DNA of 64,000 nt from Longitalea arenae (lineage in GTDB: Bacteria; Bacteroidota; Bacteroidia; Chitinophagales; Chitinophagaceae). The DNA is taken from positions 1 through 64,000 of the forward strand of contig NZ_JAFFJX010000017.1 in NCBI RefSeq assembly GCF_016924755.1, in the 5' to 3' direction. The position numbers and the translations under genes were made by a program. The notes beneath the pieces were generated by a model. That model saw only the letters and a program-made list of their open reading frames with translations. It made no database searches and was not told where the DNA came from. The number at the start of each line of letters is the position of its first letter. The first letter of the stretch is position 1. Shown one piece after another: positions 1-64,000 of this stretch.

Positions 1-371
1 CGCTTTGGTGGACCTATAAAAAAGATCCAAGCCAACAAACTGCCGGCAAACCCGGCCTGGGCGTCGTGTGGGAACGTTTTCCCAAGTTTGTGCTTGGTTT
101 TATAGCCGCTTCGCTGATCTTTTCCTTTCTGATCCCAACCGCTGTCACTAAAAGTGTAGCTGCTCCCTTAAAAGGTTTACGCACGCTGTGGTTTGCCCTG
201 GCCTTTGTTTCTATTGGATTGGAAGCCCGGTTTACCGAGCTGGTAAAAACGGAAGGTGGGCGGCCGGCGCTGGCATTTATAGCGGCGCAGGTATTTAATA
301 TTATCTGGACCCTCTTATGGGCTTACCTCTTGTTTGGCGGTGTCTTGTTCCAGGTTCCCGCTATTGAGTAA
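1..371 (+). CDS. YeiH/UPF0324-type putative sulfate exporter, 3' part only
   Basis: The reading frame is open from base 3, so the gene starts outside the window and only about 123 C-terminal residues are seen. They carry two or three hydrophobic membrane segments. The stretch around KPGLGVVWERFPKFVLGF and the following GLEARF resemble the end of the Cons_hypoth698 (YeiH) family of multi-pass inner-membrane transporters, often annotated as putative sulfate exporters. The GTG at 66 is internal and not the start. A strong hairpin-plus-T-run terminator follows the stop directly. Family assignment is by recognition of the C-terminal part; substrate is unknown. Confidence 0.7.
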   Translation, partial: LWWTYKKDPSQQTAGKPGLGVVWERFPKFVLGFIAASLIFSFLIPTAVTKSVAAPLKGLRTLWFALAFVSIGLEARFTELVKTEGGRPALAFIAAQVFNIIWTLLWAYLLFGGVLFQVPAIE

Positions 372-376
372 GCAGC

Positions 377-437
377 CTAACCGTGCCACGGTCCCCGTGT
401 AATGAAAGGTAACTGTGCCACGGTTAGCTTTTTTTTT
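377..437 (+). terminator. Rho-independent terminator after the YeiH-type gene
   Basis: CTAACCGTG (377-385) pairs with CACGGTTAG (419-427). After one C/C mismatch, CACGGT (387-392) continues the stem with ACTGTG (412-417). A run of nine T (429-437) follows on the plus strand. The right arm overlaps the stop codon of the convergent BrkB-family gene (stop at 424-426). The minus-strand side has no T-run, so it terminates plus-strand transcription. Confidence 0.8.
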
Positions 438-1362
438 CTTTTACTTTGGTGTTATTGTCTTTATCGGTCTCTATCTCTACTTTTTTCAGCGCCACCGCAT
501 AATCATTGGGTTGAAGCGAAGAACCTTTTTGGGCGCTCCAGGATTTGGCAAATTCAGCGCCCAGGTAGAGGATGATGGCTGAGTAATATACCCATAATAG
601 CAATACAACCAGTGAGCCTGCAGCGCCATAGGTACTGCCGACATTGCTCTTGCCAATGTAGAAGGAGATCGCAAATTTACCTATCATAAACAAAATGCCG
701 GAAGCGATGGCGCCCGGCAGCACATCTTTCCATTTCGTTTTTGCATCTGGCAGCACTTTAAAGATCAGCGCAAACAAAGCAGTGATCACGACAAATGAAA
801 TAACCAAATTCAGAATATAGAATATTACTACGGTAACATCCGGGAAGCTGGCTTTTAATCTATTACTAAGGCCTTCAATAACGCTCGTGACAGCCAGTGA
901 AACAAGTAATAAAAAGCCGAGACTGACTATGACGGAAAAAGATAAGAACCGGTTCCTGATGATGGGCCATACGCCTTTGCTTGGTTTGGCTTTAAAGCCC
1001 CAGATCGTATTTATTGAGTCCTGGATCTCTGCAAACACGGCTGTAGCGCTAAACAGTAATGTTATAACCCCAATCACCGCAGCCACTGTTCCTTTACCGC
1101 TCAAAGACGCATTTTTGATCATTGTTTGTAATTGCAGGGCCGCATCCTTTCCTACAAATTGTTGCATCTGCCTGTAGATCTCACCCTGTATTGCTTCCTC
1201 TCCCAAAAAAATGCTGCATAAAAAGATAATGACTACGAGTAAAGGGCCGAATGAAAACACCGTGGTGTAAGCCAGCGCCGCACTGAATTTTAGTATTTTA
1301 TCTTCCATGAAGTTTTTGAAAGACTCCACAAGCACCTTCCAGATATTTTTTAACCGGTTCAT
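424..1362 (-). CDS. YihY/BrkB family inner-membrane protein
   Basis: 312 residues with about six hydrophobic segments, the usual size and topology of the YihY/virulence factor BrkB family. Family features include the N-terminal amphipathic part followed by the KFSAALAYTTVFSFGPLLVV segment and the conserved Gly/Ser-rich helix around GSTYGAAGSLVVLLLWVYYS. The C-terminus is a charged tail (KEKKS). The molecular role of the family is not settled; it was once mistaken for ribonuclease BN. It is convergent with the upstream transporter and its stop codon lies inside that gene's terminator. It could form a unit with the lipid-kinase gene 63 bp upstream, which is on the same strand. Confidence 0.85.
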   Translation of the reverse strand: MNRLKNIWKVLVESFKNFMEDKILKFSAALAYTTVFSFGPLLVVIIFLCSIFLGEEAIQGEIYRQMQQFVGKDAALQLQTMIKNASLSGKGTVAAVIGVITLLFSATAVFAEIQDSINTIWGFKAKPSKGVWPIIRNRFLSFSVIVSLGFLLLVSLAVTSVIEGLSNRLKASFPDVTVVIFYILNLVISFVVITALFALIFKVLPDAKTKWKDVLPGAIASGILFMIGKFAISFYIGKSNVGSTYGAAGSLVVLLLWVYYSAIILYLGAEFAKSWSAQKGSSLQPNDYAVALKKVEIETDKDNNTKVKEKKS

Positions 1363-1425
1363 TGTTTCCAGCTTGAGTTATAACAGTGAATTGGCTAAAA
1401 AATCCATACCATGAGGCGGGTTTTA

Positions 1426-2313
1426 TTATGATCCGGCGGGAACGATCATATGTAAAGCGCCCGGTACACATGCAGCCTGTAAGGAATAAACCTTGCCCAA
1501 ATATTCGCCATCCACCTGGAAATGCACGCGGTGTTTGGAATGAACTTCAACCCCCGAAGTGGTAAAGAGCTCTGTTTTAGCGGGGTCAAAATCTTTATGG
1601 GTGATCATCATTTTAATGATCTCGCTAAAAGCGATTTTTTTGATGATGACAATCTCGAAAAGACCATCATCCAGCTTTCCGTTCGGATTGATCACAGCGC
1701 CGGTTCCATACTTGGTGGCATTGGCCAGCACCACCATGGCGGCATTCCGTCGCACCGTTTGCTTTTCACCGGCAATGATCACTTCCATATGGCGATGCCG
1801 GAACAAGACGCGGAAAGCCGCTTTTATATAGCTCCACATGCCCCGTTTGTTGAAGGTTTCAAAGGTCTTCACCACAAAGGCATTGAAACCGATATCGCTG
1901 AGGTGAATGCACAATTCATCATTGATGCGGATAAGATCTATTTTTTTTACGTTCCCCTGTGTAATGATGTCCAGTGCTTTTTCAGCATCTGTGGCGATGC
2001 CCAGTTCCTTGGCCATGCCATTGGCTGAACCGGCAGGCAATACTCCAATAGGTAAGGGATTACTGTTCAATACGCTTTCAGCTACCAGTTTAAGGGTGCC
2101 ATCCCCACCAACAGCTATTATACAGTCGGGCCGGTGTGCTTTCAGCTGTTCCTGTACTTCCGCCCTGGTACAGGGATTTGATAGATGATAGGTAACTATC
2201 AGATAAGGTTTGTCCTCGAAGTATAACCGGATAGTTTTCTCCCAGTCCGTTTTGTTTTTACCGGCAGCGGAGTTTATGATGAACAATAGTTTCTTCGGCG
2301 GATTGGTATGCAT
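1426..2313 (-). CDS. Diacylglycerol kinase-family lipid kinase (YegS/LCB5 type)
   Basis: 295 residues matching the DAGK catalytic fold. The nucleotide-binding GGDGT motif is at residues 69-73 (AVGGDGTLK) and a glycine-containing PAGSANGMAKELG stretch follows at about 94-106. The family phosphorylates lipids such as diacylglycerol or phosphatidylglycerol at the cytoplasmic membrane face; the exact substrate cannot be read from sequence. The chosen ATG at 2311-2313 gives the usual short lead into the LFIINSAAGKN first strand. The gene is divergent from an App1-type phosphatase gene with only 51 bp between start codons, so the two may share regulation and act on the same lipid pool. Confidence 0.88.
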   Translation of the reverse strand: MHTNPPKKLLFIINSAAGKNKTDWEKTIRLYFEDKPYLIVTYHLSNPCTRAEVQEQLKAHRPDCIIAVGGDGTLKLVAESVLNSNPLPIGVLPAGSANGMAKELGIATDAEKALDIITQGNVKKIDLIRINDELCIHLSDIGFNAFVVKTFETFNKRGMWSYIKAAFRVLFRHRHMEVIIAGEKQTVRRNAAMVVLANATKYGTGAVINPNGKLDDGLFEIVIIKKIAFSEIIKMMITHKDFDPAKTELFTTSGVEVHSKHRVHFQVDGEYLGKVYSLQAACVPGALHMIVPAGS

Positions 2314-2364
2314 ATTGGTGACTGATTAGCAGGGAATGATCAAATAAAACAACCCTTTTGGCTG

Positions 2365-3324
2365 ATGAAGATAAAAATATACCAGGGGTACGGGCATACG
2401 AAAAACCTGGTCTTGTACGGACACGTTTTGAAGAAACAACCGGCGGAACATACCCATTACTCCAAAAACTGGTTGGTAAACGCCCTTTACTTGCTGCGTT
2501 TGTTTTTTGTGAAACCTTTTCCCCAAACCCGGGTTAAACTGCGATGGGGCAGCCAGGAACTGTTCACAGTAACGGATGCGGAAGGTTTTTTCAAGTTTGA
2601 ATGGGAGTCGGAATTCGAATTGGCTGCAGGTTGGCATAATGTTACCGTTGATAGCATCAACGAAACCGGCGGGGTTGTTGCCAGCGGAACCGGCCGTTTA
2701 TATGTGCCCCATAGTACACAGTATGTTTTTGTTTCGGATATTGATGATACGGTGATGATATCGCATTCTGCGACCACCTTCCGCAGAATGTGGGTATTGC
2801 TCAGGCATCCCCATTCACGCCGGCAGTTCAAACACCTGGCAGCTTACTATAAGGAGCTTTCATTAGCGCATACAGATGCAGAAATACCTAATCCTTTCTT
2901 TTATGTATCGAGCAGTGAGTGGAATCTCTACGATTACCTCACCGAATTCTTTATGCATAACCGCTTACCCGAAGGCATATTTTTATTAAGTGAATTGAAA
3001 AGAATATGGGAATTATTCCGGAGCGGACAAACCAAACATGCCGGCAAACAAGTTCGTATTGAACGTTTGCTCAAGGTATTTCCCAAAGAACAATTCATTT
3101 TGCTGGGCGATAATTCGCAGAAGGATCCTTTTATTTATGCAGGGATCGCCGCTAAATTTCCTAACCGCATCTTCGCTATTTACATACGCAATGTACGGCC
3201 CGAAAAAGCCGCCATAACACGCGAGCTATTACAGAAAGCACAGCAACAGGGCGTTCATACCTTAGTTTTTGAACGCACCGCCGAAGCCAGGGCTCATTCG
3301 GAAAAAATAGGTCTCATCTCCTGA
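2365..3324 (+). CDS. App1-type phosphatidate phosphatase domain protein (DUF2183)
   Basis: 319 residues. The HAD-type motif DIDDT at residues 125-129 (VFVSDIDDTVMIS) is the DxDxT signature of the App1/DUF2183 family, whose yeast member is a Mg-dependent phosphatidate phosphatase. The N-terminal 120 residues form a beta-rich region (VRLRWGS, GWHNVTVDS). A second family landmark, FILLGDNSQKDPFIY, lies at about residues 243-258. There is no signal peptide, so it is probably cytoplasmic. It is divergent from the lipid kinase gene, which could make its phosphatidate substrate. Activity on phosphatidate is inferred from the family and not shown here. Confidence 0.85.
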   Translation: MKIKIYQGYGHTKNLVLYGHVLKKQPAEHTHYSKNWLVNALYLLRLFFVKPFPQTRVKLRWGSQELFTVTDAEGFFKFEWESEFELAAGWHNVTVDSINETGGVVASGTGRLYVPHSTQYVFVSDIDDTVMISHSATTFRRMWVLLRHPHSRRQFKHLAAYYKELSLAHTDAEIPNPFFYVSSSEWNLYDYLTEFFMHNRLPEGIFLLSELKRIWELFRSGQTKHAGKQVRIERLLKVFPKEQFILLGDNSQKDPFIYAGIAAKFPNRIFAIYIRNVRPEKAAITRELLQKAQQQGVHTLVFERTAEARAHSEKIGLIS

Positions 3325-3404
3325 CTGACATAGCAGATAATTTTCATGTTTGAACCACCATAGGCCTGGAGGGATATTATTTTTGCTATAAATAGCAATT
3401 TATA

Positions 3405-3418
3405 TGTAAACGGTTACA
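3405..3418. promoter_or_regulatory. LacI-type operator-like palindrome, distal copy
   Basis: TGTAAACGGTTACA is a near-perfect palindrome with the central CG typical of LacI-family operators. The symmetry extends to 3403-3420 (TA...TA). A second copy with the same right half lies 69 bp downstream, centre to centre. Both stand between the App1-type gene and the GH11 xylanase start. Confidence 0.6.
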
Positions 3419-3473
3419 TATTATAAGTGCCGTTAGTATACTGCATTGTTCCGTTTGTTATTAACTTTAGTTC

Positions 3474-3487
3474 TGTAATCGGTTACA
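3474..3487. promoter_or_regulatory. LacI-type operator-like palindrome, proximal copy
   Basis: TGTAATCGGTTACA repeats the distal palindrome with one base changed. It ends 48 bp before the xylanase ATG. A TGACTTTG at 3497-3504 is one base off the Bacteroidetes -7 box TAnnTTTG. If that is the promoter, this site covers the -33 region, where a bound repressor would block initiation. Confidence 0.6.
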
Positions 3488-3535
3488 TTAATGGATTGAC
3501 TTTGTTAAATTTAGTATCTAACAAATTTTGCCATC

Positions 3536-4267
3536 ATGAAATCAAACACTTTCCTATCGGAAGTAACCCGGATGGTTACTTTCGGCGCAACGACCCTGCT
3601 GATCGTTGCCGGTTCATCCATTTTGCCTGGTTGTAGTAAAAACAAAACAGCGCCCTCCGTGGATGCAGAACGCCTCACGGGATTCGTAAAAGACGATGCT
3701 ACGCCCGAAGACCAGGGTACCGTTAACGGTTGGTTCTGGTCGTTATACCGTGAAGGCGGGTCAGCCAGTATCAGCCATGGCTCGGGCGGTAATTTCGCCA
3801 TCAGTTACAGCAATGTCAATGACGTCGTGGGTGGAAAAGGATGGAGCACCGGCGCTTCCCGCACCATTGGTTACAATGTAGGCGCCCTTAGTGGCAGCTA
3901 CAATTTTGTAGGTATTTATGGTTGGACTACAAACCCGCTTATTGAGTATTATGTGGCCGAGAAAGGTTCTATGACGGGCGGAACTTCTTTCGGCAGCGTA
4001 AGCAGCGACGGCCATACGTATAGCTGTTACAAGAGCCAGCGCGTGAATGCTCCTTCCATCATTGGTACAGCTACATTCTGGCAGTATAAAGATACCTGGG
4101 GCGGCGCACCTACCGGATCGAACCAACGGGTTACCATGGGCAACCACATCAACAACTGGCGCAGCAGAGGTGGCCAGGGTTTTGGTAATCACAACTACCA
4201 GATCCTTGCTATAGAAGCCTGGGGTAACAGAAGCGGATATATAAACGCTACCGTATGGCAGCAATAA
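3536..4267 (+). CDS. GH11 endo-1,4-beta-xylanase, lipoprotein
   Basis: 243 residues. An SPII signal ends in the lipobox LPGC (Cys33), so the enzyme should be lipid-anchored, probably on the outer membrane. Residues 60-243 are a compact GH11 jelly-roll with the family landmarks in order: GGKGW (99-103), YGWTTNPLIEYYV with nucleophile Glu137, RVNAPSI (169-175), GNHINNW (202-208), NYQILAIEAWG with acid/base Glu227. Both catalytic glutamates are present. It cuts internal beta-1,4-xylosyl links in xylan. It has no added binding module. It is a single-gene unit with LacI-like operators upstream and terminators downstream, 42 kb from the arabinoxylan locus it would complement. Confidence 0.93.
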   Translation: MKSNTFLSEVTRMVTFGATTLLIVAGSSILPGCSKNKTAPSVDAERLTGFVKDDATPEDQGTVNGWFWSLYREGGSASISHGSGGNFAISYSNVNDVVGGKGWSTGASRTIGYNVGALSGSYNFVGIYGWTTNPLIEYYVAEKGSMTGGTSFGSVSSDGHTYSCYKSQRVNAPSIIGTATFWQYKDTWGGAPTGSNQRVTMGNHINNWRSRGGQGFGNHNYQILAIEAWGNRSGYINATVWQQ

Positions 4268-4292
4268 TTTCCGCTAACTCATCTAAGATGCT

Positions 4293-4316
4293 AAGGCCCC
4301 AGCCAGACGGCCTTTT
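4293..4316 (+). terminator. Weak terminator-like hairpin after the xylanase gene
   Basis: AAGGCC (4293-4298) pairs with GGCCTT (4309-4314) across a 10-base loop, followed by TT then ATAA. The stem is short (6 bp). It lies 25 bp after the stop codon. Confidence 0.45.
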
Positions 4317-4348
4317 ATAAAGCAGATCAGCTTTCGGCAATGCTCACC

Positions 4349-4385
4349 GATTGCAGGCCCGTGGCGGCCTGCAATCTTTTCTCTT
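4349..4385 (+). terminator. Strong rho-independent terminator
   Basis: GATTGCAGGCC (4349-4359) and GGCCTGCAATC (4366-4376) form a perfect 11-bp stem with a 6-base loop, followed by TTTTCTCTT. It separates the xylanase from the SUMF1-like gene, which therefore needs its own promoter or read-through: only 19 bases lie between this terminator and the ATG at 4405. Confidence 0.8.
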
Positions 4386-4404
4386 AGTTTAAAGCAGCAT
4401 GTAA

Positions 4405-5232
4405 ATGAAGAAACTGTTCTCGGTAATTGCAACGGTAACCATCGTTGCTGTAAACGCCTGTGCGCATAAAAAGCCTGAGCATTTTGTACATGTCAAAGGC
4501 GGCGCCTTCAAAAATAAGAAGAGTAACTATTACGGTAAAGCGCATATCCCTGACTTTTATATTGGCAGGTATGAAGTCACCCAAAAGGAATGGCAGCATG
4601 TCATGGGCAGCAATCCGTCCAATTTTAAAGGTGACTTTTTACCCGTTGAAACAGTTAGCTGGTACGATTGTATTGAATACTGCAACAAAAGAAGTATTCA
4701 GGAGGGGCTCGAACCCTATTACATTATAAGCAGAGCGGGAGAAGATACGGATAACAGGGATGAGCTTGATGATATGAAATGGATGGTGACCATTCGTGCG
4801 AATGCCAATGGCTACCGGCTGCCAACCGAAGCGGAATGGGAGTATGCTGCCAATGGCGGCCAGCTAAGCAAAGGCTTTATTTATAGCGGCAGTAACCAGG
4901 TAGATGAAATTGCCTGGTACTGGAAAAATTCGGGTAAAGAATATTTGACTGGCTACTGGGTATGGGCTGCGCTGGAAAAGAACAACAATAAAACGCATCC
5001 GGTCGGAAGCAAGCGCGCTAACGAGTTAGGTTTGTATGATATGTCGGGCAATGTAAGGGAATGGTGCTGGGATCCTTATCTGCTTGATGGCGCCAATACT
5101 CCACAGGGACGCATCTGGAAAGGCGGCGGCTGGATGGGCGCTGAGTTTTGCTGTGAACCATCCTTCCGGGCCGGTCATCAGGCTAATGGCAAAGGCCCCG
5201 ACCAGGGACTACGCATTTGTCGCAATTATTAA
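4405..5232 (+). CDS. SUMF1/formylglycine-generating-enzyme-like lipoprotein, probably not a true FGE
   Basis: 275 residues. A short signal ends in VNAC (Cys19), suggesting a lipoprotein. The FGE-sulfatase fold is clear: EVTQKEWQHVMG (about 57-68), RLPTEAEWEYAANGG (about 139-153), GLYDMSGNVREWCWDP (about 211-226) and a C-terminal GLRICRNY. In true formylglycine-generating enzymes the GGSWLC...C region holds two copper-binding cysteines. Here the corresponding stretch GGGWMGAEFCC has Gly at the first position, so oxidation of sulfatase cysteines is unlikely. Many Bacteroidetes SUMF1-fold lipoproteins have other or unknown roles. Direct neighbours give no further clue to function. Confidence 0.8.
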   Translation: MKKLFSVIATVTIVAVNACAHKKPEHFVHVKGGAFKNKKSNYYGKAHIPDFYIGRYEVTQKEWQHVMGSNPSNFKGDFLPVETVSWYDCIEYCNKRSIQEGLEPYYIISRAGEDTDNRDELDDMKWMVTIRANANGYRLPTEAEWEYAANGGQLSKGFIYSGSNQVDEIAWYWKNSGKEYLTGYWVWAALEKNNNKTHPVGSKRANELGLYDMSGNVREWCWDPYLLDGANTPQGRIWKGGGWMGAEFCCEPSFRAGHQANGKGPDQGLRICRNY

Positions 5233-5642
5233 CGATTATCTACAGGCGACGATCATTCCTCCTGCGGCCGTTTTATGCGCCAGCAAAAGCTGCAGGTTCA
5301 TCAGACTTCTTTAATCCTGCTTTGTTCATGGGCATAACTGTCTTTGCGCTAATGACAAAAGCACCCCGAAACCCACGGGGCACCTTGCATGGTAAGAAAC
5401 AATTGTTATTTGGTTTTTCTTTTTAAGGACAATATTACCCTATGCCTTAAGTGTTTTGCAGCAATGAATTATTTATTGTGGATCAAAGAGGTGGTCGTAC
5501 GTACGGGATGCTATATACGATCTCAGGTTCTATCCGAAGATATAACATTTAAATTTATATGTCAGTTTTTTTCGGAGCTAAACCTGGCATCATACCTTAT
5601 CTTGATCAGGGTCAAACCGCCGTTAGGTATATAACGCCCGCT
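5233..5642. other. Intergenic region without a convincing gene
   Basis: About 410 bp. The short open frames here lack ribosome-binding context and recognisable sequence. The only structure I see is a minus-strand terminator-like hairpin at 5357-5383. Confidence 0.5.
5357..5383 (-). terminator. Minus-strand terminator hairpin
   Basis: On the minus strand GTGCCCCG and CGGGGTGC form an 8-bp stem (two G-U pairs) with a 7-base loop, followed by TTTTGTC. It probably ends transcripts coming from the small membrane protein gene at 5643-5798. Confidence 0.55.
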
Positions 5643-5798
5643 TCAGAAGTAGATAAACGTAATGATCCAGATCGTCGCCAAAATCATCATTGCCTGATAA
5701 TAACTCCAGAAGGCGCCCATGTCATTTTCCTTGTCATAGTGCGCCAGGCTGACAAACACCCCAACAATAGGTATCCAGTATATTAGTTTATTATCCAT
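5643..5798 (-). CDS. Small two-helix membrane protein of unknown function
   Basis: 51 residues starting at the ATG of 5796-5798. A purine-rich AGGAAG lies about 14 bases upstream. Two hydrophobic helices (LIYWIPIVGVFVSLA and MMILATIWIITFIYF) flank a charged loop, HYDKENDMGAF. The open frame extends further upstream to 5903, but that part belongs to the degenerate coding remnant next to it. I do not recognise a named family. The regular amphipathic and hydrophobic layout makes it more likely a real small gene than noise. Confidence 0.5.
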   Translation of the reverse strand: MDNKLIYWIPIVGVFVSLAHYDKENDMGAFWSYYQAMMILATIWIITFIYF

Positions 5799-5804
5799 AA
5801 ACCA

Positions 5805-6240
5805 ATTTTTCTTCCTATTAAAGTTACACCAATTTCCGCAATAGGCAGTCAAAGCTGCTTCCAACCTGGCTCGAAGGGCGGGGGAGCATAATATACATTC
5901 CACGGCCGGTTGGTGCAGTAGAAATAAGCCAGCGAAAGAATGTTCTCCATGATCCGGGCATTATAAGGTTTGTTATCAACCGGCGCACGCCAAACGGATA
6001 TATTGATAAACCCTTTACGGGTCATGTTGCCACTACGCTGTTGGCGAACGTATGGAAATGCTTCAGGTAATAAGGTATGTCCAGTTCTTCATCAGTAAAA
6101 TCGGCAGGTTTGAATTTCGAGAGGTCTACGTCAGGCAGCTCGGGCCATTGCGATTGAAGGGTTTCAGTGCATAGGAGAAGCGATAGGATGATTGCAACAG
6201 CAGTATGGCAGGCAATTCGGGACATAGGTTTCAATTTCAT
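5805..6240 (-). pseudogene. Frameshifted remnant of a secreted protein (N-terminal part)
   Basis: Reading from ATG 6238-6240 gives a signal peptide (ending LCTETLQSQ) and the coherent stretch WPELPDVDLSKFKPADF, up to a TGA at 6022-6024. The same sense then continues in a second frame (5849-6025) with GFINISVWRAPVDNKPYNAR and FYCTNRPWNVYYA. It continues in a third frame after a G5 run at 5880-5884 with LRARLEAALTAYCGNW. The three pieces read as the start of one secreted, helix-rich enzyme-like protein broken by two frame changes and then truncated. The alternative is two short genes overlapping by ATGA at 6022-6025, but the homopolymer break and low-complexity-free composition favour decay. 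Family identity is not certain. Confidence 0.5.
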
Positions 6241-6423
6241 GTACAATTTATTATTTCTGCCGGTTTTATAACACGAAATCCATTGCACTGTTAAAATAGC
6301 TTATTGAAATGCTCATTTAACAAATCAAACTTTGTATCTTCATTGGCTCCTGCCTTATACAACGCCTTTGTTCGCTACCACCATTGAAGACCAACACTAT
6401 TCTTAACTTCAAAAAAGTTTACC

Positions 6424-7269
6424 ATGAATGAATCAACAACCATGCAACCAACTGCGGTGAACCCAAACAAAGCATTATGGGAAAAGGGCGATTTTACCCG
6501 CATAGCAGAAACCATGCGTGAAAGCGGCGCGGCGCTCGTTGAAAAACTAGGTATCACCAGCGGAATGGATGTACTGGATCTTGGATGCGGAGATGGCACT
6601 ACCGCCATTCCGGAGGCCCGGCTTGGCGCCAATGTATTAGGTGTAGACATTGCCGGCAATTTGGTGGCTGCCGCCAATAAACGCATTCAGGAGGAAGGTC
6701 TCACCAATATTACCGTGCGCGAGGGCGATGCCACCAACCTGGAAGGGATCCCCGATGAAAGTTTTGACCTGGTGGTAAGCATCTTCGGCGCCATGTTCGC
6801 ACCAAAACCATTTGATGTTGCCAAAGAAATGGTAAGAGTGACCCGTCGCGGAGGAAGGATCGTAATGGGCAACTGGATTCCCAATGATCCTACCCTCGTG
6901 GCGCAGATTTTGAAGATCAGTGCCACATACACACCACCACCACCGGAGGGATTTGTAAGTCCCATGTTATGGGGAGTGGAAAGCCATATTATCGACCGCT
7001 TTGGCAAAGCCGGTATTCCACCGGAAAACATTTCTTTTGAGCGCGACACCTATATTTTTATGGCTACCTTCTCACCGGCTGAACTGGTGGAAAGGTTCAA
7101 GAACTATTATGGACCTACCATGAATGCATTTGAAGCGGCGGAAAAAGAAGGAAGAGCCGCCGATCTGCAGCGGGAACTGGAAGAATTGTTCAACCGGGAA
7201 AACAGGAGTGGGGATGCCAACAGCACTTCCATTCCGGCTACCTTCCTGCGGGTAACGGTCAGGCGCTGA
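6424..7269 (+). CDS. Class I SAM-dependent methyltransferase
   Basis: 281 residues with the Rossmann-type methyltransferase core. Motif I is VLDLGCGDGTT (residues 50-60), the acidic residue binding the SAM ribose is in LGVDIAGN (about 77-84), motif II region EGDATNLEGIPDESFDLVVS, and motif III is VTRRGGRIVMGNW. It is Methyltransf_11/UbiE-like. The C-terminal third (helices around ELVERFKNYYGPTMNAFE) probably selects the substrate, which I cannot name; small-molecule substrates are usual for this layout. It is a single-gene unit with its own terminator at 7297-7329. Confidence 0.85.
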   Translation: MNESTTMQPTAVNPNKALWEKGDFTRIAETMRESGAALVEKLGITSGMDVLDLGCGDGTTAIPEARLGANVLGVDIAGNLVAAANKRIQEEGLTNITVREGDATNLEGIPDESFDLVVSIFGAMFAPKPFDVAKEMVRVTRRGGRIVMGNWIPNDPTLVAQILKISATYTPPPPEGFVSPMLWGVESHIIDRFGKAGIPPENISFERDTYIFMATFSPAELVERFKNYYGPTMNAFEAAEKEGRAADLQRELEELFNRENRSGDANSTSIPATFLRVTVRR

Positions 7270-7296
7270 CGTAAACAGCTAAGCCTGTCACTATAG

Positions 7297-7329
7297 AAGC
7301 CTTCCCATTAACACCGAGAAGGCTTTTTT
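7297..7329 (+). terminator. Rho-independent terminator after the methyltransferase gene
   Basis: AAGCCTTC (7297-7304) pairs perfectly with GAAGGCTT (7318-7325); the T-run 7324-7329 completes the signal. It lies 27 bases after the stop codon and ends 12 bases before the exonuclease III ATG. Confidence 0.8.
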
Positions 7330-7341
7330 AATTCGTTTCGT

Positions 7342-8115
7342 ATGATAAAGATCGCAACCTATAATATAAATGGCATCAATGGCCGTTTGCCTGTACTGCT
7401 TCGCTGGCTTAAGGAAGCCAGGCCCGATATCGTTTGTTTACAGGAGCTGAAAGCGCCTGCTGACCGGTTTCCAAAAGCAGCCATTGAGGCCGCAGGTTAT
7501 CAGGCTATCTGGCATGGACAAAAAGCGTATAACGGTGTGGCCATTCTTTCCCGTTCCTGGCCGATACAGGAGCTCAGGCGGCAATTGCCGGGCGATAAAA
7601 CAGATGATAGCTGCCGCTACCTGGAAGCAATTGTTGGTAAAATGGTGATCAGTTGCATCTATATGCCGAATGGCAACCCATACCCCGGGGAGAAATTTGA
7701 TTTTAAGGTGAAGTGGTTCAAAAGGCTTCACACACATGCAAAATCGCTATTGAAACACGATGTGCCTGTGTTGCTGGTGGGCGATTTTAATGTGATGCCT
7801 GCAGAACTGGACGTTTACAAACCCGAGAAGTATATAAATGATGCCCTTTTCAGAAAAGAGATCCGCGCCGCCTATGCGAAATTGCTGAAACAGGGGTACA
7901 CCGACGCATTGCGCACATTATTTCCGACGGAAAGGATTTATACTTTCTGGGATTATCTACGATTCGCCTGGGAACGCAATGCCGGGCTCAGGCTCGATCA
8001 TTTTCTGCTGAGCCAACACCTTACCAGCCGCTTACGCCAGGGTGGCGTTGATAAACATGTAAGGGGTTGGCAGAAAGCAAGTGATCATGCACCGGCCTGG
8101 ATAGCATTGCGGTGA
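7342..8115 (+). CDS. xth: Exodeoxyribonuclease III / AP endonuclease
   Basis: 257 residues, the normal ExoIII length. Family motifs are complete: IATYNINGINGR at the N-terminus, CLQELKA with metal-binding Glu35, VGDFNVMP at about 146-153, LRLDHFLLS, and the terminal SDHAP with the catalytic His. The enzyme cuts at abasic sites and degrades from 3' ends in base excision repair, in the cytoplasm. The GTATG start at 7342 is preceded closely by the upstream gene's terminator, leaving little room for a separate promoter, so some read-through may be needed. Confidence 0.92.
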   Translation: MIKIATYNINGINGRLPVLLRWLKEARPDIVCLQELKAPADRFPKAAIEAAGYQAIWHGQKAYNGVAILSRSWPIQELRRQLPGDKTDDSCRYLEAIVGKMVISCIYMPNGNPYPGEKFDFKVKWFKRLHTHAKSLLKHDVPVLLVGDFNVMPAELDVYKPEKYINDALFRKEIRAAYAKLLKQGYTDALRTLFPTERIYTFWDYLRFAWERNAGLRLDHFLLSQHLTSRLRQGGVDKHVRGWQKASDHAPAWIALR

Positions 8116-8188
8116 ATGAAAAAGCAATTGGCGAATAGAGAGTGGCGAGTAGGGAAATCAGAAAAGATAGTGAGTAACGGATAAAGCC

Positions 8189-8223
8189 CTACCAGCTTTT
8201 TACCACTGACTACCAGCTTTTAC
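8189..8223. repeat. Short direct repeat between convergent genes
   Basis: CTACCAGCTTTTTA is repeated 20 bases later as CTACCAGCTTTTA. The second copy runs into the stop codon of the minus-strand gene. The preceding bases (about 8131-8155) also hold the near-repeats GGCGAATAG and GGCGAGTAG. No terminator hairpin is evident, so the function is unknown. Confidence 0.4.
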
Positions 8224-8897
8224 TGTATTCCCAATATCGGCTTACAGGCGATGAATTTATCGATCAGCGCCGGGCAGTAGGCGCCTTCAAATTCACCAAA
8301 GCCCATTACAAATGCGGGCGCCGGCATGAAAAAACGGATCGCATTCGTTACTTCTTCCAGGTACTCCGTTGCATAACCATTGGTAATTCTGCTGGAATTG
8401 ATCGCCGTTTCAAAGTAGGGCGACTGATCCTCTGATCTTAACACCAGGAACGGTATAATAAAGGGAATATATTTACTTAATGCCGGATTGGCTTCGTAAG
8501 TCAGCCTGGTATCGGGCCAGATGTTCAGCTCATTAAAAGCAGGAGAGGCACTGGTTGTATAAACAGCCCGCTCGTTTTTCATCATTCTGAAGATTTCATC
8601 CTTATTGCTTTTGATGGCCATCTTAATGTAGGCATCCGTCCAGGTGGTAACCCCTTTGGCATTGATCGTAAAATAAGGATGAAGCGAGTTGGTGATGCAT
8701 ACGCCACCGATATTTCCTATTACCAGCTGGTACAGGTTATGAAAGCCCTGCATGTCATGCGAGCTGCGATTGGGATCGTTTGAAAACCCGTAGAGATAAT
8801 AAAAACGAAAGTCGTCAAGTTCCAGCTGGGTTCTTTCGGCATATGGGACAGATACGGTCTCTTCCTTAGCCTTTTTAAAAATACTTAATAAAGCCAT
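8220..8897 (-). CDS. Conserved-looking cytoplasmic protein of unknown function
   Basis: 225 residues, no signal peptide and no membrane helix. I do not recognise the family. Visible features are a charged N-terminus (FKKAKEE), an aromatic region LDDFRFYYLYGFSND, and a hydrophobic patch YIPFIIPFLVLRSEDQSPYF. The codon use and length support a real gene. It is convergent with exonuclease III and is probably a single-gene unit, as the nearest gene upstream on its strand lies beyond a divergent gene. Confidence 0.65.
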   Translation of the reverse strand: MALLSIFKKAKEETVSVPYAERTQLELDDFRFYYLYGFSNDPNRSSHDMQGFHNLYQLVIGNIGGVCITNSLHPYFTINAKGVTTWTDAYIKMAIKSNKDEIFRMMKNERAVYTTSASPAFNELNIWPDTRLTYEANPALSKYIPFIIPFLVLRSEDQSPYFETAINSSRITNGYATEYLEEVTNAIRFFMPAPAFVMGFGEFEGAYCPALIDKFIACKPILGIQ

Positions 8898-9264
8898 GGT
8901 TTTTCTAGTTGGATTTTATATAATACGTAAATATACAAGATGTATTGTATTGAAGCAAGCATAAAAAGCGGCTAAAGGGCTACTGTAGCGCTTTGCAGGC
9001 TGTTCGAAAGGGTTAGAAATGGGAGGAAGATGCTATGGGCAGCTAATATCCAAGATGCGTTTTTAGCAGTTAAACGCCCGGAAATGTGCTATAACCGGGC
9101 GTATTTCTTCGATAAACGGAAACGGAGGATACCAGTGAATAACTTTATTTTGAAGTGCTTCTAAAAATTCGATTAATTTTTGAAAATGTTGTTAAAAAAC
9201 GTTAACGGACAAGTGTTACGCTGCAAATGGATCCGCCGATAATTATTAAGTTCGTCTAAAAATT
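8898..9264. other. Intergenic region with one hairpin
   Basis: About 367 bp, and AT-rich next to the unknown gene, where its promoter should lie. The only clear structure is ACGCCCGG (9074-9081) pairing with CCGGGCGT (9095-9102), an 8-bp perfect stem with a 13-base loop and only a short T-tract on either side. No supported open frame. Confidence 0.5.
9074..9107. terminator. Possible weak bidirectional terminator hairpin
   Basis: A perfect 8-bp GC-rich stem with a 13-base loop, followed by ATTTC on the plus strand and by TTT on the minus strand. It stands alone between two divergent genes, which makes a terminator role uncertain; an operator or mRNA structure is also possible. Confidence 0.35.
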
Positions 9265-11220
9265 ATGGCGAGGGCAGTATCCAGACGTAATTTTATTCTC
9301 ACCGCAAGTGGCCTGGCAGTGGCCACCGCCCGGATCAACCGCCTGATGGCTGCTACGAATACTGCGCGGCAGGAGGATGAAGGGGACCTGTATCCGCTCA
9401 GCCAATCTCTTTCGGCTACCTGGGCCAGCACACTGCTTGGCCTGCAATTACAGGATGCGGCGCCTTCCCGTTTCGGCGGCATCCGTTGCCCCGGCACCGA
9501 ACGCATCCACGGCCGCATTGGCGACACCATCTATCCCTTTATGCATATGGCCCGCCGCACAGGCGATAACCGTTATCTCGACGCATCTGTACAACTTTTT
9601 CGCTGGATGGAAGCTAATGTGAGCCAGCCCGACGGGTCGTGGCTGAACGAAATAAACGACAAATGGAAAGGCACCACCGTTTTTACTGTCATTGCCCTTT
9701 GCGAAGCATTGCGTTTTCATGGCGAACTGATGGAGCCAAACTTTAAAAACGCCTTGCACGAGAGGCTCAGCAAGGCCGGCGAGTGGATCAACGCCAATGT
9801 TACCATAGATTACGGCAATATCAATTATCCCATAGCGGCATCGTATGCATTATCACTGCTCGGTACTATTCAGGATAAACCTGCGCACAGGAAAAAAGGC
9901 CGGTTGCTGGTGCAGCAGGCAATGAAATTCTTTACCCGCAAAGACCGTTTTATTTTTGGGGAAGGCACACCTTATTATCAGCCCAGCAGGAAAGGTTCTT
10001 ATTCCGTTGATCTGGGTTACAATGTAGAAGAGTCACTGCCTTCCCTGGCATTATACGGATTATTGAATAAAGAGGAAGAAATTCTGCAACGGGTCACTGC
10101 TTCTTTACAAACGCACATGGAATTTTTGCTGCCCGATGGTGGTTGGGACAATAGCTGGGGAACGCGCAATTATAAATGGACTTACTGGGGGAGCCGCACT
10201 TCCGACGGTTGTCAGCCTGCTTATGCCTTGCTGGCCTACCGCGATCTCCGTTTTTACCGGGTGGCCGTAAAGAATACCCTGTTATTGCAACAGTGCACCA
10301 TCGATGGATTACTTGCCGGAGGTCCGCATTACAGCTCGCATAAAATACAGCCAGGTGTGCATCATACCTTCTGTCATTTAAAAGCACTAACAACCATCCT
10401 TGACCATGGCATTAATAACCATTACCGGGAGAAAACAACCATCCGGTCTGGTGGGCCCGCCGTTGAAACCCTCATTCCCCGGGAAACTGCCTACGGCCTG
10501 CGCTTTTTTAAAGACATTCAAACCTGGCTGGTGGCCACCGGTAAGTTCAGGGCCACTGTAACCGGTTACGACCGGGAATACAAGGCCATGCGCAACGGTC
10601 ATGCCTCCGGAGGGGCTTTGACCATGTTATGGCATGAACAAACCGGTCCGCTCCTCGTCGCCAGTATGAATGCCTACCAACTGGTGGAGGCTGGTAATAT
10701 GCAGGCAGATGCCGACCCCTTGTCGATGCCACTGACCTTCCGGGCCGAATTGACCGTTGGCGGCTTTACTTATATGAACATCTCTTACCTGGATGCAAAG
10801 ATCGATGCCAGTAAAGACGGCGATCGCATAGTCATAAAGACCAGTTCCAGGCTGGTAGATAAAGATCAGAATGATCCGCCTGAGGCGCCCGTCTATTGCC
10901 AGGCAGAATATGTATTTACACCGGAAAGGATCAGCGTCTCGCTTCAGTGCAAGAGCACAGCCCAGGCATATCTAAACGATGTTCGCATTGTCGTACCGGT
11001 GATTGCCGAATCAACAGAAACAGTGCAGCCTGTGGGGGAGAACCGGTTCCTTATCCATAAAAGCAAGGTGCTTGTGAGCATCAGTGCAGACCAGCCACTC
11101 AACCTTTTACCAACAACGGGTGAACGCCTTTTCAATTTTGTACCGGGGCTGGAAGCTGTTCCTTTTGTCATCCCTGAGCCAGAGGGAACGATCGTGTTTG
11201 GTATTCGTGATTATGTGTAG
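9265..11220 (+). CDS. Tat-exported alpha/alpha-toroid protein, putative polysaccharide-active enzyme
   Basis: 651 residues. The N-terminus SRRNFILTASGLAVATA (residues 6-22) is a twin-arginine signal, so the protein is exported folded. Residues about 40-430 are helix-rich with repeated aromatic patterns (YPFMHMARRTGDNRYL, VEESLPSLALYGLL, DGGWDNSWGTRNYKW). These suggest a six-hairpin toroid as in polysaccharide lyases and unsaturated glucuronyl hydrolases. Residues about 440-651 look like the beta-sandwich that follows such toroids in heparinase-like enzymes. I cannot place it in a defined family or assign a catalytic residue. It has a GH18 gene as its convergent neighbour. Confidence 0.65.
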   Translation: MARAVSRRNFILTASGLAVATARINRLMAATNTARQEDEGDLYPLSQSLSATWASTLLGLQLQDAAPSRFGGIRCPGTERIHGRIGDTIYPFMHMARRTGDNRYLDASVQLFRWMEANVSQPDGSWLNEINDKWKGTTVFTVIALCEALRFHGELMEPNFKNALHERLSKAGEWINANVTIDYGNINYPIAASYALSLLGTIQDKPAHRKKGRLLVQQAMKFFTRKDRFIFGEGTPYYQPSRKGSYSVDLGYNVEESLPSLALYGLLNKEEEILQRVTASLQTHMEFLLPDGGWDNSWGTRNYKWTYWGSRTSDGCQPAYALLAYRDLRFYRVAVKNTLLLQQCTIDGLLAGGPHYSSHKIQPGVHHTFCHLKALTTILDHGINNHYREKTTIRSGGPAVETLIPRETAYGLRFFKDIQTWLVATGKFRATVTGYDREYKAMRNGHASGGALTMLWHEQTGPLLVASMNAYQLVEAGNMQADADPLSMPLTFRAELTVGGFTYMNISYLDAKIDASKDGDRIVIKTSSRLVDKDQNDPPEAPVYCQAEYVFTPERISVSLQCKSTAQAYLNDVRIVVPVIAESTETVQPVGENRFLIHKSKVLVSISADQPLNLLPTTGERLFNFVPGLEAVPFVIPEPEGTIVFGIRDYV

Positions 11221-11221
11221 T

Positions 11222-12331
11222 TTATTTTGCAGAAACCGGCGAGGCGCCTTTTAGCGTTGTGCTAATGGCATTTAATAACTGCTGCTGGTGATCATCCTGC
11301 CGCAGTTCCCAGATCAACAAGCCATTTAACCCTTTATCCATGGCATACCTTGTTTTATGGGCAACGGAACGCGCATCGTCGAATGTAGCAAACAGTCTTG
11401 TTGCAGGATTGAAAGCATAAGGCACTTTGGCGGCCTCATCCCAATAAGTGGTAAAGCCATTCTTGGCAGTAAATCGCTGCGCATAGCTTTTAAATACAGC
11501 AAAACCGTTGAACTTGGCGGGCCGGTATAAACCATGGTCATTGGTATCGGCTGTTATATAGGTGCGTGCATAAAAGGCCGCCCCGATAACCACCTTATTG
11601 CGTGCAATGCCTAAGGAATCCAGAAAGCGGATGGTGTTATCTATAGAAATCGTTTGAAACGGTGTAGCATACAAAGCCGCATGATGACCGGTAAAAGGGC
11701 TCTTTCTGTTCACCATATCGTAGGACATTAAATGTACCCGGTCAACCAGTGACATTACTTCTTTCCATGCTATAGAGTTATAAAGGTATTCCGGGAAAAC
11801 ACCGGCTGCAAAGCTCAACTCATAACGTTTGCCCAACACCTCCCGCACGGCTTTGATCAGTTCAGTGAAATTTTGTTTATCGGCAGAACTGTAAGCATGT
11901 CCTGCCGGTCCTTCATCGATGGAAGGATATTCCCAATCGATATCGATGCCATCCAGCTGATACTGCTGTAATATCGCCAATACCGATTCGGCGAAAGCCT
12001 TTCGGTTGGCGGGCACCGCAAAAATATCGGAGCAGGTTTTACAACCACCCCAGCCACCAAAGGCGAGCGCCACTTTTAAATGCGGGTTCTTTTTCTTTAA
12101 TGAAACCAGTTTCTTCAAAATACTGCCGGCAGCAGCACTCACATGCAGGCGGTTATTTTTTAGCAAAGCAAAACTGTAAATAATATGTGTAAGCGACTGT
12201 ATATCGTAGCGATCAATTTCAGCGCCATTACCGCTGTAATAAGCTATAACAGAAAAGCGCCGGCGGGTGGTATCCGCTGCTTCACCGGATAAGCAATAAC
12301 CAATGCCAAGCAACAATAATAAAAACCGCAT
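11222..12331 (-). CDS. GH18 chitinase-family glycosidase
   Basis: 369 residues with a signal peptide (MRFLLLLLGIGYCLSGEAA). The catalytic motif DGIDIDWE is at residues 127-134, with the acid Glu134 and the DxxDxDxE pattern intact. Other GH18 landmarks are VALAFGGWGG (88-96), the VHLMSYDM strand and the late GLLIWELRQDD Trp-containing strand. The Cys pair in GCKTC is unusual but not family-breaking. The expected role is hydrolysis of chitin or of N-acetylglucosamine glycans with retention via substrate assistance, in the periplasm or outside the cell. No binding module is attached. Its stop is 1 bp from the stop of the convergent toroid gene. Confidence 0.9.
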   Translation of the reverse strand: MRFLLLLLGIGYCLSGEAADTTRRRFSVIAYYSGNGAEIDRYDIQSLTHIIYSFALLKNNRLHVSAAAGSILKKLVSLKKKNPHLKVALAFGGWGGCKTCSDIFAVPANRKAFAESVLAILQQYQLDGIDIDWEYPSIDEGPAGHAYSSADKQNFTELIKAVREVLGKRYELSFAAGVFPEYLYNSIAWKEVMSLVDRVHLMSYDMVNRKSPFTGHHAALYATPFQTISIDNTIRFLDSLGIARNKVVIGAAFYARTYITADTNDHGLYRPAKFNGFAVFKSYAQRFTAKNGFTTYWDEAAKVPYAFNPATRLFATFDDARSVAHKTRYAMDKGLNGLLIWELRQDDHQQQLLNAISTTLKGASPVSAK

Positions 12332-12509
12332 GATGTACCCACTTTAAATTCCTGTGCCAGCTATTTCAAGGATGCAGGGCGCCATTTTCTGCAAAATGAA
12401 AGGCTGCATTTAAGAGTCTTTTCCTGGTGAAACAGGGACATAAAAAACGGGAAAAACACCTCTTTTTATGAAAGCTAATTTGTGTAATATCGAAAAGCAG
12501 CCTTGGAAA

Positions 12510-12528
12510 GATTTAAACTTTTTAAATC
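12510..12528. promoter_or_regulatory. Perfect palindrome just upstream of the NACHT gene start
   Basis: GATTTAAA (12510-12517), a 3-base spacer, and TTTAAATC (12521-12528) form a perfect inverted repeat that ends 6 bases before the ATG at 12535. At this position it overlaps any ribosome-binding site. It could be a repressor operator or an RNA hairpin limiting translation. Confidence 0.45.
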
Positions 12529-12534
12529 GCAAGT

Positions 12535-15384
12535 ATGAAATTAAATAGAAGCTATAAGATAGTATTACTGTTCGCTGTTTTAATACTCCTCATTTTTATA
12601 GCTAAATCATGGTTTTCTTCACCGGAAATGCCTGCGCGGCTGGGAAATGCTTATTATCTGATTGCCGGATTGATAGCAATGCTGGGATTTGTTTACAAGC
12701 TTTTTAAGGATCAGATCGATCTTCGCGTATCTGTTTTTTTAAAAGGGCAGAATAAGGAAACCTTATTACAGGCAATAGAAGATGAAAAAGAATACCTGAA
12801 CAATCTTTTTTCCAGGCTGAATGGTGAGTTACCCTGGGAAATTAAAAAATTCGCTGAACTGGAAGCGCTGAATTCGGGCATAGAGCCTTATGGCAGAAAA
12901 AGTAAAACGCGTAAAAAGAAATCCTGGTTAAAAGGCAGATCCGAATTGATGGAAGAACAGCTGCGGTCAAAGGTCTCTATCAGGGCTTACCTGGAAAGGG
13001 AAGTAGTTAAGGGTGGCGCTTTAATGCTTAAAGGTGAACCTGGTTCCGGCAAATCCATGATGGCGAGGCGCTTTACGGCAGACATGGCTCAAAAAGCCCT
13101 CAATGAAAAGTGGTCATTCGAGCCGCTGCTGCCGGTGTTTATTTCCCTGAATGCCTATAACGCCGTTGACACAAAAGGAGAACCAATCGCTTTTTTCGAT
13201 TTCATCAGGGATCACCTTAAAACGGAATATCAGTTTGCCGATTATATTGTCAATAATCTTAAGAAGCTGTTAAGTAAGGGCCGGATAATATTAGTGCTGG
13301 ACGGGCTCAATGAAATGCCGGCAGATGATAACGTCAAAAGAATAAAGAACATCGAGCATTTCTTTGGCAAAGATTATCCACGGATCAAATGTCTTATCAC
13401 CTGCCGCAATATTCAGTTTACGTCTGTTGACTATAAGACACTTGAGATAAATGAACTCAGCAATGAACAGATACAGAAATTTATCGAGCTGTATTTAGGG
13501 AAAGAATGGGTTGAGCCTGTATTCGATCAGATCTCAGCATCCCATGGCATCGCATTCAAGCGATTCAGGAATCCCTTTATATTAAGGATCTATTTGCAAA
13601 GAGATACCAGACGAAGCGCTCCTGATTCGCTGGCAATGTTATATTCCGAATACATTAATGACAAGTTTGCCCAGTATGAAGACGAACAGTTTGAGCTCCT
13701 CAATAAATTAAAAAAGATCTCCTTCTGTATGTCAAATGAAGGGCTTTTTGCCGGTTATGCCGATATAAAGACCCTTAGCGAAAAATTAAATATTGATATT
13801 TCAGAAGATTTCTTAAAAAAATGCGCAAAAGTCAATATCATAGACCACTCCCTGCATGGGAAGTTCAGGTTTTATCACCAGATATTCCAGGAATATTTTT
13901 CTGCATTGGTGCTCGATGATCTCGCCAATAATGGAGAGAATTACGAGATGTACCTAAAATCACCTGCATGGGAAGAAATAGTGCTTGTATGGGGTGGCAT
14001 TGTGGAAGATCTGCAAATACTTTTGAAACAGGTGCTCGAAGAAAAAAAGGATATCCGGAAATTATGCCTCGCGCTGAAATTGTGTTCCGTTAATTCTGGA
14101 AAAATTGACCGGCAATCCGTTGATGATACAATTGAATTAACGCGAACCATTTTTGACGGGTATGAGATCATACCAAAGGTAGAAGCTTTAAAGGCCCTGG
14201 CCATGCTGGAGAACGAAAAGTCGATTGACATGATTGCATATACTTTATACACGTCAACCGGATGGATCAGGGAGCTTTGTATTCAGATCCTCGGAAAATC
14301 TGAAAGCGAGGCGGCCAAAGCGCAATTGAAGCTTTGCATGAAAGATGTAAAGTCCTTCGAAGCTTTCTTCCAGGCAAGGTATTTTTTGCCCTTTAATACC
14401 TGGCTATCGCTTTACATCAGAAGCCAGATGCGGGCGGAGGTATTGCTGCCCTTGTTAGACAGGATCTGGCAATTTGGGTTCCTCTTTATTCCGGTGCTTA
14501 TGGTGGGACTGATCTATAGGGGAGCGGTTTATACGAATCTCGATCCTTTTGTATTTGTGAGCAGGTGCAATGCGCTTATATTAGCTATTGCAGTGGCTTC
14601 CCTGGTCCGGAAGAATATTAAATATCTGCGCGAGGATAATATCCCACTGAACTTTCGATCTCTCAAATATATTATCGGAACAACCGAAATAGTGTTAATG
14701 GTGCTTATCATTTCCAGTTGGTTTTTTGGGCGCGAGACCCTTGAAACAGTTTTAGTCTTATTGTTCCTCGGGGCTTGCTATTATCTGGGATGGGTTATTT
14801 ACCTGTTGCTGAAGAATTGCCGGAACATCGCCCGCTTCATTACCGTTTTGATAAGGGAAGGTGGGTTTATAGGCATTCTGACCATTGTCATAAGCGCAGC
14901 CTTCTTATTCCAGGTCTATGGGCCGGCCTGGACAAAAGACATAAGTTTCGGCAGTACACCCTCGGAGGGTAAGAGTATCCAATCTCAGGTCAGATTTGAT
15001 TCGGTATCACGTTTTACAAACATAATGATCGACGTAAATGATGTGAAGACCCGGCATCTTGCACCGGTTGTAATAAAGATTGGCGGTACCATTGGTGTTA
15101 TGAGTATAATCGCTTACATCATAACTTGTTTTTATTATCTGCGCATTATTATGAGGTTACGCCGGTACCGGCAGCAGGGATCACAAGACGATATGGAAAC
15201 ACTGGTAGCCATGGTTACCCATCCCAGGCTTTGGCCTGCCATTAAAAAGTTTATTTTACGAAGGCTCCGCCGCCAGGCCCTGCCCTTATTATTGATCAAC
15301 CGGCTGGAGTCTTATAGAGACAGTGAGGATGATGTAATGAATGAATTGGAAAGAACTGTGTATGAGCTAAAACATACCCGCTGA
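12535..15384 (+). CDS. NACHT-domain NTPase with multiple membrane helices
   Basis: 949 residues. Two hydrophobic helices lie at the N-terminus (about 8-27 and 38-57), then a basic linker. The NACHT-type STAND NTPase follows, with Walker A GEPGSGKS (167-174), Walker B LVLDGLNE (253-260) and a sensor-like LITCRN strand. A helical region follows with a short HEAT-like part (about 545-615). About six further membrane helices lie between residues 646 and 875, and a charged helical tail ends the protein. NACHT proteins are signalling NTPases, and several bacterial members give phage defence; the C-terminal part is usually the sensor and the N-terminal part the effector. A membrane-embedded C-terminus is unusual. 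It is a single gene, divergent from GH18, with a palindrome at its start. Confidence 0.85.
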   Translation: MKLNRSYKIVLLFAVLILLIFIAKSWFSSPEMPARLGNAYYLIAGLIAMLGFVYKLFKDQIDLRVSVFLKGQNKETLLQAIEDEKEYLNNLFSRLNGELPWEIKKFAELEALNSGIEPYGRKSKTRKKKSWLKGRSELMEEQLRSKVSIRAYLEREVVKGGALMLKGEPGSGKSMMARRFTADMAQKALNEKWSFEPLLPVFISLNAYNAVDTKGEPIAFFDFIRDHLKTEYQFADYIVNNLKKLLSKGRIILVLDGLNEMPADDNVKRIKNIEHFFGKDYPRIKCLITCRNIQFTSVDYKTLEINELSNEQIQKFIELYLGKEWVEPVFDQISASHGIAFKRFRNPFILRIYLQRDTRRSAPDSLAMLYSEYINDKFAQYEDEQFELLNKLKKISFCMSNEGLFAGYADIKTLSEKLNIDISEDFLKKCAKVNIIDHSLHGKFRFYHQIFQEYFSALVLDDLANNGENYEMYLKSPAWEEIVLVWGGIVEDLQILLKQVLEEKKDIRKLCLALKLCSVNSGKIDRQSVDDTIELTRTIFDGYEIIPKVEALKALAMLENEKSIDMIAYTLYTSTGWIRELCIQILGKSESEAAKAQLKLCMKDVKSFEAFFQARYFLPFNTWLSLYIRSQMRAEVLLPLLDRIWQFGFLFIPVLMVGLIYRGAVYTNLDPFVFVSRCNALILAIAVASLVRKNIKYLREDNIPLNFRSLKYIIGTTEIVLMVLIISSWFFGRETLETVLVLLFLGACYYLGWVIYLLLKNCRNIARFITVLIREGGFIGILTIVISAAFLFQVYGPAWTKDISFGSTPSEGKSIQSQVRFDSVSRFTNIMIDVNDVKTRHLAPVVIKIGGTIGVMSIIAYIITCFYYLRIIMRLRRYRQQGSQDDMETLVAMVTHPRLWPAIKKFILRRLRRQALPLLLINRLESYRDSEDDVMNELERTVYELKHTR

Positions 15385-15784
15385 TCCCTTCCTTAGTAAA
15401 GTGAAAGCCTGCACGCGGCCCAAAACTAACCCATAAGCCATACCGTTAAAACACCTTTTTTTATGAACAGGAAAATTTATGTTCATAACGGTATAACATA
15501 TATGAAATAATTTACTATCTTGGCATTCCCTAATCGCTCATAAGCATTTTATTCAATTGATATCAATTTCCAGCCTGGTTTGAGCTTCGTTTAGTAACTG
15601 TCAACCCTTCCTGCGTTTTTCTAAAAAGGCTTCTGCATTATTGGTAATTAAATAAGACACCATACGCTTTTAATGATGTGGAGTTCAGATACCACTTTAA
15701 AAACGATCTGTCCTGCTGCAGATACCAGCGGGGGCAAATTCCGAAAAGCCATACGAGTAGGAGCAAACTATTAAAACATTTCAA
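15385..15784. other. Intergenic region with nested inverted repeats
   Basis: About 400 bp between the NACHT gene and the first orphan paralogue. No supported open frame. The clear structure is the nested inverted repeat at 15440-15494, described separately. A TATCTTGG near 15516-15525 loosely resembles the Bacteroidetes -7 box, but it differs from consensus. Confidence 0.5.
15440..15494. repeat. Nested inverted repeat
   Basis: Inner arms TTATGAAC (15461-15468) and GTTCATAA (15481-15488) are perfect with 12 bases between. Outer arms ATACCGTTA (15440-15448) and TAACGGTAT (15486-15494) are also perfect. On the right the two arms are fused, whereas on the left they are separated by a T-rich stretch. 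It may terminate the NACHT transcript or serve as a regulator site for the next gene. Confidence 0.5.
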
Positions 15785-17008
15785 ATGAGTACGTTCTTAG
15801 ACTTACAAAATGGATGGTATAATGGTTTCATACAGGGAATGGATCAAAGCCCGAATTCATTTCAGATCATTCAGCCGGCGCCGCCCATAGCAAGCGGCAC
15901 CGCACCAAATGCTACCTTCTGGGCTTATTACAACAATATCCCCCCATTGTCACTCACCCAACAATTTATGGCCAGCGGCGGTAACCAGTTTTATAGTAAT
16001 TACAGGGCATTGATGTCTGCACTGCTTCCATCAAGGACGGTTAATGTACAAAGCGATATCGGGGCCGACAATTTCAAAGAATGGCAAAAATATATCCTGG
16101 GTTTGTCAACCCCGCCCAGCATGAACCAGATGCCTACTTTATTTCGGAATTGGGCAATGATCTTTGCACCACAGGTGGCCAATATAGGGTCTTCTGATTA
16201 TGCTTCCATCTTATTGGATCCTATTGCTACCGCTCAAAACGAACTGACATTAATTTACACCGATATCAATGGGCTCCCGCGTCCTTTTACCTGGTCATTG
16301 AACTACAATGATATGGTAACGCAATTGAATTCCAGTCCTTCCAGACAATTCAACTTCGACAGCAGTTCCATGAATACCAACGTTAGCACCTCATGGGCAA
16401 AAGGGTCAAATGCAGGCCTCTTTGGACTCTGGGGCGGAAGCACTACAAACACGTCCATCAGCCAGCAGTTCGCTGCCAGCCATGTAAAGGTCACTGCATC
16501 CTTTGATAATGTGCTGGTGTATAGCAATACGCCCGGCCTCTGGTATAATTCGGCTGCCATGGCGCTGGCTTATGCCAATAAAACCGGCAATCCATGGAGC
16601 GATAAATCATCTATCAACTGGGATAATACTTTCGGAACAAATGGGAACATGCAACGCTTTGCAGCAAACCTGATCATCGCATCCGGCATGTCTGTCACCG
16701 TTACCTCCGACGCTGCTTATTCCACACTCGATCAGCAAACAATAACTTCCAGCGGGCATGCAGGCTTCTGGCCATTCTATTCCGGCAGCAGCGGCAGCTC
16801 CACTACAAATACGATAACATTCAATGAACAGGGACAAATGACCATTACTACCTCAAGTGTAAAAGGGGTGCCTGTGGTACTTGGCGTAAATGTGTTGCCT
16901 GTTAATCAATTTGTAGGTCACTCCGCAGCCATGAGCAACTCTTTGTATGCAGCTGCAAAGAGTTTCAAAGCGCCAAAACCGGAACTGGCCGGGGAGTTCG
17001 CCAATTAA
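15785..17008 (+). CDS. Orphan protein, paralogue A of a tandem pair
   Basis: 407 residues, no signal peptide and no membrane helix. I do not recognise the family. The N-terminal half is Tyr/Trp-rich (NGWYNGFIQGM, FWAYYNNIPPLS, FKEWQKYILGL). The C-terminal half is Ser/Thr/Asn-rich and beta-like (NAGLFGLWGGS, ASFDNVLVYSNTPGLWYNSA, SVTVTSDAAYS, GHAGFWPFY, VVLGVNVLPVNQFVG). The next gene matches it along the whole length, so the two arose by duplication. The beta-rich, aromatic composition without export signal would fit a cytoplasmic or non-classically released binding protein, but this is inference only. It has its own strong terminator. Confidence 0.7.
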   Translation: MSTFLDLQNGWYNGFIQGMDQSPNSFQIIQPAPPIASGTAPNATFWAYYNNIPPLSLTQQFMASGGNQFYSNYRALMSALLPSRTVNVQSDIGADNFKEWQKYILGLSTPPSMNQMPTLFRNWAMIFAPQVANIGSSDYASILLDPIATAQNELTLIYTDINGLPRPFTWSLNYNDMVTQLNSSPSRQFNFDSSSMNTNVSTSWAKGSNAGLFGLWGGSTTNTSISQQFAASHVKVTASFDNVLVYSNTPGLWYNSAAMALAYANKTGNPWSDKSSINWDNTFGTNGNMQRFAANLIIASGMSVTVTSDAAYSTLDQQTITSSGHAGFWPFYSGSSGSSTTNTITFNEQGQMTITTSSVKGVPVVLGVNVLPVNQFVGHSAAMSNSLYAAAKSFKAPKPELAGEFAN

Positions 17009-17041
17009 AAGCATTAACTTCATTTCATCCTTGTTTTCGAA

Positions 17042-17083
17042 AGAAGAGGCAGCCCGGTAAAGTGGCACTGCCTCTTCTTTTTG
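17042..17083 (+). terminator. Strong rho-independent terminator between the two orphan paralogues
   Basis: AAGAAGAGGCAG (17042-17053) and CTGCCTCTTCTT (17069-17080) form a perfect 12-bp stem with a 15-base loop and a T-run to 17083. It shows that the open frame beginning at 17062 is not the true start of the next gene and that the paralogues are transcribed separately. Confidence 0.85.
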
Positions 17084-17136
17084 GCTTATTCATTGCGCAA
17101 TTGTCTGAACCAGCCTATAAAACCAACCTATTCATT

Positions 17137-18261
17137 ATGATGCCCAACAAGTTTGCCTGTGATCAAATGACAGCAATCACAAATGCCTGGTACAATCAGT
17201 TATGCGAAAGCCTGCAGTTGTCATATAATCATTTTCAACTCTTCCAACCGGTTTTGGTAGCGCAAAACAATGATGATCTTTGGGCGCGTATTCATTCGGT
17301 TCCGCCTAAAACTTTAAAATATAATTCCTGGTATTATGATCAGCCCCGTTTTTTCAGTGAATATGCGGCAATCGTTAATCAATTGCGATTTCAGGAAAGC
17401 TCCTTTGAAGAAAGTATAGGCGAGGCTGTTTACACAAAATGGAAAACTTACCTGCAGGGATTAGCCCAATCACCACCCGATCATACTTTGCCAACCGTTT
17501 GGTTTCAATGGGCGCTCCTGCATGCGCCGGAACTTGCCAATACCGGTCGCTCCGCCCTTGCCAGCGAACTGCTTATTAAAAGTGGTCTGGCGGCTTTAAG
17601 GGCTTATCAGGGGCCCAATGCCAGATCACCGGAACTTTTACCGGCTTATGCCGATCTGATCAGCACCTTACAGGCATCGCCATCCGTTGCGTTTGAATGG
17701 AACTCCATAAATGGCAAACCTGATGTATCGAATACATGGGTACCTGCCAATGACCCCAACCTGTTTGGATTATGGACAGGGAGCTGGTGTGGATTCTTAC
17801 TTAACCAAAAATTCGCACAGCATCCCATTTCAATAGCCGCATGCTTTGAACACGTATCAGTAGTTGCCGTTACCCCCGGCCCCTGGTATCATGCAGGCCT
17901 CCTGCATCTTGCATTGGCGTCCAGATCGGTTCCACCATGGAATTCCGCTGCCGGATGGGATAAATATTTTGGTCAGGATGGCAGCCTGAATTACGCTATA
18001 GGAGCTGTGGTCGCCGTAGACGGTATTTCACTCACCATTTATTCCGATGCTGCATTCGCGCCGGAAGAACAAGCCCTCATCGGCTCGCAGGTTCATATGG
18101 GCTACTGGCCAATGTATTGTCCGCAAACGTCAGCTGTTGTAAGAAACGAACTTACTTTCGACGGTGGAAAGATGACCATCCGGTGCCAGTCTGCCCCCGG
18201 TAAGCCTGTGATCATCGGTGGAAATGTTTTTAGAATAGGCCAGTACCTGGGAGGAAACTGA
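17137..18261 (+). CDS. Orphan protein, paralogue B of a tandem pair
   Basis: 374 residues from ATG 17137 (a second ATG follows at 17140). An upstream in-frame GTG at 17062 lies inside a terminator and is rejected. It aligns with paralogue A throughout: NAWYNQL with NGWYNGF, WKTYLQGLAQSPP with WQKYILGLSTPP, DPNLFGLWTGS with NAGLFGLWGGS, TPGPWYHAGL with TPGLWYNSAA, LTIYSDAAFAPEEQ with VTVTSDAAYSTLDQ, and GYWPMY with GFWPFY. The copies have diverged strongly, so the duplication is old. No signal peptide, and function unknown. The convergent neighbour encodes a secreted protein. Confidence 0.7.
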   Translation: MMPNKFACDQMTAITNAWYNQLCESLQLSYNHFQLFQPVLVAQNNDDLWARIHSVPPKTLKYNSWYYDQPRFFSEYAAIVNQLRFQESSFEESIGEAVYTKWKTYLQGLAQSPPDHTLPTVWFQWALLHAPELANTGRSALASELLIKSGLAALRAYQGPNARSPELLPAYADLISTLQASPSVAFEWNSINGKPDVSNTWVPANDPNLFGLWTGSWCGFLLNQKFAQHPISIAACFEHVSVVAVTPGPWYHAGLLHLALASRSVPPWNSAAGWDKYFGQDGSLNYAIGAVVAVDGISLTIYSDAAFAPEEQALIGSQVHMGYWPMYCPQTSAVVRNELTFDGGKMTIRCQSAPGKPVIIGGNVFRIGQYLGGN

Positions 18262-18286
18262 TCTCCCATATGCCGGCGCTCTCGCA

Positions 18287-19486
18287 TCATTGCTTTAGGT
18301 CAAAAACGACCTTGGCATTTTTCTGCCTGCTCGATGAAATAAAAACCTCGTAGCGGTTGCCTGGTGTGTTGATGACCATTACAGAAGTATTCGGCGGAAT
18401 GGAACCAAGGTTTTCCGCCACCATGATCAATTCATGATGGCTTTGAGTGGTATTCACATCAATCGTAAAAGAGATCGGCTTATCAGACAGCCGCATCTTC
18501 GATTTGATCAATGTATTATTATGATAGATACTAACTGTATCATCATCTATTTCACCATTGTCGTAGCAACTGATACTGATCTTGCCGGCTTCGGTCTCAA
18601 TTTTCTTCACCAATGCATTTTCCCTGGTCTTTAACACCAGCGGCGCCGCCGGAATTATTATCGTAGATCCTGCCGGTTCAATAGTTTTTGCAACGATCAC
18701 CGGCTTCGGTTTGATCACCGGGGTTGAGGGAACCTTTTTCTGCTGAGGTGTGGTTACCCGGGGGCTGGCTGGCTTTGAAGCCGTCAAAGGTTTTGTCGTT
18801 GCTTGCGTTTTTTTCGTGGCAGCCGGTGGCCGTTTTGGTTTCACACATTCGCGGAAGGTGATATCATCTATGGCAAAATCGTTCCCGCAACCGCCCGGTG
18901 CATAATTGGCCATTACCAAACGCAGCGTTGAAACGGTTGCAGGGGTAGTAAAATAAGCCCGGTGCTGACCCCATACCGGCTCAGTTATTCGCGGAAGATC
19001 CCTGGTAACAATATTGGCCACCAGTTTGCCTTCAGGTGTTTCTAACCGGATATTGAGACTTGGCAATAATATCGACGGGCATTTCTTTGTGGGTCTGCAT
19101 AAATTAATCACCCATAAGCCAAGTTCATAAATGGTATTGCTCTTTAGACCGGTGACGGGCATGTTCAGAAAAACCCCACCATCCGGGGCTGCATTTACCA
19201 ATAACATATTGCCATCGGCATCGCCTGCGGTATGATCGCTGGTAAGCGTATGCCAGTCATCCCGGAAACATCCACTGGTATAGGAAACAAAAGAATAATG
19301 TCCGTCGGTAGGACAGGAGCCTGCAACCCGCCAATAGCTGGAAAGGCCCGCGCTATTGGGATCACGTACATTACCAGATCCGAAGTGTATGGTGAATTGG
19401 GGTGGCTTGAAGGTACAATTGTCTAGTTGCGCCTTTGATAGAAAGGTGAAGAGCCAAAGAATAAATATAAGACCAAACTTCTTCAA
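18287..19486 (-). CDS. Secreted two-domain protein with Pro/Thr/Lys linker
   Basis: 399 residues with a signal peptide (MKKFGLIFILWLFTFLSKAQ). Residues about 21-215 look like a jelly-roll, carbohydrate-binding-like domain with several cysteines (CPTDGHY, GCFRDDW, GNDFAIDDITFREC). The end resembles domains that finish in an IDDI strand. A Pro/Thr/Lys-rich linker spans about 216-290. The C-terminal 100 residues form a small beta domain (ISCYDNGEIDDDTVSIYHN, HELIMVAENLGSIPPNTS) seen in many Bacteroidetes surface proteins. No T9SS sorting domain and no catalytic motif are visible. A binding or adhesion role is plausible, but the ligand is unknown. Confidence 0.7.
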   Translation of the reverse strand: MKKFGLIFILWLFTFLSKAQLDNCTFKPPQFTIHFGSGNVRDPNSAGLSSYWRVAGSCPTDGHYSFVSYTSGCFRDDWHTLTSDHTAGDADGNMLLVNAAPDGGVFLNMPVTGLKSNTIYELGLWVINLCRPTKKCPSILLPSLNIRLETPEGKLVANIVTRDLPRITEPVWGQHRAYFTTPATVSTLRLVMANYAPGGCGNDFAIDDITFRECVKPKRPPAATKKTQATTKPLTASKPASPRVTTPQQKKVPSTPVIKPKPVIVAKTIEPAGSTIIIPAAPLVLKTRENALVKKIETEAGKISISCYDNGEIDDDTVSIYHNNTLIKSKMRLSDKPISFTIDVNTTQSHHELIMVAENLGSIPPNTSVMVINTPGNRYEVFISSSRQKNAKVVFDLKQ

Positions 19487-19580
19487 CGGCTTTTTGCACT
19501 TTCTTATAAGTTACTACAAAAAGGCATTGTTTTTTAAAGGATGGTATGAAAGGTGATTTTAAGTGATAGGGTGGGGAAGC

Positions 19581-19985
19581 TCAGGCCTTGCAATATTTTT
19601 GTACCAGCATTTCTATCATTTCCCTGAATCCTTCAAAGGTATCGGGTTTGGTAATGATCTGGGTGGCGCCCATCCGGAAGCATTCATTGGATAAACGGCT
19701 GTCGTTATAGGTAGAGTAGATCACGACCGGAATATGGGTGAACCGGTCGTTCTTTTTGATAAGCTGCAGGGTTTCCTTTCCGTTAAGCTGGGGCATGTTC
19801 TGGTCAAGGATCACCAGGTCGGGCAACCTGGATGTATTTTCCAGCGCCTGAATGATCTGGACACCATTGTCCACTACATCGAAACGGATATTGCTGTTGG
19901 CACTGAGGCCATTCATGATCTCTGTGAAGATCCATTTGTCATCTTCATCATCTTCAGCTAACATTATGCGCTTAAATACTGTCAT
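19581..19985 (-). CDS. Single-domain response regulator (CheY-like)
   Basis: 134 residues consisting only of a receiver domain. It has an acidic pocket (E11-D12), the phosphoacceptor Asp61 in VILDQNMPQLNGK, and the conserved Lys in IITKPDTFEGF. No DNA-binding or enzymatic output follows. It is the last gene of the phytochrome operon, 12 bp after the stop of the large kinase gene, so it is the likely phosphoryl target of that kinase. Its variant type, with EDDEDD after the first strand, is the form often found beside phytochrome kinases. Its downstream partner is not in the window. Confidence 0.88.
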   Translation of the reverse strand: MTVFKRIMLAEDDEDDKWIFTEIMNGLSANSNIRFDVVDNGVQIIQALENTSRLPDLVILDQNMPQLNGKETLQLIKKNDRFTHIPVVIYSTYNDSRLSNECFRMGATQIITKPDTFEGFREMIEMLVQKYCKA

Positions 19986-19997
19986 TTTATATCCGTT

Positions 19998-22900
19998 TTA
20001 CCTGGCAGATTGTTCCAGCGGAAGTAAAATTGAAAAAACCGCCCCTTGCCCTTCCCGGCTGTTTGCAGCAACAAGGCCATTGTGTTTTTCTACGATCTTT
20101 TTTACGATGGCAAGACCGATACCAGTACCCTCAAATTTGTCTTTTGAATTCAAACGCTGGAACAGGTCAAAGATACGGGTCTTGAACTGTTCGTCAAACC
20201 CGATACCGTTATCCTTCACCTCGATATGACACCAGCGGCCATTTTCATCGCGTGGAGCAGTAAGTGATTTTTCATTGACACGCCATGCCGAGATCGTGAT
20301 CACGGGCGACACATCGTTACGGGAGAACTTCAGCGCATTGCCAATAAGGTTCTGGAACACCTGCTGAATATGCGGCCTTATAACTTCCAGCGGTGGTATT
20401 TCCGTTACCCTGATCTCTGCATTCTTTTCACGAATCACCATTTCAAAGTCTTCCCGCACTTCGCGAATGATCTGCGCCACATCGGTTTTAATGAAAACGG
20501 AAACTTCGTTGGATAGTTTAGAGAAGTGCAAAATATTATTCACCAGCGCTTTCATGCGCATCGCAGATTGCATGATCTTGTTCAGATAGACCACGGTTTC
20601 AGCGGGCAGGTTTCCTTCGTGCCGGTCTTTTACAATCTTGGTCAGCATGTGGATCTTGCGAAGCGGCTCCTGCAGGTCATGGCTGGCTACGGAAGCAAAC
20701 AGTTGCAGATCCCGGTTGCTCGATTGCAGTTCCCGGTTCATTTCCTGAAGCTGTTCTGTACGCTGTTTTACCTTTTCTTCCAGCTCTTCGTTCATGCGTT
20801 TGATCTCCTGTTCTGCCTTGCGAAGCGCCGTGAGATCGAGCATGGAGCCCAGCATGCGGTAAGGCACGCTGAATTCGTTATGCAGAATATACCCCCTGTC
20901 GAGCACATTGGCATAATCGCCATCTGCCTTTCGAAAGCGGTATTCCTGGCTCCATTGGTGGTGATTTTCATGAATGGCGGTATGAATGCTGCTTTTTACC
21001 CGCTCGCGGTCATCGGGGTGTATATGCTGCATCCAGTCTTGCCGCGTCATTCCTGTTTCTTCATAGCCGAAGGTCTTGCGGAAGGCATCGCTCCACCATA
21101 CCTTGTTTGCCGTAAAGTCCCAGTCCCACAGCGTATCATTTGTGGCACGCGCCACCAGGCGAAAGCGTTCTTCACTAAAAGACAGTTCCCGGGTTCTGTC
21201 CCTTACTTTATCTTCCAGCTCTTTATTAAGCTTGCGGAGATTTTCTTTCACTTCGTTCAGCTCGCTATAATTCTTGCGGATCTTCTGAACAGCTTTCTTT
21301 TTATCTGTTATGTCGGTAAAGGTTATAACAAGTCCGTCAGGCATCCGGGCCCCGGTCAGTTCAAACGACATATCCATTCCTTCCAATACCAGGTCGCGGT
21401 GCAGTTTGTTGTCATCCAGTACTACCGACAGGTACTCCGAAAACAGCTCGGCAGTGCTCAATAACGGCGCTGCGCTGCGCAGGCTTTTGCCGGTGAGCGC
21501 AAGATCTTGGGTGCCGAACCAATGCTGCGCCTTTTCATTCGCTGCATCTATCGTGAAGTCAATGATCTTTCCGCGCTGGTCTGTCACGGTATGCAGGGCT
21601 AATATAGCGCTTGTAGTGGCATTGAACACACTGCGGATGATATTGTTCAGGTTCGTAATGGTCGTGATATCTACAAAGTTGATGATGATGCCGGCGTATT
21701 TTTTCTCGCGGGTGATATAGGGCATGATGCGCAGCAGGAAGTTCTTTCCCTCGTGCAAACTGACTTCCTTTTCCACCACGGTGCGTGTAAGTTCTACCTG
21801 GCGGATATCATTTATCAGCTGGTCGTATTTGAAATTATTTGAAATGTCGGAGAACGGGCGGCCAAGATCTGACTCAATAAAATTGATGATCTCGGTCGAC
21901 GCCGGATTGAACTTCCGGATATTCAACTGCGCATCCAGGAAGATCTGGGCAATGTTTGTGCTGCGGAAATAGTTGTTCAGGTCATCATTCAGCTCTACCA
22001 GTTCCTTGATCTTCAGCTGGTGTTCAGTATTGAGTGTGTACAACTCTTCGTTCAACGATTGCAGTTCTTCATTCGAGCTTTGCAGCTCTTCGTTCGAGGA
22101 AAGCAGTTCTTCGTTCGAGCTCTGCAGCTCTTCGTTGGCTGTTTCCAGGTCCTCTATGGCCAGCTGCAGGCTGTTCTTGGTTTCGGCCAGTTCCGCTTCC
22201 AGGTTCCTTACATAATCGTAATCATATTCCGGCTCCTCTACTGCAGTATGGGGCTCTGCCTGCACCGCCGCCTTGCTGAACATCACCAGGGTATAATCGT
22301 GGCCGACCGCCATTTCAGATGGTTTCAGCAGCACGTTCACGGCACGGGTATTTTCTCCTTTGCCAAAAACCACATAGTTGATGTGAACAGGCCTGTTCGT
22401 TTTCCATGCTTTGCGCACTTCCCGGTTAACGATCAGGGAAAGGTCCTGCGGCAGCATGCGGATCAGGTTCAGGTTAAGCATTTTCTTGGGCAGGGAAAGC
22501 AGTTCCTCGTAATTGCCCATGGTCTCATGGATCTCAAAGTTGCGGTCGATATAAAAAGCGATAAAGCCCAGGTCTTCCAGAAAGGCGGTACGCATCTCTT
22601 TCCACAGGTCTTTCTGGCCTTTGGTGCCAATATCTATCGGGGTGGAAGCGTTTTGCCGCGGCATTCTAACGGGGCTGCCTACATTATCGCCAAAGGTAAC
22701 GCGCTGCTTGATGTCGGCCAGCTTCTTGTAGATCTTCCACTTCAGGCTGATCTGTTGTATGGCGCTGCTTTTGCTGAACGGCGGGTTTTCGCTGGGGCCA
22801 AGAAAAAGAAAGCCGTCGATGTTCAGGGAGAATTGCAGCATGGCATAGATCCTGTCCTGCAGCACGCTGTTCATATAAATGAGCATGTTACGGCAGGTGA

Positions 22901-24119
22901 CCAGGTCATTCTTGATAAAGGGCGGGTCTTTGGTAATATCGTGCCGCGCAAATACGATCTGTTTGCGCAGTCTTTGTATAATGCTCCAGCCTTTGGCCTT
23001 CTTTGTGAAATACTTGCTCAGCAAATGCTGCGGTACATCATTCTCTATCGAAAAAGGATAGATGCCGTTTGAAGCGATGTCGAGATTGGCGGTATCGATG
23101 TCAGAAGCAAAGATCTTAACCTCGATCTCTTTGCCTGTTTCTTCCAACACCTGGTCAATGGCCATGGCAATGGAATAAGCTTCTTCACCGGTGCTGCAGG
23201 CAGAAACCCATACTTTGAGCTGATCGCCACTTTCTTTGGAAGCGATGAGCTCAGGAAGCACTTTTTCCGAAAGCACTTTATAAGCTTCGGCATCGCGGAA
23301 GAATTTCGTAACGCTGATCAGGAAATCATGCGCCAGTTCCTTACATTCCGCCGGGTTGCTTTCCAGCAGTTTCACAAAGTCTGCAGGTTCTTCAATGCTG
23401 TGCTGCAGCATTCGTTTATTGATCCGCCGGAGTATGGTAGGTGTTTTGTAATAATGAAAATCCTGTCCCGCGTATTTATAGATCAGCTCAAATATTTGTA
23501 AAAGGGTTTGCTCGTCGGGCTCTTTGGCTTTGATGTGTTGTTCCGTCTGGAATATTTCTTTTACGATCGCTTCGGCAATACCGGCCGGCGTGTCTATTAC
23601 ATCGGCGTAACCTGAGGCCAGTGCGCTGTTCGGCATGCCATTGAATTTGGCCGAAGTGGGGTCCTGTACCATCACACAACCGCCATTTTCTTTAATGGCG
23701 GCAATGCCCCTGGTACCATCGGTGCCTGTTCCCGAGAGGATCACGGCGATCGCCTGGTCTTTTTTATCAGCGGCCAAGGAATGCAGGAATACATCAATCG
23801 CATTATTGGGCGCCTTGTCATTCACTTTATCAGACAGCAGCAATTTCCCTTTTTGCATACGGATCTGTTTATTATTGGGGATCACGTATACGCTATTGGG
23901 CAATACCGGCATATTGTGGGCCGCTTCCAGCACTTTCATATGTGTTCTTCTGCCCACCAGGTCAACCAGCAGGCTCTTATAATCCGGCGAAAGGTGCTGG
24001 ATCACTACAAAAGACATATTGCCGGTCTGCGGCATATGGTCAAAGAACTCCTGGATGGCTTCCAGGCCACCGGCAGAAGCTCCTACCGTAATCACATAAT
24101 GTTTTTGGGTCTCTTTCAT
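19998..24119 (-). CDS. CheB-CheR-PAS-histidine kinase fusion protein
   Basis: 1373 residues, soluble. The domains in order are: CheB methylesterase (about 1-190, GASAGG with catalytic Ser15, [20 protein letters not shown]); CheR methyltransferase (about 200-475, [12 protein letters not shown]); a PAS-like region; a long coiled coil of repeated NEELQSS-type heptads (about 660-720); further PAS domains (about 730-1110); and HisKA with [10 protein letters not shown] (His near 1146) plus HATPase_c (NALKFS, DNGIGFD, GTGIGLA). CheB/CheR fusions of this kind are signalling proteins outside classical chemotaxis. The start codon overlaps the phytochrome stop by 4 bp (ATGA), implying coupled translation. 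It probably serves as the kinase for the kinase-less phytochrome. Confidence 0.9.
22035..22140 (-). repeat. In-gene tandem repeat coding a coiled coil
   Basis: Seven-codon units coding [21 protein letters not shown] repeat about five times inside the CheB-CheR-kinase gene. At DNA level the units are near-identical (TTCGTTCGAGCTCTGCAGC on the plus strand). Such a stretch can change length by slippage and would alter the coiled coil between the CheR and PAS parts. Confidence 0.7.
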
Positions 24120-25639
24120 TGCTGATATGCCAATGGTTCCGGGTTTATCAATTCATATATAAAACTACGCAGATTTTCTGCAGCCATCACTTCCTCGGGC
24201 AGCCACGGTTTCGAAAATCCCTGCATATGCTCCTGCCACAATTTGAAAGAGTGGCGCGGGTGATAGACTTTTGGATCTTTGTCGAAAAAAATGCGTTCTT
24301 CCGGATTGCCGCCCCAACTGGTCGTGCGGATGTACTCTTTCCGGAACAGAATAAGGTATTCGTCCTGCGCCGATTGTATCGGTATGACCAGTAAACCGCT
24401 GGCAGTCTCCTGGTAATCCATGGCCATATCATATACGCCCGAGAGCGAATCGGTATGAAAGACCTTGCGAAGTTGTTTCAGGTGAAGCCATAATACGAGG
24501 TCTTCGAGTTGTGATGCATTGGGCACTTCGCCCGCTTTTTCGATCTTGTTTTTATAAGTCACTACCACGCCCTGCGCTTCGAACAGTTCCATAACCGACG
24601 GTTTTTCATGCAGCAGACCCTTAACGAGATTTTTACTTTGATAAATATTCTCGATCAGCTGTGTATAAAGACCGTTGAGCCGGGCGCTCAGGTCAAGGAA
24701 TTTCTGGTGGTGCAGCACGTTGATGCGGGCCGAAATAATGGTCGACAGAAACTCCAGTACGGTGCACAACTGGTTGTCGATATGCCGGGATGTTTTGTGG
24801 TGACAGGCGATAAGGCCCCAGAGGGCGCCGTCTTTTAATAACCTGACCGACATGGAAGCCATCACATGCATGTTCTTCAGGTATTCTACATGCACGGCGG
24901 CCACGCCACGAAGATTGCATTCCGTCATGTCGAGAAAAGTGTTGGTGATCGGGTTTATCACCGGGTATAGTTTTACCGGTTTGAATTCCCGGTTGGGAAT
25001 AAAGCGGTAAGGATTTTTCTGGTACATGTCGCGCGCGGGCTTGGGAATGTCTGATGCAGGAAAGGTGAAGCCCAGATACGATTCCATGCCGGGCTCCATG
25101 GCTTCGGCCAGTACATTGCCATTCCATTCATAATCGAATGCATAGATCATCACTTTATCGAATCCGCTGATCCTTTTCAATTCTTCCGCTGCAATGGTGC
25201 ATACCTGCTGGATATCGGGCGCCGATTCAACTTTCTGGATGGTGGTTCGAAGCGACTGGTATAATGTGGTGAAAGAGGTTTCGGTATCTTCTGTAGGGTG
25301 AGTTTCTATTTCAACGATCACCATATTTTCTTTTACATGCAGCAGGGTATAATGGCGTTGCCCGTTTATTTCCCATGTAGTGGCATATTTGCCATTCCCT
25401 TTTTCCAGGTGCTCCTGTAATACCCGGAAGGCCAATGCACCAATTACATCGTGCACCGGTGTGCCTGGTAAAGTTTTATAAGGTAATTGAAACATGGCCC
25501 CGGCATTTTCGCCTACCTGCTCTATGATGAGGGAGTGCCTGTCGAGCACCAGCAGAACGCCGTACTCTTGCGTGGTATTAATAATATGAATGGGAATAGT
25601 GCCGCAAAATTCGGAGTCGTATTTAGAAAACTGGCTCAT
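24116..25639 (-). CDS. bphP: Bacteriophytochrome photosensory module (PAS-GAF-PHY) without kinase
   Basis: 507 residues. The N-terminal segment has Cys12 before IPIHI, where bacteriophytochromes attach biliverdin. PAS is about 15-115. GAF is about 135-315, with the signature PASDIP (194-199), AVHVEYLKNM and the CHHKTS histidines (about 279-284). PHY is about 330-500, with the tongue motif PRHSF at 461-465. The protein ends about 40 residues later with no histidine kinase or other output domain. It should bind biliverdin and switch between red and far-red forms. It overlaps the heme oxygenase gene by 17 bp and the kinase gene by 4 bp. Output must pass through a partner, most simply the downstream kinase. 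Confidence 0.9.
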   Translation of the reverse strand: MSQFSKYDSEFCGTIPIHIINTTQEYGVLLVLDRHSLIIEQVGENAGAMFQLPYKTLPGTPVHDVIGALAFRVLQEHLEKGNGKYATTWEINGQRHYTLLHVKENMVIVEIETHPTEDTETSFTTLYQSLRTTIQKVESAPDIQQVCTIAAEELKRISGFDKVMIYAFDYEWNGNVLAEAMEPGMESYLGFTFPASDIPKPARDMYQKNPYRFIPNREFKPVKLYPVINPITNTFLDMTECNLRGVAAVHVEYLKNMHVMASMSVRLLKDGALWGLIACHHKTSRHIDNQLCTVLEFLSTIISARINVLHHQKFLDLSARLNGLYTQLIENIYQSKNLVKGLLHEKPSVMELFEAQGVVVTYKNKIEKAGEVPNASQLEDLVLWLHLKQLRKVFHTDSLSGVYDMAMDYQETASGLLVIPIQSAQDEYLILFRKEYIRTTSWGGNPEERIFFDKDPKVYHPRHSFKLWQEHMQGFSKPWLPEEVMAAENLRSFIYELINPEPLAYQQ

Positions 25640-26249
25640 ACTGGTTGATCCACGCTTTGAATGTTAAAAATGTTTGCCGGGCCGTATCGGCACTTGCTTC
25701 CTGGTCTTCTTTTCGCGTAAGCGCAAGCAGATAAGTGTGGAATTTATTCCACATTTCGGATGCATTTTCCCCATAACAAGTAAAAAACGAAAATCCCTTT
25801 CCGGCAGGAATTTCCGGCAATTGCGTCCTGATCATTTTCGCTATGATCATACCACCGAGGGTTGATCCCTCCAGCACGTATGCGGCTCCCAGCGCCCTTG
25901 CATAGCTGTCGATCACCGGTATATCAAGTTTTAGCTGCTGCTTCCGGATCTCCCCGCCAAGGTCCCGGATATCCTGCAGCAGCGCAGCTGATTTGCGGCG
26001 CTGTTCGATGTCCGGAATATGCTCTTTTTTCAAATATTGTTCCATCACGGGTTCAAGGGCGTGGTAGTAGCCATGGAACATCTTCAGCAACTGTATGTAC
26101 TGGTGCTGATGGCGAATATTTTTAATGATGCCGATCAATAGTTTCTCCAGCGCAGCATGTTCTGCTTTCGTGTGCAATTTTATGTATTCAGGAAATGAGA
26201 GATCTGTCACGTTCACTATTTGAGTTGCAAGATAATTCGAAGGCGTCAT
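25623..26249 (-). CDS. bphO: Biliverdin-forming heme oxygenase (BphO type)
   Basis: 208 residues, all-helical heme oxygenase fold. The likely proximal heme ligand is His31 in TKAEHAALEKL, and the distal helix carries LGAAYVLEGSTLGGMII (about 121-137) with the family GSxxGG pattern. It opens heme to biliverdin, CO and iron; biliverdin is the phytochrome chromophore. It is the first gene of the operon and overlaps the phytochrome start by 17 bp. The ATG at 26247-26249 fits a promoter box 25 bp upstream. The heme oxygenase and phytochrome pairing is well known, which supports both calls. Confidence 0.9.
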   Translation of the reverse strand: MTPSNYLATQIVNVTDLSFPEYIKLHTKAEHAALEKLLIGIIKNIRHQHQYIQLLKMFHGYYHALEPVMEQYLKKEHIPDIEQRRKSAALLQDIRDLGGEIRKQQLKLDIPVIDSYARALGAAYVLEGSTLGGMIIAKMIRTQLPEIPAGKGFSFFTCYGENASEMWNKFHTYLLALTRKEDQEASADTARQTFLTFKAWINQYEPVF

Positions 26250-26273
26250 TTAAAATCTGGCAGGTGAAATATT

Positions 26274-26281
26274 CAAAGATA
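26274..26281 (-). promoter_or_regulatory. Bacteroidetes -7 box for the phytochrome operon
   Basis: On the minus strand TATCTTTG matches TAnnTTTG exactly and lies about 25 bp before the heme oxygenase ATG, giving a leader of roughly 18 nt. I do not see a perfect -33 TTTG at the usual distance. Confidence 0.45.
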
Positions 26282-26448
26282 TAATATATAATCTTCGCTA
26301 TAGTCGCTAATGACGTTTTGTATGTCTTCATATATCCTGCAGTAGTGTACAGGTGCCCGTACAGAGGAGGTAATTTCTTAATCGATATCAAATTTCATAA
26401 GATGGTTTGCTACCAAAAAGGGCTTACCTTTTTATTAAATTTTAAGCC

Positions 26449-26742
26449 ATGATCATTGTACATGATATTTTTATCTGCAAACCAGGTAATGCCTCCAAAC
26501 TGGCCAAGCTGTTCAAGGAAGTGATGGCCGATAACCAGGAATTTGTGGATGTAATGACCGATATGACCGGCCAGTACAACAAAGTAATTATGGTAAGCAG
26601 ATACGATAGTCTCACCGCTTTCGACAAAAGCTGGGAAGACATGGGCAAGGATCCCGAAAAAGCAAAAAAGATGCAGGAAAAAATGGCCGGTTATACGGAA
26701 ATGTATTTGACGGGTTCAAGGGAAATCTACCGGGTCTGGTAA
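26449..26742 (+). CDS. Small dimeric alpha/beta-barrel protein (ABM/NIPSNAP-like)
   Basis: 97 residues with the strand-helix-strand pattern of ferredoxin-like dimeric barrels: MIIVHDIFICKPGNASKLAKLF, then VMTDMTGQYNKVIMVSRYDS, then a helical stretch DKSWEDMGKDPEKAKKM and a last strand YLTGSREIYRVW. Such proteins include monooxygenases of antibiotic biosynthesis and NIPSNAP-like proteins, but no catalytic residue can be named. It is divergent from the phytochrome operon and 82 bp upstream of the radical SAM gene. Confidence 0.6.
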   Translation: MIIVHDIFICKPGNASKLAKLFKEVMADNQEFVDVMTDMTGQYNKVIMVSRYDSLTAFDKSWEDMGKDPEKAKKMQEKMAGYTEMYLTGSREIYRVW

Positions 26743-26799
26743 TACCTGTCATGCCGGGCATCCAGCGCCTGAACAACACCTGGAACCGGTTTTTTAGCC

Positions 26800-26807
26800 T
26801 AATTTTG
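26800..26807 (+). promoter_or_regulatory. Bacteroidetes -7 box for the radical SAM gene
   Basis: TAATTTTG matches TAnnTTTG exactly, 17 bp before the TTG start at 26825. That would leave a very short leader of about 10 nt. No good -33 TTTG is seen upstream. Confidence 0.4.
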
Positions 26808-26824
26808 CAGCAAATTATTCGATC

Positions 26825-29023
26825 TTGAGCGTTCCTGTGTTTTTGATTACTCCGCCTTTTACGCAGCTTAATACTCCGTATCCGGCAACGGCTTACCTGA
26901 AGGGCTTTCTGAACACCAAAAATATCCGTTCTTTTCAGAGCGATCTTGGTATCGAGGTTACATTGGCCCTGTTCTGCCAGGAAGGGCTGCAGGAACTGTT
27001 CAACCGGATCAACCGGCTGAGCACAGCATTGTCTGACAATGCCGCCCGCATGCTGGCCATGCAGGAAGATTATATCTACACCATCAACGATGTGATCCTC
27101 TTTTTACAGGGGCACAATCCTACATTGGCGCACCGCATCTGCAAACGCGATTTTTTACCCGAAGCAAACCGTTTTGCGCAATTAGAAGAGCTCGACTGGG
27201 CTTTCGGTTCCATGGGAATACAGGACAAGGCCAAACACCTGGCCACTATGTACCTCGAAGATCTGAGCGATCTTATCAGCGAATGCGTGGACGAGCATTT
27301 TGGCTTCAGCCGCTATGCAGAAAAACTCGGCCGCTCAGCCAACAGCTTCGACGAACTGTACAATGCCCTTCAGCAGGAATATACTTTTATCGATGAGCTG
27401 CTCATCAGGTTGCTGAAAGCGCATATGGAAAACCTGCAACCCAAACTGGTGGCGCTCTCTGTTCCCTTTCCCGGCAACCTGTATACTTCGCTGCGCTGCG
27501 GACAATGGATCAAACAGCATTATCCCGGAGTGAAAGTGGCGATGGGCGGCGGTTTTGCCAATACTGAATTGCGTTCGCTCAGCGATCCGCGGGTATTTGA
27601 ATACTACGATTACATCACCCTCGACGATGGTGAAGCGCCCCTCGAACAACTGGTGAAACTGGTAGAAGACCAATGTACGGTGACGGAACTGAAAAGAACT
27701 TTTATCCTGCAGCATGGCGCCGTATCATACATCAACAACAACAGCTGCTCCGATTACAAACAATCACAGGTTGGCACACCCGATTACAGCGATTTCCTGC
27801 TTGATAAATATATTTCCGCCATAGAGGTGATAAACCCCATGCACCGCATGTGGAGCGATGGCCGGTGGAACAAACTCACCATGGCGCATGGCTGTTATTG
27901 GGGCAAATGCACCTTCTGCGATATCTCACTCGATTATATAAAAATTTATGAGCCGATAGCCGCTTCGCTATTGGTTGACCGCATGGAGGAAATGATGAAG
28001 CAGACAGGGCAGAATGGTTTTCACTTCGTGGATGAAGCAGCTCCTCCGGCGATGATGCGTGCACTGGCGCTCGAGATCATCCGGCGCAAACTGACGGTGA
28101 GCTGGTGGGCCAATGTGCGCTTTGAAAAAAGTTTTACCCGCGATCTCTGCCTGCTGCTGAAACATTCCGGCTGTATTGCTATTTCCGGGGGATTGGAAGT
28201 GGCGAGCGACCGCCTGCTCGCGCTTATTCAGAAAGGCATCACCGTAGCACAGGTGGCGCAGGTGAACCGGAACTTCACAGAAGCCGGCATCATGGTGCAT
28301 GCTTACCTGATGTATGGTTTTCCTACGCAAACCGAACAGGAAACGATCAATTCACTCGAAATGGTTCGGCAGATGTTCGCTGCCGGTGTGCTGCAGTCGG
28401 CTTTCTGGCATTTGTTCACTATGACTGTGCACAGTCCCGTTGGAATGGAACCAGAAAAATTCAAAGTGAAAAAAGCATCGGCCCTGGTAGGAAGTTTTGC
28501 CAACAATGACCTTGTACACATCGATGAAACCGGCGCCGACCATGAGGAATTTGCGTTTGGACTGAAGAAATCACTGTTCAATTACATGCATGGCATCGGG
28601 CTCAACGACCCGTTGCAAAAATGGTTCGATTTTAAAGTGCCCAAGACGAATATAGCGCCTGATCATATTCAGAAGGTCCTGGAACAGGATCTGTATACAG
28701 CGCCTAAACCTACTACCCGCATCGTATACCTGGGCAGGCCTCCGGTCGTAGAACATTTCACCAAAAGTAAAAAAGGCAATAGCTGGGAAATGACATCCCT
28801 TACCTTCCAGGATAAGCGCAGTAAGTACAGCATCAGTGTGGCCCGTGAACAGGGCGACTGGCTGGCTGACATGCTGAAGACGCTATCGGTAACGAATGCG
28901 AAAGTTCACACGTTACAGGATGTGATAGACAGTTACAAAGCCGCCGGACTGGAAGACTTTGAGCTCTTCTGGGACAATAAGCCGGTGAATACTTTGCACA
29001 AGGTGGGTTTGTTGAAGTTGTAA
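26825..29023 (+). CDS. B12-binding-domain radical SAM protein
   Basis: 732 residues. The N-terminal region (VFLITPPFTQLNTPYPATAY, then LVALSVPFPGNLYTSLRCGQ and KVAMGGGFANTELR) is a B12-binding-like Rossmann domain. The radical SAM part starts at about residue 350 with HGCYWGKCTFCDIS, in which the cysteines are spaced CX4CX2C instead of the usual CX3CX2C. It is followed by FHFVDEAAPP and GGLEVASDRLL, typical barrel strands. The substrate is unknown. The start codon is TTG; a GTG at 26837 is the alternative. It lies downstream of the small barrel protein and beside the phytochrome operon, but nothing shows a shared pathway. Confidence 0.85.
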   Translation: MSVPVFLITPPFTQLNTPYPATAYLKGFLNTKNIRSFQSDLGIEVTLALFCQEGLQELFNRINRLSTALSDNAARMLAMQEDYIYTINDVILFLQGHNPTLAHRICKRDFLPEANRFAQLEELDWAFGSMGIQDKAKHLATMYLEDLSDLISECVDEHFGFSRYAEKLGRSANSFDELYNALQQEYTFIDELLIRLLKAHMENLQPKLVALSVPFPGNLYTSLRCGQWIKQHYPGVKVAMGGGFANTELRSLSDPRVFEYYDYITLDDGEAPLEQLVKLVEDQCTVTELKRTFILQHGAVSYINNNSCSDYKQSQVGTPDYSDFLLDKYISAIEVINPMHRMWSDGRWNKLTMAHGCYWGKCTFCDISLDYIKIYEPIAASLLVDRMEEMMKQTGQNGFHFVDEAAPPAMMRALALEIIRRKLTVSWWANVRFEKSFTRDLCLLLKHSGCIAISGGLEVASDRLLALIQKGITVAQVAQVNRNFTEAGIMVHAYLMYGFPTQTEQETINSLEMVRQMFAAGVLQSAFWHLFTMTVHSPVGMEPEKFKVKKASALVGSFANNDLVHIDETGADHEEFAFGLKKSLFNYMHGIGLNDPLQKWFDFKVPKTNIAPDHIQKVLEQDLYTAPKPTTRIVYLGRPPVVEHFTKSKKGNSWEMTSLTFQDKRSKYSISVAREQGDWLADMLKTLSVTNAKVHTLQDVIDSYKAAGLEDFELFWDNKPVNTLHKVGLLKL

Positions 29024-29498
29024 ACGTTCTCCCTGCGATGCCGCGACGGGCCAAGACTGCAAACGTATAATTACGTATTACGAACTCATTTCTCTCTGGT
29101 AAATATACTCGCATAAGCGTACAGGCCATGCAGCTGACCGCAGGCCGCTCTTAACTGCACAAACAAAGTAAATAATGTAATAATATTCATGTAGCATTAA
29201 AGCAAGAGTATACACCTATGTGTAAATAAAAATAAATATTAAATTATATAAATGCTTTTGATTGTATGGTTTAATTAATATATTTGTTTTATATTCAATA
29301 GATGGGTGTGCAAACAGGAGTTCGTGAGCGTTATATTAGGATGAAAACCATCAGCAAGTGAGCGTGAATGTAGTCTAAACCATTTTTCAATAAATAAGAG
29401 TCAGCCAGTCTGTTGTTTTACTGGCAAATGTTTTTTCCCAGTTTCTTGTACCCGGCTATTGACAATTGGTTTAGTACTATTTTATATAATCCGTATTT
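29024..29498. other. Long AT-rich intergenic region and leader of the type A T9SS protein gene
   Basis: About 475 bp with no supported gene. It holds a textbook promoter at 29257-29286, implying a leader of about 200 nt. A seven-codon frame (ATG 29341, MKTISK then stop) lies in the leader but has no clear regulatory partner structure. Confidence 0.5.
29257..29286 (+). promoter_or_regulatory. Bacteroidetes promoter (TTTG, N18, TATATTTG)
   Basis: TTTG at 29257-29260, 18 bases, then TATATTTG at 29279-29286: both boxes match the Bacteroidetes primary sigma consensus with allowed spacing. It would drive the T9SS type A protein gene with a leader of about 200 nt. Confidence 0.6.
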
Positions 29499-31454
29499 AT
29501 GAAAAAAATTGTACTCATCCTATTGATGGCTAAGTGCGCATATGTGGGTTATTCCCAGGTTATAACACCCACCGTGCAGGGAAAGTTCGGGATAGACGCC
29601 GATGCACAATCGAACATGTTCGTCACTACTTCCAGCTCTTGTAATGATTGCGACGACTGGTTCTTCAAGCAAGTTCCCAATGGCAATAACAGTATGTTTG
29701 TGATCGACACCACAGGTGCCGGCGCAATCCTTGCGGGTTATCAGTCGAATGCAGCCACGAGAAACATTCCGTTCTACCGGAAGATGGGCTACCCTTCATT
29801 TTACCAAACAAATCAAAGGACTTTAATCGATGCCGTATTTGTCAGGGATTACCACGACCATGATCAAACGGCCTTTACTGCCGGCTCTAATAAGAACGGT
29901 GATAGTCCGGAAGACTGGACAGGCGAATCCAGTAATATGCTTTCCAAAAATGATATTCTGGACGTCTTCCTGCATTTAAGGCGGGAAGGCCCCAATTATA
30001 ATCCTACAGACCAACTCTGGCTTTTTGGCGCCGTTGCCATTGAAGGCACCAACGGCAGCCGCTGGTTCGATTTTGAGCTCTACCAGACAGATATATTTTA
30101 TACCCGCAGCACTTCCGGTTTTACCGGCTTTGGCCCTGACGCAGGACATACTGCCTGGAAATTTGATGCTGCCGGCAATGTAACGCAGGTAGGAGATATG
30201 ATCTTTGCAGCCAGTTACAGCGGCGGACTTGAATCCATTGAAGCGCGTATTTGGGTAGATGAAGCTGAATTATTAAATACAATACCGGCAACCTTCGATT
30301 GGACCGGCACCTTTGGTGGCGGTAAAACGCAATATGGCTACGCAGGCATTCAACCAAAGAACGGCGACCCTTTTTATTTTGGTGTCGAAAATGCCGCTCC
30401 TACCTGGGGCGGTCCATGGTGGGTGCCGCGCGCCAATGGCGGATTGGTACAGTCATATGCTACAGGCCAGTTTATGGAATTCGGGATCAATCTTACGGTG
30501 CTTGGCCTGGATCCTGTTAGTTTGATGGGAAAAACGCCCTGTGGCATACCATTCAGTAAAGTAATGGTTAAAACCCGAAGTTCAGAATCATTTACCTCTG
30601 AATTAAAAGACTTTATTGCACCTTTCGATCTCTTCTTACCACCAAGTGTAGACGTTGCGGCCGATATACCCGTCTTTTGCGGATCCTCAGGTGTGAGCAC
30701 TATCTCGGTTACCAATCCTTATTCTACGTCCATTTACAACTGGACGACAACCGATGGCTCCATTGCCGTTAATAACGGAACTTCTATAACAGTGGATCAA
30801 CCCGGTACTTATAAAGTTACGCAGGTGTTGGAGAACGATTGTCCTGCTTATGCAATCGACAGTGCAACCATTGTTTATGATCCGGCCTGTTCGGTGCTCG
30901 GCAATAATAGAATAACGGTTACCGGTTCGCTCAATAATGGCCTGGTCAATCTGGATTGGTCGGTGACATCTAATAAAAGTATCAAAAACTTTACTATTGA
31001 AAGAAGTACCGATGGGGTTCATTATACAGCTGCCGGCGAGCAGCATGCAGATCCGAAATTAACGTACAGCGCTTATAAGGCCACCGACGAAGTATTTGGC
31101 GTTAGATCATCCAGGATCTATTATCGAATAAAAGCAACCGGCTACAATGGGGAAGTGCAATACAGTAAAGCGGTAGAATTATCATTGACCGTAAATGCAT
31201 TATCCATGAAGTTGACGCCTAACCCGGTAAAGAATACATTATTCATAAATATTGCATCGCAGGCTGATAAAGATGTACAGGTGTTTATTTACGATATCAC
31301 CGGAAACCTGGTGCGGTCAACGAACACCCATGTTCAAAAAGGATTTTCAACTATTAAAATGAATGATTTCGATACCTGGGCAAAAGGTATGTACACGGTA
31401 AAAGTGGTGTCAGGCAGTGATGTGTTGGTGGAAAGAATGCTTTTGACAAAATAG
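29499..31454 (+). CDS. Large secreted protein with T9SS type A sorting domain
   Basis: 651 residues. Signal peptide MKKIVLILLMAKCAYVGYSQ. Residues about 28-380 form a large beta-rich domain I cannot name, with many Trp/Gly motifs (DDWFFKQVPNGNN, ENAAPTWGGPWWVPRANGG). About 385-465 is an Ig/PKD-like domain (YNWTTTDGSIAVNNGTSI). About 470-560 is a beta-sandwich like a Fn3-type domain (KNFTIERSTDGVHYTAAGE). The C-terminal 84 residues (MKLTPNPVKNTLFINI, VFIYDITGNLV, GMYTVKVVSG) are the type A sorting signal that sends the protein through the type IX system to the surface. Repeated Asn/Asp-Gly patterns suggest a structural or binding role. Confidence 0.8.
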   Translation: MKKIVLILLMAKCAYVGYSQVITPTVQGKFGIDADAQSNMFVTTSSSCNDCDDWFFKQVPNGNNSMFVIDTTGAGAILAGYQSNAATRNIPFYRKMGYPSFYQTNQRTLIDAVFVRDYHDHDQTAFTAGSNKNGDSPEDWTGESSNMLSKNDILDVFLHLRREGPNYNPTDQLWLFGAVAIEGTNGSRWFDFELYQTDIFYTRSTSGFTGFGPDAGHTAWKFDAAGNVTQVGDMIFAASYSGGLESIEARIWVDEAELLNTIPATFDWTGTFGGGKTQYGYAGIQPKNGDPFYFGVENAAPTWGGPWWVPRANGGLVQSYATGQFMEFGINLTVLGLDPVSLMGKTPCGIPFSKVMVKTRSSESFTSELKDFIAPFDLFLPPSVDVAADIPVFCGSSGVSTISVTNPYSTSIYNWTTTDGSIAVNNGTSITVDQPGTYKVTQVLENDCPAYAIDSATIVYDPACSVLGNNRITVTGSLNNGLVNLDWSVTSNKSIKNFTIERSTDGVHYTAAGEQHADPKLTYSAYKATDEVFGVRSSRIYYRIKATGYNGEVQYSKAVELSLTVNALSMKLTPNPVKNTLFINIASQADKDVQVFIYDITGNLVRSTNTHVQKGFSTIKMNDFDTWAKGMYTVKVVSGSDVLVERMLLTK

Positions 31455-31464
31455 ATCATTAAAC

Positions 31465-31499
31465 AAAGGGATGGGCTTCTTCTGGAAGCTCATCTCTTT
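31465..31499 (+). terminator. Terminator hairpin after the type A T9SS protein gene
   Basis: GGGATGGGCTTC (31468-31479) pairs with GAAGCTCATCTC (31485-31496) over a 5-base loop, with two G-U pairs. Flanking AAA and TTT extend the stem, and the right side continues TTTATC. It lies 10 bp after the stop codon. Confidence 0.65.
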
Positions 31500-31632
31500 A
31501 TCTAATAATAGCGCAATACAAACATACATGCTGTCGTTTTTTAATGTGTGTGCGTAGCACTCACTATTTGGTTACTGTCCGTTCACTGATAACCTGACAT
31601 GTCCTGTGAAAAGTTAAATCCATTTATCATCT

Positions 31633-34600
31633 ATGCAAAAAACTTTGCAGGTGCAAATACTAACTAAAGTATTGCTGCTGTTCCTTTCTGTACAACTTTT
31701 CTCTTATGGAGCACGGGCGCAGGTGTCAGGTACTTACACGATCAACTCCACGTTGCCTACAGGTGGCAGCAATTTCCAATCATTTACCGATGCGGTGGCT
31801 TTCATGCAGAACGGACTGAACGGCCCCATCACTTTTAATGTAGCGCCTAATACCGGGCCTTATAACGAACAGATCTACCTTGATAACAAGATCGGAACAA
31901 CGGCAGCCAACACCCTTACTTTTAATTGCAATGGTGTAACGCTGTCATTCATTTCAAACAATACCAATAACCGCGCTGGTATAAAGCTGGATAACATCAG
32001 CTATGTTACTTTTGATAAGATCCGGATCATACCTCAGGCAGCCGGTCAGTATGGATATGGCTTTCATTTGCTCAACAATGCCGATAATAATATTATCAGG
32101 AATTGCCGGATCATTCTTCCAACCGGTGCTACGCCCGGCAACAACGAAGGGATCGTGATCAATGGTAATCACGGCGCTGCCACCGCTGCAGGCACCAGCC
32201 TTTGCGATAATAACCTCATTCAAAACGATACCATTTCCGGCGGAAGAACGGGCATCACGCTCAACAGTGCGCCGGTTTCCGGAACGCCCGTATTCATGCA
32301 GGGAAATAAGATCCTCAACAATTTTATTTCCGACTCGTACAGTAACTGTATTCAATTAAATTATAATGAAAATGCCATCATAGATGGCAATGACCTGCAG
32401 GGTGGACCCCATGCCACGAATACGGTGGTGGGCGTTTACCTGCACCTGTTTGATCAGAACGTACAGGTGATCAATAACAGGATCCACAATTTTCATATTG
32501 ATGAATTTATCTGGGGCAGCAATATTTATGGTATTTTGAATTCGGCACAGGCAGTTGCCGGTAAAGAAAACCTCTTTGCAAACAATCTTATTTACGATTT
32601 CAGCTCAAACGGGATACAATACGGCATAGCCTCACGTTTTGCAACCGCTTCCTACTTTAATATATTTAACAATACGATTTCGCTGGACGATCAGAACATT
32701 TATGGCCAGGAGTGCAATGGGATCTATTTTGGCGATGTTAGTAATGTGAATGTGTTTAATAATATCATCACCATATCAAGACCTACCAGCGACTGGAACT
32801 ATTGTATTACCCTTGAAAAAATGATGCCGGGGCTTAGCTGTAAACGGAATGTGTACTATGTGACCGGTTCCGATTTTTCCAATGCAGTTGCCTCGCTGTC
32901 GAATGTGGACCTGAAATTATTATCCGACTGGCAAAAGGCGAGTGGGCAGGATTATTCATCGGTGTACATGCACCCCCAGTACACCAATCTGGCCGCATCC
33001 AATTTTGTGCCTACAGCGCAGCCAATTGATAACATGGCGCTGTTGGTAAATCTTACTACTGATATTGCAGGCGCAACACGTAGTTCGCTCAATCCCGATC
33101 CTGGTTGTTATGAGTTTGTAACGCCTGCCTGTCAAACCCCGGTAGTTCCCGGAACCACTACTGTATTACCCGATTCCATATTATGTTACGGCCCGCAAAT
33201 AGCGTTGGGATTAACAGGTAATTCCTGGGGTGTTGGCCAAACCTATACCTGGCAAAGTGCTACCACGGCAAATGGAACCTATACCAATATTAGCAGCGGC
33301 GTTGCCTATCCGTCAATGGAATTACTGCCGGCAACCACCTTATATTACCGGGCTGCTGTAACCTGCCTTGGCGACACGAAGTATTCTGCGCCTATCCGCG
33401 TGGTCGTGAATACCAAGCTATCTGCCGGTACATACACGATCAATTCAGCGCAACCTACCGGCGGCATTAACTTTAATTCATTCAACGATGCGGTACTGGC
33501 CATGCAATGCGGGATCACCGGATCCATCGTGTTCAATGTAGCGCCTGGTACCTATAATGAGCAGGTAATTATTCCTGCCGTTGCTACTTCGCCCACACAA
33601 ACAGTCACCTTCAGAGGTAATGGGGCAACACTCGCATTTGCGGCTACCAACGCCAATGAAAGAGCCGTATTAAAATTGAATGGTACTGATTATGTGACCA
33701 TTGATAGCTTACGGATAAATGTAATGGGCACATCATTTGGTTTTGGCATACAGTTGATGGGCGATGCGGATCATAACACCATCCAGCACTGCACCGTTTC
33801 CCTGGGTACCAATGTAACCGCTACCGGTTATGCCGGCATAGTAATGAACAACAGCGCGACAAACCCCATAGATTTTTCCGGCTTTTCTTACTGCGACAGC
33901 AATACAATAGTGAACAATACCATCACTGGTGGTTATTATGGCATAACCCATACATCCCGCACCGCCCTTGCGCCTTCACCCATCCCTTCAGGGAATATTA
34001 TTAGTGGAAATAAAATAACCGATGCCTGTGGCTTTGGCATTTATCTGGACGGCGTAGCAAAAACAGTGGTCGACAGCAATGAGATCAGCCAGCAGGCCCG
34101 TACGGTTTTTACCAATTTTAACGGCATTTATGTTAAACAATCCGTGTCATTTGGTATTACGCCTAACGGCAACCAGATCACCAGGAACAGGATCCATAAC
34201 CTGATAAATGGTGGTAAAGTAACGACCGTAGAAACGCACGGTATTCACTTTGAAACGGTGGCGGGTATGCCTGCTTCTCCGAACATCGTTGCCAACAACC
34301 TGCTGTATAACTTCAGAGGCGTTGGGAACCAGTACGGTGTTTATTCCAGGAATACAAATAACCTGAAGATCTACCACAACACCATTTCACTGGAAGATTC
34401 CACAGGCACTACCGTTGCCGCTATCGTAACCCGCGGGTACGGGGTCCTGGGTAACCTGACGGTTAACAATGAATTCAGGAATAACAATGTGATCATCAGA
34501 AGGGGAGGACTCGGAACAAAAACCGGTATCTTCATCGCTGGAAGGGATAGTGCCCTTAAAGCAGATCACAATAATTATGTAATTGCTGCAGACAGTGGTA

Positions 34601-35388
34601 CTGTATATACCGGATCTATGGGTGGCATTCATTATGCCCAACTGAAGGACTGGCTGGCAGTAAGAAAAGATTCCAACTCGATTTGCCTCGATCCCTTGAT
34701 CGCAGATTCTTTGAACAGCGACTTCACGCCTACCAGTATACCCTATGACGATAAAGGAGCTTATATTGGTATAAGCACCGATATCAATAATAATCCGCGA
34801 AACACTGCAAAACCCGATATAGGCGCCATAGAATTTACCATTTGTCACCCGCTCACGGTGCCGGCGCTCACCGTAGATTCGGTGGGGGGATTTGTGCTTC
34901 GTTTTGCCTGGACGCCTGTTGCCAACGCAACCGGTTACCGGGTGTCGCGTGACGGCCTTAACTGGACCAGCCCTTCATCGGGCGACACCGGCACAACGCA
35001 TACCATCAGCGGGCTGCTGGGCCGCGATACCGTGGGACTGATGGTGGAGGTACTTGGATCAAGATATGATTGTCCATCCGCATTTTCAGGAAGAATTATA
35101 GGCCAAACGCTTACCGACCAGATCTACTTTCCCAACACGTTCACACCAAACAACAACGGGCAAAATGATGTATTCAAGGTATACAGCAACGTTATTCAAT
35201 CCATGCGGTTGATCATCTTTAACCAATGGGGTGAAAAGGTGTTTGAAACAAGCAATCCCAATGAAGGCTGGAACGGTATTTATAAAGGCAAACCGCAACC
35301 GCTGGGTGTTTATGTTTATGTGGCTTCCATTGTATTAAGCGATAACACAACTGCCGTTAAAAAAGGAAGCTTCAACCTGCTCAGGTAA
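31633..35388 (+). CDS. Giant beta-helix surface protein with T9SS type B (gliding-type) sorting domain
   Basis: 1251 residues. Signal peptide ends at about 30 (SYGARAQ). Two copies of a parallel beta-helix module start at about 33 (GTYTINSTLPTGGSNFQSF) and about 597 (GTYTINSAQPTGGINFNSF), each followed by NVAPxTYNEQ and many N-rich coils (NNIIRNC, NTIQHC) as in pectate-lyase-like right-handed helices. An Ig-like domain links the modules (about 500-595). A Fn3-like domain (about 1080-1160) precedes the type B C-terminal domain (about 1165-1251, FPNTFTPNNNGQNDVF, FNQWGEKVF). It is exported by T9SS to the cell surface. No lyase active site can be named; a polysaccharide-binding or degrading role is plausible. 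Confidence 0.82.
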   Translation: MQKTLQVQILTKVLLLFLSVQLFSYGARAQVSGTYTINSTLPTGGSNFQSFTDAVAFMQNGLNGPITFNVAPNTGPYNEQIYLDNKIGTTAANTLTFNCNGVTLSFISNNTNNRAGIKLDNISYVTFDKIRIIPQAAGQYGYGFHLLNNADNNIIRNCRIILPTGATPGNNEGIVINGNHGAATAAGTSLCDNNLIQNDTISGGRTGITLNSAPVSGTPVFMQGNKILNNFISDSYSNCIQLNYNENAIIDGNDLQGGPHATNTVVGVYLHLFDQNVQVINNRIHNFHIDEFIWGSNIYGILNSAQAVAGKENLFANNLIYDFSSNGIQYGIASRFATASYFNIFNNTISLDDQNIYGQECNGIYFGDVSNVNVFNNIITISRPTSDWNYCITLEKMMPGLSCKRNVYYVTGSDFSNAVASLSNVDLKLLSDWQKASGQDYSSVYMHPQYTNLAASNFVPTAQPIDNMALLVNLTTDIAGATRSSLNPDPGCYEFVTPACQTPVVPGTTTVLPDSILCYGPQIALGLTGNSWGVGQTYTWQSATTANGTYTNISSGVAYPSMELLPATTLYYRAAVTCLGDTKYSAPIRVVVNTKLSAGTYTINSAQPTGGINFNSFNDAVLAMQCGITGSIVFNVAPGTYNEQVIIPAVATSPTQTVTFRGNGATLAFAATNANERAVLKLNGTDYVTIDSLRINVMGTSFGFGIQLMGDADHNTIQHCTVSLGTNVTATGYAGIVMNNSATNPIDFSGFSYCDSNTIVNNTITGGYYGITHTSRTALAPSPIPSGNIISGNKITDACGFGIYLDGVAKTVVDSNEISQQARTVFTNFNGIYVKQSVSFGITPNGNQITRNRIHNLINGGKVTTVETHGIHFETVAGMPASPNIVANNLLYNFRGVGNQYGVYSRNTNNLKIYHNTISLEDSTGTTVAAIVTRGYGVLGNLTVNNEFRNNNVIIRRGGLGTKTGIFIAGRDSALKADHNNYVIAADSGTVYTGSMGGIHYAQLKDWLAVRKDSNSICLDPLIADSLNSDFTPTSIPYDDKGAYIGISTDINNNPRNTAKPDIGAIEFTICHPLTVPALTVDSVGGFVLRFAWTPVANATGYRVSRDGLNWTSPSSGDTGTTHTISGLLGRDTVGLMVEVLGSRYDCPSAFSGRIIGQTLTDQIYFPNTFTPNNNGQNDVFKVYSNVIQSMRLIIFNQWGEKVFETSNPNEGWNGIYKGKPQPLGVYVYVASIVLSDNTTAVKKGSFNLLR

Positions 35389-35400
35389 CCATGTAGCAGT

Positions 35401-35446
35401 GGCCTGCCATTGCGCAGCCGCAATATTCATTGATCGCAGGCCTTAG
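35401..35446. terminator. Possible hairpin after the beta-helix protein gene
   Basis: GGCCTGC and GCAGGCC bracket an inner ATTGCG/CGCAAT pair. The stem is good but no T-run follows, so it is only a possible terminator or mRNA 3'-end structure. Confidence 0.35.
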
Positions 35447-35616
35447 CTTCTGCGAAAACATCCCGTCATTGGATGTAGAATATAACTTGTCCAAATCAAC
35501 CCTCGACAAAGTCCAGTTTACACCCGGAGATTTTATTAATTAGACAGTAGGTTTGTGTCTGCATATAGTTTATTGATGGAAAGATCAGGATAGCGTGATC
35601 ATTTAAAAATTTATTT

Positions 35617-36102
35617 ATGACGAATACCGATTTTACAACAACATTCATGGTAAGCAAAAAACCTGCGGAAGTATTTAATGCTATTAATAACCCGCGTGCC
35701 TGGTGGTCTGAAGAAATTCTTGGCTCAACCGACAAGGTGAATGATATATTCGACTATCACTTTGAAGACATCCATGCATGTAAACTGAAGGTGCTTGACC
35801 TGGTTCCGGGTAAAAAAGTCGTGTGGCATATTCTGGAAAATGATTTCAATTTTACAAAAGACAAAACCGAATGGGTCGACACCCAGGTGGTTTTTGATAT
35901 CAACCTTGAAGGAGAAAAGACCAGGGTCACATTTACGCACATTGGTTTGCAAGCGCACTATGAGTGTTATGACGCTTGTTATCAGGGCTGGACCCATTAC
36001 ATTCAAAACAGTCTGAAAAAGTATATTACTACAGGGGAAGGGCAGCCAAATATGACCGGAAGCCCGCAAACCGAGACTGAGAAAAGGCTATCGGGCAATT
36101 AA
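35617..36102 (+). CDS. SRPBCC (AHSA1-like) domain protein
   Basis: 161 residues. The START/Bet v1-like fold is recognisable from the opening strand FTTTFMVSKKPAEVFNAINN, the PRAWWSEEILG helix, and the final long helix around YQGWTHYIQNSLKKYITTGEG. Such AHSA1-type domains bind small hydrophobic ligands or act as chaperone cofactors; no specific ligand is indicated. It is 54 bp upstream of an SDR gene on the same strand, so the two are probably co-transcribed. Confidence 0.8.
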   Translation: MTNTDFTTTFMVSKKPAEVFNAINNPRAWWSEEILGSTDKVNDIFDYHFEDIHACKLKVLDLVPGKKVVWHILENDFNFTKDKTEWVDTQVVFDINLEGEKTRVTFTHIGLQAHYECYDACYQGWTHYIQNSLKKYITTGEGQPNMTGSPQTETEKRLSGN

Positions 36103-36156
36103 CTTTTTTAACGCGCATGGATTTTATGCTATAAAGAATCAAGAAGAATAACGAAA

Positions 36157-36948
36157 ATGGACAGATTAAAAAATAAAGTGGCGGTCATTTACGGCGATGG
36201 CGCCGTAGGAGGGGCTGTGGCGAAAGCTTTTGCAATTGAAGGCGCAAAAGTCTTTCTTACCGGAAGAACAAAATGGAAGCTTGACACAATCGCAAAGGAT
36301 ATCCAAGCAAACGGCGGGCAAGTTGAGGTCTTTGAGCTCGACGCGTTGAATGAAACAGCCGTTGAAGAACATATTAATGAAGTGGAAAAAGAAGCGGGCA
36401 GCATCGACATTTCATTTAATGCGATCGGCCTGCCCCAAACCGGTCACCAGGGCACGGCCCTGGCCGAGCTTACGATTGATAATTTTGTGCAGCCGATAAT
36501 AACCTATTCCCGGTCCCATTTTATAACCGCCCGGGCCGCAGTAAGAAAAATGGTGAAGCAAAGGCATGGGGTGATCTTGATGAATACACCAAGCCCAAGC
36601 CGTATCAGTGTTCCTTTTATGGGCGGCATGCCATCGACCTGGTCGTCTATAGAAGCGCTGAGCCGGACCATTTCTGCAGAATGTGGTGTGCATGGAGTAA
36701 GGTCAGTTTGCATACTTACCACGGCTATGCCCGATACCCCCTTAATTGATGAGGTGTATAACCTGCATGCGAATGCATATGGCATCGATTATAAGCAGTT
36801 TCATGCCGGCATGGAGGCCAAGACACATCTGAAGCAATTGAGTTCTATAAAAGACCTGGCCAATGCGGCTGTATTTGCAGCATCGGATGAAGGAAGATCC
36901 ATCACGGGAACTGTTTTGAATCTTACAGCAGGGCTGGTTGTGCATTGA
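36157..36948 (+). CDS. SDR-family oxidoreductase with atypical active site
   Basis: 263 residues of the short-chain dehydrogenase fold. The N-terminal dinucleotide region reads VAVIYGDGAVGGAVAKAF, with a modified glycine motif, then FLTGRTKWKLDTIA. The expected YxxxK pair would fall in GGMPSTWSSIEALSRTIS, but aligning on EALSR puts Met at the Tyr and Trp at the Lys position. A conserved-looking Ser remains in NTPSPSRIS. If the alignment is right it is either a degenerate binder or uses different residues. It ends 5 bp from the convergent hydrolase gene. Confidence 0.75.
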   Translation: MDRLKNKVAVIYGDGAVGGAVAKAFAIEGAKVFLTGRTKWKLDTIAKDIQANGGQVEVFELDALNETAVEEHINEVEKEAGSIDISFNAIGLPQTGHQGTALAELTIDNFVQPIITYSRSHFITARAAVRKMVKQRHGVILMNTPSPSRISVPFMGGMPSTWSSIEALSRTISAECGVHGVRSVCILTTAMPDTPLIDEVYNLHANAYGIDYKQFHAGMEAKTHLKQLSSIKDLANAAVFAASDEGRSITGTVLNLTAGLVVH

Positions 36949-36953
36949 GGAGG

Positions 36954-37832
36954 CTAAGCACCCTTTCTGCTTAAAAAATGACTGATAAGATCCAGCACCT
37001 CGTCGAAATTTGTTTCGAGTACCATATGAGAACCATCGATAATATGGGTTTGGGCATTGGGCAGATCCCGCTTATAACAATAAGCCTCCTTCTCGTTGTA
37101 GAACGGATCATTTTTTCCCCAGATGACAAGGGCCGGAGGTTGATGCGTGCGGAAATATTCCTGGAAGGCGGGAAACATTTCTATATTGCTTTTGTATGTA
37201 CAGCTCAACTCATATTGCATGTCAATATTGCCCGGCCTGCTCATCCGCTCCCAGTCAAGCAACCAGGTTTCCGGGCTCACGCGCTCGGTCATTTCTTCAG
37301 TTAAACCGGCATAATATTGCATTTTGGTGCCCTCTGCACTTAAATATGCATACACTTTTTTCTTTTTTGCTTCGGTAGGATGGTCCCAGTAATCTCTTAT
37401 TTCATCCCATATTTGCTCTATGCCTTCAAGATAAGCATTACCGTTTTGCACAATGATCCCTTCGATCTTTTCAGGGTGATTTACACATATTCTCATCCCA
37501 ATAGGGCTGCCAAAATCATGCAGATAGATGGTGAATTTATTTACATCTATTACTTCCATGAACCTGTTCATGCAGGCAGATATATTTTTAAATGAGTATT
37601 CAAATTCAGTGCTGCCGGGAAAAGCACTGAAGCCAAAGCCCGGGTAATCGGGAGCAATTAGGTGGTACTTGTCGGCAAGTGCAACCATTAAGTTTTTAAA
37701 CATTACAGACGAGGTAGGGAATCCATGTAAGAGGAATAAGGATGGATTTTTTCTGTCGCCGGCCTCGCGGTAAAAAATGTCGATACCATCAACATTTACT
37801 GACCTGTTAAAAATTTGCTTGCTCATGATCAT
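36954..37832 (-). CDS. Alpha/beta hydrolase (epoxide hydrolase / haloalkane dehalogenase type)
   Basis: 292 residues (a second ATG lies two codons in). The oxyanion HGFPTS motif is at 36-41, and the nucleophile elbow LHDFGSPIG places Asp106 where serine would be in esterases. Asp at this position is the mark of epoxide hydrolases and haloalkane dehalogenases. The acidic and base parts are probably in VIWGKNDPF and DGSHMVLETN near the C-terminus. Whether it acts on epoxides, halides or fluoroacetate-type substrates cannot be told. It is transcribed towards the SRPBCC-SDR pair. Confidence 0.8.
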   Translation of the reverse strand: MIMSKQIFNRSVNVDGIDIFYREAGDRKNPSLFLLHGFPTSSVMFKNLMVALADKYHLIAPDYPGFGFSAFPGSTEFEYSFKNISACMNRFMEVIDVNKFTIYLHDFGSPIGMRICVNHPEKIEGIIVQNGNAYLEGIEQIWDEIRDYWDHPTEAKKKKVYAYLSAEGTKMQYYAGLTEEMTERVSPETWLLDWERMSRPGNIDMQYELSCTYKSNIEMFPAFQEYFRTHQPPALVIWGKNDPFYNEKEAYCYKRDLPNAQTHIIDGSHMVLETNFDEVLDLISHFLSRKGA

Positions 37833-38043
37833 TCGAGCTTCAAATTTTGTGCCTTGTCTTCTTATTATACATCTGGAATATTATTATGGGTTTTCCTAAC
37901 GGTTAGTTAGTACATATATGCATTAGATCAATAAAGAGGATCATGTATGAACCAGCTTGTGCCGGCTTGTTCAATATTCTACATCGTTTATTTTTGGTAG
38001 TTTTTCCAGGCGGGTTAAAGTAGTTTGTAGAAAATTGCCTGCT

Positions 38044-39129
38044 ATGAAAAAAATTATAATGCTTCTCTGTACGGGACTGCTATGTTACATCACATTTTAC
38101 GCATGTTCAAAAAACAAGGTGGGAGATCAGGAACTGGTTGCCAAAGGCGCTTATGAAGAATTCAACGCGCATGGGTGCCAGTGTAAACCGGCAGATTCAA
38201 GTATTTTCGATCCCACCTGTTTGGTTGCGCCAAACGCGCAATTAAGAATTTTGGGGCAGGGTTTCAGTTTCACCGAAGGGCCGGCCGTTGATAAAAAAGG
38301 CAATATTTTCTTTACAGATCAACCTAATGATAAGATCTATAAATGGTCGGTAAACTCCGGCACGATCACTACATTCTTAACGGGTACAGGCCGCTCCAAC
38401 GGCATGGCCTTCGATAAAAATGGCAATCTTATTACTTGTGCCGATATGCATGGAGAGTTATGGAAAATAGCGCCCGATGGCAGCCACATTGTGCTGGTAA
38501 ATAATTACAATGGCAAATTGTTAAATGGACCGAACGATGTATGGATCAACCCCAAAAATGGCGGTATGTACATTACCGACCCCATATTTCCCAGGAGTTA
38601 TTGGGATGCCGGTGATCCCCGTCAGCAGGCATGGCCTCCAACGCATTCCGAACAAGCCAAAACCGGCAAAGGCGGTTATGTTTATTATTTAGCTGCCGGC
38701 AGCCGTACTTTGGTAAGGGTGACTACAGAGGCGATGGGATGGGATGCTGATGGTTGGCCGAACGGGGTTGTTGGAACGCCTGATGGAAAAAAGCTTTACG
38801 TGAATAAATGGGCGCCCGATATCAATACCGCAGGTACCTGGGTCTTTGATATTAAAGCCGATGGTACACTCACCAATATGCGCAGGTTTGTCGATATGGG
38901 AGGTGATGGCATGTCGATGGATGAACGTGGGAATATTTATATCAGCAACTCCTATGGAGTAACCGCTTTTGATCCCAAAGGCAGGAGGATCTTTAATCTT
39001 CCTACGGGTGGGGGAGCAACCAACAATGTTTTTGGTGGTAATAACAATAAGACCTTGTTTATTACCGGACCTGTAGACAAATTAACGGCGATAAAAATGA
39101 CTGTGAAAGGGGTAGAGAAATTCTATTAG
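38044..39129 (+). CDS. SMP-30/gluconolactonase-family lipoprotein
   Basis: 361 residues from the ATG at 38044; the longer frame from 37957 would put 29 charged residues before the signal. The signal ends in FYACSKN (Cys21), so a lipoprotein is likely. The beta-propeller family is seen in FTEGPAVDKKGNIFFTDQPND, GRSNGMAFDKNGNLITCAD, GPNDVWINPKNGGMYITDP and GMSMDERGNIYISNSYG, with conserved Glu/Asn/Asp metal ligands of SMP-30 enzymes. It probably hydrolyses a sugar lactone in the periplasm or on the outer surface. It has no operon partner. Confidence 0.85.
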   Translation: MKKIIMLLCTGLLCYITFYACSKNKVGDQELVAKGAYEEFNAHGCQCKPADSSIFDPTCLVAPNAQLRILGQGFSFTEGPAVDKKGNIFFTDQPNDKIYKWSVNSGTITTFLTGTGRSNGMAFDKNGNLITCADMHGELWKIAPDGSHIVLVNNYNGKLLNGPNDVWINPKNGGMYITDPIFPRSYWDAGDPRQQAWPPTHSEQAKTGKGGYVYYLAAGSRTLVRVTTEAMGWDADGWPNGVVGTPDGKKLYVNKWAPDINTAGTWVFDIKADGTLTNMRRFVDMGGDGMSMDERGNIYISNSYGVTAFDPKGRRIFNLPTGGGATNNVFGGNNNKTLFITGPVDKLTAIKMTVKGVEKFY

Positions 39130-39488
39130 GCGACGGCAAATTGAGAATAAGGCTTTTTACCGCGCTGGACATAAGCCACTTTTTCTAAAAAGCTGTATTT
39201 CATCCAGAAGGGGTCTGGTTTTCACAGGAAAAGAACTTATTTCAATAGAATAAAACCTTTGATGGATCAAAGGACTGGTTTTTCCATGAAAAACGGTCAA
39301 AAAGGGCATTTCACCAACAGCAATGAACTTTTATCATACAGAAAAAAGGTTTATTCCGCAAAATAGTTACTTGATGGGATCTTCAGATTTTGAAACAATT
39401 CCATATCAGAAGAAATAAGAAAGCCTGTAAATCATTCCGGAATTACAGGCTTGATGGTATTAACCTTGTCACAATCGATAAGGGTTAG
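39130..39488. other. Intergenic region between convergent genes
   Basis: About 360 bp, A-rich with no supported gene. It holds a perfect 17-bp palindrome GTTTTTCCATGAAAAAC near 39278-39295 and a terminator for the minus-strand gene at 39421-39452. Confidence 0.45.
39421..39452 (-). terminator. Terminator for the RibD/DHFR-like reductase gene
   Basis: AAGCCTGTAA (39421-39430) and TTACAGGCTT (39443-39452) make a perfect 10-bp stem. Read on the minus strand it is followed by TCTTATTTCTTC. It lies 37 bp after the reductase stop codon. Confidence 0.65.
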
Positions 39489-40034
39489 CTATTTGTGATA
39501 ATGAAGGCATGTTATTCCGCAGGGAAAAGACCGGCTCTCTACCAGGGTTAAGTTTTGCGTGGTTTCGACCTGATTAAAGATCGGCATTCCTTTCCCCAGA
39601 ACAGCCGGGTTGATGAACAGATAAAAATCATCGATCATGCCTGACCTGATAAGGCTGGAAACAAAACTGCCACCACCATATACTATGATGTCGCCACCGG
39701 CCTCTTTCTTCAAGCTGGTAACTTCATCAACCAGCTTTCCTTTTGCCAGTGCTGTGTTGTTCCATTCACATTTTTCGATGGTGTTTGTAAATACGATCTT
39801 GAAGGTGTTGTTCATTTTCGCGGCGCCTTCCAAAGCAGGATTAGAGGCCCAAAATGGAATAAAGCCCTCGGCAAGCTTCCTGCCTAATAGGATCAGGTCA
39901 ACAGGATCGGTTAAACGCGTAACAAACTCTTTGAGCGCATCGTCCCAGTTCGCGGTCATCCAATCCATTTCACCGTTGACGCCGGCAATATACCCATCAA
40001 CAGAGAGTTGCACCTGTAGTTTAAGCTTTCTCAT
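39489..40034 (-). CDS. Dihydrofolate reductase-family protein (RibD C-terminal-like)
   Basis: 181 residues. The family signs are the opening strand KLKLQVQLSVDGYIAG, the WMTANWDDAL helix, LILLGRKLAEGF, the glycine-rich DIIVYGGGSFVSSLI (NADPH-binding) and the FINPAVLGKGMPIF strand. RibD C-terminal-type proteins of this length are common in Bacteroidetes and reduce unknown small substrates. It is the third gene of the DinB-AraC cluster on the minus strand, 96 bp after the AraC stop. Confidence 0.85.
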   Translation of the reverse strand: MRKLKLQVQLSVDGYIAGVNGEMDWMTANWDDALKEFVTRLTDPVDLILLGRKLAEGFIPFWASNPALEGAAKMNNTFKIVFTNTIEKCEWNNTALAKGKLVDEVTSLKKEAGGDIIVYGGGSFVSSLIRSGMIDDFYLFINPAVLGKGMPIFNQVETTQNLTLVESRSFPCGITCLHYHK

Positions 40035-40130
40035 AAATTGTGCGTGATTGATTTTTGATTAAATTTTATACTGCCAAATTATAGAAGCTGCCAGCCAGAA
40101 AATAGACAAAATCCGACATTTGTAAATTCG

Positions 40131-40931
40131 CTATTCTTCATTCAACAATAGTATTCTCTGCAGGTTCAGCCTGATCTGCCTGGGTGTGTAATTGGTAAAC
40201 TCCCTGAAATCACTGATCAGCCGCGATTGGTCACTATAGCTGAATTCGTAGGCTATATCGCAGAAGTTTTTGCTGGTTCCCCCGGCAATCTGCTTCAGCG
40301 CATGTTGAAATTTCATCATTCGCATAAATAGTTTGGGAGGCAACCCTATTGCCTCCTTAAAACGCCGCTCCAGCTGTCTTTCTGAGATACCATAGCTGTT
40401 GGCCAAATGAGCAATCCGCATATTAAAAGCACCTGCTTTGATCAATGAACTACAATGCTGCACCAACTTATCTTCCTCTTTCGCCGTTTTGGCCTGCCTC
40501 GAAATGAAACTGCTGAGAACACGAATCCTGCCTGTGTGATTGCGTTGATCCATTAATTGCTCCGCAACATATTTGCCTTTTATATCATCCAAACCAACCA
40601 GGGTGTTTGTCAATGCCATCGGGTTTATTCCGAAGATCATTCTAATGCCCTGCGATGTGAAATTTACTCCTGTGGCAGAGAAGGGCATGTCGGAGATGGA
40701 TTTGGTAGGGTGCGTGCGTTTGCCATAGGCAAGCGCTGTTTTCACGCGCTCTTTGTTCTCATCAAGAAAAGAACTGTGTCCATTATGATGCTGAATGATG
40801 ATGCCAGAAGAATCATCTACGATCGTATTGATTTCCTGGTGCAAACCGGCTGACCCATCGTTTTCCGCCGACCAGAAGTAGCGAACGTATTTTTGCAGCA
40901 TAGGTGGAGCCGGAATTATATGAAAATTCAT
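40131..40931 (-). CDS. AraC-family transcriptional regulator
   Basis: 266 residues. The N-terminal half is a sensor domain of the type seen in Bacteroidetes AraC proteins (starting MNFHIIPAPPMLQKYVRYFW, with FTSQGIRMIFGINPMAL). The C-terminal 95 residues carry the double helix-turn-helix: MRIAHLANSYGISERQLERR, then GLPPKLFMRMMKFQHAL, then FCDIAYEFSYSDQSRLISDF. It starts 2 bp after the DinB stop, so the two are co-transcribed. It likely controls its own operon; the effector is unknown. Confidence 0.88.
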   Translation of the reverse strand: MNFHIIPAPPMLQKYVRYFWSAENDGSAGLHQEINTIVDDSSGIIIQHHNGHSSFLDENKERVKTALAYGKRTHPTKSISDMPFSATGVNFTSQGIRMIFGINPMALTNTLVGLDDIKGKYVAEQLMDQRNHTGRIRVLSSFISRQAKTAKEEDKLVQHCSSLIKAGAFNMRIAHLANSYGISERQLERRFKEAIGLPPKLFMRMMKFQHALKQIAGGTSKNFCDIAYEFSYSDQSRLISDFREFTNYTPRQIRLNLQRILLLNEE

Positions 40932-40933
40932 GT

Positions 40934-41467
40934 CTACTGCTTTTTTGTATGATTATGTTTATCGGCGGCGGTATGGTATAGGTACAAACCATAATCTGTA
41001 GGTACACCTTTATGGCCTAACTGGTGCAACATGGCCGTAATATTGCCGCGGTGATACGTACCATGATTGACGATATGCTGAATTACATCGGCATAGGACA
41101 TTCGCACACCGGCAAAATCCCGGCTATCTGCCATATCGTTCTTCATGATAAACCGGACTGTCGCTTCGGCCAGTACCTGTTGTTTCTCTTCCAGTTCCTG
41201 CAATGAATTATTCTTTGTAGATGCGATCAAATCATTGACTGAGGCCTGGATCGCATTGTAGTCATCGGGCTGATATTCTTCCATAAGAAGGGATAGCCAC
41301 CCTTTATCAATGATGTATACATGCATCAGTGCTTCAAATATAGAAGGGAATACACTTTTAATGGGAGCCCGGCAGCTGCCATCGGGAAGATCCTGCAGAT
41401 GGCTTATCAAAGTTTTATTGGCCCATGTATGATATTCATACATGAACAGCGAATGATTGTCTGTCAT
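40934..41467 (-). CDS. DinB-family metal-dependent protein
   Basis: 177 residues from the ATG at 41465-41467. The open frame extends 18 residues further, but that part has no DinB-like sequence. The DinB four-helix fold is seen in LFMYEYHTWANKTLISHLQ (first metal His), SIFEALMHVYIIDKGWLSLL (second) and DVIQHIVNHGTYHRGNITAMLHQLG (third), so the three metal-binding histidines are in place. Such proteins are thiol-dependent hydrolase or transferase-like in some species. The first gene of a DinB-AraC pair. Confidence 0.85.
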   Translation of the reverse strand: MTDNHSLFMYEYHTWANKTLISHLQDLPDGSCRAPIKSVFPSIFEALMHVYIIDKGWLSLLMEEYQPDDYNAIQASVNDLIASTKNNSLQELEEKQQVLAEATVRFIMKNDMADSRDFAGVRMSYADVIQHIVNHGTYHRGNITAMLHQLGHKGVPTDYGLYLYHTAADKHNHTKKQ

Positions 41468-41614
41468 TTCAAATAGTTGAGTTAATAGAAAGGAATACCG
41501 CCTGTTGCCTGAAACTGGCAACCGTAAGGTAGGAACCCCTGGGAATGGGGGACTACTTATCTTGTATGTTAAGATGGGACTTTTTCATGATCACCTCCTT
41601 TTTAAGAAGTGAAG

Positions 41615-41643
41615 ACCGTTAGACAAATATAGGGGCTAACGGT
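41615..41643 (-). terminator. Hairpin after the hybrid two-component gene
   Basis: ACCGTTAG (41615-41622) and CTAACGGT (41636-41643) form a perfect 8-bp stem with a 13-base loop, 36 bp beyond the stop of the HTCS gene. The tail on the minus strand is CTTC, which is weak for a rho-independent terminator. Confidence 0.4.
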
Positions 41644-41678
41644 TATTTAAGCCGGAAAAATATTAATGAAGTTTTGTT

Positions 41679-44600
41679 TCAGTTTGCTTTTCTAACCCTG
41701 GCAATGAATTCTGATGGTAACATATTATATTTACTCTTGAACGATTTGGCAAAATAATTAGATGTTGTAAAACCAACCTGGTAAGAGATTTCCGAGATGG
41801 TCATATTGCTTTTTTCCATCAATGCGGCAGCTTTCTCCAGGCGGAAGGAACGGATATACTCTACCGGTGTTTGACCGGTCAACTCGAGCAGTTTGGTATA
41901 TAATGTGCTCCTGCTCATCCCAAACTGTTTGCTTAAGTTCTCTACAGACAGTTGCGGATTGGTAAGGTTGCTTTCAAGATAGCTGGCTATTTCAGTTAAG
42001 AGCTTTTCATTCGCCGATTCTATGACTGGCTCCGGGGCCGTAAGCTTTATCTGCTTCGAATACGTACTTTGCATGGTGTTCTTTAAGTGAAGCAGGTTTT
42101 TTATTTTGGCATTTAATACTTCAAAATTAAATGGTTTTGTAATATAGTCATTCGCTCCTGTTTCCAATCCTTCGAGTTGCTGTTGCTGACCAGTCATGGC
42201 CGTGAGCAGGATCACCGGGATATGACTTGTTCTTTTATCTGCTTTTATTTTGTTAATGAGTTCAATGCCATCCATTTCAGGCATGCTTATATCACTTACG
42301 ATCAGTTGCGGATGATTAAATAGTGCTTTTTGCCATCCCTCTTTTCCGTTAGTTGCCTCTATTACTTTGTACCTGATCCGGAGATGATCTTTCATATACG
42401 ATCTGAAGTCATCATTGTCCTCCACCAGCAGTACTGATAGTGCATTGTTCATGCTGCTGTCTTCCTGGATCGACGGTGAACCGTTTAGGCCCGCACTTTC
42501 ATCTGCAGCGGCGGGGAACTGTGGCACACCTTCGTTAAGAATGGTGGTTTCATGTGCCTGTTTTAGTGGAATTTCTATCATGAAGGCAGCTCCTTTCCCA
42601 GGTTCACTTTCCACCCGGATCTTTCCCCCTTGTAACCTGATGAACTCTTTTGTGATCGACAAACCGATGCCGGTGCCCTGGTTCAGGATAGCTGTGCTGG
42701 TATCGCTCTGAAAAAAGCGGTCGAAGATCAGATCTTTTTTATCTGCGGGAATGCCAATGCCCGTATCCGTTACATGGATGGACACCCAGGTATTTTCCTG
42801 CTCATCCGGGCTTTCGGCTTTCTGGAGATCAACCGTGATCTGCCCGCCTGCCAAAGTAAATTTGAATGCATTGGATAATAAGTTGAAAAGGATCCGTTCC
42901 ATTTTATCCCGGTCAAAATAAACATCCAGCCGCTCGACACCGCTTTTGAATGTGAACTGTATATTTTTCCTTTCCGACAGATCCCTGAAAGATTCAGACA
43001 CTTCCCTTATAAATGAAACAAACTCGCCCTTCGATAGCTGTAACTTTAATTCATGTTCTTCCATTTTTCTAAAGTCGAGCAATTGATTCACCAGGTTCAG
43101 CAGCCTTCTAGCGTTACGCCTGATCATACTTAGTTTTTCCAGCTTTCGCGGGTTTCCTTCACTTTCAATCAACTGGTCTACCGGCCCCATGATCAATGAA
43201 ATAGGCGTTCTGAAATCATGGCTGAGATTGGTAAGGAATTTCAATTTCATCCGGTCAAGTTCCTGTACGCGTTTAACTTCCTGCTGTTCCTGCTGCAAAG
43301 CAAACTTTTTTCTCAATCTTGAGATACCTCTGTATCTGCTGTACAGCAGTAAGCCTGCAATGGCAAGTACATAAAATATATAGGCGTAGGTAGTTCGCCA
43401 GAAGGGCGGCTTTACAAAGATCTTTATGGTGGTTTCTTTTGTGCTCCAGATCTCATCGTTGTTGCTGGCTTTTACCCTGAAAGTATATTCCCCGGGGTCC
43501 AGGTTCGTATAGGAGGCCATATTGGCTTTGCCGATATAGTTCCAGTCTTTATCAAAACCATCCAGCTTATAGGCATAATGGTTTTGCTTTGGTATGGTAT
43601 AATTCAGAGCAACGAAACCCAGCGCAAAATTCTGCTTATAATTCAACCGGATTTCACTGGCTACTGAAATATGTTCCTGGATGGGAGCATCTTTAGCGGC
43701 CGGCACAGATTTGTTCGAGATCTTCAGATCGGTTAATACTACACGCGGCAGATTGCGATTAACAGTCAGTTGGCCGGGATAAAAATGATTGAACCCTTCC
43801 AGGCCGCCGAAAATCAATTCACCATCTGCCAGGCGCAAACCTGCCCCGCGTACGAAGTTTGAATTCTGCAGCCCATTTGAATGGGTGAAATTCCAGAAAT
43901 CTTTTGTACCCGTGTCGAATCTGCTTATGCCGGTATTGGTTGATAACCACAGTTTACCAATGGCATCTTCCACAATTTGATAAACCATGGTGTTTTGCAA
44001 TCCGTCCCTTTCAGAATAATGGGTAAACAGGTGTTTGTCTGCATCAAACGCGGCCAGTCCGCTAAAAGTTCCGATCCACATTTTTCCCTTGCTGTCGCGA
44101 TGCAGGCATTGTATTTTATTGCTGGGCAACTGACTGTTCTCCTGCGTGTAAATGGTCCATTTACCGGTGCCGGGTTCATATACCGCGATACCGCCGCCAT
44201 GCGTGCCAACCCATATATTACCGTTATGGTCTTCCTCGATGGCCCGTATATACCCGTTAATAGGCAACAGGTTCACGCCATTGCCCTGGGGTTGGGGAGA
44301 ATACCTGGCAATTACCTGCTCATTGTTCATTTTGATAATGCCTGCACCGTTGGTCCCGATCCAAACATTTCCCTTACTGTCTTCAAACAAACAGAAAATG
44401 TCGTTACTGGTAAGATCATTTTGACCAGGCCCCTTCAGCAGTTGTTTGTATGTTCCGGTTCGCTGGTCTGCGATGATCACGCCTTTTGAAAAAGTGCCGA
44501 TATACAGTTTATCGCTTTTGGTGCGCAGCAAAGCGAGAATAGCCAGCGACTCACCAGCCCCGTTTTTCACCGCAAGCTTCACAGGATATCCCTGTTCTTT

Positions 44601-45779
44601 TTTACGGTCATATGTATATAAGCCATTGCCGTTCGTGCCCAGTAACAAGTGGCCATTATGATTTTCGGCCATGGCGGTGATAACAGCAATATTGCGCCTG
44701 TTTTCCTGAAAGCTGCTGTTCAGCGTTAGGTTGAACAGGTTAAGATTTTTATCATATTTGCAAATGCCCCCCTGCGATGTGCCAAACCAGTAAATGCCTT
44801 CTTTGTCGACATATATACATCGCACTGCATTGCTGCTTAAACTTTGATGGTTGCGGTTCTCATGTGTAAAAACGGAAAACCGGTCGGCCTGTACCTCGTA
44901 AACGTACAAGCCCTTAAAATTGCTGCCTATCCATAAGATCCCCTCGTCGTCGCTGGCCAGGTAATTAATTTCTATGCCGTTTAAATAATTACAATGAATG
45001 AATCCCGATTCATCGGGTTTCAGTCTGCTTAAGCCGGTTGAAGTTCCCACCCAAATATTTCCCCATTTGTCTTCTGCTACGGCTTTTATACTGTTTACAG
45101 GTAAGCTATTTGGGTCTGCCTGGCTGTGCTCATACAGTTTGAAGGTGTTGGTTGGAATATTATATTGAAAAAGACCGTTATCGGTTGCGATCCATAACCG
45201 TTGCTTACGGTCTTCGTAGATCGAAAGCAGGGTGGTTCTTACCGGCCTTCCGCTTCCATCGCGCAAAAGCTGTTTTGAAATGGACTGGGTCGCCGGATCG
45301 AGCAGATACAAACCTTCAAACTGTGCAATCCATATTTTGCCGCGATAGTCGCTGCAAATGCCCCTGATAACATCGCTGCCTGAGAGGGTGGTGGATCCTG
45401 TTCTTACCGGGTAATGTAAGAACCGGTCTTGCTTCCGGTCGTAAAGGCTGAGCCCGCCGCCGCTGGTGCCGATCCATAATCTACCCGATCTGTCCTCATG
45501 TAATGCAAGCACTTCATTGGTACGCAGGCTGGTGCTGTCGCCGGGGCGATAGCGGTACACGGTAAAATTTGTTCCATCGAATTTATTCAAACCGTCATCA
45601 GTGGCGAACCACATCAGCCCATAGCGGTCCTTTAAGATAGCATTCACGGAATTGGATAACAAACCGTCCCGGGTAGAAAGCGAGGTAAAGTTGATATGAC
45701 CTGTTTGGGCGGGGGCTTTGAGGTAAGTGATTAACAGGTAACCTAAAAATATATAAATATATTTTCGCATGTCTTGCAA
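41679..45779 (-). CDS. Hybrid two-component system sensor-regulator of the polysaccharide locus
   Basis: 1366 residues. A signal/anchor region, then a periplasmic double seven-bladed propeller of reg_prop repeats (about 30-680; repeated G.LWIGT and NG.I.VGTHGGG motifs), a Y_Y_Y domain (about 700-790; PGEYTFRVKASNND), and a membrane helix (TYAYIFYVLAIAGLLLYS, near 800). HisKA has LSHDFRTPISL (His near 850), then HATPase_c (DTGIGIP, GTGIGL), a receiver (LLVEDNDDFRSY, LIVSDISMPEMDG, near 1110-1225) and an AraC helix-turn-helix at the end. This complete HTCS layout binds an oligosaccharide in the periplasm and activates the locus. It is divergent from GH3, with 159 bp between starts. Confidence 0.93.
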   Translation of the reverse strand: MQDMRKYIYIFLGYLLITYLKAPAQTGHINFTSLSTRDGLLSNSVNAILKDRYGLMWFATDDGLNKFDGTNFTVYRYRPGDSTSLRTNEVLALHEDRSGRLWIGTSGGGLSLYDRKQDRFLHYPVRTGSTTLSGSDVIRGICSDYRGKIWIAQFEGLYLLDPATQSISKQLLRDGSGRPVRTTLLSIYEDRKQRLWIATDNGLFQYNIPTNTFKLYEHSQADPNSLPVNSIKAVAEDKWGNIWVGTSTGLSRLKPDESGFIHCNYLNGIEINYLASDDEGILWIGSNFKGLYVYEVQADRFSVFTHENRNHQSLSSNAVRCIYVDKEGIYWFGTSQGGICKYDKNLNLFNLTLNSSFQENRRNIAVITAMAENHNGHLLLGTNGNGLYTYDRKKEQGYPVKLAVKNGAGESLAILALLRTKSDKLYIGTFSKGVIIADQRTGTYKQLLKGPGQNDLTSNDIFCLFEDSKGNVWIGTNGAGIIKMNNEQVIARYSPQPQGNGVNLLPINGYIRAIEEDHNGNIWVGTHGGGIAVYEPGTGKWTIYTQENSQLPSNKIQCLHRDSKGKMWIGTFSGLAAFDADKHLFTHYSERDGLQNTMVYQIVEDAIGKLWLSTNTGISRFDTGTKDFWNFTHSNGLQNSNFVRGAGLRLADGELIFGGLEGFNHFYPGQLTVNRNLPRVVLTDLKISNKSVPAAKDAPIQEHISVASEIRLNYKQNFALGFVALNYTIPKQNHYAYKLDGFDKDWNYIGKANMASYTNLDPGEYTFRVKASNNDEIWSTKETTIKIFVKPPFWRTTYAYIFYVLAIAGLLLYSRYRGISRLRKKFALQQEQQEVKRVQELDRMKLKFLTNLSHDFRTPISLIMGPVDQLIESEGNPRKLEKLSMIRRNARRLLNLVNQLLDFRKMEEHELKLQLSKGEFVSFIREVSESFRDLSERKNIQFTFKSGVERLDVYFDRDKMERILFNLLSNAFKFTLAGGQITVDLQKAESPDEQENTWVSIHVTDTGIGIPADKKDLIFDRFFQSDTSTAILNQGTGIGLSITKEFIRLQGGKIRVESEPGKGAAFMIEIPLKQAHETTILNEGVPQFPAAADESAGLNGSPSIQEDSSMNNALSVLLVEDNDDFRSYMKDHLRIRYKVIEATNGKEGWQKALFNHPQLIVSDISMPEMDGIELINKIKADKRTSHIPVILLTAMTGQQQQLEGLETGANDYITKPFNFEVLNAKIKNLLHLKNTMQSTYSKQIKLTAPEPVIESANEKLLTEIASYLESNLTNPQLSVENLSKQFGMSRSTLYTKLLELTGQTPVEYIRSFRLEKAAALMEKSNMTISEISYQVGFTTSNYFAKSFKSKYNMLPSEFIARVRKAN

Positions 45780-45872
45780 TCGTTTTGGTAAGGTAATATA
45801 ACATCACCGGAGGATCGAACAAAATTGCTACAATTTCCTACAAAGTTGGCAATCCCTCCAGTGCGGCATGGC

Positions 45873-45880
45873 TATTTTTG
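45873..45880 (+). promoter_or_regulatory. Candidate -7 box for the polysaccharide-locus operon
   Basis: TATTTTTG matches TAnnTTTG, about 60 bp before the GH3 ATG. A TTG at 45846-45848 is the nearest -33-like element, but at 24 bases it is further than usual. The opposite strand has CAAAATTA (45917-45924), a -7 box reading toward the HTCS gene. Confidence 0.35.
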
Positions 45881-45938
45881 TAATTAAATGTACGACTGAC
45901 GTTTTTGATTTCCGTACAAAATTATTTGACTTATTATA

Positions 45939-48551
45939 ATGAACTCATATAGAACGGCCACAACAGGTGTTGTCATTGTAGCGGCATTGATTTTTTCATT
46001 AAAAGGCTTTGGGCAAAAGCTGCCCTACCAGAACCCGGGCCTGTCTTCGGCCGAAAGGGCCCGCGACCTCATAGCGCGACTGACCTTGGAAGAAAAGGCC
46101 TCCTTACTGTTCGATCAATCTCCTGCGATACCCCGGCTGGGCATAAAAAAGTTCAATTGGTGGAGTGAGGCATTACATGGCCTGGCCAATAATGACAATG
46201 TTACGGTTTTTCCCGAACCGGTTGGCATGGCTGCTTCATTCGACGATTCCCTGGTGTATAAGATCTTTGATGCAACATCTGATGAGGTACGCGCCAAATA
46301 TCATGAGGCCATACGAAGTGGAAAAGAGAACCGGCGCTTTTTGAGTCTTTCGGTTTGGACACCCAATGTCAATATCTTCCGCGACCCGCGTTGGGGACGC
46401 GGCCAGGAAACCTATGGGGAAGATCCTTACCTCACGGCGCGTATGGGCGTTGCAGTAGTAAAAGGGCTGCAGGGGCCGGCCAATTCAAAATACCGCAAAT
46501 TACTGGCCTGTGCCAAACATTATGCCGTGCATTCAGGACCTGAGTGGAGCAGGCATACGCTGAATCTTTACCAGCTAAGGCCCCGCGACCTGCACGAAAC
46601 TTACCTGCCTGCCTTTAGATCGCTGGTAATGGATGCCGATGTGCGCCAGGTAATGTGCGCATATCAGCGACTCGATGATGAGCCTTGCTGCGGCAACAAC
46701 CGTTTACTGCAAACCATCCTGCGCGACGATTGGGGCTTTAAACATATAGTGGTTTCAGACTGCGGCGCCATCACCGATTTTTATACCAGCCATAAAGTGT
46801 CGTCCGATGCCGTACACGCTGCTGCAAAAGGCGCTTTGGCCGGTACCGATGTGGAATGTGTGTGGGAAGGTTATGCATATAAAAGCCTTCCGGAGGCCGT
46901 GTCGCGGGGATTGATCACCGAAAAAGAGGTCGACAAACACCTGCTGCGCGTGTTGACCGGGCGTTTCGATCTGGGCGATATGGACGACGATGCATTGGTG
47001 CCCTGGGCTGCCATTCCCATCTCGGTCGTCAATAATGAGGCGCATAGAAAGCTTGCGCTGGATATGGCGCTGGAATCAATGACGCTCCTGCAGAACAGGA
47101 ATAATATCCTCCCTTTAAAAAGAACGGTTAAAAAGACCGCTGTTATTGGACCGAATGCAGACAATGATCCCATGCTTTGGGGAAATTATAATGGAAAGCC
47201 GGTAAGAACGATTAATATTCTAAAAGGCATTCGCGCTGCAATGCCAGCTAACACGGTGTTGTATGACAAAGCATGTGACCTGGTGGAAAATAAGGTCACG
47301 CAAAGTTATTTTTCACAATCTTCCATCGACGGAAAGAAAGGGTTTAAAGCGACTTACTGGAACAACCGGGAGATGCAAGGCGATCCTGTTATTACAGAAC
47401 AAATAACCAATCCGCTGAAACTGACCACTGCCGGTCAGCACGAGTTTGCATCGGGCGTTCAACTGGAAAATTTCTCTGCATTGTATGAAACGGAGTTTGT
47501 TGCTGCCACCACCGAGGAACTGGTGTTCAAATGCGGAGCAACAGGTTCCATGCAATTGTATGTAAACGGCGTATTGGTGACCAGGACCAATAACTGGCGT
47601 ACCCTGCTTTCAAGAGTTCCCTACAAAGTGGAAACTGGCAAGAAATATAAAATAGAAATACGCTTTGCCCAGTTGAACAATTGGCAGGCGAATATTGAAT
47701 TCGATTTTGGTAAAGAAGTGGATATCAATTTTAGCGGCCTGATCAATAAACTGAAAGGAATTGATGAGGTCGTATTTGTCGGCGGCCTTTCTACATTGCT
47801 CGAAGGGGAGGAAATGCCCGTATCTTATCCCGGATTCAAAGGGGGCGATCGTACAGATATTCAATTGCCCGAAGTACAACGCAACTGTTTGAAAGCATTG
47901 AAAGCAGCCGGGAAAAAGGTGATCTTTGTAAATTGTTCCGGATCTGCCATTGGCCTGGTGCCGGAAACAGAAAGCTGCGATGCCATTCTGCAAGCCTGGT
48001 ATGCAGGAGAATCGGGTGGGCAGGCAGTGGCAGCCGTGTTGTTTGGCGATTACAACCCTTCAGGAAAATTGCCCGTTACTTTTTATAAGGATACTACGCA
48101 ACTGGCCGATTTTGAAGACTATTCCATGAAGGGCAGAACATACCGCTACATGAGCGACCCGCTTTTTCCGTTCGGGTTTGGTTTAAGTTATACAAGCTTC
48201 TCTATTGGCGCCGCGCATGTGAGCAAAACAGCAATCAGCAATACCGAAAGTATTGATATATCAGTACCGGTAACCAATTCAGGCAGGCGCAAAGGAACTG
48301 AGATCGTACAGGTGTATGTGCGCAAAACAGGAGACAGCGACGGGCCGCTGAAAACGCTGAGAGGATTTAAAAGAATAGCTGTACCTGCGGGTAAAACCGC
48401 AACGGCGGTTATCAGTCTGCCGCCATCAGCATTTGAATTTTACGATGCAAACGCTGGGAAAATGGCAGTAATGCCTGGCACCTATGAATTATTATATGGT
48501 AACAGCTCTGCAGAGAAAGACCTGAAGATGGTGAAGATCTCGATCAGGTAA
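45939..48551 (+). CDS. GH3 beta-glycosidase with PA14 insert, probably beta-xylosidase
   Basis: 870 residues with a signal peptide (ending FGQKLPYQ). The GH3 N-terminal barrel holds the RDPRWGRGQETYGEDPY signature and the nucleophile Asp274 in VSDCGAI. SDCGA in place of SDW is seen in xylosidase-like GH3 enzymes. The C-terminal GH3 domain is split by a PA14 domain at about 466-600 (FKATYWNNREMQGDP, MQLYVNGVLV). A Fn3-like domain ends the protein (PVTNSGRRKGTEIVQVYVR). It releases terminal sugars, here probably xylose, from oligosaccharides in the periplasm. It is the first gene of the operon; the next enzyme starts 63 bp later. Confidence 0.92.
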   Translation: MNSYRTATTGVVIVAALIFSLKGFGQKLPYQNPGLSSAERARDLIARLTLEEKASLLFDQSPAIPRLGIKKFNWWSEALHGLANNDNVTVFPEPVGMAASFDDSLVYKIFDATSDEVRAKYHEAIRSGKENRRFLSLSVWTPNVNIFRDPRWGRGQETYGEDPYLTARMGVAVVKGLQGPANSKYRKLLACAKHYAVHSGPEWSRHTLNLYQLRPRDLHETYLPAFRSLVMDADVRQVMCAYQRLDDEPCCGNNRLLQTILRDDWGFKHIVVSDCGAITDFYTSHKVSSDAVHAAAKGALAGTDVECVWEGYAYKSLPEAVSRGLITEKEVDKHLLRVLTGRFDLGDMDDDALVPWAAIPISVVNNEAHRKLALDMALESMTLLQNRNNILPLKRTVKKTAVIGPNADNDPMLWGNYNGKPVRTINILKGIRAAMPANTVLYDKACDLVENKVTQSYFSQSSIDGKKGFKATYWNNREMQGDPVITEQITNPLKLTTAGQHEFASGVQLENFSALYETEFVAATTEELVFKCGATGSMQLYVNGVLVTRTNNWRTLLSRVPYKVETGKKYKIEIRFAQLNNWQANIEFDFGKEVDINFSGLINKLKGIDEVVFVGGLSTLLEGEEMPVSYPGFKGGDRTDIQLPEVQRNCLKALKAAGKKVIFVNCSGSAIGLVPETESCDAILQAWYAGESGGQAVAAVLFGDYNPSGKLPVTFYKDTTQLADFEDYSMKGRTYRYMSDPLFPFGFGLSYTSFSIGAAHVSKTAISNTESIDISVPVTNSGRRKGTEIVQVYVRKTGDSDGPLKTLRGFKRIAVPAGKTATAVISLPPSAFEFYDANAGKMAVMPGTYELLYGNSSAEKDLKMVKISIR

Positions 48552-48614
48552 TACGCTGCCTGTTTAAGTGCGTTAGAGCAATGATCAAATACCCATTATA
48601 AATACCTGTGTTAA

Positions 48615-50147
48615 ATGAAAAAAGCACTTGTCACGCTATTGATTGTTTTGCCAACACTAATTGCAGCGCAAAATGCCACCATAAAAATTGATGTAGAAAG
48701 AAGCATTGGTGAAATTGACCCGCTGATCTACGGCGTTTTTATGGAACCTATTCAATTCAGTGGCAGACGTTTTGGTTTGCCCGATTCTGTGCAGTTCAAT
48801 ACATTATATGGAACTTTATACGACCCTTCTTCACCACTGGCTGACAAGAACGGCTTTAAGAAGAATTATATAGAGGCAATGAAAGAATTAAAGATCACCA
48901 ATATGCGCTGGCCAGGCGGGAACTTTTTAATGGGTTATAACTGGCAGGATGGTATTGGTCCCAAAGATCAACGGCCGGCCCGTATTAATCTGGCATGGGG
49001 TGAAATAGACAACAACCACGTGGGCACAGATGAATGGATGGCATTGAATAGAGCCATAGGAAGTGAAAATGTGGTATGTGTTAACCTGGGTCTTGGCGAC
49101 ATCAAAGATGCTGCTTACTGGCTGGAATACTGTAACTATCCCAGGGGAACCTATTATGCAGACCTCCGTGCCAGGAACGGACATAAAGAGCCCTATAATG
49201 TTAAAATATGGGACCTTGGTAATGAAGTAGACGGCTATCCTTGGGAACTGGGTTACAAAACCGCCGAGGATTATGTTAAGATCGGGAGGGAAGCAGCAAA
49301 AGCCATGAAGGCCGTCGATAGCACCATTAAGCTCGTGGCGTCCGGTTCTTCATACTATGAAGCCACAGGAATATGGGTCGATTGGAACCGTAAGGTGCTG
49401 GATGGGCTGGGTGACAAGATCGATTATTTATCCATACACCGGTATTGGGAAAGATCGGATGATTACTATACCTACATGGGGCAAAGTGCAATAGACTTTG
49501 AAGAAAAAATTCGGGTGCCGGCGGCCCAGATAGAAGCAGCACGCATTAAGAATGGCTTCAAAAATCCGATTTACATTTCCGTAGATGAATGGGGCATCAT
49601 GTCAAGGAATACATTATCCGTTCTGCCGGTAGCACAATGTTTTAATTCCTTCCTGCGCCACGCCGACGTGGTGAAGATGGCAAATTTTACGCTTCTTACA
49701 TCACTGCTTGGCAATGATCAAAAGAAGGGAACGTTTAAAACACCGTTATTTTATATTTTCAAGGCATTCTCGAACAACTGTCGCGGCAGATCAATAGATA
49801 CATATGTTGCCTGCGACACTTTCAACACACCAAAGGCGCGGGGTATTCCATATCTGGATGTCACCACCACCTACTCTAAAGAAACAAATGAAGTCTTCGT
49901 CAATGTCGTGAACCGGCACAAGGATAAAGCAATTACAGCCGACATTGTAGCCGCTAGCGGGAACATCATGGGTAAAGCTGAAGCCAGCTTTATTGCAGGC
50001 AGTTCCTTAAATGAAGTGTATGAATTCGATAAACAGGCTCAGTATGTGCCCGTAAAAAAACTTATAGACACGAAGGGCAAACAATGTACCTATACGTTCC
50101 CGCCGCATTCCTTTACGCAGATAAAACTGAACATTAATGTAAAATAA
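48615..50147 (+). CDS. GH51 alpha-L-arabinofuranosidase
   Basis: 510 residues with signal peptide MKKALVTLLIVLPTLIAAQ. The GH51 barrel is intact: IYGVFMEPIQFSG near 38-50, MRWPGGNF at 97-104, acid/base Glu204 in DLGNEVDG, nucleophile Glu325 in VDEWGIM, and the C-terminal beta-sandwich. The enzyme removes arabinofuranosyl side chains from arabinoxylan or arabinan. It lies 33 bp ahead of the esterase gene in the same operon. Confidence 0.92.
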   Translation: MKKALVTLLIVLPTLIAAQNATIKIDVERSIGEIDPLIYGVFMEPIQFSGRRFGLPDSVQFNTLYGTLYDPSSPLADKNGFKKNYIEAMKELKITNMRWPGGNFLMGYNWQDGIGPKDQRPARINLAWGEIDNNHVGTDEWMALNRAIGSENVVCVNLGLGDIKDAAYWLEYCNYPRGTYYADLRARNGHKEPYNVKIWDLGNEVDGYPWELGYKTAEDYVKIGREAAKAMKAVDSTIKLVASGSSYYEATGIWVDWNRKVLDGLGDKIDYLSIHRYWERSDDYYTYMGQSAIDFEEKIRVPAAQIEAARIKNGFKNPIYISVDEWGIMSRNTLSVLPVAQCFNSFLRHADVVKMANFTLLTSLLGNDQKKGTFKTPLFYIFKAFSNNCRGRSIDTYVACDTFNTPKARGIPYLDVTTTYSKETNEVFVNVVNRHKDKAITADIVAASGNIMGKAEASFIAGSSLNEVYEFDKQAQYVPVKKLIDTKGKQCTYTFPPHSFTQIKLNINVK

Positions 50148-52103
<1,956 letters not shown>

Positions 52104-52180
52104 TCATTTCGAAGAGTTGCGCTTCCTGTATTCTTCGCCGGCTGCTGTAAACGATCTGGTAAGTAATAAAATCCGCTGTT

Positions 52181-53524
52181 ATGCGTAAATCTGTTTTATT
52201 GGCATGCTTACATGCACTGCTTATAAATAGTGTAGGTCTGAAGGGGCAGAACCCGCTCATTCGTCACCAGTTCAGCGCCGATCCTTCTGCCCGGGTATTT
52301 GGCGACAAAGTATATGTATATGCATCTCATGACATCCTGGCCACCGAAGGGCGTGGCCGGATGGGTTGGTTTTGTATGGAAGATTATCATGTGTTCTCTT
52401 CATCGAATCTTACCGACTGGACGGATCACGGTATGATCATTCACCAGAACAATGTGCCCTGGGTTAAGCCAGACAGCTATAGTATGTGGGCGCCGGATTG
52501 CATTTTCCGGAACGGAAAGTATTATTTCTATTTTCCTTCTACGCCAAAAGATACCAGTTATGCACGCGGGTTTACGGTGGGCGTAGCCATTGCTGACAAA
52601 CCGGAAGGTCCTTTTATTCCGCAGCCTGCACCCATTCTCAATGTGCGGGGCATCGATCCCAATGTATTTATCGACAAAGATGGACAGGCCTACCTCTACT
52701 GGTCGCAGGGAAATATATATGGCGCAAAGCTGAAAGAGAATATGGTGGAGCTTGCTTCGGAACCGGTCGTATTGGGTAACTTGCCCGACAAAGGACTGAA
52801 AGAAGGTCCCTACCTGTTTGAAAGGAACGGAACTTACTATCTCACCTATCCGCATGTGGAAAACAAGACCGAACGGCTTGAGTATGCGATAGGGGATAAT
52901 CCACTGGGCCCCTTTAAAGTAACAGGCGTTATTATGGACGAGTCGCCTGCCGGCTGCTGGACAAACCACCATTCCATTATACAGTTTAAAGATCAATGGT
53001 ACCTCTTTTATCATCATAACGATTATTCACCTGCGTTTGATAAGGCGAGATCGATCATGGCCGACAGCCTGTTCTTCAATACAGACGGCACCATTAAAAA
53101 AGTATTGCCTTCCTATAGAGGAATAGGTGTAACGAACGCCAATACACAGATACAGCTTGACCGGTATAGCCGTATAAGCGATAAAGGCGCGTCCATTGCC
53201 TTTCTGGATACAGCCAACAAGTTTCAGGGTTGGAAAATGGTGCTGGAATCAGCCGGGGCCTGGGTGCAATATAATAGTGTAGATTATGGAAAGAAGAAAC
53301 TTAAATCGGTTACGGTACGGACGCTTTCTCCCGCAGGTGGCCATTTGCAGATCCGTGTACAGGGTATAGATGGTCCTGTGCTGGCAGATATTCCTATCAG
53401 TGCCAGTAATGAATGGCAATTGGTAAAAGTGTCTTTGTTACGCTTTAAGCCTGGTATGCAAAACCTGTTCGTTATATTGAAGGATAACCATCAGACAGCC
53501 ATTGACTGGATGCGTTTCGAATAG
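52181..53524 (+). CDS. GH43 glycosidase with C-terminal CBM6-like domain
   Basis: 447 residues with a signal peptide. Five-bladed propeller with the three GH43 acids: base Asp34 (FSADPSARV), Asp159 (GIDPNVF) and acid Glu208 (LKEGPYLF); also MWAPDCIFRNGKYYFYF at 102-118. Residues about 320-447 form a beta-sandwich that looks like CBM6 (WVQYNSVDYG, LQIRVQGIDGPVLADI, DWMRFE). It acts as an arabinofuranosidase or beta-xylosidase on arabinoxylan fragments. Last of the four enzymes before the transport genes. Confidence 0.9.
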   Translation: MRKSVLLACLHALLINSVGLKGQNPLIRHQFSADPSARVFGDKVYVYASHDILATEGRGRMGWFCMEDYHVFSSSNLTDWTDHGMIIHQNNVPWVKPDSYSMWAPDCIFRNGKYYFYFPSTPKDTSYARGFTVGVAIADKPEGPFIPQPAPILNVRGIDPNVFIDKDGQAYLYWSQGNIYGAKLKENMVELASEPVVLGNLPDKGLKEGPYLFERNGTYYLTYPHVENKTERLEYAIGDNPLGPFKVTGVIMDESPAGCWTNHHSIIQFKDQWYLFYHHNDYSPAFDKARSIMADSLFFNTDGTIKKVLPSYRGIGVTNANTQIQLDRYSRISDKGASIAFLDTANKFQGWKMVLESAGAWVQYNSVDYGKKKLKSVTVRTLSPAGGHLQIRVQGIDGPVLADIPISASNEWQLVKVSLLRFKPGMQNLFVILKDNHQTAIDWMRFE

Positions 53525-53598
53525 TGGAAAAATCCTTCGATTGAACATATTTACCAAAGGTTCCGACAAATGGGCCCCTGCTTTTTTTCCTGCGTAAC

Positions 53599-53606
53599 TA
53601 ACTTTG
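53599..53606 (+). promoter_or_regulatory. Candidate -7 box for the SusC-SusD operon
   Basis: TAACTTTG matches TAnnTTTG. It would give a leader of about 240 nt before the SusC ATG at 53846. No clear -33 box is visible 17-21 bases upstream. Confidence 0.4.
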
Positions 53607-53784
53607 AAAGTGACGATTGTACAAATTTTCCCGGATTGATACTGGTTAGCTGCTAACGATCATAATGCCAAAACTATCTTTTAACCATTAACTGCTGCTA
53701 TATGAAAAAACTTACCTGAACATCTTTTCCCATCGTTTTTTAGTTACTACTTCACATCATTGCGAAGACCTGAGACAGTCTTTA

Positions 53785-53813
53785 CTGGCCTGGCGCTCTT
53801 GCGCCCGGGCCAG
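53785..53813 (+). other. GC-rich mRNA hairpin upstream of SusC
   Basis: CTGGCC (53785-53790) pairs with GGCCAG (53808-53813) and, across a small internal loop, GGCGC (53792-53796) with GCGCC (53801-53805), leaving a TCTT tetraloop. It ends 32 bases before the ATG and touches the purine-rich AGGAGGG at 53812-53818. With no T-run it is not a terminator. Confidence 0.5.
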
Positions 53814-53845
53814 GAGGGCTCCTATTTAATACTTCAAACTACGAT

Positions 53846-56800
53846 ATGGAAAATTTTAAACGGGGCCTTTCGTCCCGGAGGCATTGCTTTGTCTTCAAAT
53901 ACCTGCTGGCGATTACCCTGTACATACTGCCGCTCACATTGATCTCGCTTCGCCTCAAGGCAGGTGGAGGGCTCAACGATAAATACACAAACAACCGCTT
54001 TTCCCTGATCATAACCGGCAAAATAACTGACGACAAAGGCCTACCGCTCGCCGAGGTCACCATCGCCGAAAGAGGTACCAACAATATCACTATGTCGAAA
54101 GCAGATGGTACGTTTACCATAACGGTTGTAAATGATAAGGCGGTACTCGTTATTTCCCATGTCGGCTACACAGGACAGGAAGTTGCTGTGAAAGGCCGGC
54201 AACATCTGGAGGTGAGATTAGTGCTTTCTTCCCTCTCAATGGACAGTACCATTGTGGTTGGTTACGGCAAACAGAAGAAACAAAGTCTGGTAGGTGCCAT
54301 CTCACAGGTAAAAGGAGACGTTTTGCAAAGAACCGGGGGTGTTTCGAGCCTCGGCGCCGCATTAACGGGAAATTTACCTGGCGTAATAACCGTTGCAACA
54401 CAAGGCACGCCGGGTGCCGAAGATCCGAAGATCTATATCCGGGGCCAAAGTACCTGGAATAACAGCGATCCGCTGATCCTAGTAGACGGTATTGAACGGC
54501 CGATGAACAGCGTAGACATTGGTTCTGTGGAAACTATTTCCGTTTTGAAAGACGCTTCCGCTACTGCCGTTTTTGGCGTTAAAGGCGCTAATGGAGTAAT
54601 TCTCATCACCACCAAACGGGGCAGGGAAGGGAAAGCCGAGATTCGTTTTACCGGTAACGCTACCGTGAAAGTTCCTTCCAAACTGGCCAGTAAACACGAT
54701 GCTTACGATGCCATCAGGATCCGTGATCTGGCCATTGAACGTGAATTAGGCGTTTCACCCGCTTCCTGGTACAGCTATGTTCCCTATGCAGAACTTGAGA
54801 AATACCGCAATCCGGCAAACCAGGCAGAAGCAGAGCGTTATCCAAATATCGACTGGCAGGATCAATTGGTGAAAAAACATGTAATGTCTTATAATGGCAG
54901 TCTGAATGTTTCCGGCGGTTCTCCGCTCGTGAAATACTTCACTGCTGTAGACTATTTGCATGAAGGCGATATTATCAAGAAGATAGACAATGGGAAATCA
55001 TATAAACCCGGTTATGGTTTCGACCGCGTAAATGCCCGTACCAACCTAGATTTCAATTTGACCAAAACAACGGTGCTCACCGCTAACGTAGCCGGTTCAT
55101 ACGGCGTAAAGCAGGATGCTTATGGGCAGGATAGCTGGGAGTACCGCATCTGGCAAAGTATTTACAATAATGCGCCCAATATTTATTATCCCCGTTATTC
55201 AGATGGCGGATGGGGCTACTTTCCCTTAGAGACGGTATCTACCATTAATTCATTGGCCGTAATGGGTAATAATGGGGTGCGCAAAACGACCACTACCCGC
55301 ATTACAACAGACTTTACGGTTAGGCAGGACCTGGGTGCATTATTGAAGGGACTGGCTGCAAAGGGTACACTTTCTTTCGATAATTCTTTCGTTTCGCAAG
55401 GCGGCATTTACGACAATGGCAATATTCAACAGGAATACATTGATCCGGTAACCGGTGAAAAAAAATATAGCCAGTATTTAGGAACAAATCAGTTCGACTG
55501 GATCTCTCCACGGTGGAATCCTAATGTTGATGCCGTGCAAAACGGCTCCACATACCGGAAATTGTTCTACCAGTTACAGATCGACTATGCGCGCCGCTTT
55601 GGCAAACACGATGTAACAGCCATGGGTATGTTCAGCCGCGACAAATATGCGACCGGAAGTGAGTTTGAGCATTTTCGCGAAGATTGGGTGAGCCGGATTA
55701 CCTACAATTATGATGGCAGGTATTTTGCCGAATTCAATGGCGCCTATAACGGATCCGAGAAATTTGGTCCCAACTACCGTTTTGCCTTTTTCCCCTCAGC
55801 AGCGGTAGGGTGGATGATCAGCAACGAACGATTTCTGCAAAACCAGACCTTTCTCAATACCTTGAAGCTGCGGGCTTCTTATGGGCAGGTGGGCAACGAT
55901 AATGTGAATGGCCGCTGGCTCTATATGACCACCTGGACCTATGGTGGCAATACGCCATTGGGATCCTCTGCAGGGCAGAACAGTCCTTATACCTGGTGGT
56001 CTGAGGCAAGGGCAAGCGTTGGTAACCCCGATATTCATTGGGAGAAAGTAACAAAGACCAATTTCGGGCTCGACTATGCATTATGGAACGGCTTATTGTC
56101 GGGCAGTGTAGAGGTTTTTAACGATTATCGCACTGATATCCTTTTAGCCGGTAATTCCAGGTCGGTGCCTTCTTATTTCGGCGTTCAACCAGCTACTGCC
56201 AATGTAGGTAAGGTGCGTAACAAAGGTTATGAAATTGAAATTCGGGTTAGTAAGACCTTGCCCAAAGGCATTCGCTTATGGGCAAATCTTGCCATGACAC
56301 ATGCCAGGGATAAGATCATAGAAGGCGAAGATGCTCTCTTATTGGATGATTACCAGAAAAGGGCGGGGAAGTCGATTGGCCAGGCTTATTCCTATGTAAG
56401 CAGCGGTTTTTATAATACCTGGGATGAAGTTTATGGCAGTACAAGACTGAATACGTACGACAATCAGAAATTGCCCGGCAACCTGAATATGATAGACTAC
56501 AATGCCGACGGCGTAATCGATAATAAAGATGCAGTGCCTTATGGTTATCCCGAACGGCCCCAAAACACCTATAATGCTACCGTTGGTGTTGAATGGAAGG
56601 GATTCAGCGCCTTTGTTCAGTTCTATGGAGTAAATAACATTAACCGCTATCTGCAATTGGTCAGTTTCTCGGGGCAGTACCATTACGACAATGTATATAA
56701 ACAGGGCTCTTACTGGACGAAAGATAATCCAAATGCCGATGTGCCCATGCCGCGTTATGCCAGTGTAATGCCCTATTATGGCACCACCTATTTATACGAT

Positions 56801-57016
56801 GGTTCCTATTTGCGATTGAAGAATGCAGAGATCGCATACACGTTTAAGCTGTCGCAGCTGAAGCGTATTGGCATTAACGCCTTAAGAATGTACCTGAATG
56901 GCGATAACCTGATACTCTGGACGAAAATGCCCGACGATCGCGAAGTAAGTATGGGCGCAGCCACTGCATATCCCACTATCAGGCGCTTCAACCTGGGATG
57001 TAATTTCACTTTTTAA
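53846..57016 (+). CDS. susC: SusC/RagA-family TonB-linked outer membrane transporter (first copy)
   Basis: 1056 residues. Hydrophobic signal at about 17-37, then the carboxypeptidase-regulatory-like domain (about 50-120; GLPLAEVTIAERGTNN, VISHVGYTGQEV), the TonB plug (VVGYGKQKKQSLVGAISQV, IYIRGQSTW, LVDGIERPMNS, VFGVKGANGVILITTKRG) and a long beta-barrel with the usual C-terminal Phe (NLGCNFTF). It imports oligosaccharides released at the surface, with the SusD partner as a lid. It starts 321 bp after GH43, with a leader hairpin, so it may be expressed at a different level from the enzymes. Confidence 0.93.
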   Translation: MENFKRGLSSRRHCFVFKYLLAITLYILPLTLISLRLKAGGGLNDKYTNNRFSLIITGKITDDKGLPLAEVTIAERGTNNITMSKADGTFTITVVNDKAVLVISHVGYTGQEVAVKGRQHLEVRLVLSSLSMDSTIVVGYGKQKKQSLVGAISQVKGDVLQRTGGVSSLGAALTGNLPGVITVATQGTPGAEDPKIYIRGQSTWNNSDPLILVDGIERPMNSVDIGSVETISVLKDASATAVFGVKGANGVILITTKRGREGKAEIRFTGNATVKVPSKLASKHDAYDAIRIRDLAIERELGVSPASWYSYVPYAELEKYRNPANQAEAERYPNIDWQDQLVKKHVMSYNGSLNVSGGSPLVKYFTAVDYLHEGDIIKKIDNGKSYKPGYGFDRVNARTNLDFNLTKTTVLTANVAGSYGVKQDAYGQDSWEYRIWQSIYNNAPNIYYPRYSDGGWGYFPLETVSTINSLAVMGNNGVRKTTTTRITTDFTVRQDLGALLKGLAAKGTLSFDNSFVSQGGIYDNGNIQQEYIDPVTGEKKYSQYLGTNQFDWISPRWNPNVDAVQNGSTYRKLFYQLQIDYARRFGKHDVTAMGMFSRDKYATGSEFEHFREDWVSRITYNYDGRYFAEFNGAYNGSEKFGPNYRFAFFPSAAVGWMISNERFLQNQTFLNTLKLRASYGQVGNDNVNGRWLYMTTWTYGGNTPLGSSAGQNSPYTWWSEARASVGNPDIHWEKVTKTNFGLDYALWNGLLSGSVEVFNDYRTDILLAGNSRSVPSYFGVQPATANVGKVRNKGYEIEIRVSKTLPKGIRLWANLAMTHARDKIIEGEDALLLDDYQKRAGKSIGQAYSYVSSGFYNTWDEVYGSTRLNTYDNQKLPGNLNMIDYNADGVIDNKDAVPYGYPERPQNTYNATVGVEWKGFSAFVQFYGVNNINRYLQLVSFSGQYHYDNVYKQGSYWTKDNPNADVPMPRYASVMPYYGTTYLYDGSYLRLKNAEIAYTFKLSQLKRIGINALRMYLNGDNLILWTKMPDDREVSMGAATAYPTIRRFNLGCNFTF

Positions 57017-57027
57017 AAGCTTGCTAT

Positions 57028-58842
57028 ATGAGAAGGTCTTCATACGTAATTATAACCTGTATCTTATTTGCAGTAACGGCCTTGCCTGCCTGCAAACGCT
57101 ACCTTGACCGGGCGCCGGCAGCAGATGTTTCACCAACCGATGCATTTATAAATTTTACAAACTTCCAGGGTTTTACGGAAGAAATATATTCCCTGGTTCC
57201 CGAATACACGAGCAAAACCTGGGCTTGTGACTGGATCCTGGGCGACGAGATCATTCATAAAACGGGGGTGACCTGGTTAAATGAACAATTGGATAATGGC
57301 GATTCCTGGTCCTGGACTACCGGCGAATGGATCTCATGGCTGGATGCACCAAATTATAATCCCGACCCAACCACGGGTTTTGGCAAAGGCCTGTGGCCGA
57401 ACTCCTGGTATGGCATTCATAAAGCAAACCTGGGATTGGCTAACCTGGATCAACTGGAAGGTACACAGGAAGAAAAGGATTTGATCAAAGGGCAGTTATT
57501 GTTTTTCCGCGGCTGGTTTCATTTTGAGTTAATGACCTATTGGGGCGGGCTCCCATACATCGATACGGTTTTGTCGCCCAGTTCGAAATTGAATTTGCCG
57601 CGTCTGCCATACCAGGAGATGGCTGAACGCGTAGCTGAAGACCTCAGAGCAGCAGCCGAACTCCTGCCTGTGAATTGGGATAATACAGAAGCAGGCAAGG
57701 CAACCCTGGGTAAAAATCAACTGCGAATAACAAAAGTGGCTGCACTGGGCTACCTGGGTAAGAATTACCTCTATGCTGGCAGCCCCTTAATGAACCGGGC
57801 ATCCACAGGAAACGCAGGTTATAATGTGGATTATTGCAGGAAAGCGGCCGATGCATTTGCTGCCTTGTTGAAACTGGTCGATAATGGTGCGACCTGGATC
57901 AGGTTAATTGATTTTAGCCGTTACAGTGATCTTTTCTATACCAATGGCGGAAGTTTTATTCCCGGCTACCCCGAAGCCATTTTTCAGAATCCCGTGTATA
58001 GCGCCTGGTTTGCCGGTTGTCCATGGGGGCCAAGCTCCATTTTTGCCGAAGGAAATATCGGCGGAGGTTATGCCTCACCGAATGCAAGGTTTGTTGAGAA
58101 CTATGGTATGGCCAACGGTTTGCCGATCGATGATCCACAGTCTGGTTACGATCCTGCCAATCCCTGGGTGAATCGTGACCCACGTTTTTATCATGACATT
58201 GTGATTGATAAAGACCAGATAATAAAAGGGTCTGCACCCGCCGATAAAGAAAAGTTCCGCTATGCCAACCTGTCTAATACCGGATTCAGCCGTGATCATT
58301 CGGCGATCGGACGAACCGGTTATTTGCTGAGGAAGCTTACGCCAATGACAGCCAATAATATCGACAATTTCCCCAACAATTACATGCACCTGTCTTATAT
58401 GCGCCTGGCCGATGTTTACCTGATGTATGCTGAGGCCGTATTACAGGGCTATGGGGCTGCAACCAGCACGGGCCCTAATTATATTACTCCCGAAGATGCA
58501 CTCAACAAAATAAGGGACCGTTGCGGCGCCGGTAGGGTTGCTGCAAAGTATGTGGCTGATAAGGATAAGTTCATGAGTGAGATCATTCGTGAGCGTGCCA
58601 TGGAACTGGGCTTTGAAGAAGAGTTCCGCTATAACGACCTGCGCAGGTGGCTGCTTGCCGGGCAGCTGAAGTACAGGGAAAAAACTGCAATAGACTTCGA
58701 TCGGGATGGTAATGGCAAACCGGTGAACATAAGAGAAAGAGTGTTGGTGACGCGCAAATTTGAAGATAAGAATTACTGGTTACCGTTGAAGATAAACGAT
58801 GTAAATCTATACATATCGTTCAGCCAGAACCCCGGGTACTGA
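57028..58842 (+). CDS. susD: SusD/RagB-family glycan-binding lipoprotein (first copy)
   Basis: 604 residues. Lipobox LPAC puts the lipid anchor on Cys22. The SusD features are the tetratricopeptide-like N-terminus (FTEEIYSLVPEY, GIHKANLGLANLDQL, RGWFHFELMTYWGGLPYID) and the late MRLADVYLMYAEAVLQGY, PEDALNKIRDRCG and RERAMELGFEEEFRYNDLRRW motifs. It binds the target glycan at the outer surface and caps SusC. It follows SusC by only 11 bp, so the two are one unit. Confidence 0.93.
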   Translation: MRRSSYVIITCILFAVTALPACKRYLDRAPAADVSPTDAFINFTNFQGFTEEIYSLVPEYTSKTWACDWILGDEIIHKTGVTWLNEQLDNGDSWSWTTGEWISWLDAPNYNPDPTTGFGKGLWPNSWYGIHKANLGLANLDQLEGTQEEKDLIKGQLLFFRGWFHFELMTYWGGLPYIDTVLSPSSKLNLPRLPYQEMAERVAEDLRAAAELLPVNWDNTEAGKATLGKNQLRITKVAALGYLGKNYLYAGSPLMNRASTGNAGYNVDYCRKAADAFAALLKLVDNGATWIRLIDFSRYSDLFYTNGGSFIPGYPEAIFQNPVYSAWFAGCPWGPSSIFAEGNIGGGYASPNARFVENYGMANGLPIDDPQSGYDPANPWVNRDPRFYHDIVIDKDQIIKGSAPADKEKFRYANLSNTGFSRDHSAIGRTGYLLRKLTPMTANNIDNFPNNYMHLSYMRLADVYLMYAEAVLQGYGAATSTGPNYITPEDALNKIRDRCGAGRVAAKYVADKDKFMSEIIRERAMELGFEEEFRYNDLRRWLLAGQLKYREKTAIDFDRDGNGKPVNIRERVLVTRKFEDKNYWLPLKINDVNLYISFSQNPGY

Positions 58843-58875
58843 TCGCCTTTCTTCCTAAAGCTTAAAAGCAAAATA

Positions 58876-61689
58876 ATGAAAAACACTATACTGCTTGCAA
58901 TGCTGATCAGCTTCGGATTGAGTTTGAATATGAATGTTCAGGCTCAGGAGCGGGCAGTCAGCAACAACAATTCAACCGAGGCTGCCGGCGACTCCCTGGT
59001 GCATGTGGCGTATAAGAGCGTTCACAGGAAAGATCTGCCTGCTGCTGTCTCCATATTGAATCCGCCTCAATACCTCGACAAACATTACGGAACCTATGCG
59101 TTGGAAGGAGCAGCTGCGTTTGTAGGAGGCAGTAATCTTTGGAATATGGGTACGGCGCTGGTGCTCATAGACGGGGTGCCCCGTTCAATCAATGATATTA
59201 CAGCAAACGAAATTGAACAAATTAGTTTTTTAAAGGGAGCAAATGCCATTGTATTATATGGTAGCCGGGCGGCAAACGGCGTAATGCTGATAAGTACTAA
59301 ACGCGGCAAGCCAGGCCTGAGCCAGATCAATGTACGCGCCAATAGCGGAATAAATGTGCCGAAATCATACCCGGATTATTTAGGGTCGGCGGAGTACATG
59401 GATTACTACAATCAGGCGCTGCGAAACGATGGTTTGCCCGCATTGTATGCCGACTCAACCATTGCACGTTATGCCGCGCATACCAATCCCTATCGTTATC
59501 CTGACATTAACTATTTTTCCCCGCAATATTTACGCAAATTCTATAATACGCATTCTGCCAATGCCGAATTTTCGAGTGGCACTGAGCGGGCTCGTTTTTA
59601 TGCATTGGCCGGTTTTCAAAACCAGAATTCACTGCTCAATTTCGGGGAAGGCAAAAATGAGCACAATACCCGCCTCAACTTACGGGGTAATATTGATCTG
59701 AAATTGAACGATCTCATAAGCACTTATGTCAACGTATCTACGGTTTTTTACACCAATCGAAATGCATTGGGCAATTACTGGCAGCGCGCCGACAGCTTGC
59801 AGCCCCACCGGTTTGCGCCGCTGATTCCAATAAGTGCTGTTTCACCCGATGCAAAGGAGGCACAGACGCTGGTGAAAGGCAGCCGGAATATTATCGATGG
59901 CCAGTATCTGCTGAGCGGAACCCAGCAGTTCCTTACCAATCCCATTTCCGATGTATATGCAGCCGGCTATAATAAATTTACCAGTCGCCAGTTCCAATAT
60001 ACAAGCGGCATCGATGTTGATCTCAGGAATGTAACGAAAGGACTGTCTTTACATGGGCAAATGAGCATCGATTACTCCAATACCTATAACGAATCTGTTA
60101 ATAATACCTACGCTATTTATGTTCCTGCATGGAGTAATGTTGCAGGTGTAGATACTATCATGCAACTATCCAGGTATAATAAAGACAGTAAAACGGGTAC
60201 CCAGAACCTGAGTAATACATGGAGCGACCAACTGATCGATTTCAACCTGCACCTCGACTATGTAAATACTTTCAGGCAAAAGCATAACCTGTCGGCTATG
60301 TTAATGGCAGATGGCCTGCGGCGCCGGCAAACCGGCGATTACCAGTACCGCACCAATGCCAATGCAGGACTGCAATTAGGGTACAATTATGACCATCGGT
60401 ATTACGCCGAATTTAGTGGCGCTGTTGTTAATTCTACGAAGTTGCCGGTTGGCAAACGCGTGGCCTTCTCGCCAACTGCAAGCCTGGGATGGCTGCTGAG
60501 TGAAGAAAATTTCATGAAAGGATGGGGCGCGATTGACCGATTAAAATTAACGGCAGCTGCGGGTATTGTAAATACCGATCTCGATTTTGCTGTCAACAGT
60601 TACTATTTGTATAACGCCGTTTATTCACCAACCGCTTTTTTTTCATGGGCCGATGGCACTTATACCAACCGCACCACCACCATCTCGCGGGGCGAAAATC
60701 TGGATCTGACCTATGCCAAAAGAAAAGAAGTGAACCTGGCTATCGAAGGCGCTTTGTTTAAAGGCCAGATCGACTTCCTTGCCAGTTTGTTCTATATTAA
60801 AAAAGATGGAATGCCGGTACAGAACTATAGCCTGTATCCCGGTTACTTTTTTACAGTTTTCCCCGAAACATCCTTCGTGCCCTACACCAACTTTGCCGCC
60901 AGCCGTTACCAGGGACTTGACTTTCAGTTAAACTTCCATAAAAGGGTAGGCGCGGTTAAACTCACTATCGGAACAGCCGGCACTTATATAAATACAAAAG
61001 CCCTGAAACGCGATGAACTGTTTACAGATAGCTATCGAAATCGTGCAGGTAAACCGGTAGATGCCATATTTGGCCTGCTCAGTCAGGGACTGTTTGCCGA
61101 TCAAAAGGAAATAGATGATCATGAAACGCAAAAATTCGGAACGGTAAAAGCAGGCGACATCAGGTATATAGACCAAAATGGCGATCAGGTAATTGACGAG
61201 CGTGACGAGGTAATGATAGGCCGTTGGGGCAGTCCTTTCACCGGCGGTATAAACATTACAGCGCAATGGAAAGATCTTACCCTCTTTGTATTGGGAACCG
61301 CATCCCTGGGCGGAACAGCCATCAGGAGCGGCGACTATTATTGGGTAACCGGCGCCGTTAAATACTCTGCAGTGGTTCGCGATAGCTGGACGGAGAATAC
61401 AAAAAATACGGCCACTTATCCCCGTTTGTCAACGCTCGGCAGTGGTAACAATTTCCGGAATTCCGATTTCTGGACCTACAGCACCGACCGGTTCAATATT
61501 TCAAAGGTGCAGTTAACCTGGGCCTTCCCCAAAAAATTACTGCAGCAATCTTTTGTAAAAGGATTGAACTTCTATGTGAGTGGCACTGATCTGCTCACCA
61601 TAGCCAAAAACAGGAGCATCCTGGAATTGAACATCGGTTCCCTGCCGCAAACACGCTTTTACAATGTTGGTGTTAAAGGAGAATTTTAG
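58876..61689 (+). CDS. susC: SusC-like TonB-linked transporter lacking the N-terminal regulatory domain (second copy)
   Basis: 937 residues, about 120 shorter than the first SusC. The signal peptide (MKNTILLAMLISFGLSLNMN) is followed almost at once by the plug (ALVLIDGVPRSINDITANEI, FLKGANAIVLYGSRAANGV, ISTKRGKPGLSQI). The carboxypeptidase-regulatory-like domain is absent. The barrel is complete and ends VGVKGEF. Short SusC proteins of this type are known in multi-pair loci. It probably carries a different oligosaccharide size or branch pattern. It starts 33 bp after the first SusD. Confidence 0.9.
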   Translation: MKNTILLAMLISFGLSLNMNVQAQERAVSNNNSTEAAGDSLVHVAYKSVHRKDLPAAVSILNPPQYLDKHYGTYALEGAAAFVGGSNLWNMGTALVLIDGVPRSINDITANEIEQISFLKGANAIVLYGSRAANGVMLISTKRGKPGLSQINVRANSGINVPKSYPDYLGSAEYMDYYNQALRNDGLPALYADSTIARYAAHTNPYRYPDINYFSPQYLRKFYNTHSANAEFSSGTERARFYALAGFQNQNSLLNFGEGKNEHNTRLNLRGNIDLKLNDLISTYVNVSTVFYTNRNALGNYWQRADSLQPHRFAPLIPISAVSPDAKEAQTLVKGSRNIIDGQYLLSGTQQFLTNPISDVYAAGYNKFTSRQFQYTSGIDVDLRNVTKGLSLHGQMSIDYSNTYNESVNNTYAIYVPAWSNVAGVDTIMQLSRYNKDSKTGTQNLSNTWSDQLIDFNLHLDYVNTFRQKHNLSAMLMADGLRRRQTGDYQYRTNANAGLQLGYNYDHRYYAEFSGAVVNSTKLPVGKRVAFSPTASLGWLLSEENFMKGWGAIDRLKLTAAAGIVNTDLDFAVNSYYLYNAVYSPTAFFSWADGTYTNRTTTISRGENLDLTYAKRKEVNLAIEGALFKGQIDFLASLFYIKKDGMPVQNYSLYPGYFFTVFPETSFVPYTNFAASRYQGLDFQLNFHKRVGAVKLTIGTAGTYINTKALKRDELFTDSYRNRAGKPVDAIFGLLSQGLFADQKEIDDHETQKFGTVKAGDIRYIDQNGDQVIDERDEVMIGRWGSPFTGGINITAQWKDLTLFVLGTASLGGTAIRSGDYYWVTGAVKYSAVVRDSWTENTKNTATYPRLSTLGSGNNFRNSDFWTYSTDRFNISKVQLTWAFPKKLLQQSFVKGLNFYVSGTDLLTIAKNRSILELNIGSLPQTRFYNVGVKGEF

Positions 61690-61711
61690 GCTTTTACTGA
61701 AAAAAAATTAT

Positions 61712-63463
61712 ATGAAAGCTATAGTATACATGTTGGCGTTAAGTTTAGTTTTTTGCAGTTGCAAAAAGATACTGTCTCCCGCCGATGAAAATAACCGTGC
61801 GTTAAGCGATATCTATAATGACGCTGCATTTGCCGAAGGGCTTTTATTGAATGGGTATGTAAGACTTCCGCTGGGCAGCTATTCATTCAATGATGTAGCT
61901 ACAGACGATGCCGTATCAAATAACCCAAACAATAATTACCGGTTAATGGCTACCGGCAACTGGTCGTCCATTAACAACCCAATGGAACAATGGACGGGTG
62001 CTTTTGCTGCCATCCAGTATTTGAATCTGATACTGCAGGAAGCCGACCAGGTAAACTGGGCCACGTCGGGACAATACACCAAAGAAATGTTCAATGACCG
62101 GGTTAAAGGAGAAGCTTATGGCCTGCGGGCCTTGTTTATGTATTATTTATTGCAGGCACATGGTGGCTGGTCAACCGGCAACAGCTTGTTGGGCGTGCCC
62201 ATTTTAACGGAGCCGCTGCATGGTAGATCTGATTTCAAATTGCCCCGTAATACATTTGAAGAATGCGTTCAGCAGATCTATAAAGACCTGGATCTGGCCG
62301 AAAGCTATCTGCCGCTCGATTTCGTGAATATTACTTCGGTGAGCAGCATACCGGCAAAATATGCCGGTAAAACAACCCTGTCAGATTACAATCGCGTGTT
62401 CGGAGCATATAATGCGCAGCGAATGACTGCACGTATCGTCAAAGGCATCCGGGCGAAACTGTCCTTACTGGCTGCCAGTCCTGCTTTCAGCCAGGGAACA
62501 ACCGTTACATGGGCAAAAGCGGCAGATGATGCAGCAGCGGTGCTTGACCTCATTGGAGGAATAGGGGGTATGGCCAATAACGGGGTGTATTGGTATGCCA
62601 GCCGCAATGCAGGTGAAATAAACGGGTTGGCGGCAGGGCAAAATCCGAAGGAAGTGCTTTGGCGGGGCAATGTAGGTGATGGCAATAACCTGGAAAGAGA
62701 CAATTATCCGCCAACGCTGTATGGCAATGGGCGGGTAAACCCCACCCAGAACCTGGTGGATGCTTTCCCTATGGCCAATGGTTATCCTGTTACAGATGCC
62801 GCCAGCGGTTACGATCCGAACAATCCGTACAATAACCGCGATCCGCGTTTAGCGCTATACATCGTGGTGAATGGAAGTAAGATGGGGCCGGGCGGGTCTA
62901 CCATTTATACCAGCATTGGCACTTCAAATGATGGATTGAATGCTATTTCTACTTCCACCCGAACCGGCTTTTATATGCGCAAGTTGTTGCGTGAAGATGT
63001 AAACCTTAACCCGGCAAGCACAAACACCCAACGGCATTACGTGCCCTACATAAGATACACAGAACTGTTCCTCACCTATGCTGAAGCTGCCAATGAAGCC
63101 TGGGGGCCCGACGGCAAGGGAACACATACCTATTCAGCTCGCGAGGTCATTGCTGCAATCCGCAAAAGAGCAGGCATTACCCAGCCCGATAATTATCTGT
63201 CGGGTATCAGCAGCAAAGAAGAAATGAGAAAGCTGATCCATAATGAAAGGCGCCTCGAACTTTGTTTTGAAGGATTCCGGTTCTGGGACCTGCGGCGATG
63301 GAAGGAAAACCTTACCGAGCCTGCAAAAGGGGTTAGTATAAATAACAATATGTACACGGTTACTGCTGTTGAGAACAGGCAGTATGCCGGTTATATGTAT
63401 TATGGTCCCCTGCCTTACAACGATGTATTGAAACAAGACCTGTTACAAAATAACGGATGGTAA
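61712..63463 (+). CDS. susD: SusD/RagB-family lipoprotein (second copy)
   Basis: 583 residues from ATG 61712, 22 bp after the second SusC stop; the frame opens earlier (61664), but that start lies inside SusC. The signal ends VFCSCKK, with Cys15 or Cys17 as lipid anchor. SusD motifs: FAEGLLLNGYVRLPLG, AAIQYLNLILQEAD, VKGEAYGLRALFMYYLLQAHGGW, YIRYTELFLTYAEAANEAWG, AREVIAAIRKRAGI, ERRLELCFEGFRFWDLRRW. It forms the second importer with its SusC partner and shows low similarity to the first SusD, so the two pairs probably bind different ligands. Confidence 0.92.
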   Translation: MKAIVYMLALSLVFCSCKKILSPADENNRALSDIYNDAAFAEGLLLNGYVRLPLGSYSFNDVATDDAVSNNPNNNYRLMATGNWSSINNPMEQWTGAFAAIQYLNLILQEADQVNWATSGQYTKEMFNDRVKGEAYGLRALFMYYLLQAHGGWSTGNSLLGVPILTEPLHGRSDFKLPRNTFEECVQQIYKDLDLAESYLPLDFVNITSVSSIPAKYAGKTTLSDYNRVFGAYNAQRMTARIVKGIRAKLSLLAASPAFSQGTTVTWAKAADDAAAVLDLIGGIGGMANNGVYWYASRNAGEINGLAAGQNPKEVLWRGNVGDGNNLERDNYPPTLYGNGRVNPTQNLVDAFPMANGYPVTDAASGYDPNNPYNNRDPRLALYIVVNGSKMGPGGSTIYTSIGTSNDGLNAISTSTRTGFYMRKLLREDVNLNPASTNTQRHYVPYIRYTELFLTYAEAANEAWGPDGKGTHTYSAREVIAAIRKRAGITQPDNYLSGISSKEEMRKLIHNERRLELCFEGFRFWDLRRWKENLTEPAKGVSINNNMYTVTAVENRQYAGYMYYGPLPYNDVLKQDLLQNNGW

Positions 63464-63533
63464 AGCGTGTTTTTAAACCCAACAAAGACAAATGGTAAGT
63501 TCCATCCGGCCAAAACACCATAAAAATTTACAG

Positions 63534-64000
63534 ATGAAAAAGACAATATTGCTGTCATCAATTATGCTGGTGATCTGTTATGCATGTTCCAATAAAGATT
63601 CCGTTTTTCCTGACTATAAATACACGACCGTTTATTTTCCCTACCAGTCGCCTGTAAAGACCCTGGTGCTGGGAGAGGATATTTTTGACAATTCCCTCGA
63701 CAACGAGCATAAATGCCTTATTATGGCTACCATGGGCGGCGTATATGAGAACAAAAAGAACGTAACGATAAGTGTTGTAATAGATACCCTGCTTGCCCAC
63801 CGCCTCCGGTTTGAAGCGGCTACGGGCGACCATGTTGTTCCTATGCCAGACAACTATTACACGCTGCCCGCACAGAAGGAGCAAACGATCGTCATTCCCT
63901 CCGGAAAACTGATGGCCGGGCTGGAACTGCAATTGACAGATGCATTCTTCCAGGACCCGCGCTCTGTAAAAAACACATTTGTTATTCCTTTACGCATTAC
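63534..64000 (+). CDS. DUF1735/BT_3987-type surface lipoprotein, 5' part only
   Basis: 155 codons before the window ends. ATG at 63534 with the short signal MKKTILLSSIMLVICYACSN (lipobox CYAC, Cys18). Residues 24-135 (YTTVYFPYQSPVKTLVLGED, VTISVVIDTLLAHRL, NYYTLPAQKEQTIVIPSGK) match the N-terminal DUF1735 beta domain, which in polysaccharide loci is often followed by a lectin, F5/8 or LamG-like domain. It would be an extra glycan-binding surface protein. Starts 70 bp after the second SusD, so in the same operon. Confidence 0.8.
   Translation, partial: MKKTILLSSIMLVICYACSNKDSVFPDYKYTTVYFPYQSPVKTLVLGEDIFDNSLDNEHKCLIMATMGGVYENKKNVTISVVIDTLLAHRLRFEAATGDHVVPMPDNYYTLPAQKEQTIVIPSGKLMAGLELQLTDAFFQDPRSVKNTFVIPLRI

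Follow-up and report, generated by a model that had tools for sequence, protein, structure and literature searches.

A four-gene locus with a kinase-less phytochrome in Longitalea arenae

In the accessible part of PMC10813442, most descriptions of bacterial phytochromes are of light-regulated kinases made in one piece. How, then, would light act through a phytochrome that ends before any kinase? This question was raised by a locus in the window (the entire 64,000-nucleotide stretch analyzed, from Longitalea arenae contig NZ_JAFFJX010000017.1). ORF reading and Pfam revealed four genes lying head to tail on the minus strand: (i) heme oxygenase (bphO-type, 208 aa, 25623..26249; PF01126 at 48.9 bits, cut-off 23), (ii) kinase-less phytochrome (507 aa, 24116..25639; PAS_2, GAF, and PHY), (iii) CheB-CheR-coil-PAS_10-PAS_4-PAS_3-HisKA-HATPase kinase (1373 aa, 19998..24119), and (iv) a lone receiver, namely a single-domain response regulator (134 aa, 19581..19985; PF00072, Response_reg). 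The heme oxygenase and phytochrome ORFs overlapped by 17 bp, those of phytochrome and kinase overlapped by 4 bp, and a 12-bp gap separated kinase from receiver; this arrangement, as read in an earlier note, was confirmed by ORF coordinates and Pfam, with the domain calls of all four proteins over curated cut-offs.

Heme oxygenase had HemO 1j77 as its best solved relative, and its product would supply biliverdin. The best solved relative of the receiver by sequence was 6xvu, presumably the phytochrome response regulator of Deinococcus (DrRR); RphyB, RcpA, RcpB, and Rcp1 were also among its solved relatives, together with many other receivers, and the predicted protein fitted the Rcp/DrRR-type class of phytochrome response regulators. 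The window phytochrome was the sole PHY gene found in the Longitalea arenae genome.

Photosensory module and its fixed end

The window phytochrome had the PAS_2-GAF-PHY tridomain in Pfam, with neither a kinase nor any other output attached beyond PHY. It carried Cys12 (bilin), Asp197, His250, His280, and a PRHSF tongue at residues 461-465 of 507; Cys12 aligned with the Cys of 9jry, and the solved relatives were mostly BphP/Cph1 photosensory modules. Among the 32 split phytochromes checked (of 73), the DIP Asp and both GAF His were kept in all, and Cys12 and the tongue residues in 31 each, presumably with the roles that the bilin Cys, DIP Asp, GAF His, and PRxSF tongue have in phytochromes; all gaps at key residues belonged to locus L082, a short row whose ORF showed a PRxSF motif in the tail scan. 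From these residues, biliverdin binding at Cys12 and red/far-red switching would be expected of the window phytochrome. Against NF041576, the NCBI BphP equivalog with a cut-off of 1040 bits, it scored 275.5 bits, and the match reached profile position 507 of 622.

The earlier note had placed the end of the protein about 40 residues past the tongue; 42 were measured, with nothing after PHY. In 31 other kinase-less phytochromes (41 fetched later stood outside this measurement), the tail comprised 36-44 residues, which argues for a fixed end rather than random truncation. Split phytochromes were 495-571 aa long (397 in L082) and fused ones at least 654 aa. That a frameshift or assembly error had split an ordinary fused phytochrome kinase is refuted by the 73-gene comparison and has practically no probability left: interrupted kinase genes did occur at two loci (L082 and L085), but split and fused lengths did not overlap, the stop fell 36-44 residues past the tongue in the 31 relatives, and the downstream kinase started with CheB-CheR rather than a phytochrome-type linker.

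Pairing of split phytochromes with CheB-CheR kinases

The surroundings of 73 kinase-less and 123 kinase-fused phytochrome genes were read in Bacteroidota. A CheB-CheR kinase lay directly downstream on the same strand in 71 of the 73 kinase-less cases (67 of 69 split clusters after clustering at 98% identity), as against 0/123 downstream of, and one upstream of, kinase-fused phytochromes. Gaps between phytochrome and kinase ranged from -56 to +51 bp, save at one broken locus (171 bp). Because the split phytochromes form one clade, these pairings do not count as 71 separate events. Among 31 split loci, only 36 of 465 pairs had any of the nearby flanking genes compared in common. Heme oxygenase directly upstream of the phytochrome and a receiver directly after the kinase occurred in 25 and 21 of the 69 split clusters, respectively; the conserved unit is therefore phytochrome plus kinase, with heme oxygenase and receiver optional. 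The gene-order search suggested by the earlier note recovered the phytochrome-kinase pair across genomes, and the idea that all four genes are conserved as a unit was rejected: the four-gene operon is a local form of the two-gene unit, with optional ends.

The two exceptions were as follows: (i) in L046, the gene after the split phytochrome encodes a PAS_4-PAS_3-PAS-HK kinase, to which the linked kinases are homologous in their C-terminal half, and (ii) in L064, no kinase was found near the split phytochrome. When both genomes were searched for a CheB-CheR kinase, only stand-alone CheB was found. The L064 phytochrome, which keeps its chromophore residues, would suit an explanation in which phytochrome and kinase are merely co-expressed, the phytochrome using other kinases or standing alone as a light or redox sensor and the kinase PAS domains sensing otherwise; so would the 12 CheB-CheR proteins located away from phytochromes in 32 genomes searched (the kinase part was found in 10 of them). 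The 71/73 pairing and its short gaps tell against mere co-expression, as do an apparent joint move and two partner-lineage fusions (see below), and this explanation is unlikely.

Phylogeny, co-movement, and natural fusions

All kinase-less phytochromes fell into one clade of the phytochrome tree (support 100). The kinase tree comprised 30 linked kinases, with the 41 fetched later outside it; 29 of the 30 formed one branch (100/99) with no unlinked kinase inside. The kinase of Pontibacter locus L087 was placed outside this branch, near the unlinked L174 and L182 and L121 at a position that was not resolved; a single clade of all 30 was not recovered in the best tree, and its constraint was not rejected (p-AU 0.1). 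Partner distances of phytochrome and kinase were correlated (Mantel r 0.91 over 26 pairs, after four duplicate or broken loci had been set aside). L039 (G174), whose family is that of the window, was located among Mucilaginibacter in both trees, as if the phytochrome-kinase pair had moved into it together.

The HK parts of 29 linked kinases were divided into a group of 18 (plus unlinked L174), a separate group of 10 (Mucilaginibacter-type loci, L039, and L061), and L087 alone. One kinase-domain lineage for all linked kinases was rejected on this ground, and no single docking surface is established by HK parts in separate groups.

Two fused proteins, L057 and L052, were nested in the split phytochrome clade. 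Their output modules matched linked CheB-CheR kinases best (391 and 217 bits), compared with at most 281 and 165 bits for unlinked CheB-CheR kinases and at best 182 and 167 bits for phytochrome-fused kinases, the last match being L057 itself. Their placement in the HK-part tree had only moderate support (SH-aLRT 80-91), and because the phytochrome tree joins them as sisters, they may represent one fusion event. A kinase fused in relatives had been named in the earlier note as a possible refutation; in L057 and L052 it is a C-terminal kinase of the partner lineage and counts for the link. Signaling in trans from the phytochrome to a CheB/CheR kinase, the core of that note, is strongly supported by pairing, clades, and the two fusions, all of them sequence evidence, and a dedicated partnership of the two proteins is very likely.

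CheB and CheR domains and the Glu-Glu coil

Pfam assigned CheB_methylest, CheR_N, CheR, PAS_10, PAS_4, PAS_3, HisKA, and HATPase_c to the window kinase. A total of 43 CheB-CheR proteins (30 linked, 12 unlinked, and L121) were aligned, alongside an alignment to 3sft and 1chd: CheB Ser15, His42, and Asp134 were kept in 43, 43, and 41 of them, window kinase included, and the CheR motif residues in 37-43. The Ser/His/Asp triad and the CheR motif (SAM site) presumably play their usual roles; with these and HisKA and HATPase_c, the predicted protein has the makeup of a CheB/CheR fusion histidine kinase.

The kinase coil (22014..22133, minus strand; residues 663-702) contained five heptad-spaced EE sites, the first Glu of each pair being residue 663, 670, 677, 684, or 691. 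The methylation-site consensus is heptad-spaced EExx[AS][ST], according to the part of PMC1079850 available; EELQSS (663), EELLSS (670), and EELQSS (677) fitted it in full, and EELQSL (684) and EELYTL (691) in part, resembling chemoreceptor methylation sites. Of 466 heptads from 82 kinases, 463 fitted EExx[AST] and 275 fitted EExx[AST][AST], Ser mostly standing where the consensus has Ala. In the loci read, runs of at least two heptad-spaced E[EQ]xx[AST][AST] were present in 82 of 83 CheR-bearing ORFs and in 0 of 1124 others, counts that refer to homologous proteins and not to independent trials. Column conservation in P0121-P0240 was not used as evidence, because the coil itself had served as the query for their retrieval.

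No MCP (PF00015) or CheW (PF01584), the components that mark a chemosensory (Che) pathway, was found by profile search in the Longitalea arenae genome (G000); across 40 split-bearing genomes, PF00015 was over its cut-off in one and gave weak sub-cut-off matches in two. The suggestion of the earlier note that methylation may be used outside chemotaxis has gained a candidate substrate in the EE coil, and it accords with the profile searches, in which neither chemoreceptors nor CheW turned up. That the coil is the substrate of its own CheR and CheB domains is somewhat favored. CheB and CheR could instead be real enzymes acting on another protein (the phytochrome or an unknown receptor), the EE coil being a purely structural signaling helix. 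Signaling helices are commonly conserved in kinases, and in genomes G108 and G111 the MCP search came up empty while stand-alone CheB and CheR genes are present, so that other substrates probably exist; in the opposite direction, the EE-x-x-small runs track CheR in the loci read, none of 120 PAS_10 kinases whose length leaves no room for CheB/CheR had a series of at least three consecutive EE heptads, and EE heptads recurred in all six CheB-CheR proteins fetched from plasmids (five alphaproteobacterial and one from Spirosoma). Another substrate is possible, if on balance doubtful.

Proposed mechanism

Two-component light sensing with sensor and kinase as separate proteins, and self-methylation as a possible adaptation, is likely. 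In the proposed course, (i) heme oxygenase would make biliverdin; (ii) the PAS-GAF-PHY protein would bind it at Cys12 and toggle between red- and far-red-absorbing states; (iii) the C-terminal helix of the phytochrome may dock on the PAS/coil region of the kinase just before the histidine-phosphorylation domain, where the two fused relatives carry sensor and kinase parts joined; (iv) the docked phytochrome would alter kinase activity; and (v) the phosphoryl group would pass to the phytochrome-type receiver, where its gene is present. The last step, also part of the earlier note, is the weak part in view of the low receiver count, while the trans step to the kinase stands; phosphotransfer to an adjacent receiver, where there is one, is fairly likely. 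Less certainly, the kinase might use its CheR and CheB domains to add methyl groups to, and remove them from, the Glu-Glu heptads in its coil, resetting its activity in the manner of chemoreceptor methylation. A self-adapting photoreceptor kinase of this kind would receive its light input in trans and, by methylating and demethylating itself on the coil, hold an adaptation circuit (a light memory) within one chain, with no need of chemoreceptor or CheW; this reading is evenly poised.

Comparison with known systems

The locus resembled the Cph1-Rcp1 and DrBphP-DrRR type in its PAS-GAF-PHY module with bilin Cys and in the heme oxygenase and phytochrome-type receiver nearby, but it had a separate CheB-CheR protein in place of a covalent kinase. 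RsbM of Bacillus cereus is, we take it, CheR-like. This methyltransferase modifies the S-helix of the histidine kinase RsbK outside chemotaxis, a precedent for kinase methylation, but RsbM is a separate protein and no light sensor takes part, as far as the accessible part of PMC4574943 goes. Two further systems are described in the available part of PMC6798134: (i) short LOV photoreceptors (PpSB1 type) are likewise effector-less and presumed to signal in trans, but they use another photosensor with no partner named, whereas here the partner gene is conserved next door, and (ii) sensory rhodopsin-Htr likewise couples a separate photoreceptor to a separate methyl-accepting-type transducer, but those are membrane proteins feeding the chemotaxis machinery, whereas in the present system Pfam predicted no membrane segment, and one chain holds both the kinase and the methylation enzymes. 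CheB/CheR fusion histidine kinases, including plasmid-borne ones of Alphaproteobacteria and Spirosoma, have a similar domain order and EE coil, but 29 of the 30 phytochrome-linked ones form their own branch. A literature search, which left out most subscription papers and so gives weak evidence of absence, returned neither a phytochrome that lacks a kinase and has a CheB/CheR kinase as its partner nor self-methylation of CheB/CheR kinases; it also returned no experimental paper on CheB/CheR fusion kinases.

A whole Bacteroidota clade keeps sensor and kinase as separate neighboring genes, which would allow sensor-kinase coupling to be studied in a mixture of two proteins, and the CheB/CheR fusion kinase class gains from sequence a concrete candidate substrate, its own coil. 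If the self-methylation reading holds, the reversible glutamate methylation by which chemoreceptors adapt would be a device used more widely, by histidine kinases; CheB/CheR fusion kinases of Bacteroidota and Alphaproteobacteria alike would be self-methylating kinases, the phytochrome pair being the branch with a light input, switchable at will, and light would offer a clean on/off input for proving methylation adaptation in kinases. A light-signaling unit may in this way tune its own sensitivity without a chemotaxis receptor.

The four-gene operon

Four minus-strand genes were arranged in the window as follows: heme oxygenase (26249-25623; Pfam Heme_oxygenase), phytochrome (25639-24116; PAS_2, GAF, and PHY, with no domain after PHY), kinase (24119-19998; CheB_methylest, CheR_N, CheR, PAS_10, PAS_4, PAS_3, HisKA, and HATPase_c), and receiver (19985-19581; Response_reg), with overlaps of 17 bp and 4 bp at the first two junctions and 12 bp between the last two genes; ORF coordinates and Pfam matches agreed with the layout, domains, and spacing described in the earlier note. 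No second PHY gene was found in the genome (7.28 Mb), and the window phytochrome had its closest named relative in Longitalea luteola (84% identity). Its solved sequence relatives were mostly BphP and Cph1 photosensory modules, and the best of them, 9jry, had a cysteine aligned with Cys12. Cys12 (presumably the bilin cysteine), Asp197, His250, His280, and the PRxSF tongue, all of which we take to have chromophore-related roles, were kept in split (kinase-less) phytochromes (32 checked of 73), the sole gaps being in the short row of L082; judged from these residues, the window phytochrome is likely a functional photosensor. At the sequence level, a phytochrome without an output domain keeps its chromophore residues beside an apparently intact CheB–CheR-kinase partner. 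The receiver had 6xvu, presumably a phytochrome response regulator, as its best solved relative, and RphyB, RcpA, RcpB, and Rcp1 were listed among many other receivers.

Other genes in the window included (i) one whose 949-aa product contained a NACHT ATPase domain (12535-15384) and gave only a weak, partial CARF-like match in PADLOC, (ii) two adjoining genes for ~400-aa proteins without Pfam match that were 32% identical to each other (15785-18261), and (iii) one for a 1366-aa hybrid two-component protein (41679-45779; propeller, Y_Y_Y, HisKA, HATPase, receiver, and AraC-type HTH), adjoined by a family 3 glycoside hydrolase gene.

Pairing of phytochrome and kinase genes

A total of 196 phytochrome genes, the window's included, were read with their surroundings: 39 were further matches in 244 genomes of the window's family; 81 came from the best 80 loci of at least 592 relatives in named species genomes; 19 came from 18 regions chosen for 39 matches listed in 395 class genomes, and included both new class matches in the kinase-less length range; and 56 were from matches listed for 251 genomes in the same family as genome G470, a family taken to be Sphingobacteriaceae (41 further listed matches of kinase-less length plus 15 fused ones picked as controls). 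Three loci of the last family (L196, L217, and L227) shared a phytochrome cluster with Mucilaginibacter loci L079, L083, and L078. Kinase-less genes were defined as ORFs without match to the window's kinase domain, and ORF lengths agreed with this definition (495-571 aa, or 397 aa for L082, versus 654 aa and more for fused phytochromes).

Among the matches listed, a CheB–CheR protein was encoded directly downstream on the same strand of 71/73 kinase-less genes (67/69 after clustering at 98% identity), with gaps of -56 to +51 bp (171 bp at the broken locus L082), and of fused phytochromes downstream in 0/123 and upstream in 1/123. The last case was L121 (Salegentibacter sediminis), with a CheB–CheR–PAS_10–HK kinase (5312-8947) directly upstream of a fused phytochrome. 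The two exceptional split phytochromes were followed by (i) a PAS_4–PAS_3–PAS–HK kinase without CheB/CheR in L046 and (ii) a 158-aa ORF without Pfam match plus a glycoside hydrolase in L064; a search of both genomes for a CheB–CheR kinase found only stand-alone CheB. The gene order put forward in the earlier note held for the phytochrome–kinase pair; heme oxygenase directly upstream (25/69 clusters) and receiver directly behind the kinase (21/69 clusters) were not constant members. Any compared flanking gene (at most three per side, counting ORFs no shorter than 120 aa) was common to only 36/465 pairs among 31 split loci, and thus the pair persisted while its surroundings changed. The kinase genes of the split pairs in L082 and L085 were interrupted into two ORFs, by decay or assembly error, and the L082 phytochrome ORF was also short.

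Phylogeny, fusions, and kinase halves

All 73 split phytochromes fell into one clade (support 100) that also held fused L052 and L057, and the same clade appeared in a model-based tree (85 rows, 32 of the split phytochromes). In the CheB–CheR-part tree (43 proteins, with 30 of the 71 linked kinases), 29/30 kinases linked to split phytochromes composed one branch (100/99) that contained no unlinked kinase; the remaining linked kinase, that of Pontibacter L087, was placed without resolution beside this branch with L121 and unlinked L174 and L182, the other ten unlinked proteins lay apart, and a single clade of all 30 linked kinases was not rejected (p-AU 0.1). Partner distances correlated (Mantel r 0.91 for 26 pairs, with L082, L085, L086, and L156 dropped; 0/2000 permutations as high), which vertical descent alone could also produce. 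L039, whose genome belongs to the window's family, grouped with Mucilaginibacter in both phytochrome and kinase trees, a placement that would fit a transfer of both genes together.

L057 (PHY–PAS_3–HisKA–HATPase, 896 aa) and L052 (PHY–HisKA–HATPase, 752 aa) were sisters inside the split clade. The best matches of both output modules were the C-terminal part of linked CheB–CheR kinases (391 bits and 49% identity for L057; 217 bits and 46% for L052); unlinked CheB–CheR kinases reached 281 and 165 bits, respectively, and among 107 phytochrome-fused kinases the top scores were 182 and 167 bits (the latter match being L057 itself). Both lay among linked kinases in the kinase-domain tree with moderate support (SH-aLRT 80-91), and therefore a split-type phytochrome was joined to the lineage of its neighbour kinase at least once. 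The fusion point was just before the phosphorylation domain, without the CheB–CheR part. The L046 partner kinase had no CheB, CheR, PAS_10, or coil (the stretch between CheR and PAS_10) and shared ~40-45% identity with linked kinases over their C-terminal half; it points the same way as the fusions. The phytochrome would thus act on the PAS/coil–kinase half, with CheB–CheR as a probable regulatory addition.

When 29 linked kinases were compared by kinase domain, 18 grouped together (with unlinked L174 among them), 10 formed another group, and L087 stood by itself, a division that speaks against one common docking surface. The kinase halves of L039, L061, L077-L079, L081, L083, L084, L156, L157, and L087 lay outside the group of 18, and their CheB–CheR parts, L087 apart, stayed with the others, a pattern suggestive of an exchange of the kinase half. 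Genome G068 held the nested fusion L052 together with L174, which groups beside the linked kinases and is perhaps the former partner of the L052 phytochrome.

Methylation-like sites in the coil

The coil of the window kinase harbored five EE heptads (Glu-Glu pairs at seven-residue spacing; residues 663, 670, 677, 684, and 691). Coil counts, which are not independent trials because the rows are homologous, were as follows for 82 CheB–CheR kinases (the window's included): 463/466 EE heptads fitted EExx[AST] and 275 fitted EExx[AST][AST], and the other EE pairs of these proteins did so in 190/677 and 16/677 cases, respectively. Runs of at least two heptad-spaced E[EQ]xx[AST][AST] were found in 82/83 CheR-bearing ORFs with a length of 300 aa or more (81 CheB–CheR proteins and one CheR-only kinase; L082 and L085, with the coil on the second piece, were set aside) and in 0/1124 other ORFs of the same loci, the sole CheR-bearing ORF without a run being a stand-alone 305-aa CheR. 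In 120 PAS_10 histidine kinases without CheB/CheR (best matches to one such kinase, under a length limit excluding CheB/CheR), no more than two EE heptads stood in a row, and six plasmid CheB–CheR proteins (five alphaproteobacterial proteins and one Spirosoma protein, taken from 25 listed records of 411 matched) had three to six.

The CheB triad columns were kept in 43, 43, and 41 of 43 CheB–CheR proteins. No MCP or CheW was found in the window's genome, and MCP was over cut-off in 1/40 split-bearing genomes, with weak matches in 2 more. The nearest precedent found for kinase-helix methylation was Bacillus cereus RsbM, which methylates the signalling helix of kinase RsbK (PMC4574943).

An 884-aa CheR–PAS–HK protein without CheB was encoded near the split pair of L077 (Mucilaginibacter sp. 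SMC90; 16144-18798) and kept four EE heptads; for the methylation idea, it is a naturally occurring CheR-only example. Stand-alone CheR and CheB genes were immediate neighbours in L050 (1645-3423, adjoining the split phytochrome operon), L186, and L187, with no MCP detected in these genomes.

Proposed mechanism

A C-terminal kinase is a feature of most bacterial phytochromes according to one review (PMC10813442), and another treats short LOV proteins as sensors that lack an effector and presumably signal in trans (PMC6798134). The kinase-less class was not mentioned in the accessible portion of a phytochrome phylogeny that included 19 sequences from Bacteroidetes (PMC4422448), a CheB–CheR hybrid of Rhodospirillum centenum was noted with no function given in that of another paper (PMC2890560), and no report of phytochrome/CheB–CheR kinase pairing was found in literature whose coverage excluded most subscription papers.

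As read from the sequences, the pairing is clade-wide, fusions draw on the partner lineage, and methylation-like sites lie in cis with CheR. The phytochrome would bind biliverdin and dock on the kinase; light could either raise or lower kinase activity; the kinase would transfer phosphate to the receiver where one is present; and self-methylation of the kinase may serve as adaptation. Such an arrangement would divide a phytochrome two-component system over two proteins, plausibly with a built-in methylation circuit.
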